DNA from: Cinnamomum chago
Taxonomy: Eukaryota; Streptophyta; Magnoliopsida; Laurales; Lauraceae
Reading direction: 5' to 3'
Assembly: GCA_038049695.1 (NCBI GenBank)
Contig: CP142451.1
Coordinates: 9,732,001 to 9,796,000 of the forward strand
Length of the DNA: 64,000 nucleotides
Part shown: positions 1-64,000 of the stretch, piece after piece
Numbering within the stretch: the stretch's first letter is position 1
How the letters are laid out: every line of letters begins with the position of its first letter
Position numbers and translations under genes: made by a program
Notes under the pieces: generated by a model
What the model saw: the letters and a program-made list of their open reading frames with translations, nothing else
Told to the model about the DNA's origin: nothing
The model's database searches: none

Positions 1-191
1 AGATCAAGCAATAACAATTGAATTCAGCAAGTTTACTAAGACTTGGTGTTACCAATCAATAAAGACCCTGTTCCCTTACTATTAAATGGTAGTCCCCAGC
101 TACTACCACCCAAAAAAAGAGTTCAACATAATGGTAGAGGATGAGCCCTGCAGCATGTTGGCAGCCAGGTTTGCTACATTTTAATGCAGAC
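1..191. repeat. Duplicated upstream block before pseudogene 1
   Basis: This block matches 62587-62774 almost base for base and reappears inverted at about 19190-19375. In the two direct copies it leads straight into an exon-3 acceptor (tgcag) with no exon 1 or 2. It therefore looks like gene-upstream DNA fused to exon 3 by an old deletion. No gene of its own is seen. Confidence 0.7.
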
Positions 192-945
192 TGAATTGCT
201 GGAGGCCGCTGTTAAGGGCACTCTCAATGTACTCAAGGTGTGTTCCGAGACAGGTGTGGAACGAGTAGTAGTCGTCTCATCTACTGCTGTTGTGAATAAC
301 CCAAACTGGCCACCAAATGGACCCATGGATGAGGATTGTTGGAGCGACATTGACTAGTGCAGGAAACTGTAACACCCCAATTTCGGATACCGAGAAAGTC
401 GTCGGAATATCCGAAGTTGGCACGCTACTTTCCGGAAAATCCGAAAACTTCCAAGATCGTAGGTCTGCAGTGAGGTCCAATTTTGAAACTTTTGAACAAG
501 ATAATAACAACGGTTAAATTGCGGAAGCATAAGAAGTAAAACGGATGCAATGAGTATCATAATATATCAAATAAGAGCAGAACTGTAGTCTAGTTTAAGA
601 GTATCAATTGTTAAGGACAAAAGTTAATTACATATTGACAGCCACCCAGCTCACTACAAAATCGCTCAAAAGCCCAAACAAATGTAAGCTCTTAAAGACT
701 CGGTAATGGCTCTCCACCCTCCGGCTCGACATCTGGGTCGGCCGGTCCCCAATTGTAATCTCCGGCTACAGGTGCCTCTACGAGCGCATCGTCCGCGTAC
801 TTGGGGTCGAGACCTAAGCACCAAAGATGGGTCAGATCTAAAGATCCGGTAAGTCACAGTATACAAGTAACATAGGACATATATATTAAAAGAGTAGAGA
901 CAGTTACACAATTAAAGAATATCAAGATACATGATCTAGACAACT

Positions 946-1150
946 CACTACACCAAAAATCGGAAATTGGAACGGAAAAGCGTTCCTAATCCTTCCGTTC
1001 CTAATCCGTTAAAGTGTTCCAATTTCCGTTCCAATTTGGATTAGGAACGGTTGGTACCAAATTGGAACGGAAATTGGAACACTTTAACGGATTAGGAACG
1101 GAAGGATTAGGAACGCTTTTCCGTTCCAATTTCCGATTTTTGGTGTAGTG
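946..1150. mobile_element. CACTA-type MITE, near-perfect hairpin
   Basis: The element starts CACTACACCAAAAAT and ends with its reverse complement. By eye the two 94-base arms (946-1039 and 1057-1150) are perfectly complementary around a 17-base loop. The flanking triplets act and gct differ by one base, a weak match to the 3-bp duplication of CACTA elements. It has no coding capacity and is nested in the solo LTR. A transcript would form a long hairpin. Confidence 0.85.
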
Positions 1151-2315
1151 GCTGAGCAAGATAAACAAATAGAATCAGAATAATTATAGCATCTAGTCTA
1201 AAACAATATGACACATTCACACGAGCTGGATACCGCGGGATATTATGCCGAGGCCCTCCCATACCGAACACAGTTACGGCGGGGAATCTTACCAATGCTG
1301 GGGATAACTAACCCCGCAATCAGTCACACTCATCAGTCTCACCACACTCATCACTCGAGGAGACTGGATTCGGTATCACGCCGTCCGTCTAATCATAGCT
1401 CATCATGATAGCTCACTCAACACTCAAAATAGCTCCTACCAGGGATGATCAATCCAAATGCTGAGCTTAAGTCAACCGAGTGAATGTCTATATCGACTCA
1501 AGGAAACTCTAAATGTCTGTGTCTGTCTAGGCTTTGTCTTGCGTGAACAAGGTCCTAACAAAGTCTCTAAGAGGTTCTTATATCAATTAGTCCATGGATT
1601 ACAATCCAAGTTCAAGCCCACTCGTTGGATCCATACCAAGGCCCATCAAACACATGGCCTGGTCTAGAACGGTCCAAACGAGGCAACATATCCATTTCTA
1701 ATGATAAACAACTCATTCTCATCCATCATGAGTTATAATCCCAATATAAATCACCTCTCCAATCTAATGGTACACATATCCATACTTAGGCCACAATAAG
1801 GCCCGCCTAGCCACAAACACGGGTCATTATTCTCCCAATCACACCATCGGGTCACCTCTAAGATATGCTAGGTTAAGGTCATCCATTTTCATTTAATTAA
1901 CAGTCATAAGCTATAGTAAGGACATAAGAGTGACAGTAATAAGATAAGTGAAGTATGAACTTCAAGCATGAGAATCAATAGGGAAATAACAATAAGTCAA
2001 CCCAGGTAATGGACCACATTCAGGTCCAGGTCCATCTCAGGTAATTTGATCCCTAAATGGAGTCTCAGATGCCAAGGGATACTGTGTTTGGTGCTCCAGA
2101 AGTTACGGGCATAATTGACAACGTTTAATGGTAGAATCATCGTAGATTAAGCGACCAAAACCCTACTTGGTGGTCCCCACGAGTCAAGATTGAGCCACAC
2201 CATTGACTCCGGCTTGGCACATCAATAGATGTCCATTTGGATGGTCAATGGGCCCCACAAATGATCACAACTTTAGAATACTGAAAACTGGAAAATCACT
2301 GAATTCAGTTTGCTC

Positions 2316-2790
2316 GGTCGACCTGGCACAGGGCTCGGTCGACCGAGTACACTGGGGGTTGACCCCCAGGTCGACCCTAGTGCAGTGTGCTCGGTCGACC
2401 TCCTGGCCTGGTCGGTCGACCGAGTGCACTGGGAAAATTGGATCTGCACCTGGGAGACATGGTCTATTCTCAGGGAATTTCCTGTGTGTCCGGTCGACCT
2501 ACTGGCCTGGGAGGTCGACCGCATACACAGAAAAACCTGGAATAATGATGTCCCAGCTCTCAGTTATTTCCACTGTAGGTCCTGTGTACTCGGTCGACCT
2601 GGAGTAGGGCTCGGTCGACCAAGTACACAGAATTTCTGGATCTAAAGGAAAATCCAACTCCTAGCTATTTTCTGCAGAAACCTGTGTGCTCGGTCGACCG
2701 CGCACACTGAATTATCAGTTCTGCAGGAAAAATAACTGGGACTTGTTTTTCCCAGATTTTAGTGTGCTCGATTGACCGGACTGCAGGTCA
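2316..2790. repeat. GGTCGACC palindrome array inside the solo LTR
   Basis: Ten exact GGTCGACC octamers begin at 2316, 2337, 2369, 2393, 2414, 2492, 2513, 2592, 2613 and 2692, followed by degenerate copies near 2768-2797. Many occur in pairs about 21 bp apart. Flanks often read GTGTGCTC on one side and GAGTACAC on the other, so pairs form larger inverted repeats. The surrounding LTR is AT-rich, so the array stands out. Confidence 0.9.
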
Positions 2791-3639
2791 GTCGACCGGG
2801 CACACGCAGACTGCTGAAAACCCAAATTTTAGGGTTTCTTCCTTCCAACCCATTTTTCCATTAAAACTCATCCAATCTCGGTCAAACACCACCAAATCAA
2901 CATAAAACTTAAAAACATTTCAATGTACTACCATCCAACACCCAAGCAGGCCATTGATCTTCCAAATGGGTAATCCCATCCATCAATGCCCCAAAATCCA
3001 CCAAAACTAAGCTCAAGGGTAGATCTATCACATGAATAATAACTAAACTGAAATTGCAGAATTAAGGGAAGTAGAAACATACATTCTATGTTAAATAAGC
3101 ATATTGCACTTGCTTTGTTGAAATGAGAGGTTGTAGAGAGAGAGAACCAATCTAAGAAGATGAAATCCCAGCTCCTAGGGTCTTCTCTAGCATAAAACCA
3201 GCTCAAAGCTTAGAGAAAGGAGAAGGGAAATGAAGAAAATGAATAGTCTAAAGAGTGTCTTGCGAAATGTGCTGTATTTATAGATTGTGGGTTTAGCTAG
3301 GGTCTAAAATACCCTTCTTGTTTGTATAGGATTAGGGTTAGGGTAGAGGGCATTTAGGTCTTTTGGTGGGAAGGTTCTAGAAGAGTCTTTTATGGATACC
3401 CCCTATGAAAAATGTTAATAACTAGCTAGGGCCTCCAACTCACTACGAACCCTAGAAATTGTAAAAAGGACCCCTATTAACTCTATTACTAACACAACTA
3501 GACTAATCTAACTCAAACTTAGGGAAATATATAGCTTCTCTTACTAACCCACTAATTAGTATAATAAGCTAATATACTCTATTAATTAGTATTCAAAATT
3601 TCAATTGAGGGCCCACAAGGGGTAGGGCCTCACAGAAAC

Positions 3640-4302
3640 TACATTGACATTCCAAAATGAGGATTGATCCGTTCATTTTTGGGTCCAGATGAACCCGTAT
3701 GCTAATCTGATAGGTCCACGTTCATTTGGTGCATGCCCGCTTACTTCAATTCCCAAATGGAAATATCAACCATTTTTCAGTTAGGCTTGAGCCCAATCTT
3801 TTAGAGAAAAATGCTCAACTCTGGATGGAAATGGATCCATGTTTTAGCCAACAACTACTGGAAAGAGTCGCACCCCCCCCCCCCCCCCAAAAAAAAAAAA
3901 ACCAGATAGTATCAACCCCTGTTTGACAATCAAGTCTGGGTACAGGTCACTGAAACACTATCAATCTAACTCGAACGGCCTTCTTGTTTGCATCCTTAGT
4001 GACCAATAATAAATAGAGTGACTGGAGGTGTAACCATCAGATTCTTGACCCCTATTTATTTTCTTAAGCTAGAATGTGATTAAAGTTATATTTTGTTGTT
4101 AAACAGTCTTTTTCTTGGTCCACTTTCAAAGCCTCAATTAGGGACTATTAAACGTCCACTTGGGATAATCTTGGAGGGTGTTGACAACCTATAGTGGGAT
4201 CATCCAGACTAATGATTGATTTAATGCATGAAGCATGCTAACTGTTTTCTGTTGAGAAGAATAATTATTCAGATCAAAGATACTTCTAAAGTGATTATGA
4301 AG
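3640..4302. repeat. Duplicated intron-4-derived block with a C/A homopolymer run
   Basis: This block matches 62957-63594 of pseudogene C closely and the intron 4 region of gene A near 41455-41610 more distantly. It is non-coding. A run of about 16 C followed by 13 A sits at 3873-3901 where the other copy has a short C tract. Confidence 0.75.
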
Positions 4303-4495
4303 TGTTAGGTATTTTAGTGTTGGCAAAATTCATGGGTTGGACAAAACTCTAGGTCTTTTGAGTTGTAATGTTTTTTAGAAAAGGACTCTGTAGTATAGAA
4401 GATTGAAAGGACTCAGAAGAAGAAAGTCTAAAAGAATTAGAAGAAGAAAGTTGGAGAAACAGAGCTGAATTTCCGGATCATCAAGAGTGGGGTCC

Positions 4496-4618
4496 GCTCG
4501 AGCGAACATCTCATCCGCTCGGGCAAAGTTAACATAGATAGCCCAAACGCACTAACAGAAGATTTTTATGCCAAGACAGAACCTCATCCGCTCGAGCAGA
4601 TGGTGGGTCCGCTCGAGC
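4496..4618. repeat. GCTCGAGC palindrome cluster in the 951-bp LTR
   Basis: Exact GCTCGAGC copies lie at 4496-4503, 4590-4597 and 4611-4618, with a one-mismatch copy near 4516. They are preceded by ggtcc or catcc and two are followed by g-rich purine strings, giving extended palindromes such as TCCGCTCGAGCGGA. Confidence 0.9.
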
Positions 4619-5016
4619 GGACAGGTGCACAGAAAACGGGAAAGTCTCTATTCTGATCCGAATTAGTTTCCCTTTGAGACTGTCTTTCCCTGTTTGACTC
4701 CTACTTATGCACTAAGTCTAAGGCATGAATTTGAGGCTATTTATAGGGTGTTACTCTCAACCCTAGAAGACCACCACATACAACTCTCATTGATCTGAGT
4801 CAGAGATATCTTAGAGAGAGTTAATTCTCTAGAGCTATTGAGAGATTATTCTGAAGGGCTGCTCTAGAAGATTGTTGCTGCTTCTACTTTTCTTGTAGAA
4901 GATTGATCATCTTGGTTGACAAGGTGCAAGGAGATCAAGTAAGGAGAACGGGGCGCGGTGGATGTCGTGTCAGTGGATTCTTTACAAGAATACCTATAAT
5001 CCCACTACAACAATTT

Positions 5017-5350
5017 GCACTTTTACCGGCGTTTTTTCCCGGCGCAATCATTAAACGCCGGGAAAAGTATAATTTTTACCGGCGAAAAAGCTTCTTTCGC
5101 CGGGAAAAGATAGAGTTTTCCCGGCGACAATTTTTCGTCGGCAAAGGTTCTATTTTTCCCAGCGATTTATTTTTTTCGCGGACAAAGGTCCTATTTTTTT
5201 CGGCGATTTGTTTTTTTCGCCGGCAAAGGTGAATGTTTCACTCGCGATCCAAATAATTCGCCGGAAATTTCACCCGCCAATTATGCCCGCTGTATTTTTC
5301 CCAGTATATTTTTAAAAACATTTTTACCGGCGCACTATTTGCGCCGGGAT
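5017..5350. repeat. 5' subterminal CCGGCG repeats of the CACTA element
   Basis: Repeated CCGGCG and CGCCGG/CGGC words separated by T- or A-rich runs follow the left terminus, typical of CACTA subterminal regions where the transposase binds. Spacing is irregular, roughly 25 to 40 bp. Confidence 0.85.
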
Positions 5351-5909
5351 TGTTATTACTAATGCCCAGAGCCCCAAACAGAATTCTCAATCCCTCATCT
5401 CTCTCTGATCCTCTCTCGCCCGCCATCCCCTGCGTCTCTGATCCTTCCATCTCCTTCTCCCTCACGACCTCAGCCCTCTCCTCCATCTCCCAGGCGACCT
5501 GCGCAGAACCTCTCTCTCCTCCATCTCCCAGGCGCAGAACCCCCCTCTCCTCCATCTCGATCACCCTAATCCCATCTCCATCTCCATCTCCATCTTCTTC
5601 CTCCCTACTCAGACCTCCCCATCGCACCATTCCTCTCTCACGCCTCACCCTCTCCACGCCTCCCCTGTGTATCAAGCATCTCCATCGCCCATCTCACAGT
5701 ATCCCCTGCGCATCAAACATCTCCATCGCCCATCTCGGTCTCTCCTCTATCCCCATCACCTGAGGCCGATCCCTGCCATTCATCAAAAGACCACCACATC
5801 CCTCGCCTCTGAGTCTCTCTCGTCTCTCTCTGCATCTCTCTCCGTGTGCCACCTCCTCTGTTATTTTCTCTCCGGCATCTTGTTTGGTTCAGAGAAATAG
5901 AGATAAGCA
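5351..5909 (+). other. CT-rich leader-like stretch inside the CACTA element
   Basis: This is a strongly pyrimidine-rich stretch of ctctc and ccatctcc words just before the short captured exon at 5910. It resembles a 5' untranslated leader taken together with the captured gene. The open frames across it on both strands are low-complexity artefacts. Confidence 0.5.
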
Positions 5910-6182
5910 ATGGCGACGAACCTGGTTACATTTCAGAAGGTATAAAGGCAAATTGATCTTTGAATGAATGAAGTTTTTTTTTTTTTTCATCTTTCTTCTT
6001 TCATTCTTTCTGGGGTTGTCTTTCTTTCTAACCTTGATCTTAAAGTTTAATTTTTCCAGGGATCTGGGCTTCAGATTTTTTGTAAGAAGAGAGATAGAGA
6101 GAGAGAAAGCGATCGTTACCCCTACAGAGTCATTGAAATCACGCCTCTGCCCAAAAACTTCGGCATTCGCTGCTTCCCCTCT
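5910..6182 (+). pseudogene. Captured first two exons of an unidentified host gene
   Basis: An ATG at 5910 opens a 10-codon exon (5910-5939) ending at a GT donor. A second exon (6060-6182, 41 codons) follows a ttccag acceptor in the same phase and ends before gtaagc. The joined frame stays open and includes RYPYRVIEITPLPKNFGIRC. The start suggests a plastid-targeted or other small host protein, but I do not recognise the family with confidence. It lies just after the CT-rich leader, so the element seems to have taken a promoter-proximal part of a gene. No matching downstream exons of the same protein are identified. Confidence 0.55.
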
Positions 6183-9100
6183 GTAAGCCAATTTCTGATT
6201 ACTCCATTGAAAAATTTTGGGTTTTTCAACTGCATTGGTTTAGAAACTCGATTTTGGTCTATACACGAAACGTTTTTTTTTTTTTTAATTAGTTCGAAAT
6301 GTCGATTTTGATCTATATGCGAACTGGGTTTCTTGATATTGGTAAATCAAGTGAGATATGATATGCAGAGGGGAGTGAAATCTACAAAATGTCAATACCC
6401 AGCAATAAAGTTTGCATTTATAGTTGGGAAAGGAAAGTTGTGTCAAAGGGGTGCAGCTAGAATTGGTTAAGAACCATGCGGTTAAGCAAAGTGATGGTTT
6501 GGTAAAGGAGGGACTTCACAATTATATAATATAAAGCGAACTCCTTCTAACAACTTTTATTATAAGTGATCGATTGATATTCCCCATCCATCTCGGAGAG
6601 ATCTCTTATTCCTCAAAACCTTTGGAGGAACATAACGCTCCTCCCCGACTTGTCTTCTCTCAAGCTCTCCATCTTCACAAAGCCTCAGTTCTGATCGGTA
6701 TGAAATGAACAACGAGTAAGAAGCTTTGAATCTCATGGCATCGTCTAGATAGAAGTCGTAACTCTCTTTTCCGCAGCAGAATTTGCATCTAACAACAAAA
6801 AGAACTCGGAATGGAATTGATTGCCATGGCATAATCAACTTCATCTGCGCGCGCTCGTGCATATCTCACCCTACACTTTCTCATCGGTTTTGGGAGTCGT
6901 CTAGTATGAAATCAAATGATATCTTTTTTCGAATTTCAGTCTTTAAGAATTAGGTCTTTTTTTTTAACATAATCAGGGGTATTTATATTTATATAAGTGA
7001 AGGGAAGCAATTTGATCAATGCTACAATCAAAGCCCGTATCACTTCAAAGAATCTCATCAGGTGTGTATTTTTTCCTTTCTAGACCAGACCTCAAAAGAG
7101 GGAATTTCAGTAAAGAAGAAAAGGAGACTATAATAAGATTGCATGAAGTCCTTGGAAACAATAAAAAAAGAAAAAAAAAAAGGTGTACAGATGAGCACAC
7201 CCACAATCAACATCTCGTGTAAAATACAAGAGAAATAAGACAGAACAATGTGAAACATATGTTCATAGGCTTCTGCATATTGCGTCTTTGTGATTACTCT
7301 TATCAAAAGTTTTATTGGCCTGACAGACCTTTCTTATCTGAAATTCATAGTGCTCTTTGCTAATTGAGTGTGCATTGTATCTAGACCTCTGATTGAAGAG
7401 GACTAAGTCCACAATTCATGGGTTTGTTTGCTTTCTTCATTTTTCCTTTAAGTTCTTAAAAGAGTAATTCTCAAGCATGACTTCTTTATTCTCTTCTCTC
7501 TTTTTTTCTTTTTTTCTCTTTTTTTTTTTTGTTGATTTTGATGCATTTGCACAAAGATTCACACACCACATGAAAATAGGAAGTTCTTTCTCTCCATTTA
7601 TAACGTAGTATTGGTTTTGGGTTCCGCTATGATTGGAAAGGGTCTTTTTAGGCTTTATCAATGTTCTATTCTTTTGTTTTTGGGCAAAGGTCTTGGTTTT
7701 ATTAGCTTTGTTCATTTTCCTTTAGATTCTTAAAATAGTAATTCTCAAGCATGAGTTCTTTATTCTCTTCTTCTTCTTTTTTTTTTTCCTTCTTTTCACT
7801 TTTCTTTTTGGTATTGATGCATTTGCAAAAATAGGGAGTTCTTTTAAAATTAAATCCGAACAAATCCATAAGATCCATGATCCAACACTTACAATGTTAT
7901 AGAAATAACATAATAATTTGTAGCATCTTACAAGGAGTTTTCCCTTATATAGAACTGAATCAAAAATTTAAGACAGCAGAATTACTGGATTTGTAGTGTT
8001 CATGTTTAAAAACTCGACTCCTAAAAAGAATTACGGACTAGCATTATCCCTTATTTACTTCAGTTTCCTCTGCTGATATTTGAGGCGATGAGTTTACATT
8101 TGTCTGTTACTATAATTTCTTGGCACGGGGTTTATGAGCACGCTTGGGTCGCCAAGTCACTTACATGACCACAGACTTGGCTTCTTTAGGTGATAATTCT
8201 TGTGTTTTTCCTCTTTCTAAATCAAGTGTCTATTGCAAATGATATTTCAACTTCAAGAATCACTTTATTGAAGGTAATAGATTGGATTTATCTCTTTTTA
8301 AATATAAGCATATGTTGCCTTTCTTATTATTTATTGTTGTGTGGGTTTCTATATCCATTTTTTATGACATAAAATTTTCATTTGAGCTTAAACAAGTTTT
8401 CTGACATTTTGTAGGCTCAAATTGCTCAACTATGTGTGAACAAGTGGTTTGTGCCAGAATTTGAGTTGCCCTATTGTTGCTTACCTAGCTATTAATGTTG
8501 AGTTCTTAGGATGAGCGGGATGTGGAAGATTTTAGTACATCAATCCGATAGCAACAAAAACAATATGAAGGTTAAAGACGATGATGAGTACAAACAAAAT
8601 TTGGAATTAGTTGCTTTTGATGTCACTTAATTAGGCCCTTTTGGTTTGCATTAAAATAGATAGGAATTGAATACATAAGGTTGTTAAAATAAAGGTGAAA
8701 GGTGAATTTTCAAATATGATCAAGTATTTCAAGATTCATTTTTTTTAAAATTTTTCCATATACAGAAAGCTTACTTGTTATCCATTTCCTTTTGTTTTAT
8801 CTATATCTTGTTTAACAAATATTTTATTGTGAGTTTTTTAACTATATATTTCTACTCATAATATTTTATTATGGCATGGGCAGCTCTCCATTTGTATAGA
8901 GAGAAATAATGGGACAAAAAATTGCATGTAATGGAAGTCAATGTAAATAGTTCTACATGTTGGTTGGTTGATGGCATTCATGATCCAATATTCTGTATTT
9001 TATTTTTTTATAACTGTAAAAAGAATATTCTGCATTTTATCTCAACCAAAGAATTTTTTGTTGAAAACATTTTGCATCAGTGTGCTTTTCTCTTGGTGTA

Positions 9101-10326
9101 TGGAATTGTATGGTGTTAGAGAAACTAGGAACGTAGACGCGTTGGATTGGTTGGGTCTTATTCAGTCAGATTTAATTCATTGTGAGAATATTTTAGATTT
9201 ATATTGCTTGTGGTTACATTAGTTGGGTAAGGGAGGTCTTATGCAATTGCAAAGAGCTGGCTCAGATGTGGCTAATGTCCTCTATTATTTATCTTGTTTT
9301 TATGCCCATGGTTTTATTTTCTTTTGCTTTGACAGATGGAATGGTGGGTTGTGTCATGAACTTGGGGTTGTATTTCAATTTGTTCCTCCACCTGGACCAA
9401 AGTGATGATTGAGTTTGTCTACTTTATCTGTACTCAAATGTGTTCTAGATTTGAGTAACGTGTTTTTAGCAAAATTGATGCACATGTAGGTTGATTTCTA
9501 ATTTATTTCTATATAGGTGGAAGAGTAATGCTGATGACTTATTTTCTGCATTTTAGTTTTTTTTTTTTTTTTTTCTATTTGGGATAATGAGTGGTGGTTA
9601 TAATAGGGTTCATGGAGATGGGTTTCTTGAAATGGAGATGGGTTTGATTCACCAGCCCATTTGAATTGTATATGCATCACATATGTAGTTGGGCATTTAT
9701 GTATATATTCAATTGGCATGTTGTGTTTTCATGTTAGGTGCCCAACCATCTCAGTTGTTTCATGTTATATACAATTAATAGAACATATTTAATTGAATGT
9801 GTTGTTTGTGCGTGCTATCATTTGCAGTTGAGTTTGTTGAATGTGTCGTTCATTGTTATTTGAGAACCTTTTTTAGCATGAAAACATGTGCCTTGCAATG
9901 AAATGTAGAATGATGAAATGATTATATTTGAGGTGGTTTTTCAACATCACCTGTAATTTTCTTCATATATTTGCCTGGACACCACGTGCAGGGCTACACT
10001 AGTGATATTTTAAGCAAGTATAGTTATCCATGTATCTTGGGAAGAAGATATTTTGAAACATTTTGGTTTTGTGGCATATTGGGTTTTTTGTTTCTCTGAT
10101 AGGTGACATTACTAGAACCTGCCTCATGGTTGTGATAATGAGTGCCTTCCAACTGTGCTTCTGGCTTGGCCATATAGGGGCATTGTTCCTTCTCCCCTTA
10201 TAAAAATGTTGGGTTCTTGCATTGTTTGGGTGAAGTTGCTACAGGACGTCATGTATTAGGATGGGTTGAGACAGAGATTATCTATCGCAACAGTTAATTA
10301 ACCTCTATTTCACTTACTCGTGTAGG
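6183..10326. other. AT-rich CACTA interior without recognisable genes
   Basis: About 4 kb of AT-rich sequence with poly-T and poly-A runs. An imperfect ~290-bp direct repeat is visible near 7430-7560 and 7700-7830 (shared words include attctcaagcatgac/gttctttattctc). It may be intron of the captured gene. No transposase domain or convincing exon is seen; open frames are short and AT-driven. Confidence 0.5.
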
Positions 10327-10790
10327 AACCTTTCAGATGTTATGTGGGAAGCAATTTCTACCCGTCAGGTTCTTTCATTGTACCAGGGGCTTGGAACGAA
10401 AAACTTGCAATCATTTATAGCGCAGTTTGTCTATTTTTATGGTTATAGCTATTTCAAATGGTTATGTTATAAATTTTGTAACTTATGTTATAAATTTGTA
10501 GCCATTGGATACAGCATCATCTAGGATGCAAACAAGTGATTTTGGTAGATCCAAAGGACTTTGGGAGACCCTTTCAGAGGGCTCATGGAGTCAAGAATTT
10601 GATGGCCTTGGTGTGTCCCTTCTTCTGACATCTAATCCTGCTATTCAGGTACTCAATCATGTACCCTGCTACTGAGGCTATTTATATATTAATGCTGCTA
10701 GGATTTAACTATTTTTGTTGTGACCTTTTTCTATTATTTTGACCTTAGGTTGCAGCTTCTCAGAAGTTGCTTTCTTATTTAGTCGCTTGA
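10327..10790 (+). pseudogene. Captured exon fragments, source gene unidentified
   Basis: Three exon-like segments share splice-like borders. One at ~10327-10432 reads in part [20 protein letters not shown]. One at ~10502-10649 reads in part [20 protein letters not shown] and ends before gtactc. A short one at ~10749-10790 follows ttag and reads VAASQKLLSYLVA then a stop. Codon-like composition differs from the AT-rich flanks. I do not recognise the protein. The pieces could be consecutive exons of one host gene. Confidence 0.45.
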
Positions 10791-11449
10791 TCCAATACAA
10801 GTATTAGTAATTTTAGAAAAGGAAAATGGGATACTTGCTAATGTAGATTTCCTCCTTTTCAGTTTATTGTTGTTATTGTTGTTTGTTTACTTTCTTTTCA
10901 TATTTGAGGAGAGTATCAACTGTTTCCACATCTGTTAAGCATATGGGGCAAGCATTGACAATTACTTGTTGCTACTGCAATGGATTATCCATAGTTTAAC
11001 CATTCAAAAAGGATTATCTGTAGTTCATATGTTGCTTAGTAGCATATGTATTTGAAGGCAAGGACTCTATGAGGGGCTTAATGTGCCAAATACTTGCCAA
11101 AGGGCTATGAACAGTTGCAACCCCCTTAGAAAGAAAGAAAGAAAGAAAAGAAAAGTAAAAAAAAAAAAAAAATTGTTATTGGCAATGGTTTTATAATATA
11201 TTGGGAAGCTATACAGTCTGAACTGAGTAAGGATGGAAGTTTCTTTTATGATTGATGGATTATTGATGGATTATCTCTTACACTTTGAACAATCCATAAG
11301 CACAGAATCTGTGAACAATGAAAATAATAAAAGAACAAGATCATGCCACAGCTTGGGATTGAGTTGTATTTGAATGTCCCTTTCTCATTTCCTCCTTTCT
11401 GACTTTTATATTGTTATCTCTATCGTTTCATTAGATTCTTTAATGGTAG

Positions 11450-11540
11450 ACTTTTGTGAAGGAGTTGAAGAGAACAGTTTTTGCTTCAAAGATGAAGGTT
11501 GTGTGCTTGGGCTCAAGGAAGAATTTTTGCATTAATTCAG
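11450..11540 (+). pseudogene. Captured exon of a DDX11/CHL1-like DNA helicase
   Basis: An exon bounded by ag at 11448-11449 and gt at 11541 encodes KELKRTVFASKMKVVCLGSR followed by KNFCINS. The string VCLGSRKNFCIN matches what I know of the iron-sulphur-domain entry of XPD/Rad3-family helicases of the DDX11 (CHL1) branch, where a cysteine follows LGSRxN. Only this exon is recognised; the rest of the helicase is absent, so it is a fragment. The assignment rests on a short motif and is from memory. Confidence 0.65.
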
Positions 11541-11561
11541 GTTTCTTCCTTTCTTTTAGAT

Positions 11562-11775
11562 GCATTACAGAAAATTCATCTTCTTTGGTTCAAGAGGAAT
11601 GTTCCATTGCGAAACATCCTTGGTGAAAGTTTGATTTGGGTGAAATTGGTCATTTTTCTGGGAGGGGCAAGTATTGGCTTATATGATTTTGCTGACTACA
11701 ATTTTTTGCAGAGCCTTGAAAGGTGCCAACTAAAAGATGTGGTAGCAGGGAAGCGAGAGAAACTTGATGCTTTAG
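11562..11775 (+). pseudogene. Possible further captured exons, unidentified
   Basis: Two exon-like segments lie downstream of the helicase exon. One near 11562-11630 reads ALQKIHLLWFKRNVPLRNIL. One near 11711-11775 follows ttgcag, reads SLERCQLKDVVAGKREKLDA and ends before gtatatt. The second has good splice context. Neither matches a family I can name, and they may come from different genes. Confidence 0.35.
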
Positions 11776-12177
11776 GTATATTATTCTTATTGCACATCTC
11801 TATCTCTCTCTCTAAGTTTTTCTTACAAATTGAGATGGGTAGTTGCCCTTGCCATTTTTGTAGTGATTGTTATTCCTTGAGTAGCATTGGGTTTTGTCCT
11901 TTTAGGATTCTAAGGACAATGGTTTTTTTTTTTCCCCTTTGCTTTTATGATTCTGTATTTATCATGAAGCTAATGGATATGGGTTTTGGTTTTCTTTTTG
12001 AAATTGTAATGATGGATGTGGTCATCAAGAAGACAGAACAATTTTTTAGTTTTTGAACTTGGAGAAGCCTTTGTTATTCTTTTGTATGAGAGTAATGCCT
12101 GACAGAATCATGCATCTGCTCTATGACTACTTGTAGTTTGTGTCTTTCTTCTGAACTGTTCATGTAAGTGTCATCAG

Positions 12178-12255
12178 GAACATGTTATACAGACTAGACA
12201 TGGTTCTGTTTCTGTTGCTGTGTTTGGAGACCAAGACAAACCGGCACTTGTGACT
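12178..12255 (+). pseudogene. Captured exon of an NDL/Ndr-like (SF21) gene
   Basis: After a tcatcag acceptor the frame reads EHVIQTRHGSVSVAVFGDQD then KPALVT. That is the N-terminal strand of plant N-myc-downregulated-like (NDL/SF21) proteins, an alpha/beta-hydrolase-fold family. The reading then degenerates. Only this exon is present, so it is a transduplicated fragment and not a gene. Its origin from a second host gene, distinct from the helicase exon, makes the element chimeric. Confidence 0.7.
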
Positions 12256-12501
12256 TGCAGCTTGTTCAATCAGGCTATTGCATTGAATTGGGATCCTGTT
12301 TACTTTTTTTAGTGAGACATTTTTTAGTCTGAATTGCTGATAGGAAGAAGTTATGGGTCTGAATGCTGCTGGCTGTAGTTAGAGAATCTTCCTTATAAAG
12401 TTGTTCATTCTAATTTAGCAATCATCTGAAAAATGTAATTCTATTGGGTGGAATGATATTCTTTAATCTTTTATAATCATTTTCTTCTTTCCGAAATGTA
12501 G

Positions 12502-12849
12502 GTTCTATTTGGATTGGAATATGCACATGCTGTTCAGAGTATCAAAGAAAAACTGGTAGTTGAGTCTTCAATGTTTGGCAGTTCCAAGTATCCAGTACTT
12601 CATTATGCAGATGTCATGTGTTCAGTTATGAATCCATCAGATTATGACAAAGCACTAAAGGGGGAACTGGAGTCCTCCAATGGCTACACTTCTAATGGCA
12701 ATCTGCTCAAGTGTGTGAACAACAACAATATTCTGAGTCCAGACAATTGCAAGCAAAATACTCTAACTATCACAAGCTATAACCTTGGAGGTCTGACATG
12801 GAGCTTACCTCAAGAGCATAACATAACAGATTGCCATATGTTAAAATAG
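12502..12849 (+). pseudogene. Captured terminal exon, source unidentified
   Basis: Following a tgtag acceptor, 115 codons stay open to a TAG at 12847-12849. They include SSMFGSSKYPVLHYADVMCS. Composition is markedly less AT-rich than the flanks. I do not recognise the protein. It could be the last exon of the same captured gene as an upstream fragment or a third source. Confidence 0.45.
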
Positions 12850-13204
12850 GATGTATGAAGTTTTTTTGAACAATGTTGCAGGTGTTGGATTGGTGCAACA
12901 ATGAGATGATTGTATATGAAGATGTAATTTTTCATTGGCATTTGAATGTTGGCAAATAGTAGAATGTTACTATGGATTTTTATTTTATAATGGTAATGGT
13001 AAAGTACTTTTAATATTCTAAGGATATTTGAATATTAATATGAAGTGGAATGAATATTTGGAATAGATAGATGTTGGGTGTGTAGGAGATTTGGTCTTAG
13101 ATACTAGAATAGTAGTTTCATACGATACAGGTTCGAAGTTGTAATGATGCATATACAGGAAAAAAATTAAAAAATCAAATAAATACAATAAATGAATATT
13201 GATT

Positions 13205-13790
13205 GCCGGCGTAACATTTTCGTCGGTAAAACACCTTCAAAATAATTACTTAAAAAAAAAAAATGTTTTCCCGGCGACAAAATACGCCGGCAAATGATTT
13301 TGGAAAATTAATTTTCATAAAATATAAATGTTTTGCCGGCGCAAAAAAAACGCCGGCAATAATTTTTGAAAAAAATTTCATAAAATATAAATGTTTTGCC
13401 GGCGCAAAAAAAACGCCGGCAATAAATTTTGAAAAAAATTCCATAAAATATAAATGTTTTGCCGGCGCAAAAAAAACGCCGGCAATAAATTTAAAAAAAA
13501 ATCCATAAAATATAAATGTTTTGCCGGCGCAAAAAAACGCCGGCAAAAGTTTTTAAATCAATTTATTATTGAAAAATAAAGGCCTTTTCCCGGCGTTCTA
13601 TACGTCTTTTCCCGGCGAATAAAAACGCCGTTAATGTATTATTTTTCCCGGCGCTAACCTTTTTTCGCCGGCAAAAGCTAATACTGGCGACCTTTTACCG
13701 GCGTATTGCCGGCGCAAGGAAAATCGCCGGCAAAGGTGTTCACCGGCGTTTTATAGACTTGCGCCGGCAAAAGTGCAATTTCTTGTAGTG
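13205..13790. repeat. 3' subterminal repeats of the CACTA element
   Basis: About four tandem units of ~62 bp (roughly 13316-13560), each with ttttgccggcgc, an A run and cgccggcaa, form small hairpins. More irregular CCGGCG words follow up to the right terminus. The reverse-strand frame of ~98 codons over the tandem part is a repeat translation, not a gene. Confidence 0.88.
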
Positions 13791-14610
13791 TCCTTAGGTC
13801 GAGGTACAAACTGAGGTAAAGGAGCTTGTGAGTATATCTTGTAACTGTTCATTAACTCTTGATTTCTGGTTTGTGGTTTTTCTCCCTGTATAGGATTTCC
13901 ACGCAAAATATTGTGTCTGCCTTCTTGTGGTGTGTGATTGGTAGATAGCTAGTTCTATATTATCTGATTGATTTATTCCCGATGCATTGATTGGTTAAAT
14001 TAGAACTAGTAATCCATTCTGGTAGCCCTCAAGGGAATTTTTCATGAAGGAAATACTATGACTGGATTAGCAATGACCCATCAGTCTCCTTCACAAAAAC
14101 TGATTGCATGCCATCTTGCCTTGATTTTATCTATTCAAGATTGTTGTAATAGAACAAGGGCAAAACCACCATATTCCCTTCTACTTGTATGACTTTTTTA
14201 TTTCTTTTAATTTAAAATACAGGAGGAGTCGAGACTATAGACAATAGAGTTTGGGTTATTGTCGATGTCCAAGATGTAGTTGAAACATTGCTGTTGGTGT
14301 ATGACAAAAAAGAAGCATCCGGGAGATACATTTGTGTATCACATTTGGTTCGAGCTGAAAGTGTGATTGAAATGTTGAAGAGTTAGTATCCTTACTATAA
14401 CTACCCTAAAAAGTAGGTTTCTTACGACTAGATTACTGAAGTTGATTATGATTGGAGGGATCTCAAATCTCTCATGCGCATTTATTTTTTCTTTTCTACA
14501 GTTACATAGAGGTGGATCAAGAAGTAAAGCTAAGTTGCAGGTCATTAGAAGACACCATTGTTGACAGTGTTGAATGCTATCAAGAGGCTGGTATTTTGAA
14601 CAAGGATTAG

Positions 14611-15004
14611 ATTGGTTTTTGTTTGGTCTCTGTTGCCTTTGTTTTTATATATATGTCAAGTTCCGTGGAAAGATTATTAATTACTATTGTATTTCATTGC
14701 TTAAAACTTAAATAAGTTGGACCTGATATCATATCAAAGCAATTAGCTCTTGCAATCCAAAAGCAACAATAGCATAATTGTTCCATTTTATTTCATAGAA
14801 TAAAACATGAGTATCATCCAATTAAGTGAAAACTGAAGTCCTTGAAGCTCATGAGGTGTGAAATCTCTCTTGTGATGATCTCGGTATCTCCACCCTGGAC
14901 GCCATAGATGGATCATGAATGGGGTTAGAATTTTAGAACCTAACTACACAATGCAGACCTCAAGAACTAGACCAAACTACAAGAACAACCAAAGGCAGAC
15001 ACTA
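14611..15004. other. Downstream flank of pseudogene 1
   Basis: Sequence after the exon-6 stop matches the flanks downstream of gene A (42467-42800) and gene B (44600-44803, inverted). It is 3' flanking DNA of the gene family with no further gene seen. Confidence 0.65.
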
Positions 15005-16065
15005 TGTTACACCCCAACCCAATTTAACCTTCATTATTGCTAATTAATGGGGTTTTAGTTTAATTAATTTTGTTTGGTGGTAAATCATTAACTTAGTCTC
15101 TTAGACCGAGTTAAATTGAGTCTTGATATCTGGCTAGTTGAGTGAAGTTGGATTGACTCCTTTGGACTGAGTCAAGGACTTTTCCGTAATTATAGATTTT
15201 CTCGTTTTACATCGTTTCCACGTCATTTTGGCGTCAACGCGTGTATTTCGTTAAGCTCGTCAATTTTCGTATTTGACTCTACTTCATTTGAGCACTGGTT
15301 AAAGAAATGGACCCTCGTTTGACTTAATGTGGAAATATAAGAAAGGGCTGGACTTTTCTACAAAAGTTCCATCTTTATCAACCACACCAAACCCATTCAC
15401 TCTCTTCATTGTTGTGCATGTGAGTGGTGGAGAGAAAACTCTTCCTCCAATTTCCTTTCAAACTCCTCTTCTCTCTTCAATTACTCTAGCATTTGGGCAA
15501 GTGAAAGCAAGTGTGGAGATCATCCTTCTCTTCATCCTCTCCTTCTTGTTCACCTCCATCTCTTGCTTCAAGGAAACCATTTCTTCTCCAACTCCAAATT
15601 GGGATTTCTTGTCAAGGTGTGACTCAAATCCATCCTTAATTGTAAGTTTGAGTTATCAATAGAGTCAAGAGACTCTTGGTTAGTTTTACATAGCATTCAT
15701 TTTCTTCTTTGTTGATCTAGGGTTGAGTTTTTTTGGGGATTCTAGGATTTGGAACACCAAAAGAGTAAAAGAGTTTGAAAAGCTTAAAAGTGAGGCAAGT
15801 ATATGCATAATATGAGTTACATTCTTGTTAATTTCATTGATTCCATGATATATTTATTCAATGCTCCTAGTTTTAATAAATGAATGATTTAGATGATTTC
15901 AAGTTTAATGAATTGAGTGGATGGATTATTTGTGGTTATATGATGAATGGGAGCATGAAGGCTCCATTCTTTTGCAGGATCAGTAGGGGGAAGGAAAGAT
16001 GTAAGGGAAAGAGAAGTGAGAAATGGAAGGGAAAGGAAATCCGAAACAGGGGTTCTGGACAGTTC

Positions 16066-16168
16066 GCTCGAGCGAACTGGACACGTCGCTCGAGCGAACG
16101 AATCAGTGCGCTCGAACCTTCAACCTTCTGGAAAGGGGTCCGCTCGAGCGAACTTGGTCCGCTCGAGC
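16066..16168. repeat. GCTCGAGC palindrome cluster in the Gypsy-type LTR
   Basis: Exact GCTCGAGC copies begin at 16066, 16088, 16142 and 16161, with a degenerate copy near 16110. Most are extended as GTTCGCTCGAGCGAAC or TCCGCTCGAGCGAAC. The same core palindrome occurs in the unrelated 951-bp LTR at 4496-4618. Confidence 0.92.
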
Positions 16169-17950
16169 GAACCTACTGCTGTAACTGGACCTCCTTTTTG
16201 ACCCAATCTTTGGATGAATTATCATCCTTAACCTATTTTAAACCACCTTAAATATTCCAAATGGATACTTAAGGTGCCTACCCTATTCCATAGAAAATTA
16301 GTGCTTCTTTTTATTTCTAGGATTATAAAGTGGAACCATGAACCTCAATAATTGGACCAGTAAATAATTATTAGTCCAACACTAAGCCACGAAGGTTGTT
16401 TGGAAAATTAACGTAATTCTCTTAATTAATGACACCGAACAAGTAGTATACGTTGACCTTCTGAAATTACCTTGTACTGGATGGTGAAGGACTTAATTCA
16501 ATAGTATATTAGTGTATTGGCTAGTAGATTTCCTTGACTCCTTGACTTATTGCATTTCATATTGGATTATATTTTCAATTGATAGATCAATCATTATAAG
16601 TAAATAAGTTTATTTTATTTCCCAAAATACTGTGAGGTTTAATAGCTTTATTCCCTCCACCATTTGCCATATCTGGTATATCGGTTCAGAAATCATGAGA
16701 AAGGCGGATTGAGTGAGTATATGATACGGTGATATATGAATCGAATTGATTTGTTTAGAAATGATTTGGAATACAAACTCACTCAAGTCCACTTATTATT
16801 CGGTCTGTTTAATTCGATTGAGTCGGCACTACATAGCTTCGACCCTGTGACGCCCGACGGGGCCAGCACTTGGGTTCGTATTTGAGAGACTACTGCATTA
16901 AGTCGTCTGGAGCACCGGAACTCCAGAACCGGGTAGCCAGTTAGCCTTTGGCTGGGCCGCTGATGACATCCCAACAAGATTTCGCTCTCTTTGAGAGGAT
17001 GAGCTTTAAGTAGTAGCCACATTTGTATGGTTTCTTAGTTATTGATTCCTCAGCATATTTAATTCAGGCATAATTTGCATAGTGATACTATCATTGCTTT
17101 CTACTAAATTACTCGTATTAAATTCAAAGTTGTAACATGTTGTAATTTCTTATTGTGCTTATACTTGCTAAAATCGTCGTATTGAGATACTACATTTGGT
17201 GTCACAGACGCAGATACAGCTCCCGGCCCTGAAGAGGCCCAGGAGAGAGAGGAGGGTACCCAGGAGGTACCAGCAGGACTAGAAGAGTGGCCAGAACCAG
17301 GGCCAGCCTAGATTTGACCTCCTCGGAGCGCGAACTACACTAGTAAATACCATAGTTCGTGTGACTATCCTTTCATATGGTCATACGAACTTCTTTTGAA
17401 TATACTTTTGGTAGTGAATGTATAGGTTCTTTCAAGAGTTGTTCAGGGATTCTTTCATTGGCCCCTCTTTTGTAACTTAATGTATATACTTGTTTACTCC
17501 CTTTGTATAAAACTTAAATGTTTAATCGACCTTGATGGAATTTGATACCTATTTAAATGAATTATGACTTCCGCTATATGAAATGTTATGTGTTCTCACA
17601 TGTGGAATAGTCGCTTTTATCTCCTTCGTGTGTTGTGTTTGGCTCGAGACAAGTACAACATGCGGGAGTACGTGTGGCATACCTCGGGAATTACCCTAGG
17701 CCAGGGTGATTTCGGGACCGGGATGTGACATACGTAAGTATGGTATCAGAGCCCTGAAAGTCTTCTTAAAAGACTTAGAAAAAATTACAAGCGTTGTGAG
17801 AATACGTTAGAATCGATTATGAGTCTAGGGTTGACAGACTAGTGTATGGATAGTTGTGCGCTAATTGCTAGTATTTAGTGCTTTATGTGAGTACCGTGTA
17901 GATAGCAAGATAGACTAGAGTCCTAACTCTTACAATTGTTTTGCAGGACC

Positions 17951-18301
17951 ATGGCATCCGATTCCGGGAGTGGAACTAATGGTGGTAACAATGAATCAAA
18001 CAATGATCCTCCCTCAATGGAAGCCAGGATGATGGTCTTAATGGAACAAATGACCAAGACAAACGAGCATTTAGCAGCATTGATGGCCACACAAGGTCAA
18101 ACGCAATCAAACCTGAGCACTCAAGTGGTCATCCAATCTAAAGAAAATGACCCGACTACATTGTTCGACAAGATCAGAAAACGAGGAGCTACGGAGTTTC
18201 ACGGGAAAGAAAATGCCATTCAAGCAGATGAATGGTTGGATCATATGAACGATGTCTTCGAGACAGTCGTATGTGATAACAAGCGGAGGGTAGTGGGCTA
18301 A
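17951..18301 (+). pseudogene. Gypsy-type gag, N-terminal fragment
   Basis: The frame from the ATG at 17951 gives about 116 codons. A low-complexity N/S/G-rich start is followed by a helix-prone region and then TLFDKIRKRGATEFHGKENA and ADEWLDHM. The FxKxxxxxFxG...AxxWL pattern is the start of the Retrotrans_gag (capsid) domain of plant Gypsy elements. It is cut after about 40 residues of that domain and stops just inside flanking DNA. The first in-frame ATG after the primer-binding site context (accatgg) is chosen over the ATG at 17936. The protein would have formed the virus-like particle shell; this remnant cannot. Confidence 0.75.
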
Positions 18302-19395
18302 TCCAATATAACCAATCTCAGGAAAATCCGAAATTCAAGACCTAAATCCCATAGAAAGGCGCTCACCCTTGAGCCTTGCGTTACCAATAAAAGATAATAA
18401 TGAAAGTCATGGAGTACTATTTAGCCGGCTTTACCTCACGTATCTTATGGAGCTAGTGGGCTCAGCAGTCGTTGTCAATAGAGCTGTCCGTTCATGACCT
18501 CCACAAGTGAACATTGCAGCTTTAATAATGGATTATTAGGATGAACCTTTGCTGATGACTTGCGTTGGTGGAGGGTGGACACATCTGCAGCCGACATTTC
18601 CTTGTCTGCCCTGATTTCCTTATCTTTCGTTTTCTAAGGACATGTTAGTCAACCATCCAAGCTAGAGAGAGGAATTCTATACCTCAAGGGCCTGTTTCTG
18701 ATAGGATGTTAGTAGGGGTGTAAAAAAAAAAAAAAAACCATCAAATCGAACCCAATCGTGAAATACAGTTATTTAAAATCTAAAAATCATACTTCACAGT
18801 TTGATTACTCTTTTCCATATTAACTTAAGATTATTAACTGAACCAAGCCGTAAAATACGGTTTGGTTAACCGCAAACAGTTAACCATACCGTTATACTTA
18901 TAAAAGAAAAAATAAAGGGCATGGATGAAAAAAATTCCCAACTTATGTAATAAGTAACCAAACAAACCCTAGCTAGCAAGTCTCTTTCTCCCAACCGCAT
19001 TGAGGTGGAATATCACAATACCATTTGATTAGTTCTTGCTTTTAAAGGTTTCTTGTCATGTACTGATTTTAGGGTGCCTTGTTTGAAGATGATTTTTAGT
19101 CTTGCTTAACACCCAATTTTACACTTCTTAAATTATGGAGATGAGGTACACCAAACAGCCCCAAAGCGGGGGCTGAAACCTGGCTGCCAACATGCTGTAG
19201 GGCTCATCCTCTACCATTATGTTAACCCTTTTTTTGGGTGGTAGTAGCTGGGGACTGCTACTTAATAGTAAGGGAACAAGGTCTTTATTGATTGGTAACA
19301 TCAAGTCTTAGTAAACTTGCTGAATTCAATTGTTATTGCTTGATCTATACTAGAGTTTGATTGATGGTTACCTTTCAACTACCACACCAATTTTC
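18302..19395. other. Backbone between truncated Gypsy element and Copia insertion
   Basis: Part (18470-18640) resembles the flank downstream of gene A (43080-43230). A block at 18715-18910 with ggttaacc and ccgtaaaatacggtt words is MITE-like. 19190-19375 is an inverted copy of the block at 1-180. No gene is seen. Confidence 0.6.
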
Positions 19396-22300
19396 TGTTG
19401 GAAAAATTTCATCATGTGGGGCCACACATGTAACTATTAAATGTGTTATGCTATCTTTGGTTAAGCCTATATTAAAGTGATCTAATTAAGAATTAAAGTT
19501 CTAAGGCTTAAGGGTATAATTGTCATGAGATTAATGTGTAGATACCAGAATGTTATTTCTAATTTGATGAGGGGCCAAATTAGAAATAACAAACTTATAA
19601 TATCTTATATATTAGGGTTATGGTCCCCAATTCATATGGTGAATTCCTATTCTCTCTGACATCCCATCATCAAAAGAATCAAGAGGGTTTCTCTGGGTAG
19701 CCATACAGGATTGAAAGATCATCAACCTGCGAGCAAGTTCATTCAATGGATTCAGATATGTTTTCCACTTTACTTCTCTCAATGATTTGACATGGAGGAT
19801 CTTGGTTTATTAGGGTTTCCTACATCAAAGATCTAGATTATTGTTTCTTACAATTGGTATCAGAGAATCTCCATGTTAAGCCATTGGGAATCCAGATATA
19901 AACCAACCTGTTGATATTCTGTTCTTTGGTTGCAATCTGTTGATTTCTTCATTAATATTCTTTGGTTGCCAAAGATCCTGTTTTTTTTTCTTTTTCCATT
20001 CTAGATGGACCAGGTTCTTCTACCAATGAGATTGATCATGTTCCGATTTCTCGATGTTGTATCGTTGTTCCGTTGATTGTCGAGAGGTTTTCCTTTTTTT
20101 TTTTTTTTTTCGGTCGGAAGGTTTTCCGTTTTTAGGTTTTATGCTTGCTTTCCTGTAAGATTTCTGCATTGATTTTGCTTTTCTCTGCTCCGTTATGTGA
20201 TTGATGGATTCAGGAGATTTGTCTCTTGCTCTGCTCTACGTTGCTATTCACTCGGCTGATGTACGAATGACATAAATATTTCTGGGGTTCCAAAAGCTAG
20301 CTCCAATTGACTGAAATTTCAGTGCTAGGATTCTTCCCCAGTAAATTAACACCCCCTCAACACCCAAATCTGAAATCTTTTTCAGGTGTTTGAATTTCTG
20401 TTAGACTGCTGCACCCAACTGAGATTGATCCTAGATCCTGAATTTCATTTACTTTCAGGATCCAACCAAAAGGGTTAGTTTCTAATAATCTGAACCCATG
20501 AAATTTAGGATCTGGAATTGTAGCCAAGGCCCAATCTTCATCTCTATAGGGCCTTTGTTTAAGGGATGGAGGGCAGTTTATCAGTGCTTATATCAGAACA
20601 TGTTTTGGTGGAAGAAGATGTTGGGTCTTTCGGTGGTCCGTGGGAGCACACTTTTGGGTGGTCAGTTATATATAAAAAAAAAACTTTTTATTTATTTATG
20701 GTGACATGTGAAGACAACTAATTGGTTTTCTTCAAACAACAATTCAAATATTTTATGGTATATCTTTTATGGTTAAATTACATAGTCCATTATTCTAAAT
20801 GGGCTAATTGAAACAAGATGTAACCAAAATGACCTCTCTTGTGTAGATTGTTCATGAGGAATATTGGATGTTTGTGTTGTTAGGGATTTTGTAGATTGCA
20901 ATTTGATGGATGCATAATCATTCAAGCATCATTTGATTTACACACTTGCATTGTTTTAGATAAACTTGAAATCTTGTTTTAAACATGCATTGTTTTTAAG
21001 AGTTGTAAAAGTATTGATTTTTGCATGTTTTGTTTTTATCTTGGATGCATTTGTTTTTTAAAAGAGTTTTAGAAATCAAGCAAGCCTTTGGTTTTAAAGT
21101 TTCGAATCATTTTAGGCTTTTTGTGTTTCATGTTTTTAAACATCTTAATTTGATTTAAAACCTGTTTCCAAGCTTGATTTATTGGCCCAAAAATCCTCTC
21201 CAAGAAATACCTTCAAATGTGGAAAAATTAGGATTTTTGGTCCCAGGGGGTCCTGAAGCACCAATGGTCATTTTTCTGACCGTTGTGTGTAGTAGGTCGA
21301 CCCCCCCTTTTGCCAGGTCGACCCGGGACTAGCCGTTGGACTGTTTTTTGGTATAAAGTCCATTCATTTTCAACCTTTTTGGGGGCTTGACAAATGAACT
21401 TTTGAGACCATTTTGGAGCCAAAGAAAGGGGAAGAAGTTGGAAAGGCTAGAGGGCTTTTTGGAAATCAAATGGTTGAGTTTTAAAAAGGTACATCTTACT
21501 TGTCATTTTGATTTCCATTAAAATTAGAATCTATGCATGTTTAAATCTTTGTATTTTCTTTTATGCATGATTTCTAGTTTTCAAAGAGTTGTTTTGCAAA
21601 CTCATTATCATCTTTGAAATATTAAGAATGGTTTGCAAACTCTCTTGACTAATTCGCATGCTCGTAGACTTTAAATATTCATACAACTTGTTTAGTTCAA
21701 TTCTTCAAAGTTGTTTGAATCTTTTATGTGATTAGTTTTATCTTCAATCATCATTTTCTAAGCTTTGATTTTAAAATGTATCAAGCATTCATTTAGGAGC
21801 TTCATTGTAGAAATTGATTGAAGTAAAGCATTCATACACTTGTGCACACACTTTAGCTTGTTTTAGTGTATGTTTGTAATTTGTTATTCACTTTCCTATT
21901 CGCCTATTTTAGAGGCAAATACATTGTGCTTAAATTGTATCTCTTAGAGTGATCTCTTGTGAAGACACTTTCTTAGAGAAATCTTTATTTGTAAAGGTTA
22001 TTGTTTAGCCTAAGAAAAGCATTGTGTAAAGGTTATTGCTTAGCCTTGAAAAGCATCTTGTAAAGGTTGTTGTTGAGCCTAGTAAAAACAACATTGTAAG
22101 GGTTATTGCTTAGCCTATTGAAAAGCATAAATAGTGGAAATCCGATGGGGTGATTGGATCACAAGCCGGTAGTGGACGTAGACATTGAGGCCGAACCACT
22201 ATAAACCTTTGTGTTGTGGTGCTTGCTTTTGTGGTGATTGTTTTTATTAGCTTCCGCATTTAGATTGTTTAATCATCACATGTGACTAGTTTATGTTAAG

Positions 22301-22483
22301 AAATTAAAACTTCTCTATATTGGTCATATTTGTAGTACACCCTATTTACCTCCCCCTCTAGGGTTAGGATCCCAGGACTTTCAATTGGTATCAGAGACTC
22401 GTGCTCTATCTTATAGGATCAAGTGTTTGGAACTCTTGATTAGGTGTAAAAACCTAGAGTTAAAACCCTAGAGTTGTGCTTAC

Positions 22484-23728
22484 ATGAAAATCATTAGAAT
22501 GAACTCCACTATGCTAGACTTTGTAGATTCTTCTAGACCCCTCATTCTTCCTTCTATTGGAGATTCAAACTCTCAAACTAATGAATCTCAATGTGACATA
22601 AAAGAGGAAGAAAATGATTATAATGAAGATGAACTTCAACAAGCCTTTGAAGAATTATATGAATTATCCTTAAAGCTTGAGAAGAAAAACAAAAGTTTAA
22701 GAGAAGAATCTAAAAATCTAAACAAAGAATTAGCTTCTTCAAAAGATGAACTTAGAGAGAAAGAAGAAGTAATAAATTGTGTAGAATCTAAGTTAATGAT
22801 CTCTTTAAATAACCTATCTAACATTCAAGATGAACTAAAAGAATTAAAGATGGGTTATGATAATGTCATTAAGGAAAATTTAAATCTAAGAGATCAAATA
22901 AAAAGGCAAGATGAAGACATTAACAATTTAGAATCCAAGTTAACCATTTCTACGGAAAATTTATCTAATTCTCAAAATAAGATAAAAACTCTAGAACTTG
23001 GATCTAATGTCATTAATGAATTTAAATTTGAATTAAAACTTGCCAATGAAGAGCTAAGCAAATATAAGAAAATTGAAAATGAACTTTCAAAAGTCAAAAA
23101 TGAAAATTCAATCCTTATAACCAAAGTCACTCAACTTGAAGGATATAAACAAAAGTATGAGTGCAAGTTTACCCAAAGTGAAGAGAGACTTGAAAAATTA
23201 TTTAAATTGGGTAAACCTCATGGAGATAGGACAGGTCTTGGTTTTGATAAATATACTTCACATGACCCTAAATTCACTAACACTTTTGTGAAAGGTGAGT
23301 CATCTTTCTCTAGCACTCTTTCTCCTTTGCCCAAAACCAAATGTAATTATTGTGGCATTGAAGGGCATTTTAGGTTTGAGTGCAAACTAAGAAGAAGAAG
23401 CCATGTGTATAAACCCATCTTTGAACCCAAAAAGGTAGAATCAAAATCTATGAAGGGTAAGACACTAAAAATCAAAGAAGATTCCAAAAAGACTAAACAA
23501 GTTAAATCTATTAAAATGGAGTCTCCAAAGATAGATTCTAAAAAGGTTAAACAAGTTAAACCAAGTTTAAAAGAATCTATGAACAAAAAGCTTCTCAACC
23601 TATCTCCCTTATATCAAACCATGAAAGAACTTTTGAATAGAGTAACAAAGTTAAATTTAAAATTCAAAAGTCAAATAAAGGGAGAATATAAGAAGAAAAG
23701 AAAAATGAACAAATCCCCTAAGAAATAA
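22484..23728 (+). CDS. GAG-like protein with coiled coil and CCHC zinc knuckle
   Basis: A 414-residue open frame in the gag-only element. Residues ~45-250 are rich in E, K, L, N and S with heptad-like spacing, indicating long coiled coils. A zinc knuckle CNYCGIEGHFRFEC (C287, C290, H295, C300) follows, then a very basic lysine-rich tail. Zinc knuckles bind the element RNA during packaging. The usual capsid/UBN2 domain is not obvious, so the coiled coil may replace it or the start may lie in a lost upstream part. The ATG at 22484 is ~100 bp after the primer-binding site; a second ATG (22502) is close behind. The frame is intact, so the protein could be made. Confidence 0.75.
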   Translation: MKIIRMNSTMLDFVDSSRPLILPSIGDSNSQTNESQCDIKEEENDYNEDELQQAFEELYELSLKLEKKNKSLREESKNLNKELASSKDELREKEEVINCVESKLMISLNNLSNIQDELKELKMGYDNVIKENLNLRDQIKRQDEDINNLESKLTISTENLSNSQNKIKTLELGSNVINEFKFELKLANEELSKYKKIENELSKVKNENSILITKVTQLEGYKQKYECKFTQSEERLEKLFKLGKPHGDRTGLGFDKYTSHDPKFTNTFVKGESSFSSTLSPLPKTKCNYCGIEGHFRFECKLRRRSHVYKPIFEPKKVESKSMKGKTLKIKEDSKKTKQVKSIKMESPKIDSKKVKQVKPSLKESMNKKLLNLSPLYQTMKELLNRVTKLNLKFKSQIKGEYKKKRKMNKSPKK

Positions 23729-26306
23729 ACCCACCAACTTCAAAAGACTAATCACCAATCTAAACTAAATATAGTCAAATCAAAATATCATGGTGATAAG
23801 TTCAAATTGAAAATTTATCAAGTTAAATCTCCTTTAGTTGGTGGAATTTCCAAAATAGTTTCCAAAGCCCAAGACCTTAGGTGGATTCCTAAAGTTATAT
23901 ACTTAGACAAACCTTAAGGCCTTGAACCATCTTGACCAACCTATTCTTTATAGTTAAATCATTTTGTTGGTCATGTTGCATTTGCATTTTGTTTCTATAT
24001 AGTTACATCTATTTAAATGCATTGTTTCTTTATGATCAATTGATTTTGTTTTCATACACCATTCTAAGTTACATGTCATGGTTTTCAAAATCATTTGATT
24101 ATAATTTCATCATGTTTAGATTTGCTTTTTTCTCACATTTAGTTTTATGTTTTGCATTGCATTTCTACATGATCAATTGATTGTGATTTCAAAAGCTTAC
24201 ATAGCTAGATTATTCATCATCAATTGTTGTTGAGTCATTTGTGTAGATGTCTTGGTAAGATTATTTGAACAAATGATTTGAATCAATTCAAGTTTTTCCA
24301 TAGACTTCTAAGTTATATTTTAATATGGAAAATCATTGTTTTGAAAAATCAACTTGTATGTGTTTCATTTAAGTTATATCCTTTTAAAATACAATGTTGA
24401 AAATTGATCTTCAAAATCATTCTTTTTATGCTCATTGTTGGATTTTGTTTATCAAAATGATTTGAAGATTGTTTGAATGGAAATGCTCTATAACATCATT
24501 AGTTATAATCATCTAAGCATGTTCCATGTTCTCATTTCCTTTTCTTTTGGTTTCATTATCTTAGAAATGGAAATGTATGTTGTTTGCATCCTTACTTATT
24601 TGTTTACATTCTTTTTATATGCAAATGATTATTGGTTCCATGTATGGTTGTGATCTTAGTAATATTTGTAGAAACCATACTAGAACCCAAATCCATCCTC
24701 TATGCCTTCTAGTCATTTCTTTTTGGATGGTTATGATGTTGATTCATGTAGATTCTCTTGGTGTCATCATTATACATGTTTCAACTTCATAAGTAGTGAT
24801 CTTAATCATATGAAACACTTTGAAATCCATTCCTCGTATTTCTATATGTTTGATGGATATCTTAGATGTTGAATTCATATGATTTTGACACTTTGGAAAT
24901 TGCATGCTTTACCAAGTCATATTATTTTGCATTGCAATTTACCTTGTTCATCACTATGCTCATTAGTCATATCATTATAAGTGATGAATATCCATTTATA
25001 TTGCTTGATGGAATTTTGTGTTTGTCTCATCCTTGCTATTAATCATATTGTCATATTCAATTGGTTTCATTTGGTATAACTTTCCATTGATTTCATATCC
25101 AATTGATATCTTATCTTGTGTATGTGATAGACCTTGTGTACATTTGATTGATCTTGATAGTTATATGTTTACATTTCATGTCACATTCCATTAGCATCAT
25201 AATGTTCATGATTGCCACCTCTTTTGCTCATATAGGTAAATCTCATGACCACCATGTTTATGTGTTTATAATATTGGTTGGTTAATTGTTGAGGTTGGCT
25301 TCATGCTTGAAATTCATTTCACTATTCTTACACATAATAGTCATATTTCTTGTTTGAATGAAATGATTTCACAACTTACATAGCATATGATTTTCATAAG
25401 TTAAATTGATTGATGCTATGTTTAGTAAACCTCATTGCATCATGGATAGCTCTAATTTGGATTTATCTTAATAGTTATATTCCTTATAACTCCATTTTAG
25501 AGTGATTGATTTAATAGTCTTATCCTTGAATCTCAATTGGTATTCTTTGTTTTTCCAATTGATATCCATGATCGCTTTTCCCATTGACCTTGCTCTCTTT
25601 TGGTAATTTGATCATATTGTGCTTTCTAGTTAAATGAATCTAATCATTTCCTTGAAGTTGACCCTCAATTGGTTAAACCATTTTCTTCTTGAACCAAATA
25701 GTTATATCTTGTCAAAAGTTTAACAAAAGAAGAGAATGGATTGAGGGGGAGTGTAAACCTTCATAAGAAGTATTAGTTTTGATCAAATTGACCCTTGGAT
25801 TGCCTTTGGACCCTTAGAGACTACTTCCTCACATGATAACCTGTTATTAATTTCATTTTCGATTTCTTTAGTTAACAGGTGCTACTAAAGGTATTTTCCT
25901 TGTTTCATGTGTGTAGGTACCTTTGCAATTTAATGTCAAAGGGGGAGAGAGCATTCAAGTTCTCAAAAGGGTGAAGAGAATGTCCAAGCTTCCTAAGGAG
26001 AGTTGTATATGATCTTCTACAAGGGGAGAGAATACATACCTTGCCAAAGGGAGAGAGAGGCATGGTCAAAGGGGGAGAGCTAATAGAAGAAAGAAAGCTT
26101 GGAAGCTAAAGAAGATGCTTGGCTAAAGAAAGAAAGACTGAAGAATGATCAAGTACCAAGCATCATGAAGATTGAAGAAAAAAGCCCAAGCTAAGAGGAG
26201 GAGCATCCAAGAAGATTTCAAGACTTGTCCAACTGAGGGGGAGCTGAAGACTTAGTGTGTAAATTCAGTGGTGAGTGTGTTGCCATCAAATTGCAAAGGG
26301 GGAGAT
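23729..26306. other. Non-coding interior of the gag-only element
   Basis: A T-rich stretch with many repeated words (catttgatt, gttatat, cattgca), then a purine-rich part from ~25900 with repeated aagggggagag words leading into the polypurine tract. No pol domain could be found in any frame. Confidence 0.7.
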
Positions 26307-28134
26307 TGTTAGGGATTTTGTAGATTGCAATTTGATGGATGCATAATCATTCAAGCATCATTTGATTTACACACTTGCATTGTTTTAGATAAACTTGAAA
26401 TCTTGTTTTAAATATGCATTGTTTTTAAGAGTTGTAAAAGTATTGATTTTTGCATGTTTTGTTTTTATCTTGGATGCATTTGTTTTTTAAAAGAGTTTTA
26501 GAAATCAAGCAAGCCTTTGGTTTTAAAGTTTCGAATCATTTTACGCTTTTTGTGTTTCATGTTTTTAAACATCTTAATTTGATTTAAAACATGTTTCCAA
26601 GCTTGATTTATTGGCCAAAAAATCCTCTCCAAGAAATACCTTCAAATGTGAAAAAATTAGGATTTTTGGTCCCAGGGGGTCAACCTGTCTGGCCGGGTCG
26701 ACCTGCCACACTGCAGGTTGACTGGGTCATGAAGCACTAATGGTCATTTTTCTGACCGTTGTGTGTAGCAGGTCGACCCCCCCTTTTGCCAGGTCGACCC
26801 GGGACTAGCCGTTGGACTGTTTTTTGGTATAAAGTCCATTCATTTCCAACCTTTTTGGGGGCTTGACAAATGAACTTTTGAGACCATTTTGGAGCCAAAG
26901 AAAGGGGAAGAAGTTGGAAAGGCTAGAGGGCTTTTTGGAAATCAAATGGTTGAGTTTTAAAAAGGTACATCTTACTTGTCATTTTGATTTCCATTAAAAT
27001 TAGAATCTATGCATGTTTAAATTTTGTATTTTCTTTTATGCATGATTTCTAGTTTTTAAAGAGTTGTTTTGCAAACTCATTATCATCTTTGGAATATTAA
27101 GAATGGTTTGCAAACTCTCTTGACTAATTCGCATGCTCTTAGACTTTAAATATTCATACAACTTGTTTAGTTCATTTCTTCAAAGTTGTTTGAATCTTTT
27201 ATGCAATTAGTTTTATCTTCAATCATTATTTTCTAAGCTTTGATTTTAAAATGCATCAAGCATTCATTTAGGAGCTTCATTGTAGAAATTGATTGAAGTA
27301 AAGCATTCATACACTTGTGCACACACTTTAGCTTGTTTTAGTGTATGTTTGTAATTTGTTATTCACTTTCATATTCGCCTATTTTAGAGGCAAATACATT
27401 GTGTTTAAATTGTATCTCTTAGAGTGATCTCTTGTGAAGACACTTTCTTAGAGAAATCTTTATTTGTAAAGGTTATTGTTTAGCCTAAGAAAAGCATTGT
27501 GTAAAGGTTATTGCTTAGCCTTGAAAAGCATCTTGTAAAGGTTGTTGTTGAGCCTAGTAAAAACAACATTGTAAGGGTTATTGCTTAGCCTATTGAAAAG
27601 CATAAATAGTGGAAATCCGGTGGGGTGATTAGATCACAAGCCGGTAGTGGACGTAGACATTGAGGCCGAACCACTATAAACCTTTGTGTTGTAGTACTTG
27701 CTTTTGTGGTGATTGTTTTTATTAGCTTCCGCATTTAGATTGTTTAATCATCACATGTGACTAGTTTATGTTAAGAAATTAAAACTTCTCTATATTGGTC
27801 ATATTTGTAGCACACCCTATTCACCCCCCCCCCCTCTAGGGTTAGGATCCCAGGACTTTCATGTGTGTGTGTAAATTCATGCGGGTCTTAGTCGGCCCAA
27901 ATGAAGGTTAATACTTGGCAGAATTGCATACACACCTGTGGTGGTAAACGTGTGACGATTATAAGGATTTTACATGTGAATAATAAGGCGATCCAAAGAT
28001 AGATTTATTATTTGACATGAATTATTGTCAATGTTTGATCACTACAACAAGATGACCATTTACAATTAATATTACTGTCCAAAGACTTGATATTAATGTT
28101 GTGCTAGGTACCTTGACACGAGACTTACCATTAT

Positions 28135-31100
28135 TTGAATTTGTTACTTCTGTATTTGGTTAATAATATGAGCATGTTTGTCTGTTTGTTTTTTGTTCTC
28201 TTTACAGCTAGTGTTTCTACTATATCTGCTAATATCAACCCTATACTTGTACTTAATGGGACCAACTTTAAGGATTGGAAAGAGAACATAGAAATTGTTC
28301 TCGGCTGCATGGATCTAGACCTTGCACTACGGATTGAGCAACCCGTTTCTCTTACGGATGCAAGTTCTCCTGATGACAAGAAGAACTTTGAGAAGTGGGA
28401 TCGCTCAAATCGCATGAGTCTTACTTTGGCTTGTTCTGAGGTAAATTTAGCTTCAGTACCTAGAAACACGTGGTGGTTGGATTCTGGTGCTACTACTCAC
28501 ATCAGTGTTTCTATGCAAGATTGCCTGAGCTACAGAAAGCCAAGTGATGTTGAAAGACACATCTTTGTGGGCGATGGAAAGTCGGTAGAAGTAGAGGCAA
28601 TAGAGTATTTTAGGTTGTTATTAAAAACTGGTTATTATTTGGATTTATTAGATACTTTTATTGTACCGTCTTTTCGACGGAATTTGGTTTCGGTTTCTTT
28701 ATTCGACAAGTTTGGTAATTTTTGTTCATTTGGAAACAATCAATTCAGTTTATCTATAAATTCAAATGTTGTTGGAACTGGTTCTCTATGTGTATATGAC
28801 AACTTATATTTGCTTGATACAATTGTTTCTTATAATAATGAATCCTTGCATGTGGAATCACGAGGTACTAAACGCAAAATGAATAAAGAAAACTCGTCTA
28901 CATTATGGCACAAACGCTTGGTCACATCTCTAAGTCCAGAGTTGAGCAACTTGTGTCTGATGGCATTTTAGATTCCCTTGACTTTACAGACTTTGATGTT
29001 TGTATTGCTTGCATCAAGGGAAAACAGACCAAAATGAAGAAATTAGGTGCCAATAGAACTACAGACGTCTTAGAATTGATACACACAGATATCTGTGGAC
29101 CATTCCCTACGGCTTCCTAGAATGGCCAACAATATTTCATATCATTCATAGACGATTACTCTCGCTATGGGTACCTATTTCTCATTCATGAGAAATCACA
29201 GTCATTGGACTTGTTCAAAACATTTAAAGCTAAAGTTGAGAACCAACTCAACAAAAGAATAAAGAGTGTCAGGTCTGACCGTGGTGGTGAATATTACGGC
29301 AGATATGACGGTTCAGGTGAACCACGTCCAGGACCATTTGCTAAATTCCTAGAGGAATGTGGAATCGTCCTACAATACACCATGCCAGGGTCACCTTGCA
29401 TGAATGATGTAGCTGAAAGACGAAACCAGACTCTTAAGGATATGGTAAGGAGTATGATTAGTCATTCCACTTTACCAGAGTCACTCTGGGGAGAAGCACT
29501 CAAAACAGCAGCTTATATTCTGAATAGAGTGCCAACTAAAGCAGCTGCAAAAACACCTTATGAGCTTTGGACAGGTAGAAAACCTAGTCTAAAACATTTT
29601 CAAATTTGGGGATGTCCTGCTGAGGCAATGCCTTACAGGTCATATGAAAAGAAATTGGACTCCAAAACTGTGAGCTGCTACTTCATTGGCTACTCTGAGC
29701 GATCTATGGGCTATAAGTTTTATGATCCCACACTTAGGTCAATTTTTGAGACGGGAACTGCAACATTTTTTGAGGATGTTGAGTTTGTGGGGAGAAATAA
29801 GGTTAGAGACATTATCTTTGAGGAAGAATCGGTTACGATTCCTACTATTGCTTTTGACAATGTGCAGGTTTCTATACTTGTCATTGATCAAGAAGCGAAT
29901 CCGGATCATCAACAAGATAATGTTGATCAACCCCCCATTCAAGATGAGGAACAAACTCAACAACCTCAAGAACCAGTGCCTTTAAGGCAGTCCACTAGAG
30001 AAATGAGAAATGCTATTCCGGACGATTTTTTCGTATTTCTCCAAGAACATGAGGAAGAAATTGGAATGGTGGAAAATGATCCAATCAACTTCCATCAAGC
30101 CATGCAAAGTTCTAACTCTCAAAAGTGGATTGATGCCATGAATGAGGAGTATAAGTCTATGCAAGACAATAAGGTTTGGGAACTTGTCCCATTACCAGAA
30201 GGTGCGAAGCCCATTGGTTGCAAATGGATTTTTAAAACCAAAAGGGATTCAAATGGTAAAGTGGAGAGGTATAAGGCTCGTCTTGTAGCTAAAGGCTTTA
30301 CCCAAAAGGAAGGGATTGACTTTAAAGAGACTTTCTCTCCGGTTTCATCGAAAGACTCTTTTAGGACAATCATAGCACTAGTTGCACATTTTGATCTTGA
30401 GCTTCGTCAAATGGATGTCAAAACAACATTTCTCAATGGTGACATTGACGAAACAATTTATATGGTGCAGCCAGAAAACTTTGAGTCGGGAGACCCAAAG
30501 AATATGGTCTGTAAATTGACAAAGTCCATTTATGGACTCAAGCAAGCTTCTCGTCAGTGGTATCACAAGTTTCATCAAGTGATTATCTCGTTTGGTTTTG
30601 AGACAAACGCTGTTGATAATTGTGTGTATCACAAATTCAGTGGGAGTAAGCACATATTCCTGGTTTTGTATGTTGATGACATATTGCTTGCCACAAATGA
30701 TATATGCATGTTGCATGAAATCAAGAGATTTCTATTAAAGAATTTTGAGATGAAAGATCTTGGTGACGCCTCTTTTGTATTAGGAATCCTGATACAACGA
30801 GATCGCTCTCGGAGTATTCTTGGATTATCATAAAGAAGCTATATTGATAAAGTGCTCAGAAGGTTTGGCATGCAGGACAACAAACCAGGTGACACCCCTG
30901 TCTCTAAGGGAGACAAGTTCAGTCTCAATCAATGCCCTAAAACTAACCTTGAAGTTAAGGAAATGCAGAAGATTCCTTATGCATAAGATGTAGGGAGTCT
31001 AATTTATGCTATGGTGTGTACGCGTCCGGATATTGCGTACATTGTTGGTATGTTAGGCAGATATTTAAGTAATCCAGGGATGGATTATTGGAAAGCAGCC

Positions 31101-31661
31101 AAGAGGGTTATGAGGTATTTACAGAGAACAAAAGATTATATGCTCACATATAGGAGATCGGATCAGTTGGAGATCATAGGGTATTCCGACTCCGATTATG
31201 CTAGATGCCAAGACAGTCTGAAATCTACATCAGGCTACATCTACCTGTTAGCTGGTGGAGCTATTTCTTGGAGGAGTGCCAAACAGACACTCGTAACTGA
31301 TTCCACCATGGCAGCAGAGTTTGTAGCATGCTATGAGGCATCCAACCATGGAATATGGCTGCGGAATTTTGTCACTGGGCTGCGAATTCTGAAGCGTATT
31401 GAAAAACCACTCAAACTATATTGTGACAATAAATCAGCAGTGCTATATTCCAACAACAACAGGAGCTCAATTAAGTCAAAGCATATTGTCATTAAGTTCC
31501 TAGTTGTGAAGGAAATAATACAGGATGGACAGATATCCATAGAGCACATTGAGACAAGCTCCATGATAGCGGATCCGCTTACAAAGGGATTACCACCCAA
31601 GGTCTTTCATGAGCACACTACTCAAATGAGTGTTATTTTGTGTGAGGATATCACATTATAG
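28135..31661 (+). pseudogene. Degenerate Copia gag-pol polyprotein
   Basis: Order of domains is Copia-type: gag N-terminus (LNGTNFKDWKENIE), directly joined by an internal deletion to protease (WWLDSGATTHIS), gag-pre-integrase (LWHKR...LGHIS, frame change near 28905-28970), integrase ([19 protein letters not shown]), reverse transcriptase ([11 protein letters not shown]) and RNase H (ADPLTKGLPP). In-frame stops occur at 29118-29120 (TAG), 30831-30833 (TAA) and about 30985 (TAA). Most of gag with its zinc knuckle is missing. Each stop lies where related proteins have W or Q, consistent with C-to-T decay. It cannot encode an active polyprotein. Confidence 0.93.
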
Positions 31662-32544
31662 TGGGAGTTTGTATCATTTTATATTTTATTGCTTTATGTT
31701 TGATTTTGAACACATGCATTTATGTATTTGGATATTATTCTGATCAGAAATATAGTATTCGGTTCATTTCACTCTGTTACATTGTGTTAAATATTGATCT
31801 CACTAAGGAATACAGTAGGACCAGTTGGAAATAGACATGTATAGATCACATTGCATGTACTTTCCATGCTACGCATCCATGATTGATCTATGTCATTTGG
31901 TTATGTTGGTGTATGTGACCATTGATGGGTTTAGTCATGTTGAAAGTGACGAAGACCGCTTTGATCCTATACTGGCATAATCAATGGACGAGATTGTTCG
32001 GATATATCCTAAATTATGATAGCAAACTTTTGGAGCTCATACAGTCATACACATTTGTTAAGTTACACATATGGCCCAGTGGAAGATTGTTGGAAAAATT
32101 TCATCATGTGGGGCCACACATGTAACTATTAAATGTGTTATACTATCTTTGGTTAAGCCTATATTAAAGTGATCTAATTAAGAATTAAAGTTCTAAGGCT
32201 TAAGGGTATAATTGTCATGGGATTAATGTGTAGATACCAGAATGTTATTTCTAATTTGATGAGGGGCCAAATTAGAAATAACAAACTTATGATATCTTAT
32301 ATATTAGGGTTATGGTCCCCAATTCATATGGTGAATTCCTATTCTCTCTGACATCCCATCATCAGAAGAATCAAGAGGGTTTCTCTGGGTAGCCATACAG
32401 GATTGGAAGATCATCAACCTGCGAGCAAGTTCATTCAATGGATTCAGGTATGTTTTTCGTTTTACTTCTCTCAATGATTTGACATGGAGGATCTTGGTTT
32501 ATTAGGGTTTCCTAGATCAAAGATCTAGATTATTGTTTCTTACA

Positions 32545-33525
32545 TTTTCATTTTTATTGAATTTCTGCTGTTTGATTTGGTGATTACCACTGTAGCATTA
32601 TTTATTTTGGTTGACTAATTTTGTGTTTGATGGCAAACCATGGATTTGAGCCTCCTGGGACTTTATCTCGTGAAGTTTCAGTCAGGCTGTTCAGACAATT
32701 TTGGTTGCTTCTGCCCCACCAATCAGATGATTAGGGTCACTGCTCTGATCTTGAGAATGCAGGTACTGCATGTTTGGGCCCACTGGAAGGATCACTTCAG
32801 TTCAATGGTCAGAATTCAATCCTCTTATGATCAAGTTTGCTTGCGCTTGAGGTGTGAAAATGGTGTATGAACATATTTTTCTACGGTTTTTATAGATACG
32901 GTTATAGTTACGGTTTTAAAAGACAGAAAACCGCAGTTACGGTTTTCCTAAAATAACCGGTTAACCGAACCATTACACCCCTAGATGTTAGTGAGGACTT
33001 TTCTTGTAAAATTCCAAATTTGAAAAACGCAAGGAGTATATGGATTTACATATATTAGATCAAACGGTCATAAAGTTTTTTGCAATTTTCATGCAATCAT
33101 TGGTGAAACAAGTCCTAAAATCTAAACCCCTAGCTGTTTTTGCCCTTAATGGGCAGCTCATACTTTCATCGTGGGACCAACAAAAAAAATATAGTTTTAT
33201 AGTGTATACTTTTTCGTAAATATCTCAAAAATATATGAGGACTCAAAACAAAAGCCGGAAACCTCTAATTACCGCACTGTTCTCGAATTAGAATGAGTAC
33301 GATGGATAGTTTGAAGACAAGGCCGGCTAGAAACGTATCAATTAGAATCAAAGTCCTGTTCTCCAATTACAATGAGCCATGTGGTGTGGCACTTTTTGTA
33401 CCCTAAGAAAATCTTAAGAAAGATAAACAAATTAGATATAAGGATTTTAATCAACATAAGGTGACCAACAACCAGCAAATTGGGATATTGGGTATAGTCT
33501 TCTACTGCCATTGAGAGAGGGAGGG
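32545..33525. promoter_or_regulatory. Upstream region of gene A
   Basis: About 1 kb that is an inverted copy of the region upstream of gene B (61566-62549), including a MITE-like insertion at ~32853-32985 with ends near gaaaatgg and the ggttcggttaac family. Conservation extends to the start codon. No TATA box is assigned with confidence. The Copia element sits at its distal edge. Confidence 0.6.
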
Positions 33526-36500
33526 ATGGAAGAGAAAGGGAAAGTATGTGTAACGGGTGCAGGAGGGTATGTGGCTTCATGGTTGGTGAAGCTACTTCTA
33601 TCAAAAGGATACATGGTCCACGGCACAGTTAGAGACCCAGGTACTACCCCTTTTCCTCTTTCTCTACTTAACCTCTTCTTTCTATCTATCTCTCCAGCGA
33701 TCAGATTACTGTTTTTCGCCTATTCATTTCCATGAAAATGAATTGCAGATGATGAAAAGAACAGCCATTTGAAGAGGCTTGAGAAGGCCCAGGAGAAGTT
33801 ACAACTGTTCAAGGCAAACTTGGTGGACTACGACTCTCTATATGCTGCCATTGAGGGATGCAGTGGGGTCTTCCACGTCGCAACTCCAATTCCATCGTCG
33901 AGTGTGGCCAATCCAGAGGCAAAGTTTTCCTATGCCGTTTGATTAAATACCATTGATTTCTATCAGCTTTTTTTTTCTTTTTCTTTTGGTTGGAGATTTC
34001 TATCGGCTACCAATATGCGATATCGAAAACTGAGCGTCTGGAGTTTGAATCCTTGACTTTGCGGGATGAAGTGTTCATGGCCTGGCCGGAGAACGGCCTG
34101 ACTTGAGAAACACAGGCCCGTATCCGGCACAAACCCAACACGCCGGTCCTTATAAGTTAAGTGCCTACAAGGCGGATCCAAGTGTAATCACTGCACCCGC
34201 GTGATTCGAGAAACCCCTTAAATTATATTATAAAAAAATTAATTTCATTATTTAACGTCTTTACGTGACTATAAACTGCACCACCCAAATGAAAATCTTG
34301 GATCCGCCCACCTTACAGGTCGGGAATGAGCACCGCTCACCTTACAGGTCCAGCAGAGCCTTCCCATTTAGTCAATCAGGCAGGGCTGGAATGGGCTTTC
34401 TGTCACTTATTTGGATAAATCGGTCACTGAAATACATACATTACCTATTGGGGTGAGGCCGGGCTGGCCTTTGGGCTCTTTTATTACTTAATCCAAGCCC
34501 GAGCCATATAATTAACGGGGCCAAAACATTTTTATCCAAGCATGGTCCAAAGCAGGAAGGGGAGCATCCTTAGTTGGATGAGTAAAACTCCACAATAGGG
34601 TCCATCTATTAAATCCGAGCTTGGATAGTCTCTTAATGTGGACATGCGATCAACCCATGGAGCCCACTTAGGTGCATTCCTATTATTGAGGTTTAATGAT
34701 CTATTAATCATAGATTTTTTTTTTTAAATTCAATACAATAATAGTAAGTAAAGGTTTGGTATGTCCCTAAATTTTATTCCAATATGAGTTGGTCCCACCG
34801 TAAGATCGACCGTTCAATAAAACATAATTACCACAATCTTATGCATTATTCATATCACATTATTTATTATACGACCAATTTTATAGTGTTATCAACTCCT
34901 ACTAGAGTTAAATTTGGGGATACTCCATACCCTAGATTAGCTTCATATGTTCAGCTTTCAAGGCTTTTCTACCTTGTTATGCAGACCGAATTGTTGGAGC
35001 CCGCTGTGAGGGGCACGCTCAATGTACTTAAGGCCTGTTCTGAGACAGGAGTGGAACGCGTAGTCGTAGTCTCATCTGTTGGTGCTGTTATGATGAACCC
35101 AAACTGGCCACCAAATAGGCCCATGGATGAAGACTGTTGGAGCGACATCGACTACTGCAGGGAAAGTAAGGTGAGAGCCCAAACTGTACACACAGATACT
35201 GCTTAGTTAGGACTTAGGACCCTAATGGATCTTCATAAATCAAGTGCAGGTAACTTCCTCTATGCAAAGTCCGCTGATAATTTGTTCTTTGTGATATCCA
35301 ATTAAAAGTAGATAAACTTATCAGTACTTTAATATACTACCAGTTCATGCGTCATATATGCGTCTGGACTCCGGCCCAGAAGTGGGACAGATTTTTGCTG
35401 AGGCTAAAGGCCTTTGGTCTGGGAAGAGGTTGAGTTTCCAGCCCAAGAACTAATCTAGGTAGGCCTATCTAGTGTCTTTTGCCTGTTAGGAAGACACAAC
35501 CTGCCTACATTTGTCTTGACCCACATAACACTTTTGCTCTTTCTCTACCATGTTTTTGTTCAAAGGGATGAGCAAGCCGTCCACTTGGGCACTACTGCCC
35601 AGTCTGTGCGCCTAAAAAAGGTCAGCCATCTGCCCATATTTGGTCAAAGTAGATTGGGCTCAGCTCGATCCAGAGCTTTCCCCGAAGCCCAGCGTAGGAG
35701 CATCGCGTATTGAAAGCTAGCTAGACTAAATATGTTTTGGTTGTAGTAATCAAGTTTTAGTCCATAGATTGATGTCAAGGATACAATCAGTAGCTGCATT
35801 TCTTTTGTTTTGAATCGAATCATGTTTCCTCACAAAATAAAAATAAAGAAAAAAAATTAGATGCATGAATTAACTGTCACAAATCACTATATAGCATCTA
35901 TGTAAAGATGTTAAACAAATGCAGGAAATGAAACAGGAAGCAAGAAATATAGATGTCTCTTTTGTATAAATGATCAGTTTGTTTTTTCTTTTAACAGTTG
36001 TTTGAAATTCTAAATATTTGCTGACTTGAACTCCCATTTCAAATTGTAAGTCGCTGCTCAACTGGTACTGTATTTCCAAAACAACATCAGAAAGAGAGGC
36101 ATTGAAGTATGCAGAGAACACTGGGCTTGATGTTGTAACGGTTTGTCCATCTCGAGTTTTGGGGCCGCTGCTGCAGCCCACCGTAAATGGCAGCAGCCAA
36201 CTTTTCATTGATCTATTTAAAGGTATTTCCTTGTGCTAAAGAAATTCATCCTCTTAGCTCCAATCCATGCTTTGAATAGCTTTAGTAACCTTTCTAAAAC
36301 TTATCACCCCATGAATTTTTTAATGACCCCATGATTATTATGCTTTTAGGTGCGTCTGGTAGGCATGGACGTTCTATGCCAGGGAGAACTTGTCCTTTGA
36401 AAAAGAGAATATGCATACGCACATGTATATATATTTATTGAGAATATGCATGCCTGTTAGAAATAAAGGAGGAAGTATATATTATTACTGATAACTTTTC

Positions 36501-39500
36501 TTCATATTGCTCTGTTTCTAAACACAACTATATATAGAACTCATACATTTGTTTACAAAATGACTCTTGACTCTCCAAATACAGTAACCTATAGTCAGTT
36601 ACATTCTCACCTATTAACTCATAACAGCGCACACACACATTACCACCCACTAACTCATTAACATCCATAACAGCACAAACAATAACACCCCACTAACACA
36701 TGACTCCTTGCTATGAATTTGTTTATTTTTCAACACCCCCTCTTAAACCAAATTCACTTCCAGAAAGCACTCCAATCATATCCTTCAATTTGTTGAAAAC
36801 ATCTGCTTTGAGAGGTTTTGTGAAAATATCAGCAACTTGTTCTTGAGTATTGACTGAGATTAGCTCAACCTCCTTGTTCTTCACATGCTCTCGAATGAAA
36901 TGAAAACGAGTATCAATGTGCTTACTCCTTTCATGCATCATAGGATTCTTTGCAAGTGCAATAGCAGACTTATTGTCAATATAGATTCTTGTTGGTTCTT
37001 CATGTTGAAGTTGAAGTTCATTGAGCAGCTTTCTTAACCAAATCGCATGACATACAGCAGTTGATGCAGCGACATATTCAGCTTCGCATGTAGAGAGAGT
37101 AACAATAGGCTGCTTCTTTGACAACCAAGTAAAAGTCATTTCTCCCAAGTAGAAAATAAAACCTGAAGTGCTCTTTCTATCATCCACATCTCCACCCCAA
37201 TCACTATCGGAATAACCTTCAAGATAAAAATCTCCATGAGAAGAATAAAACAACCCATGATTAATTGTACCTTTGATGTAACGAAGAATTCTCTTGGCCA
37301 CCTGCATATGTGAATATCTTGGTTCCTCCATATAACGGCTTATTAGCCCAACTCCATATAGTATATCTGGCCTGGTACAAGTTAAATAATGAAGACTTCC
37401 TACTAAGCTCTTGAAAATAGTAGGATCCTCTCTGTCTCCATCGCCATACTTTGTTAGTTTGAGTCCACACTCCACAGGTGTTGAAACCAGATTGCATCTA
37501 TCCATCTTGAACTTCTTGAGAATTTCTCTTGCATAACCTTCTTGTGTGATGAAAATTCCTTCATCCATCTGCTTCACTTCGATGCTGAGGAAATAAGACA
37601 TAAGACCAATGTCTGTCATTTCAAACTCTTGAACCATAGTGTCTTTGAACTCCTTGAACATGCTTGGATTGTTTCCTGTAAAAATCAAATCATCCACATA
37701 CAAGGAAACAAATAATACATCTCCATTGTTAAACTTTTTTGAAAAAACAGCATGTTCATATGGACATTTGACAAATCCATTCTCTTCAAGATACTGATTT
37801 ATTCTGCTGTTCCATGCCCGCGGAGCCTGCTTTAACCCATAAAGAGCTTTCTTTAATTTCAACACCTTGTCTTCACTACCAGCTTTGACAAACCCTTGAG
37901 GTTGTTCAACATAAACCTCTTCTTCAAGATATCCATTCAAAAATGCTGATTTGACATCCATTTGTGAAATTTTCCATTTGTTTAGTGCTGCTAGAGAAAT
38001 CAGCAATCTCTCCGTCTCAAGACGAGCAACAGGAGCAAAAACTTCATCATAATCTATTCCGGGTTTCTGGCTATAACCCTTTGCAACAAGTCTTGCCTTA
38101 TACCTTTCGATTTCCCCTGTAGCATTCTTCTTTACCTTGTACACCCATTTAACTCCAATGGCTTTTTGTCCTTCTGGAAGATCAACAAGCTCCCATGTTT
38201 TGTTCTTCTCAATTGACTGAATCTCCATATCCATAGCTTCTTTCCATTTTTTTTTCATGAACAACATCTTCAAACACTATGGCTTCACTGTCTGCAAGTA
38301 AACATAATAATGTTAGATCATCTTGTTCTTCTGTTACCTCATAAAGATCCTGTAGACTCCTCATGTCTCTTGGTCCCACACTTGAACTTGACTCTTCAAG
38401 ATATGTGAAGAATTTGGAGATTGTGAGCTTGATGCATCTTGATTTGGTGTCACTGGAGTTTGGGGAGAAGAAGGAGATTGTGGTTCTCGAACTCCTTGAT
38501 GTTCTCTTTCTTCATCATCAAATAAGGGAAAGAAATCATAAATTTCTTCTTCTGGAATATTCCAATCCCATGAAGCTTTCTCATCGAACTCCACATCTCT
38601 ACTTATTATCAACTTCTTCATAATGGGGTCATAGAGCTTGTAACCTTTTGTTCGTGCATCATAGCCAATAAAAACATATTTGGCACTTTTGTCATCAAGC
38701 TTTGATCTTTTCTGATCTGGCACATGTGCATAAGCTATGCTTCCGAAAACTCGCAGATGTGAAATACCTGGCTTGATTCCACTCCTTGCTTCAATTGGTG
38801 TTTTGTTCCACACATTTTTAGTTGGACAACGATTCAGCAAGTTTATAGCACAGTCGACTGCTTCAGCCCATAATTCTTTTGCCATCTTCTTGCTTTTCAA
38901 CATGCTTCGTGCCATGTTCATGGTGGTTCGATTTCTTCTTTCTGCAACACCGTTCTGCTGAGGTGTATATGAAGCTGTCAAAGGATGTCGAATTCCATTT
39001 TCTTCACAAAATTCTTCAAACTCATTTGATGTGAACTCGCCGCCTCTATCAGATCTTAGAGCCACAATTTCAAATCCACTTTCTTTCTCAACAAGTGCTT
39101 TAAACTTCTTAAAAGTTTTAAACACATCAGATTTCTCATTTAAAAAATACACCCATGTTTTTCTACTAAAATCATCAACAAATATTAAAAAATACCTGTT
39201 TTTACCAAACGACGTGGGAGTGATGGGACCGCACACATCAGTGTGGACTAGCTGCAGTGGGTTCTTGGCTCTGTTTGAGGCTTCTTGTGGAAAACTCTTT
39301 CTTGGATGCTTACCAAGCAAACACCCTTCACATAACTGTTCTGGATGATTAATCAAAGGTAATCCCTTCACCATTCTTTTATCGGAGAGCATCTTCAACC
39401 CACCAAAATTCAAGTGGCCATATCTCATATGCCACAGCCACGAAGTGTCTTTCACACATGCTTTGAAGGACTTCACAACATCATTCTGAATTTTCAAGTG

Positions 39501-42466
39501 AAACATTCGATTTCTTGACATAGCTACCTGGGCAATTAAATTTCCTTTATGGTCTCTTATTGAAAGCTTCCCATCTTTCATATGTATATCATAACCCTTT
39601 TCTAAGAGTTGTCCCAAGCTTAGAATATCACTCTTCATATCAGGTACATAATAAACATCAGAAATGAATTGATGATCGCCATTTTTCAATTGAATCAGAA
39701 TGTTACCTTTGCCTCTCACTGCAATTTTTGATCCATCTCCAAATGTGACATTGCCATGTACTGATTCATCAAGTTCTACGAACAAACCTTTCTTACCAGT
39801 CATGTGATTGCTCGCTGCAGTATCAAGATACCATTTACTTGACTCACTACCTCGTTCTCCATGGTAGGCAAGTAATACAGTGGAGTCAACCTCTGTTATC
39901 TTCTCAACAAAGTTAGCCTTCTCTTCATTATTTCCTTCGCTTCTGCATTCCGTCGAATAGTGACCAAATTTGTTGCAATTATAGCACTGAATATGAGCCT
40001 TACACTCCCACGCTTCATGCCCAAACTTATTACAGTTGTAACATTGCTTTTGCGATTTATCTCGAGGCCTTTGAAGATTTCCTCTGCCACGTCCTCTATT
40101 ATTATGCCCATCTTGCTTCTTTTCATCATAACTTGAGGTGTTAAAACCTCTTCCTCTTCCTCGTCCTCTGCCTCTTCGTTGACCACGTTCACGTCCTCTA
40201 CCTCTGTGATTGTGGTTGCTGGAGCCATCATGCTCTTTTGTTAATGACAGCTTTGATTGCATCACTTGCTCAAGAGATGATTCACGGTCCTTCTTTTTAA
40301 GAAGCCTTTCTTCATGTACCTTTAACGAACCCATCAGTTCATCGATTGCCATAGTATCCAAATCTTTGGACTCTTCTATAGCCACGACTATGTAGTCAAA
40401 CTTCGAATCAAGGGATCGAAGAATTTTCTCCACGACCCGCACATCTTCCATAGTTTCACCATTTCTTCTAAGTTTATTCACTACTGCTTGAACTCTTGAG
40501 AAGTAGTCATAAATTGGTTCTGATTCTTTCATATGCAGGGACTCAAACTCACTTCTAAGAGTTTGAAGACGCACCTTCTTCACCTTGTCTGCGCCTTTGA
40601 AGAAACTTTGAAGTGAATCCCACGCCTGCTTCGAGTTTGTGGAACTTGAAATCTTCTCAAAGGCAGACTCATCCACTGATTGATAGATGAGAAAAAGTGC
40701 CTTCTTATCTTTCTTTCTAGCATCTTTTAAAATTGTGATCTGATTCTGTGTCAGATTACCTTCATTTTCTGGTTCATCATAACCTTTTTCGATGATGTCC
40801 CATGCATCTTGAGATCCTAGCAATGCCTTCATTTGGATGCTCCAATTTTCATAGTTCTCCTTTGTGAGACGAGGAAGTTGAAATGGCACCATACCATTAG
40901 CCATTTTTCTTCACCGAAGCTCTGATACCACTCTGTTAGAAATAAAGGAGGAAGTATATATTATTACTGATAACTATTCTTCATATTGGTCTGTTTCTAA
41001 ACACAACTATTTATAGAACTCATACATTTGTTTACAAAATGACTCTTGACTCTCCAAATACAGTAACCTATAGTCAGTTACATTCTCACCTATTAACTCA
41101 TAACAGCACACACACATTACCACCCACTAACTCATTAACATCCATAACAGCACAAACAATAACACCCCACTAACACATGACTCCTTGCTATGAATTTGTT
41201 TATTTTTCAACAATGCCAACACTCTTATGGTCGAGTGGTGTCGGCACCCTAATTTCACACACATGCTCAAGATTCGAACTAGTAACCTAGCAAAAAAGAA
41301 AAAAGGATTTGAGAGTATGCACCAGTATCCAAGTAGTACCTTAAAGTTATATACAGCCATTTGGGCACTTTGACTGGACTCTGTGGATAGGTAGGGATGA
41401 CAACGGACCCTGTCAACTTCCCGATGGATCTGACTCAAAAGATTGGGTTTGGGCCCTAATGTGGATCCGTTCAGTTTTGGGTCCACATGAACCCATAAAG
41501 GAATCAAATAAGGTCCATGTTCATTTGGTGCATACCCAATTAATTAAATTTCCAGTGGAAATATATATATATGAGCCATTTTCTAGTTGGGCTTGATCCC
41601 AATCCATGTCATCGTCCTTGTTCGTCTTTGGATTGTTACAAAAGTTTTATGCTGGCTTTCAAGATACCTACATAACTCTCCTTCTTTATCTGGATTTCGC
41701 TCGGACAACAATGCAATCCTGTTTACTCAACTATTCAAAAGAACTGACCCTGAAAAAAAAAAAAAGTGAGATAGCATTTCCTGTAGTCCTCTCGCTAATA
41801 TATGGAGCCTCTTAACTATTTTATGTTTAGAAGGATATATTCTATAGATCAAAGCACCTCTAATTGATTTTGAAAGAAATACTATGACTAGATTAGCAAT
41901 GATCCTCCTGTCTCCTTCACAAAAACCAATCGCATATGATCTTTCCTTGGTTTTCTCCATTCAACATTGTTGTAATTGTAGAACAATGCAACAACTACCA
42001 CATCCCCTTCTATTCGTATGGTTTATTATTGTCATAATTTTTAACACAGGAGGAGCTGAGACAACAGACAACAGACTTTGGTTTATTGTTGATGTACGAG
42101 ACGTAGCTGAAGCATTGTTGTTGGTGTATGACAAGAAAGAAGCATCCGGGAGATACATTTGTGCATCACATCCAGTTCGAGTTCAGAGTTTGGTTGAGAA
42201 GTTGAAGACTAAGTATCCTTGTTATAATTACCCTAAAAAGTAGGTATCTTATAACTATATTAGAGAAGTTGATTATGGTTAGAGGGGTCTCAGTCTCTCA
42301 GATGCATTTATTTTTTCTTTTCTACAGTTACACAGAGGTGGATCAAGAATTAAAGCTTAGTTCAGAGAAATTGAAGAGGTTGGGATGGGAATGCAGGTCA
42401 TTAGAAGAGACCATTGTTGACAGTGTTGAATACTATCAAGAGGCTGGTATTTTGAACAAGGATTAG
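33526..42466 (+). CDS. Gene A: cinnamoyl-CoA-reductase-like SDR, six exons
   Basis: Extended short-chain reductase of the CCR/DFR-like group; such enzymes reduce carbonyl or CoA-ester substrates with NADPH in the cytosol. Exons: 33526-33640, 33749-33918, 34985-35170, 36051-36222, 42050-42239, 42328-42466, giving 323 codons with all phases consistent. Seen: nucleotide-binding TGAGGYVAS (residues 10-18), R36 after the second strand, SS at 125-126, and NWYCISK with Y163 and K167 as catalytic pair. Canonical lignin CCRs have NWYCYGK, so the substrate probably differs. The start ATG at 33526 matches gene B. Oddities: intron 2 begins with GC, and the exon 4 acceptor adds three residues before NWYC. 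Intron 4 holds a 4.8-kb Copia element. Expression is not known. Confidence 0.85.
33919..34984 (+). other. Intron 2 of gene A
   Basis: The 5' site is gcaaag (a GC donor) where gene B has gtggct; the 3' site is tgcag. It contains a block (~34180-34310) that reappears inverted at 42870-43015, suggesting a dispersed repeat. No coding sequence is seen. Confidence 0.65.
35171..36050 (+). other. Intron 3 of gene A
   Basis: 880 bp, non-coding; the last ~170 bp align with the exon-4-proximal part of gene B intron 3 (46182-46330). It lacks the MULE found in the equivalent intron of B. Confidence 0.65.
36455..41215 (-). mobile_element. Young Copia LTR retrotransposon (Tnt1-like), antisense in gene A intron 4
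   Basis: LTRs of 281 and 282 bp (36455-36735 and 40934-41215) start TGTTAGAAATAAAGG and end TTTTTCAACA. They differ at only about four positions. The duplication is ATGCC (36450-36454 and 41216-41220). On the minus strand the primer-binding site TGGTATCAGAGC (40930-40919) and a polypurine tract before 36735 are present. All Copia domains are retained, with two apparent frameshifts. It lies entirely in an intron, opposite to the host gene. Confidence 0.96.
36723..40904 (-). pseudogene. Copia gag-pol polyprotein with two frameshifts
   Basis: The first frame (40904-38361, 847 codons) has a UBN2-type gag start ([15 protein letters not shown]), two zinc knuckles ([14 protein letters not shown] and [14 protein letters not shown]), protease ([13 protein letters not shown]), pre-integrase and integrase ([22 protein letters not shown]). 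The second (38273-36723) has reverse transcriptase ([11 protein letters not shown]) and RNase H (ADIFTKPLK). Between them a third frame reads [10 protein letters not shown], so one indel lies near 38400 and another in an A run near 38250-38258. The last codons run through the polypurine tract into the LTR. If either indel is a sequencing error in a homopolymer, the element could be close to intact. Confidence 0.9.
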
Positions 42467-44803
42467 TAGATTAGTTTTTGTTTGGTCTCTGTTGCTTTTG
42501 TTTTTATATATATATGTCAAGTTTTGTGGAAAGATTATTAATTACTATATCTCATTAGCCACTAGAACATGTTCCTGTTTTATTTCACTCCTTAAAACTT
42601 ATAAGTTGGACCTGATATAAGGTTGTTTAGAATCAAAAGCAATTAGCTCTCTTGCAATCCAAAATTGACAACAGCATAATTGTTGCATTTTTTTTTATAA
42701 CATTTCTTAGAATAAAACATTATAAGGATCATCAGATGAAATGAAAACTGTAGTCCTTTTGGCTCATGAGGTTTGAAATCTCTTTTGTGATGATTTCAGC
42801 ATCTCCTCTCTGGACGCCATGCACATGCGTGGGCATGTGAAAGGGCTAGAGATGAGAGGTCTCCGGATCCTCTTCAGTCAATGGGAGACCGAGGATTTTA
42901 GTTTGGGTGGTGCAGGCAATGAACAAGTGAAGAAGTTAAATAATAAAATTAAATCTTTTTAAGGTCTTAAATAAGGGGTTTCTCGAATCTCACGGGAGCA
43001 ACCGCACTCACGTGCTAAAACAAGGTTCCAATGTTCAGTACCTCATTCACGCATCCCATGATTGGGAGAAAAAAGCTTCACAATTAGGTTCACAATCGCC
43101 ATCGACAGAGCAATCAGTTCATCACCTCCACAAGTGAATATTGGCTTTAGATTTTATAATGGTTTATTAGGATGGACCTTGCATTATGTGGAGAGTGGCC
43201 TAGTTCCTTATCTGCCTTGATTCCCTTATCTTTCTTCTTCTAAAAAGTAAAATAATCATTCAGAACCTTTTATATTGGTAAATGCAATAGATTTGAACAG
43301 ATTGATAACTGGGTCCACTTCTTAAATTGTGATAATTGATACCCAGTTCGAGATCCAGGTACCCCAGAAATGGGAAAGTCGGTATGGACCGACTGGGGGA
43401 CCGGGCCGAATCCGGTCCCCCACTCGGTCCATGTAGCACGGTTACCCCAGAAATACATGAGAGCCATAGAGAGACAGTGAACAGTTCTCATTACAGGAAA
43501 GGTGGGTCTCAGGTATAAAAACTCGTTTGGGCATGTTTGTGGACATGCTGTGAAAAATAGGTTTCGCTGAGTGTTTTTTCCCTTGATCCCAGGGAAATTA
43601 ATTTTCCAAGAAATCATTGAAAACTTAGCAACTAATTATACGTCTTTTTGGAGTCATTAAATCTACACAATCTTCATCCTTTTTTATGATGTATAGGATT
43701 ACAAATAAGTATCTAATTATTTGAGTAATTGAAGACTCCGATTCTGAAAGCAAGTATGAATCCTATTCTTAGATCAGGAAGAAATTTGGATTTGGATCCG
43801 GATCTATGGATATAGAATCCAGAATCAGATCCTTTCATGTCTGATCTGATGATCTGGATTTAGAACGATTACATTGACATATTAAATATATAAATATATG
43901 AGTCTTCAAGGCTTAAAAAGTCCAAGTTATATTCATATTTAAGAGTGTACTTCGCTTTAACCATTTACCATATAATTGCTTCACTTATATATTCAAACAA
44001 CTTTATTTCGAACCTCTTTTATCCAATTATACTAGTGCATTTCACATCTTATTTCAGATCCGGATCGAAACCAGATTCGTTTTTAAAGTGGATGCTAGAT
44101 CCAGATATAACACATAGCTTCTGTGATCAAATCCGAATCCGGATCTATAAAAATGAGTCCAGGTTCGGATCACCATGATTCTGCCATGGACCTGACCCAT
44201 TTGTTCAAACTAGACCGTTTATCTAATAAAACCAGCTATGGTCTCCCTGCATAACATTTTTATGACATAAGCACATTATCTGGTGTTATCCGGACCATTG
44301 ATCCATCGGTGAGTATTTGCACTCTATCAAAGAGTAAAAGCAGTCTTACAAAAAAAAAAGTTTGCACTAGTCTTCAATGAGGCAAGTCATTTATTTATCT
44401 TAACTCTATCCATTAGCAGGTGCAATACTTTCTCTAAATCAAACAAGAGGTTCTAGTCAATAAGAGCTGTCAATGATATAAGAGACTTGAGTCAATAAGT
44501 TGCTGCCACATTTAAATTCAAATTTTCAATAGGTGGCCTTACTGTGGAGTTCTTTTTTCTCAGTCTGACAGCATCTCTAACTCAGGCTTCCATGAGGGGG
44601 AGGTTAAAAATCAAATAAGCATGAGGCCCCAGCTACTCTTTTGAATCTAAACAACCAGATATCAGGTCCAACTTAAAAATTTTAAGCAATGAATACAACA
44701 AGGACATGTTCTAGTGGCTAATGATGATATATACTAATAATCTTTCCACAAAACTTGATGTATGTATAAAAACAAAAGCAACAGAGACCAAACCAAAACT
44801 AAT
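42467..44803. other. Intergenic region between convergent genes A and B
   Basis: The first and last few hundred bases are inverted 3' flanks of the two gene copies. The middle (about 43290-43450) has an inverted repeat around cggtatggaccga / tcggtcc and is GC-richer. Frames there are short and unrecognised. No gene is seen. Confidence 0.6.
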
Positions 44804-47800
44804 CTAATCCTTGTCCAAAATACCAGCCTCCCGATAGTATTCAACAGTGTCAAAAATGGTCTCATCTAATGACCTGCATTCCCAACCGAATCTCTTCAAT
44901 TTCTCTGAACATAGCTTTACTTCTTGATCCACCTCTATGTCACTGTAGAAAAGAAAATTAAATGGGTCTGAGAGATCGAGATCCCTTCAATCATAATCAA
45001 CTTCTCTAATTCGGTTATAGGGTACCTACTTCTTAGGATAGCTATAGTAAGGATACTTGCTCTTCAACTTTTCAACCATACTCTGAACTCGAAGTGGATG
45101 TGATGCACAAATGTATCTCCCAGATGCTCCTTTCTTGTCATACACCAACAGCAATGCTTCAGCTACATCTCGGACATCGACAATAACCCAAATTCTATCG
45201 TCTATTGTCTCTACTCCTCCTGTATTTGAACAAAAGAAGAAGAAGGGAATATGGTGGTTGTACTTGTCGTCTCTGTTCTACAATTCTAACAATCTTGAAT
45301 TGATAATGGCATGCATTCAATTTTGGCGAAGGAGACTTGAGGATCATTGCTAATATAGTCATGGTATTTACTTCAAAATCAATTAGAAGTCTCTTAGATC
45401 TGAATAATTTATCCTTCTAAACAGATGACAGTTAAGATACTCAATACATTACCTAGAGGAATAGAGGGACTCCCAACTTAATTGTGAAACAGGAGTTGAT
45501 ACTCTCTGATTTTTTTGGGATCCAGTTCTTTCAAATAGTTGGGTAAACACATCCACAATCTATCATCTTTATCAGAAAGATTGGGCCCAAGCACAACTGA
45601 AAAATGACTCATATATCCATTTGGGAATTCAAGTGGGTATGCACCAAATGACCATGGACCTTATTTGATTACAGTAGGGGTTCATTCATGTGGACCCAAA
45701 ACTGAACAGATCCACATAAGGACCCAAGCCAAATCTTTTAAATTCAAATCCTTCCGGGAGTTGACAGGGTCCATTGTCATCCCTGGTCATTGTCCATCCA
45801 GTGTCCCAATCAAACATGGCCCCCTCTTATGTATACTGTATACAGCTTTAAGGTCCCACTTGGATACTTGTTCATATTTGTGCACGTGCATGTGTGTGTA
45901 CACATTCTCTTTTTCATCGAAAGCCTAGTGTTCCTAAGCATAGAACAACTAGGACGGTGTTCAAAGCATGAATTAGAGGTAAGAGGATTGTTTCTTTGAC
46001 AGAAGGAAATACCTTTAAATAGCTCAATGAAAAGTTGGCTGCTGGAATTCACGGTGGGTTGCAGCAGTGGTCCCAAAATCCGAGATGGACAAACCGTTAC
46101 AACGTCAAGCCCACTTTTCTCTGAGTACTTCAACGCCTCTCTTTCTGATGCTGTCTTGGAAATACAGTACCAGTTGTACCACTACTTACAATATGAAATT
46201 GGAGTGCAAGTCAACAAGTACTTAGAATTCCAAACAACAGTTCAAAAAAAAAAAAAAAAAAACACATTTATCCAAAAGAAACACCTACATTTCTTGCATC
46301 ATGTTGCATTTGTTTAATACCCTTTACAATGCTGTGTTTGCATTTAGTATGTAAACAAACTTAAAGTCACTTGTAACAGTGAGATGTTTGAGTATAGCTA
46401 CATTAGGTTACTATCTCGTTAGATAATTAGAGGAGTGAGAAGTGTAGCGAATAAAAGGAATAGTGGATTTGTAATATTTGAAGGGTTTTTTTTTTTTTTT
46501 TTTCATGCTAGTACATGATATTTGAAGCTTGAACCATTGCCACAAGTTTCTTTCTTGGATATTAATAATGCAGTATTTCTTTTCCTTTTTTTTTAGTGAT
46601 ATAATTTAGTGCTAAATGGAAACTTCAATTTGTTTTGTTTTTCTTGAGTTAACAATGGTAAATACATTGGAAGTAACTAAAAGAAGAAGATTTATTTAAG
46701 AGGAATTTACCAAATAAATCCCTGTAGGTCCCTATACCACTCATGGGGTCCAAAAAAAATAGTATTATTGGATTAGGTCCTCAAGGGCTGTATTTGTATT
46801 TTTTTTTGTATTTTGGCTATATGGCCGATATCGGCCATTGACAGTTAACCCCCTCACGCGCTGTGGCCCCTTTTTCTTTTCGTTCGACCATCACTTCCCC
46901 CATTCCCTTTCGTTTCTCGCTGTCAACAGTCTCCCCCTTTCCAGTGGTCCCAAGCAGGTGGTCCCAAGCATTTTGGCGCCAATTTTTCGAAGGTGGCTGG
47001 CATGGAGGTACGTTTCTTCCTCATTTCAACCCTTTTTCTTTGTGCCTTGGATTTTGAATGAAGACGTGTTGTTCTAGGGTTTGGTTTGATGGCTCTATTA
47101 TTCTCTACTTCTTCTCCTCATCTTCCCATCTTCTTCTCATCTTCATTACCCATTGTGCAGACGTGATATCTAGATTTCCAACTTTCAATTTGACATATTG
47201 AATTGTATATGGCCGATATCGGCTATATTTTATAAATCTCCCCCAACTGAGGCAGTTTATGAATAGCTTCTTCCCTGTTGATGCGCGTGACCTGTAGAAT
47301 AATGAAGTTGTCATTGAATCTATTGTGACGCACAAATCGATTATTAAAGACCATTTCTAAGTTCCAGAAAGATATAAGCATCAAGTAAAATGATTAAAAG
47401 CTTACAATTATGAATAAATATGAAGTAAGAGTCACAATCAGTTTGAATGCTTTAAGCACTATAATTGTTATTGTTCCATTAGGTCTGGACCAGTGTAACA
47501 TACCTTCTGTTGAGGGTATGTTTATGAATTAAAGGGGTGTTTCTTCCCCTATTATAACATCCAAGAGAAATTGTACAGGGGATGTCTTGATCAATATGCA
47601 AATAAAGAAGGCTGGGTATTTTAATGTCCCATTGCCTAAAATTACACTTTTAGTAGTAACCACAAAGATTGTTCATAATAGTTTCTTCAGAAAAAGCATC
47701 TCAATTCCTGAAATGTTGGATTCTGAACATTTCATTCTTTATAGTTATCACATAGTTAGTGAGAACAGAGTACAGAATGTTATGTTATTAAGAAGGATTA

Positions 47801-50800
47801 AGAACTTATGAACCATTGGCACTTATTGTTTCATCCATAAATTCCATTGAATGAAGGAGCTAAACTGTAAGTGAACTTCTAAAGGATGTTTACCTCTGGT
47901 GAGTCAACACTTGATGTTCTCATTCCTGGTGTCAGCTGTGATGGTTGTTATGCTAGTAAGCTTAGTATTGAATAATATCATGAGTAATTCATTCTACTGA
48001 TTGATACACAACAAAAAACCATGATGTTAACTGGCAAATGGCCACTCCTAAAAATCAGAACATCGTAATCTGTTATCAAAGTATGTATCAGAAGTTTTCT
48101 CCTACACAATCACCTGCATATAGTTCCATAGACCACATTGTGGGGGCCCAACTGGATACATGGGTGTAGGAATTAGGGGGATAGGAAGGTCTGCGGTAGG
48201 AGTAGGAATCCTCAAATAATATCAACCTAATGAGTTCATTATATATAAAGATTGAAAGCCAAACAGGAGTGTCTCAACACAAGGGAAAGACACAAATATG
48301 AAATTATAGCCGATATCGGTCATAACAGGTCATGTATAACTATCGCCGATATCGGTCATAATTTCAAACTCAGGCTCCCTTAACTGAGGCTATAAAAAAA
48401 CAGGTCATGTATTAACACAACCGATATCGGTCATAATATTGACTGATATCGGCCAAAAATTCAGCCTCAGGCACCCTTAACTGAGGCTATAAGAGAACAG
48501 GTCATGTACAGAACGGCCGATATCGGTTGTAATGTTGACCGATATCGGCCAAAAATTAGACTCAGGCACCCTTAACTGAGACACAAATATAAATCTATCC
48601 TATTCATCAACCAGCGCCAGAATCAAAGCTCTCTAAGCTAAAGTACAACAGTAAAAGCAAAAGAAAAACTCAAGCAACTCGAAGAAAAAAAAAAACCCAA
48701 TAAAAGAAAAATAGAAGTCAAACCAAGCAAGCATAGACATAAATGGAAGAATTCTCCTTACATTGTCTCAAAATGAACCAAACCCACAGATTTCCATACT
48801 CAATACATCAATTGGAATCACCAAAAGAGCGAGGAAAAAAAAAAGTAGGAAGTATGAAATATAGAGAGGAGCATGTGGGGGGGTGGGGGAAGAAAACAAA
48901 ATTCAGGAGGCCATGTGCATTAGGATGGGGGGGTGGAAAGAGAAATCTGAGGAAAAATGGGATTCGTTTTTCCTTGGTATTTTATTTATAGTGGTTGGGT
49001 TTTTGAAAGCCTCCGTCAAAATTTGTCAGACTCATCAGTCATCTCTCTCTCTCTTTCTCTCTCTTCCTGGCTTGTAAAGAGAAGACAAAGCGATGTATGA
49101 GCTTTTTTAAAATGATAATTGGTCGCGGAAACTACTGTATTCCACAGGTTTATGTGATACAATTTTTGTGACTGTCTTCCACTTTTGTTTGGTTGTTTAT
49201 TTTAGTGTTCTTTTACTTATTCTGTCTTAGTATAAGGATTTATGACTTCATCAATGTACATGATCAGTGTCCTATTTAGAGTCTCACATGGTAGAGGGTG
49301 GAATCTTGAATAGCGTTTGATATTCTTTTGTAGGGTGAAGGACAAGCCCCCAAGTCTCCGAAGGTTCTACTATACAACCAAAGCCTTCACGTGTCGGAGG
49401 GAATTCGGCAAGGAGAGGTATACTGTATTACACGAAATCAATTACACATTTCAAAGTATCGATGCAAATTGTTATTTGATATATTCGTTTTGTACTTGCT
49501 AACCACATTTGGTAATTGTTACGTTGCTAGGATTTTGGACGGCTGAGATGCATACCAACCAATCCGGACCGAAACATATGGCAGCTAACAAAACAACAAA
49601 AGGCATACGTGAGGCAGACGGGCCTCCATTACTTAGCAGAAATCAATCGCATGGTCATTGATCATGCGCTAATAACCGGTCTAGTCGAAAGGTGGCGCCC
49701 GGAGACAAATACTTTCCACTTTCCGTCGGGTGAAGCAACTGTCACCCTGGAAGATGTTGCATACATCTACGGCCTACCCGTAGATGGCCCACCTGTAGCT
49801 GGACGAACTTTCCCGGGGAAGTTCGTCGCGTCGGTGTGCGAGGAGGTACTTGGCATTCGACCGGATAAGCGTGACTACCATGGTATAACAGTGAAGTTCA
49901 AGTGGCTTGAAGACAATTTTGCAGCTGCCGAACTTGAGAAAAAAAAGAAGCATAAAAAATACAAGGATTACGAGATCCGAGCAACGCGAGCCTATCTCTT
50001 CTTTCTAGTGTCCGGTCAGATCGTTTCGCAGACTACTGGTGCCCGTGGACCGGCCTACATACTAGAGCTGTTCAAAGAATTTAAACCGTATGCATGGGCA
50101 CCGGCTTGTCTCGCGAATCTGTATAGGATGTTGACCAATGCCTCTCGATGGGGTCCGGAGAAGTTAGTTGCTGTGGAAGAGGGGAAAGATAAGCAAGGTG
50201 AGCTTGAAGGGCACCTGTGCAGGACGCCAACCGGGCCTCTACAGCTATTACAGGTCTTTATTCTCATAGTGACTGTTAGTTTGAATTTTTTATTTAATTC
50301 GAACTAACTCTTTATTGTGATGTAATCTGGTGCAGATATGGGCTTATACAAGGATGTCAATCGGAAGGTGTCCTAAGCCAAAAGAATCGTGGCAGGGGGA
50401 CATACAATTCCCACTGTGCAAGACATGGATGAAGAGGTTGCCTGAAAATCCACCACTCACCTCAGTCAAGGAAGTGAGATGACAGTTAAACAATTTGAAA
50501 GTTGACGAGGTAAAACAAGAAATTGACTAGCTCCTTAGTTCGGTGTTCGATTATATGCATTCTATTTTGCTGAGATACTGGACTAACTGTTTCGTTGCTG
50601 ATGTGTATTGCAGTTCATATGGCAACCATATGAAGGGTTTAGCCCAAAGTTTTTTTCAAAAGTATCTAAAGTGGATCGCACTCTCCTACATTCGTCCACT
50701 GTTTTGATATGGTATTGGATTGTCGAGCGCCACAACACTTGGCGTGTTATGAAACAATTCGGGCTCAAACAAATAGTCCCACCGCCTTTTACAATGCCGA

Positions 50801-53800
50801 TCTTAAGACGAGAAAGGACATTCAGGTCTGTTGTCGATTATGCGGCAACGATGGATAAGGATGTCGTGTCGACGTGGAGAGCAAGAGCCACTCTTGGACT
50901 TCAAGGTGAGGCTTGTGCTGCAGCTGCGCAGTCCGAAGAGTACATGGAATGGTATACGAAGAATACGTTGATGTTTATTGGTAGAGGAGAGGCAACAGAG
51001 CAGCCTGCGTCCCATGTCCCTGCATCTGATGTCCCCACGGCTGAGGTGCTTGCAGAGGAGACCCGCACTGAGGATGAGCCCACCATCCCACAGAAGCATG
51101 TATATCAATTACACCCTATAATGGACTGTTACACTAGTTCCTTGATTTTTTTTTTCAAACTGTCGCTAATTCAATTACTTCTTTGATCAACAGGCTCAAG
51201 ACATGGTCACACGCATTGAACGGAGCCTCGAACGTTCTGCACGCAGGAAAACGCCAATCGACAAGCTATCCATGTCAATTTCGAAAAAGCTAGCTAAGTT
51301 TAAGTCGGGTTTTGGGACGAATTGGGAGAACTTCTCCTTCAATGGATGCAGTAGCTCGGCGTCTGATAATGACGCCACGGAGAAGAAAATCTTGATCACA
51401 TTTAAGCATACCAAGAGGCCTGCGCAAAAAAGCCCGGCTAAAAAGACTAAATCTGCTAAAAGAAAATTCACGGTCGAGGAACCGAACCTCGTGAGCATAA
51501 ATGCCGAGGGATCAGGTAGCAGCAGGGAACAGCCCACGACTGAGCCAGCACCCCGGGAAATTGTTCAGACCCCACCAGTCAGCAGGATTTTGTTTGCATC
51601 CCCATTAACGGTCTCCAGTGAATCTGCTATGGTGGTTGCAGCGCCATTGGCCACCCTTGAGTCATTGGTATGGAGGATGAAACGGTTGCCCCGAATGCGT
51701 AAGATACCGTTGAAGTTTGAAGACTACACGCATGATATCGTTCGGAGCGACTATGTGCTGTCTGAATCCGACAAATTCTTCCTCAAAGGTTTTCTAGAAT
51801 ACTACGATGACAGGTATGTTGGTTTAGTGTTGATCATGTTAATTTGTTTGATTGAAGTGCTTACGTGTGTTTGGAGATATTCACTGTTACAGGAAAGATG
51901 AGCTTGATGATGTTTGCACATTGATCAAGGTAGATGATTTGAAGAATGTCCTTGATGAGGGAACTTGGATGGACACTAACATCATTTATTATTACTTTGA
52001 GATATTGAGAATTGGGTGTGATTCATGCTTCATTGCCGACCCGAGTGTCTGTGTAAGTACAAACTAAACAATGGTTGGGTAAATCCTTTATTATATGTAT
52101 ATTGGAACATTGTACCCACATTGATCAATTCAATGTATGCAGAGTTGGTGGCGCGATAGTGGTGACACAGCCATCGAGGCAGTCTTTGGGAAGTACGGGC
52201 ACAGGGTGTTGGACGCGAGGGAAGCGCGAACGCTGATATTCATTGTCTATCAGAGGTCACATTTCACATTATTGGTCGGACTGGTTGATGAGAAGAGATG
52301 GGAGTTTTACAATAGCATGGAGGGCGATCGCCGATCATTTAAACATGCATCGAAGTTTGTAAGTTTTTCTTCCTTCATGCCAAGAGTCAGTTTATCTCGA
52401 ACGCGTATTTCAAATTCTTCTGTCCATTGCTGACATTTAGACCCGATGTTTTATGTAAATGGGATGGTTGGCCGAATGGTATAGCCATTTTGGGTGGAGC
52501 GACCCATTTCTATGGCCACTAGTTGAAAAGACGGACATCCCTCGACAGAACAATACGAGTGATTGTGGAGTATTTGCAATGGCCTTTGCCACTCACTGTG
52601 TCCACCGGCTTCCCATCGCCTTTACGCAATCAGACATGCGTTACTTTCGAAGCAAAATAGTCGTGGAAATCTTCAAACGGAGTTGGCAATTGAACGCTAA
52701 TAGACTGGGCTTGACCCACTTGGCATCACTCCCATGAAGAATATGATCATCCGGGAACTTTGAAAGTGGATTAGCCTGCATGTTATCAAATGTGAATCAC
52801 TGAACTTCATAACTCAGATTGTATAGAAAGATTGGTGGTTGTGGTGTTCATTTTCATTTGTATAGAATTTGACATTCAAAATGTTCTAAATGGGTTGTAT
52901 TTAGACAGGCTGTATAGAATTTTCATTTGTATAGAATTTCATGGTTGTCTGTGTTTCTTGATGTCGATTAGTTGAAAACAGGCTGACTGCAGGCTTGTCT
53001 GTGTTTCTTGATGTTCTAAATGGGTTGTATTTAGACAGGCTGTTTCTTGATGACCGATATCGGCCATCATTACATGCACATTTCCCCTTAACTGGGGCTA
53101 TAAAAAACAGGTAATGTATTACTACAGCCGATATCGGTCATAATACATACCGATATCGGCCAAAATTACATACCCAGGCTCCCTTAACTGTGGCTTTAAA
53201 AAAACAGGACATGTACAGAATGGCCGATATCGGTCATAATATCAACCGATATCGGCCAACATATCAGTCTCAGGCACCCTTAACTGAGAGTATAAAAAAA
53301 CAGACATCTACAGAATGGCCGATATCGGTCATAATATCGACCGCTATCGGCCAAAATATCAGTCTCAGGCACCCTTAACTGTGGCTTTAAAAAAACAGGA
53401 CATGTACAGAATGGCCGATATCGGTCATAATATCGACCGATATCGGCCAACATATCAGTCTCAGGCACCCTTAACTGAGAGTATAAAAAAACAGACATCT
53501 ACAGAATGGCCGATATCGGTCATAATATCGACCGATATCGGCCAAAATATCAGTCTCAGGTACCCTTAACTGAGAGTATAAAAAAACAGACATCTACAGA
53601 ATGACCGATATCGGTCATAATATCGACCAATATCGGCCGTTCTGTACATGTCCTGTTTTTTTATAGTCCCAGTTAAGGGTGCCTGAGCCTGATATTTCGG
53701 CCGATATCGGTTGATATTATGACCGATATCGGCCATTCTGTACATGTCCTGTTTTTTTATACTCTCAATTAAGGGTGCCTGAGACTGATATTTTGGCCGA

Positions 53801-56800
53801 TATCGGTCGTTATTATGACCGATATCGGCCATTCTGTACATGTCCTGTTTTTTTATACTCTCAGTTAAGGGTGCCTGAGACTGATATTTTGGCCGATATC
53901 GGTCGATATTATGACCGATATCGTCTATTCTGTTAATGCATGACCTGTTTTTTTCAGCCTCAGTTAATGGAGCCTGGGTATACTGCTACTGTGGCGAACT
54001 CAATGGAGTCAGCTATAGCGATCCTGCTACTGTGAAAAAATATGCTAGACGTGCCCAATTGGGTGAAATTTTTGAATTAGATCGTGCTACTTTGAAAATT
54101 TTGAATTAGCTCATTCACTCGAAGAGTTTCAACAAGCAGATACAGATTCGATGTTCACATAAAGCGTGCACAATTAAAAAAGGATCACATATCATTTATG
54201 AAATACAGTAATACAGGACTCCCAAAATACACAATTACAAACACATTTGCATACATCTAGGCATCATCAATGGAAGTGTATGCATCATCAAAGTACTCGC
54301 CACGCAGTTGCAGCACCTGTTGTTACAGGAACTGGGAGTGTCGTGGTATGCGTACTGTGATGAAATAAAAACTCCCATGATTAATACATCCTAAGGACAG
54401 CTATCTGTATACATCATTAAGGGTCTTCTTCAAAAAACTGCAACCAGAATACATGCCAAAATGAATATACATTCTATGCGGTTCTAATTCGTCAACTGAG
54501 CACGGGAGGATTGCGACAACTTCCACGGTTGTGGCCTCTCCCCTTGCAATTTGAGCACGTTATTGCCCTTCGAACACGGCCAATATCTTCAGTCCGAATC
54601 CTGTTCTTTTTCGGGCGTCCGGGCTGTTTACTGGACATTGGTGGAATAACTCTCAATTCGGCTGTGTGCTCCCATTGCTTGCTGTCACGGGTAGCATGAA
54701 TCACTTCACTGTACGTTGTACGATACGTGCTCGCAAAATACCAATGCTCACAGAATTCGTATGGATCGTAGTTTCTCATTTTCATTGCAGCCAATGCATG
54801 GCAACACGGGATACCCAATATCTCCCATTTCCGGCATGTGCAGGATTTCCGTTCGAGATCAACAACGTCAACATACTCCGCAGACTGAACCTGAAATTCT
54901 ACGATGCCAGCCACACGAACATGCAATCGGCGAGCTTCATCCATTTCTTGACTGAGAACTTTCTCCGCATACGGGGTAAGACGAGTTGTTATGCTTTCAA
55001 ACTGAAGATGCCGCTTTTGATAGAAGTCCATTAACTTTGCTCGTATCTCCTCAATTTGTTTCGTAATGGGCAGGACTCGCGTGTCTTTTAGGAGATTATT
55101 AGTGCACTCGGCTGCATTGCTAGTTAGCATGTCGTACCGACGGCCTTCTATGTATGCATTTGCCCACCGTTGCCGCCCAATTGCATCAATGTAATTGAAA
55201 ACCTCCTGGCTAACTGCACGGATATCTGTCATATAAGCCTCGTACTCGCATCGTCTGTATGACGTTGCTGCACGCCAAAATTTCATCACGATTGCCCCGT
55301 CACTGAAAGCAGCTTTGATGTTCTCAGCAATGTGACGGCAGCAGTAACAGTGCATTGCATGCGGTATGGTGTTCTTCAACGCTGGAATGAGACCCTTCTG
55401 CCGGTCTGAAACAATAGTAAGGTTAGTTCGCTCTCTTAGAGATATGGACAAGTTCGCAAGGAACCACTCCCAGCTATCGCGCCGCTCGGCTTCGGCAAAG
55501 CCAAAGGCGATGGGAAGTAGCTTATGGTTGGCATCATGCGTCACGGCAACAAGCAACACACCTGGATACTTGCCTCGGAGGTGTGAACCGTCTACAGCAA
55601 TCACTGGTCTCAACGAAGACGTGTAAGATCTTATGCACGGTCCGAACGCCCAAAAAAATCTTCTGAAACGGTCATCCGAAGTGGTGTCTATGTTTGTCAC
55701 AGTGCCAGGGTTAGTCAACTCAAGTTCCTTACAATAACGGGGTAGCAGCTGGAAGGACTCTTCATATGATCCTCGCACAATACAAAGTGCCATCTCCTTT
55801 GCTATATAAGCCTTTCTGTAACTAATTATTGAACCAAACTCCATCTGATAGTCATTCATGATCTCCTTCGGTTTCAAATTCACATTCTGCCTGACCCGTT
55901 CCATGATGAACTCTCTAATAAGCGCCGAGGTTGCCTGTTGATGTGCCATGCCCATCAGTGGCTTTGAGCATCGATGGTTAGGATTGTACGTCCTAACTTT
56001 AAATTGTGATCCTGATTCGACAATCGAAGCATGAATACGCCATGGACAATCCTGATCTTTGCATCGTGCAGTCACTTTGGTCATGTTGGTCTTCAAATGT
56101 TTAAGAGTGAAGTTACCGTATATTGCAAACTTCGCCAACGTATTCCGGAACATCTGTCGATCAGGAAAAACACGGCCAATCCACATCTCTCGTGCGGAGT
56201 TGTTGCCAAATTCCATTTTCATGTCATCGGGCTCAATTTTATCATCAAAATCAACTTTTGGAATTTCATTAGACCGTAGATCGGTAGTGGTTTGATTGAC
56301 TTCATCCCTGCAACTTTCGGCCTTGAAGATTGGTTTTGAATGAAGCTCTCCATTAGAGGTATGTCGGTTAAAATGGATATCATCAGCACGCATCATCCCA
56401 AGGTCGATATGACCATCTAACGCCTCATTGCATACATCATCATCATCTCGCACAGATGGATATTGCATGTCTGTGTCATCGCGGAGATCAGCGGTGGGTT
56501 GTTCTCGAGGACTTGTTGATAACTTCACTTGTTCCCTCTTCAAACTGGCTGACGACCTCCTTGGCATTTTTGGACTCTTAAATCCTACTGCGGTCCTTCG
56601 TAACCTACAATGAATCGGGGCATAAATAAGCAAGTGCTAACATAAATAATTAATTTCGCATTTAAAATTTAGTGAGACAATTAGTAGGCATACCTGTCCT
56701 CTCCCCTTATACTTTCATTGTTGTTCGGACTATTAGAGACGTACAAGTATATCTCATTCGTTTCATTTCCGGATGCTTTGAACATAAGACGAACATCATT

Positions 56801-59800
56801 ATCATCGTCAATGCTAGCCATTGAGAATGCCCGTCCGTTGTGATGAAGGTATTGCATGCTTAAATTCTGGATGGCTGTATCCCAATTGGATGATTCCATT
56901 GCTTCGTTAGCCAGGCATTGATAAGAGATGTCTGACGATAAATATTTCATTTTTTGTTTTCCTCCACTGTACACCGGACGGCTGATGTCAAATTGAAAGT
57001 CGCCGTCATAGTGGAATATGAACAACACCTCTCTGTCTGACATGCTATCATTAAATCACAGGAAAATTATGAAGATATCAGTAAAATGTAGGCAGATTCA
57101 GGATGACAATTACAACAGATCGGTATTAGACCCATTTCATTTGTCCCTAGCTGCTATTCAAAAAATATTTAGACCGTATCCCACCTATTCTCCTATTGTT
57201 CATCAATCAGCAAGATAACCAACTCCAATTGGATGAGATACTGGCGTTGAAGTATCCATGTTTGCAAGATCAATATAGAACAATATACAAACATACAAAC
57301 TAGACAATAACATTTATGGATTTACTGATGTACACTAAACATAAATAAAATGGAATGCACGACCCACCATAGCTCCAGCTGCTGGATTGAACAGAACCCT
57401 GAAAACGACTACACAGAATGTTTCAAAATGACGCTCTCTCAAACAGTTCTAGGGTATTCATGATGAGTGTGGATTTTCGACAGTTCTAGGGTTAACAAGA
57501 ATGAAATAAAGGAGAATGGGTACTCTATTGATGTTTCAAAATGACGCTCTCTCAAACAGTTCTAGGGTATTCATGATGAGTATGGATTTTCGACAGTTCT
57601 AGGGTTAACATGAATGAAATAAAGGAGAATGGGTACTCTATTGATGAAAGTGGGTTTTTTACATACCCTTCAAACAGAAAGTTCTTCTATAAGCATTAAA
57701 GAAAGCCTGGTTTAGAGACCGGGTACTCTAATGATGACAGAGGATTTTACAGAGATCTAGGGTTAACAAGAATGCATTAATGGAGATAAATCAATGTTAC
57801 GATGTCACATTAGAGAAGATAGTGCATTAAGATGTGTCTTTAATGTACAAACCTACCTCTTAATGAAGTCCAACAACCGATTCACAGAAGTTTTTTTACA
57901 TGATTTCTGAAAGGAAAAAAATCGTCATACAACAGTCGAGGAGAGGAATAAGGATGTCGCATAAATGAGAGTTGTGAGCAAAACACACTCGGGACGAGAG
58001 AAATAGGGATGTCGCATAACGGCCAATATTACTGCCGATATCGGCCATAGAGCCAAAATACAAAAAAAAATATAAATACAGACCTTGAGGACCTAATCCG
58101 ATAATACGGTTTTCTTGGGACCCCATGAGTGGTATAGGGACCTACAGGGATTTATTTGGTAAATTCCTCTTTATTTAAAGATATATCTCAAAGGCTAAAG
58201 AGATATTTAAATCCAAAATACATGAAATTTAATCAAGTATTGCAGAAATAACAAAATATTATTGCTTACAGAGATCTTCATTTATTGAAATATCTTCAAG
58301 CTATTTTTGTTCTGATAATAATAATACAGTACTACCACACCTTATTGGATACAATGGTGTGAACCAATGTTTTAAACCAGACTGCACAGGCCAGGGATCG
58401 GCCCAAATCATTCACTCCAATGGTCCTCCCTCCAATCTGGTTTTTCAAATCTTGATGTGGACAACTTACATATCAGCATTTCTTGGTGAAGAGATCAGAA
58501 GAGTAAATCAATAAACTACGGTTGCTAATGAGATGGGCTGTTAGGAAAACCCCGGATCGGGCTGAGCCCAATCTGCATGGACCATGTATGGTTCACCTTT
58601 AAGACTTACTGACTGGGCATGAGCTTGAGATTTTGAAACTGATTTCTTAAGGCCCAAGTGGATGGCTAGTTCAGGTACCACTTGTGTGATCTGAATGTGG
58701 CCCAAGCCAAATGCAGGCAGGTTGTCATCCTATCAGGTGTAAGACACTGGATAGGCACACCTAGGCCATGCCAATTTAGTTTTTGGGCTGGAAAGCCCCA
58801 ATTCCTCCCAAACTATAGTCCTTTAGCCTCAACAAAAATCCATACCACCTCTGGGTTGGACTAGGCCCAACGCATTAATGACCCCTCATCTATGGTCACC
58901 ATACAGAGAATGAGAGAACCAACTGCGCAATGATCCAGTTCATCATTTGGTTTGGGTCCTTGAACTGGTTGAATATTTAATTTAACTACGGCTAACCTCA
59001 TTTACCCATAATTGGATATCACAAAGAAAAACAACTGTCACTTTATGGCTATTCTTTTTTATTGGTTACCTGCATTTGATTTGAGAAGATCCATTCCGAT
59101 CCTAGCTGATCATTATTTGGTTGTACATTTTGGGCCGTCACCCTACTTTTCCTGCAATAGTCGATGTCGCTCCAACAATCCTCATCCATGGGTCTATTTG
59201 GTGGCCAGTTTGGGTTATTCACAACAGCAGCAGTAGATGAGACAATGACTACTCGTTCCACTCCTGTCTCAGAACATGCCTTAAGTACATTGAGAGTGCC
59301 CCTAACAGCAGTCTCCAGCACTTCGGTCTGCATTACAATGAGCAAAGTTTTGGAATCTGCTTCAAAGTTCATGACCCCTTGTTGGAGTAGATGAATGGTT
59401 CAGTACAAATCAATTCAACACCACTAACTATTTAAAGCCCAACCATGATGTCAACAAAAGAAAACCCAAAAGCTTAAGCTAATAGGTGGAAGGCCTATAC
59501 AGCTTAAGTTAATAGGTGGAATGCCTATACAGATATATTAAGACATGTCAAGTATATTACTTAGGCGATGTGGGACTTTCCAACACTCCTCCTCACGTGA
59601 AGGTCCAACAGATTTCATGGACGAACCTGTCACGTGGGCTACACAAGAACAACGGGATCGGAACCCGCTCTGATGCCATGTAATAAACCATATACCAACC
59701 CAAAAGCTTAAGCTAATAGGTGGAAGGCCTATACAGATATATTAAAACATTTCAAGCCTATTACTTAGGTGATGTGGGACCTCCCAACAAGGTAGTCCAG

Positions 59801-61565
59801 TAATCTTTCAGATGCTCTGGGCTCAGTCCAGGCTGTGTTACTATGAGACAAAAAGGTCAGCCCAAATCGAGCCCAAAGCAGGCTGGGATCATAATCAGCC
59901 CAACTCACCCCAGACCAAGTGCAACCCTTAAAAAAGCACCTTCATAAGAATGGAGCTCATGAATCGATCCAGGCCGAGCCTGGCCTGGATTAGGCTGGAT
60001 TTAGGCTCTACTGTTAGGCCTGGGCCAAGTTCTCTGGCTTTAATTTAAATGGCTAGGCCAACACATTTAACACAGTGGGGCGTGCATATGGGCTGGGTTG
60101 GGGCATGCAGGACCAAGTTCAGGGCAGTAGCTAGATCTGGGAATCAATACAAGGCATAAATACAATCACTAAATGGCTGAGATTGGATAACCTTTGGTCC
60201 GAATCATGAACAATAGTCCGAGACTCCGAAGGTCTATTTGGTTGCAAGCATTCCGGGATTTCTTGTCTTGGAACACTTGGAGAAATGCAAATGATGTCCT
60301 CCCAAAGTGGAGTTCTGGAATGACAGTGGTTGTCATTTGGAATGCTCTTGTTAGCATTCCAAAACGTGGATATCTAAGAATTATGCATGGCAAAGCTGTC
60401 ATTTGGAATTCCAAGGAGACAACAATGATAGTGTTGTCAAAATTTCCAAACAAGAGAGAAATCTTGTCAGGAATGCTTGCAAGTTGCAACCAAACAGGCT
60501 ATGCATGTTTACCATTCAAGCAACGATCAGTATTCCATATGTTATATGAGTGTTTTCACATGTGTGGAAGCCAAATCATTTTATTACCTTTTCCCGCATT
60601 GACCTTTTTTGTTTCATTAGTTGCTCATGTTGTTATAAGCTATTGGAGTTTGGATTGACTCTAGTCCAATGGTTATGGTGTTTTATTCCCTTTTTGAAAA
60701 TCTAAAAGGGGGAAAAATGGGGCATTTCTTCAATAGGCAAAGAAAGTGGGATGGGAAGCACATTGGGGAAAGGAAGCTTTGTGACAAGCTTGAATTACAT
60801 TAAAAGGTTTTATGGAAAGTGAAAGTAAAGAAGCTTCACTTTGAAAGCTTATAACCTCCTTTGAAAGAGTAAGAAAAGCTTTTCACTGTTATTTGAATGG
60901 AGGTCGCATATTGCACCCGAACCATGTATATCGGGATGTTTCTCGTGTTGGGTATTTTCTAAATCCAACTTGTTTTCAAAATCTCAAAAGGCACATTCAT
61001 TGTAAGAATTTCCCCAACATCAAGTGCTTACTTTGCTGATGTGGTTATAGGATTGTTTTGAAAAATCACATGTCCCCAATAACATTAATTGGAATGGGAA
61101 GTAATAAACAATCTAAGTGAGAATCGACCAAAAAAAGGTGAAGGAAAAGCCACCTCTGGGTTTTTCAGAATGGATGATGGAACTGGAGATGCGATGTGGA
61201 AGACCCCACGGCATCCGGCAGTGGCTGCACAGAGAGAGTTGTAGTCCAGCAAGTTGGCCTTGAAGAGTCTTAAGTTCTCTTGGGCCTTCTCCAACCTCTT
61301 CAGATGGCTGTTCTTTTCATCACCTGCGACTCATTCTCATGAAATTAAAAAAACCAAAAACAAAACAAATAGAGGCCAAAAACAGTAGTATGATGATAGA
61401 TGGACAGATGCTTGATAGAAAGAAGAGATTACGAAGAGGAAAAGGGGTACCTGGGTCTCGAACAGTACCGTGGACCTTGTGTCCTTTTGAGAGGAGTAGC
61501 TTCACCAACCATGAAGCCACATACCCTCCTGCACCCGTTACACATACTTTCCCTTTCTCTTCCAT
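44804..61565 (-). CDS. Gene B: cinnamoyl-CoA-reductase-like SDR with a 13-kb intron
   Basis: Paralogue of gene A. Exons on the minus strand: 61565-61451, 61323-61154, 59327-59142, 46181-46013, 45219-45030, 44942-44804, giving 322 codons with consistent phases and no internal stop. Seen: TGAGGYVAS (residues 10-18), R36, SS in the sixth-strand region of exon 3, and NWYCISK with Y162 and K166. All introns are GT-AG. Exon 4 begins three bases later than in A because the A-type acceptor would open on TAG. Intron 3 (46182-59141) contains a complete 11.5-kb MULE. The enzyme is an NADPH-dependent CCR/DFR-like reductase; substrate unknown, and the active-site string differs from lignin CCR (NWYCYGK). 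Whether so long an intron is spliced efficiently needs transcripts. Confidence 0.83.
45220..46012 (-). other. Intron 4 of gene B
   Basis: Non-coding; parts near 45590-45750 are related to gene A intron 4 (41455-41610) and to the exon-3 flank of pseudogenes 1 and C. It has no transposon, unlike the equivalent intron of gene A. Confidence 0.65.
46700..46837 (+). repeat. Left terminal inverted repeat of the MULE
   Basis: About 138 bp matching 58032-58169 in reverse complement with scattered differences. Its inner end is the 14-bp perfect palindrome GGCCGATATCGGCC (46823-46836). Confidence 0.93.
46838..48300. other. MULE interior left of the first palindrome array
   Basis: No convincing gene; contains one more CCGATATCGG (47213-47222). 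Open frames here (for example from 46838) lack any recognised domain. It may include the 5' region of the plus-strand gene or remnants of captured DNA. Confidence 0.5.
48308..48600. repeat. First CCGATATCGG array, upstream of the PMD-C48 gene
   Basis: Five exact copies start at 48310, 48346, 48421, 48517 and 48539, plus a near copy at 48442. Each block also repeats the words cttaactgaggctataa and acaggtcatgta. It lies about 0.7-1 kb upstream of the first recognised exon of the plus-strand gene. Confidence 0.92.
48601..49333 (+). other. Leader region of the PMD-C48 gene
   Basis: Between the palindrome array and the first recognised exon. Purine-rich tracts, ctctctctc near 49042-49066, and possible first non-coding exon(s). 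No ATG exon is assigned with confidence; the ttttgtag acceptor at 49326-49333 shows the gene begins farther upstream. Confidence 0.45.
49334..52737 (+). pseudogene. Plant-mobile-domain plus Ulp1-like (C48) protease gene of the MULE
   Basis: Eight exons read with consistent phases: 49334-49417, 49531-50253, 50336-50509, 50614-51099, 51194-51813, 51893-52052, 52143-52358, ~52441-52737 (about 920 codons; true start upstream). Exons 1-4 encode a plant mobile domain ([37 protein letters not shown]), also found in MAIN/MAIL1 proteins and in transposons. A basic linker follows ([12 protein letters not shown]). Exons 7-8 encode a C48 cysteine-protease fold: His in RSHFTLLVG, then FYNSM where Asp is usual, Gln and Cys in [12 protein letters not shown]. 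Lesions: TGA at 50480-50482 in exon 3 and TAA at 52456-52458 in exon 8, unless splicing differs. Such Ulp-like genes ride on several MULE groups (Kaonashi, VANDAL). Role unproven: deSUMOylation or anti-silencing are possible. Confidence 0.8.
52738..53045. other. 3' flank of the PMD-C48 gene
   Basis: AT-rich with an imperfect internal repeat: gtatagaattt and atgttctaaatgggttgtatttagacaggctg each occur twice (52850-52925 and 53010-53042). No gene. Confidence 0.55.
53046..53970. repeat. Main CCGATATCGG array; ~95-bp units that switch orientation
   Basis: Sixteen exact copies and three near copies of CCGATATCGG occur. In the left part motif pairs recur at 53224, 53319, 53414, 53510 and 53604 (period ~95 bp), each pair ~22 bp apart. 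At about 53636 the unit inverts and continues as pairs at 53701, 53797 and 53893. Each unit also has an acagg-catgtacaga segment and a tataaaaaaacag segment. The whole is an inverted repeat of arrays between the 3' ends of two convergent genes. Confidence 0.95.
53971..54491. other. 3' flank of the MULE transposase gene
   Basis: Two related ~50-bp blocks (gatcctgctactgtgaaaa... and gatcgtgctactttgaaaa...) occur at 54019-54110. The rest is presumably the 3' untranslated region of the transposase. No other gene. Confidence 0.5.
54492..57043 (-). CDS. MURA-type Mutator transposase, intact, two exons
   Basis: Exon 1 is 57043-56694 and exon 2 is 56604-54492; the GT-AG intron joins them in frame to 820 residues. 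It cuts and joins the element ends in the nucleus. Domain order: N-terminal PB1-like region (exon 1), MuDR-type zinc-binding region with CKDQDCPW and CNPNHRC-like spacing (~255-330), DDE catalytic core with D455 ([11 protein letters not shown]), D517 (IVSDRQKG) and E616 (NAAECTNN), a SWIM zinc finger CTC...CCH (705-719), an AT-hook-like PGRPKK (~777) and a C-terminal CCHC knuckle [14 protein letters not shown] (800-813). All catalytic positions are present and there is no stop. Start ATG at 57043 is the first in frame. It converges on the PMD-C48 gene across the palindrome array. Confidence 0.93.
57421..57646. repeat. 113-bp tandem direct repeat upstream of the transposase
   Basis: Two nearly identical units (57421-57533 and 57534-57646) with the words acgctctctcaaacagttc and cagttctagggtta, and a degenerate third at ~57718-57785. 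They lie 0.4-0.7 kb upstream of the transposase start codon, so may be promoter or leader. Confidence 0.88.
58032..58169 (-). repeat. Right terminal inverted repeat of the MULE
   Basis: Inverse of 46700-46837. Its inner end has CCGATATCGG (58034-58043) with one outer base of the 14-bp palindrome changed compared with the left end. Confidence 0.92.
58170..59141 (-). other. Gene B intron 3, exon-3-proximal part
   Basis: Non-coding host intron right of the MULE. Several agcccaa/gggctgag words; parts resemble gene A intron 3 (35340-35470). No gene is seen. Confidence 0.6.
59449..59789 (-). mobile_element. Probable TRIM (miniature LTR retrotransposon) in gene B intron 2
   Basis: On the minus strand two related ~110-140-bp repeats begin TGTTGGGAGGTCCCACATC and TGTTGGAAAGTCCCACATC. 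Between them lie a Met-tRNA-type primer site (TGGCATCAGAGCGG) straight after the first repeat and a purine tract (gtgaggaggag) before the second. No coding sequence fits in between. The second repeat has a small internal duplication. The left border and target duplication are not clear, so that coordinate is approximate. Confidence 0.7.
59790..61153 (-). other. Gene B intron 2, remainder
   Basis: Non-coding. Contains a MITE-like inverted repeat at ~60228-60503 with arms related by TTTGGTTGCAAGCATTCC; the 154-codon plus-strand frame there (60194-60658) is probably a by-product. No host exon. Confidence 0.5.
60228..60503. mobile_element. Possible MITE with TTTGGTTGCAAG termini
   Basis: The left end reads ctatttggttgcaagcattcc. 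The right end, in reverse complement, reads cctgtttggttgcaacttgcaagcattcc. Several attcca/ggaat words occur in inverted pairs inside. Termini of the kind GxCTxTTTGGTTG are common on hAT-like MITEs. No clear target duplication was found. Confidence 0.4.
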
Positions 61566-62774
61566 CCCACCCTCTCAATGGCAGTAAAAGACTATACCCA
61601 ATATCCCAATTTGCTGGTTGTTGGTCACCTTATGTTGATTAAAATCCTTATATCTAATTTGTTTATCTTTCTTAAGATTTTCTTAGGGTACAAAAGGTGC
61701 CACATGGCTCATTAATTGGAAAACAGGACTTTGATTCTAATTGATCCGTTTCTGGCCGGCCTTGTCTTCAAACTATCCATCGTACTCATTCTAATCCGAG
61801 AACAGTGCGATAATTAGAGGTTTCCGGCTTTTGTTTTGATTCGTCATATATTTTTGAGATATTTACAAAAAAGTATACACTATAAAAATATTTTTTTTTG
61901 TTGGTCCCACGATGAAAGTATGAGCTGCCCATTAAGGGCAAAAACGGCTAGGGGTTTAGATTTTAGGACTTGTTTCACCATTGATTGCATGAAAATTGCA
62001 AAAAACTTTATGACCGTTTGATCTAATATATGTAAATCCATATACTCCTTGCGTTTGCCAAATTTGGAATTTTACAAGAAAAATCCTCACTAACATCTAG
62101 GGGTGTAATGGTTCGGTTAATCTATTATTTTGGAAAAATCGTTAACTGAACCGTAACCGCGGTTTTCTGTCTTTTAAAACCGTAACCGTATCTATAAAAG
62201 CCGTGGAAATATCTTTTCATACACCATTTTCACACCTCAATAGCAAGCGAACTTGATCATAAGAGGATTAAATTCTGGCCATTGAACTGAAGTGATTCTT
62301 CCAGTGGGCCCAAACATGCAGTGCCTGCATTCTCAAGATTAGAGCAATGATCCTAATCATCTGATTGGTGGCGCAGAAGCAACCAAAATTGTCTGAACAG
62401 CCTGACTGAAACTTCACGAGATAAAGTCCCAGGAGGCTCAAATCCATGGTTTGGCGTCAAACACAAAATCAGTCAACCAAAATAAATAATGCTATAGTGG
62501 TAATCACCAAATCAAACAGCAGAAACTCAACGGAAATGAAAATTGGTGTGGTAGTTCAAAGGTAACCATCAATCAAACTCTAGTACAGATCAAGCAATAA
62601 CAATTGAATTCAGCAAGTTTACTAAGACTTGGTGTTACCAATCAATAAAGACCCTGTTCCTTTACTATTAAGTAGCAGTCCCCAGCTACTACCACCCAAA
62701 AAAAGAGTTAACATAATGGTAGAGGATGAGCCCTGCAGCATGTTGGCAGCCAGGTTTGCTACATTTTAATGCAG
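61566..62774. promoter_or_regulatory. Shared upstream region between gene B and pseudogene C
   Basis: Inverted copy of the region upstream of gene A. Holds a MITE-like block at ~62098-62240 (ends aggggtgtaatgg and ccattttcacacct) and the intact empty site of the 13-kb Copia element (around 62535-62555). It is the divergent intergenic space of gene B (-) and pseudogene C (+). Confidence 0.65.
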
Positions 62775-64000
62775 ACTGAATTGCCGGAGGCCGCAGTTAA
62801 GGGCACTCTCAATGTACTCAAGGTGTGTTCTGAGACAGGTGTGGAACGAGTAGTAGTCGTTTCATCTACTACTGCTGTTGTGAATAACCCAAACTGGCCA
62901 CCAAATAGACCCATGGATGAGGATTGTTGGAGTGACATCGACTATTGCAGGGAAACTACATTGACATTCCAAAATGAGGATTGATCCGTTCATTTTTGGG
63001 TCCAGATGAACCCGTATGCTAATCTGATAGGTCCACGTTCATTTGGTGCATGCCCGCTAACTTCAATTCCCAAATGGAAATATCAGCCATTTTTCAGTTG
63101 GGCTTGAGCCCAATCTTTCAGAGAAAAATGCTCAACTCTGGATGGAAATGGATCCCTGTTTTAGCCAACTTAGCCAACTACTGGAAAGAGCCCCCCCGCC
63201 AATCGACCCCTCTTTGACAATCAAGTCTGGGTGCAGGTCACTGAAACACTATCAATCTAACTCGAACGGCCTTCCTGTTTGCATCCCAAGTAACCAATAA
63301 TAAATAGAGTGACTGGAGGTGTAACCATCAGATACTTGACCCCTATTTATTTTCTTAAGCTAGAATGTGGTTAAAGTTATATTTTGTTGTTAAACAGTCT
63401 TTTTCTTGGTCCACTTTCAAAGCCTCAATTAGGGACTATTAAACGTCCACTTGGGATAATCTTGGAGGGTGTTGACAACCTATAGTGGGATCATCCAGAC
63501 TAATGATTGATTTAATGCATGAAGCATGTTAACTGTTTTCTGTTGAGAAGAATAATTATTCAGATCAAAGATACTTCTAAAGTGATTATGAAGGAAATAC
63601 AATGACTGGATTAGCAATGACCCATCAGTCTCCTTCACAAAAACTGATTGCATGCCATCTTCCCTTGATTTTATCCATTCAAGATTGCTGTAATAGAACA
63701 AGGGCAAAACCACCATATTCCCTTCTACTTTGTATGACTTTTTTATTTCTTTTAATTTAAAATACAGGAGGAGTCGAGACTATAGACAATAGAGTTTGGG
63801 TTATTGTCGAAGTCCAAGATGTAGCTGAAGCATTGCTGTTGGTGTATGACAAGAAAGAAGCAGCCGGGAGATACATTTGTGCATCACATTTGGTTCGAGT
63901 TGAAAGTGTGATTGAAATGTTGAAGAGCAAGTATCCTTACTATAACTACCCTAAAAAGTAGGTTTCTTATGACTAGATTACTGAAGTTGATTATGATTGG
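62775..64000 (+). pseudogene. CCR-like reductase pseudogene C, truncated by window end
   Basis: Exon 3 (62775 to ~62957) and exon 5 (63768-63957, followed by gtagg donor) are open and close to gene A, but exons 1 and 2 are absent and exon 4 is missing. Just after GGGAAA of exon 3 the sequence jumps into DNA like gene A intron 4 (41455 onward), removing the YxxxK catalytic pair. An extra codon (ACT) is present in the SST stretch. Exon 6 would lie beyond the window. It shares both deletions with pseudogene 1 but lacks its insertions. It is presumably non-functional. Confidence 0.88.

What the first reader, a model, noticed from the sequence alone, without database searches (positions are those of the whole stretch)
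46700..58169. MULE with a self-specific palindrome array and a PMD-C48 gene: candidate anti-silencing system
Seen: 24 exact and 4 one-mismatch copies of CCGATATCGG, all inside this element: in both terminal repeats, upstream of the PMD-C48 gene and between the two genes; none noticed elsewhere in the window. Known: Arabidopsis VANDAL MULEs encode VANC proteins that bind short motif arrays in their own non-coding DNA and remove methylation, and VANDAL accessory proteins can carry C48/DUF1985 parts. Inference: here a plant mobile domain/C48 protein, or the transposase, may read CCGATATCGG as an element-specific address. A plant mobile domain in that role would be new.
Basis: partly seen in the sequence, partly recalled or inferred. 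Interest (0 to 1): 0.88.

Follow-up and report, generated by a model that had tools for sequence, protein, structure and literature searches.

The report
Jumping gene with self-address palindromes
A plant jumping gene and its cousins each carry their own version of a short palindromic DNA tag, repeated in their ends and non-coding parts, together with a protein whose predicted shape resembles a known transposon protein that finds its own DNA, which suggests that each cousin marks itself to escape silencing.

The parts
46700..58169 (.). complete MULE, family A
   Evidence: TIRs, 9-bp target duplication, MULE transposase
46691..46699 (+). left target site duplication TTTATTTAA
58170..58178 (+). 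right target site duplication TTTATTTAA
46700..46834 (+). left TIR; palindrome 46825-46834 at its inner edge
   Evidence: core 126 bp from the left end in 6 of 6 family-A copies read there (this one included)
58035..58169 (-). right TIR; palindrome 58035-58044 at its inner edge
47213..47222 (.). single palindrome in intron 1 of the PMD-C48 gene
48310..48548 (.). intron-1 array, 5 exact and 1 one-mismatch sites; seen in 5 of 30 family-A loci read there (this one included)
53054..53976 (.). main array between the convergent 3' ends: 16 exact and 3 one-mismatch sites, 95-96-bp units with sites 22 and about 74 bp apart, partly inverted
47002..52737 (+). PMD-C48 gene: exons 47002-47007, 49334-49417, 49531-50253, 50336-50509, 50614-51099, 51194-51813, 51893-52052, 52143-52358 and a C48 exon near 52459-52737 whose junction is unresolved
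   Evidence: splice sites read from sequence, no transcript data; PMD PF10536; Peptidase_C48 PF02902
50480..50482 (+). nonsense codon in this copy's PMD gene
   Evidence: absent at that place in L017-L045 (29 of 29) and L054
54492..56633 (-). MULE transposase main exon (DBD_Tnp_Mut, MULE, SWIM)
56681..57043 (-). probable N-terminal transposase exon, no Pfam match

Best explanation
The palindromes are an element-specific address. The element's own PMD-C48 protein, most likely as a dimer, binds them in both TIRs (the promoter ends of the two genes), in intron 1 and in the intergenic array. There it counteracts DNA methylation and silencing of the element, much as VANC proteins do for VANDAL elements; the C48 part may remove SUMO from silencing factors. 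Lineages switch address by changing both half-sites around a fixed CGATATCG core while the protein changes with them. Shown: the address, its placement, its switch between lineages, purifying selection on PMD, and a predicted PMD fold like that of DNA-bound VANC21. Inferred: who binds, dimer binding, loss of methylation, the C48 role.
Against: No binding or methylation data. The model is of a 39%-identical Cinnamomum homologue with overall mean pLDDT 61.5. Sequence identity to 9lnj is 10%, 9lnj is the only row shown that covers the PMD part, and Foldseek itself did not list it at E<=10. Motif and proteins are linked by descent, so only about three lineages count as independent, and the data do not separate PMD from transposase. 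Sites at a fixed distance from the ends also fit a transposase. A degraded relative (C11:32064610) has no CGATATCG in the 10.5 kb read. With all 65 array units the motif-to-spacer contrast falls to 10% against 20%. This copy's PMD gene has a nonsense codon.
Confidence: 0.62

Rival explanations
1. The transposase reads the palindrome. It marks the TIR binding site for transposition, and the internal arrays titrate transposase or guide regulation, as subterminal arrays do for TnpA of En/Spm (recalled).
For: Core 126 bp from the left end in 6 of 6 family-A copies, and at the same inner TIR edge in B and C. MULE transposases bind TIRs (established knowledge). The first 150 transposase residues diverge (24-46% identity between A and B, C or E in 50-residue bins, 34-50% for G).
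Against: Residues 150-199, in the transposase DNA-binding domain, are 76-80% identical between lineages whose motif flanks differ. Internal arrays in an intron (1.6 kb from the left end) and between gene 3' ends (4.2-7.3 kb from the ends) are not needed for cutting. The PMD fold offers a more specific reader.
Confidence: 0.22
2. A host transcription factor binds the palindrome and drives the two genes.
For: Sites sit in the promoter ends of both genes.
Against: A host site should be shared by lineages and by host genes, but flanks differ by lineage and 50 of 50 listed 16-mer places fall in this family. The main array is at the 3' ends of both genes.
Confidence: 0.07
3. Neutral tandem-repeat expansion of one early site, with no function.
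For: Most sites are in 95-96-bp tandem units that vary in number and orientation between copies.
Against: In 52 internal units motif columns vary about 17-fold less than others, though only 2-fold less if all 65 units are taken. Lineages with saturated dS keep the core at the same places. The base next to the core is symmetric in 187 of 193 sites, and one mixed half-site is rare. TIR sites lie outside the units.
Confidence: 0.04
4. The palindromes act as RNA hairpins or transcription terminators between the convergent genes.
For: Self-complementary sites between convergent 3' ends; symmetric changes would keep pairing.
Against: The core is kept as exact CGATATCG, which pairing alone would not require, and sites also lie in TIRs and intron 1. 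Not tested by folding.
Confidence: 0.05

Closest known systems
VANC anti-silencing proteins of VANDAL elements (VANC21, VANC6; PMC5735166: section 5 part 1, sections 9 and 10 read)
   Same: TE-encoded protein; short motifs in tandem repeats in introns, intergenic and terminal non-coding DNA; motif differs between related TEs; predicted PMD fold matches VANC21 (9lnj)
   Different: PMD in place of DUF1985; 16-bp palindromes in place of YAGTATTAY; long TIRs; binding and loss of methylation shown for VANC, not here
KIU (Kaonashi), Ulp1-carrying VANC genes in MULEs (PMC13317346, passages seen)
   Same: MULE gene with a C48/Ulp1 domain beside a transposase gene
   Different: here joined to a plant mobile domain, in a TIR MULE
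PMD-carrying plant MULEs (PMC6446971 and PMC5418596, passages seen)
   Same: PMD gene antisense to the transposase gene is listed for several plant MULE groups; anti-silencing speculated in 2017
   Different: no cis address described in the passages that I saw
MAIN/MAIL1/PP7L of Arabidopsis and the DOWN motif CATGCAGTTT (PMC7156037, PMC9899485, passages seen)
   Same: PMD proteins tied to a short DNA motif in promoters; direct recognition proposed, not shown
   Different: host silencing or activation factors; motif unrelated
TnpA of En/Spm (recalled)
   Same: element protein that reads its own motif array and counteracts methylation
   Different: CACTA element; subterminal arrays only

Membership tests
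Mutator-like element | MULE transposase with Mutator DNA-binding and SWIM domains | tested here: met
   all above curated cut-offs
Mutator-like element | long TIRs and a target duplication of about 9 bp | tested here: met
VANDAL / VANC | DUF1985 domain in the accessory protein | tested here: not met
   no DUF1985 hit in window pieces (at E<=0.001, at E<=1) or P0022-P0024 at E<=10; PMD instead
VANDAL / VANC | no or short TIRs | tested here: not met
   TIR about 135 bp, 92% complementary; the VANDAL group is listed with TIRs of 46-174 bp in some members (passage), so this feature is weak
VANC-like sequence-specific address | short motif arrays in the element's own non-coding DNA, variable as tandem repeats between copies | tested here: met
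VANC-like sequence-specific address | motif differs between related elements in step with the encoded protein | tested here: met
   about three lineages, linked by descent
VANC-like sequence-specific address | accessory protein shares the VANC21 fold | tested here: met
VANC-like sequence-specific address | protein binds the motif and lowers methylation of its own copies | not testable with these tools
   needs DAP-seq or gel shift and bisulfite data
Ulp1/C48 protease | C48 domain with catalytic His and Cys | tested here: met
   PF02902; HFTL, FYNS and DCG kept in A and E, FYNS and DCG in the part of C read; Asn at the usual Asp place (recalled comparison); activity untested

The most novel reading that the evidence does not exclude
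The plant mobile domain is a DNA-reading domain of the same fold as VANC. MULEs use it, with a C48 protease, as a sequence-specific anti-silencing factor whose palindromic address switches by symmetric half-site changes; host MAIN/MAIL proteins would then belong to the same class of DNA readers.
Probability: 0.5. Interest if true: 0.93.

Novelty: new variant of a known kind. Interest (0 to 1): 0.86.

Why it matters
As far as I know, sequence-specific anti-silencing is worked out in detail only for VANDAL elements of Arabidopsis and its kin. Here a different TE lineage in another plant group shows the same logic with a different domain by sequence but, by prediction, the same fold. It gives a function to test for the plant mobile domain, whose molecular role is unknown although host PMD proteins act in silencing. 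It also offers several natural protein-address pairs for working out the recognition code.

Tried and rejected
Structure of the window's PMD exon from 9 sequences: pLDDT 35, discarded. Sequence search of PDB with the PMD profile: 14 matches up to E 10, best E 0.6, none of them VANC21. Foldseek on the Cinnamomum model: 24 rows at E<=10, best E 0.35, SENP/Ulp1 chains and unrelated ones, no 9lnj. Tandem arrays of 195 bp (L046) and 185 bp (L052) in the intron-1 place of other subfamilies: no CGATATCG in those loci. CCGATCGATCGG, 4 copies in L066, was first taken for a lineage motif; it lies upstream of that element's C48 exon, probably in an intron, and the same element has TAGTCGATATCGACTA in its intergenic region. 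C1:3956612 first looked like a chimeric subfamily; it is a decayed family-A copy with a stretch in intron 1 that reads like a Copia polyprotein (no family search run) and a split PMD exon. Searches by DNA (the TIR; the array unit) did not complete, so non-autonomous copies were not counted. Literature: searches gave no paper with these palindromes or the VANC21 structure. One search had 121 hits for the bare letters, of which 15 were listed, and I saw none relevant among those 15. The library lacks most subscription papers, so the work behind 9lnj was not seen and may already note a link to PMD.

Rows dropped: 13 of 65 array units (more than 4 mismatches in a motif place, mostly at array edges) were left out of the 0.9% against 15% figure; this choice favours the motif. 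With all 65 the figures are 10% against 20%, p 0.01. Subfamily classes rest on identity and match range (150 scored of 2901 candidates), not on a tree; transposase copies are 63 scored of 4142 candidates.

Full report
WHAT IS THERE. The window holds a complete Mutator-like element, 46700-58169, with TIRs of about 135 bp and a perfect 9-bp target duplication TTTATTTAA. It has two convergent genes. The first, on the + strand, has a plant mobile domain (PF10536, E 3e-43 for the first piece) and a C48/Ulp1 domain (PF02902). Its start ATGGAG|GTACGT lies at 47002, about 170 bp inside the left TIR motif, and is the same in 6 of 6 family-A copies read there, this one included; intron 1 runs to 49333. 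The second, on the - strand, is a MULE transposase with DBD_Tnp_Mut, MULE and SWIM domains. The gene model is read from sequence alone, and the final C48 exon junction is unresolved. In this copy the first gene has a nonsense codon at 50480 (codon 320 of the 823-codon model), which is not present at that place in L017-L045 (29 of 29) or L054. Three of the 29 have other stops in the PMD exon.

THE MOTIF. CCGATATCGG is present 24 times exactly and 4 times with one mismatch, all in the element. Sites lie in both TIRs, exactly 125 bp from each end, in intron 1 (47213; 48310-48548) and in an array between the two gene 3' ends (53054-53924). The core CGATATCG is absent from the modelled coding sequence (0 of 25). 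In the main array the unit is 95-96 bp with two sites 22 bp apart. Across 52 internal units from seven array sources (two of them in the window) the 20 motif columns vary by 0.9% on average and 78 other columns by 15%. With the 13 edge or poor units included the figures are 10% and 20%.

FAMILY A IN THE GENOME. The genome is 1.06 Gb in 14 contigs. 63 transposase copies at 93-100% identity were scored, of 4142 candidates; 56 of 63 have a convergent PMD within 9 kb, and one more (C1:3964624) has a split PMD exon. In 30 copies (435 pairs) the PMD exon has mean dN 0.0042 and dS 0.042, ratio 0.10. The intron-1 array is polymorphic: 5 of 30 loci have it. In contrast the intergenic array was present in 4 of 4 further subtypes fetched (16 to 23 exact sites in each 1.8-kb stretch) and in L054, with unit number and orientation changing. 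The left TIR site is 126 bp from the end in 6 of 6; four of these six have a second site 44 bp further in.

THE DECISIVE TEST: SISTER LINEAGES. Related PMD-C48 MULEs (PMD exon 72-78% identical; dS against family A 1.2 or more, or beyond estimate) have other palindromes at the same places. Lineage C (C6:20505134): TAGTCGATATCGACTA at both TIR inner edges (the right one with a changed flank) and 9 core sites 22, 44 or 45 bp apart between the genes. Its relatives at C1:99389414 and C2:34357048 have the same motif, and C1:12400171 and C1:28369756 show it at TIR and array distances. Lineage B (C3:38429966 and others): TTGTCGATATCGACAA in TIRs, and a decayed intergenic array of about 98-bp units in two copies (L075, L079). 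Genome-wide: TGRCCGATATCGGYCA 659, TAGTCGATATCGACTA 1201, TTGTCGATATCGACAA 162; reversed controls 0, 0, 0. About 0.4 would be expected by composition for each of the B and C 16-mers at an assumed GC of 0.37. All 50 listed A 16-mer places, of 659, fall in family-A copies. The mixed half-site TAGTCGATATCGGCCA occurs 4 times; other mixtures were not counted. Pairs of cores 20-23 bp apart occur 1185 times, the reversed control 147. That listing also revealed a fourth class, TTGCGATATCGCAA, 386 places against 1, whose elements I could not read. The base next to the core is symmetric in 187 of 193 sites in 27 chosen sequences, most of the sites family A; the second base out is symmetric in only 83 of 193, being R or Y in family A. 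On contigs C1 and C2 the B motif lies within 16 kb of 6 of 7 B-like PMD hits, 0 of 20 A, 0 of 12 C/D and 1 of 4 other.

RESULTS AGAINST. The G element (C11:32064610) is decayed, with stops in its transposase, and shows no CGATATCG in 10.5 kb read with a gap. The 80%-identical relative at C10:56748190 shows none in the 4.2 kb read, though one mixed site lies at C10:56754500. One of 7 B-like PMD hits has no exact B site nearby. The 10-mer alone has a large genomic background.

MECHANISM. Shown: address, placement, lineage switch, purifying selection, predicted VANC-like fold. Inferred: PMD-C48 binds as a dimer to TIR, intron and intergenic sites and opposes methylation; C48 may cut SUMO. Each palindrome holds CG and, in family A, CCG (CHG) sites, so methylation could itself gate binding (inference from sequence).

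KNOWN AND NEW. PMD genes, often antisense to the transposase, are listed for several plant MULE groups (PMC6446971, passages). Capture of genic PMD-C by MULEs and a speculated anti-silencing role are in print (PMC5418596, passages). Ulp1-carrying VANC genes (KIU) are described (PMC13317346, passages). Host PMD proteins were linked to a promoter motif, CATGCAGTTT (PMC7156037, PMC9899485, passages). I found no paper with these palindromes, their lineage switch, or a PMD-VANC fold link. The paper behind 9lnj was not found in the library.

HOST. The closest named transposase and PMD-C48 homologues are from Cinnamomum (62% transposase; PMD-C48 proteins, 31-51%) and Persea (PMD protein, 58%), so the host is probably a Laurales relative (inference).

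Noticed in passing
G000:C1:11514540-11514596, 24430934-24437567, 87105537-87113433: Fourth palindrome class TTGCGATATCGCAA, 386 places against 1 in the reversed control; at some places clusters lie 5-8 kb apart as if at both ends of an element; elements not read.
   Followed up: partly
L046:1408-2537 and L052 (minus strand) 1326-2455: Large 195-bp and 185-bp tandem arrays in the intron-1 place of other PMD-MULE subfamilies, without CGATATCG.
   Followed up: partly
L066:1452-1565: Four CCGATCGATCGG palindromes 21-42 bp apart, probably in an intron of a PMD-C48 gene.
   Followed up: no
window 57418-57646: Two 98%-matching 113-bp tandem units near the start of the transposase gene.
   Followed up: no
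window 21989-22129 and 27464-27604; 28135-30833: Tandem stretches with the same repeat values 5475 bp apart, perhaps in the LTRs of an element, and Copia-type polymerase domains downstream.
   Followed up: no
window 36723-40904 (-): Copia-type retrotransposon with gag, integrase and reverse transcriptase in two long frames.
   Followed up: no
window 13254-13554: 63-bp unit, 4.8 copies, with a GC-rich inverted stretch.
   Followed up: no
window 52143-52734, L065, L066+L067: C48 part keeps Asn (FYNS) where Ulp1 proteases usually have Asp (comparison recalled), in three lineages.
   Followed up: partly
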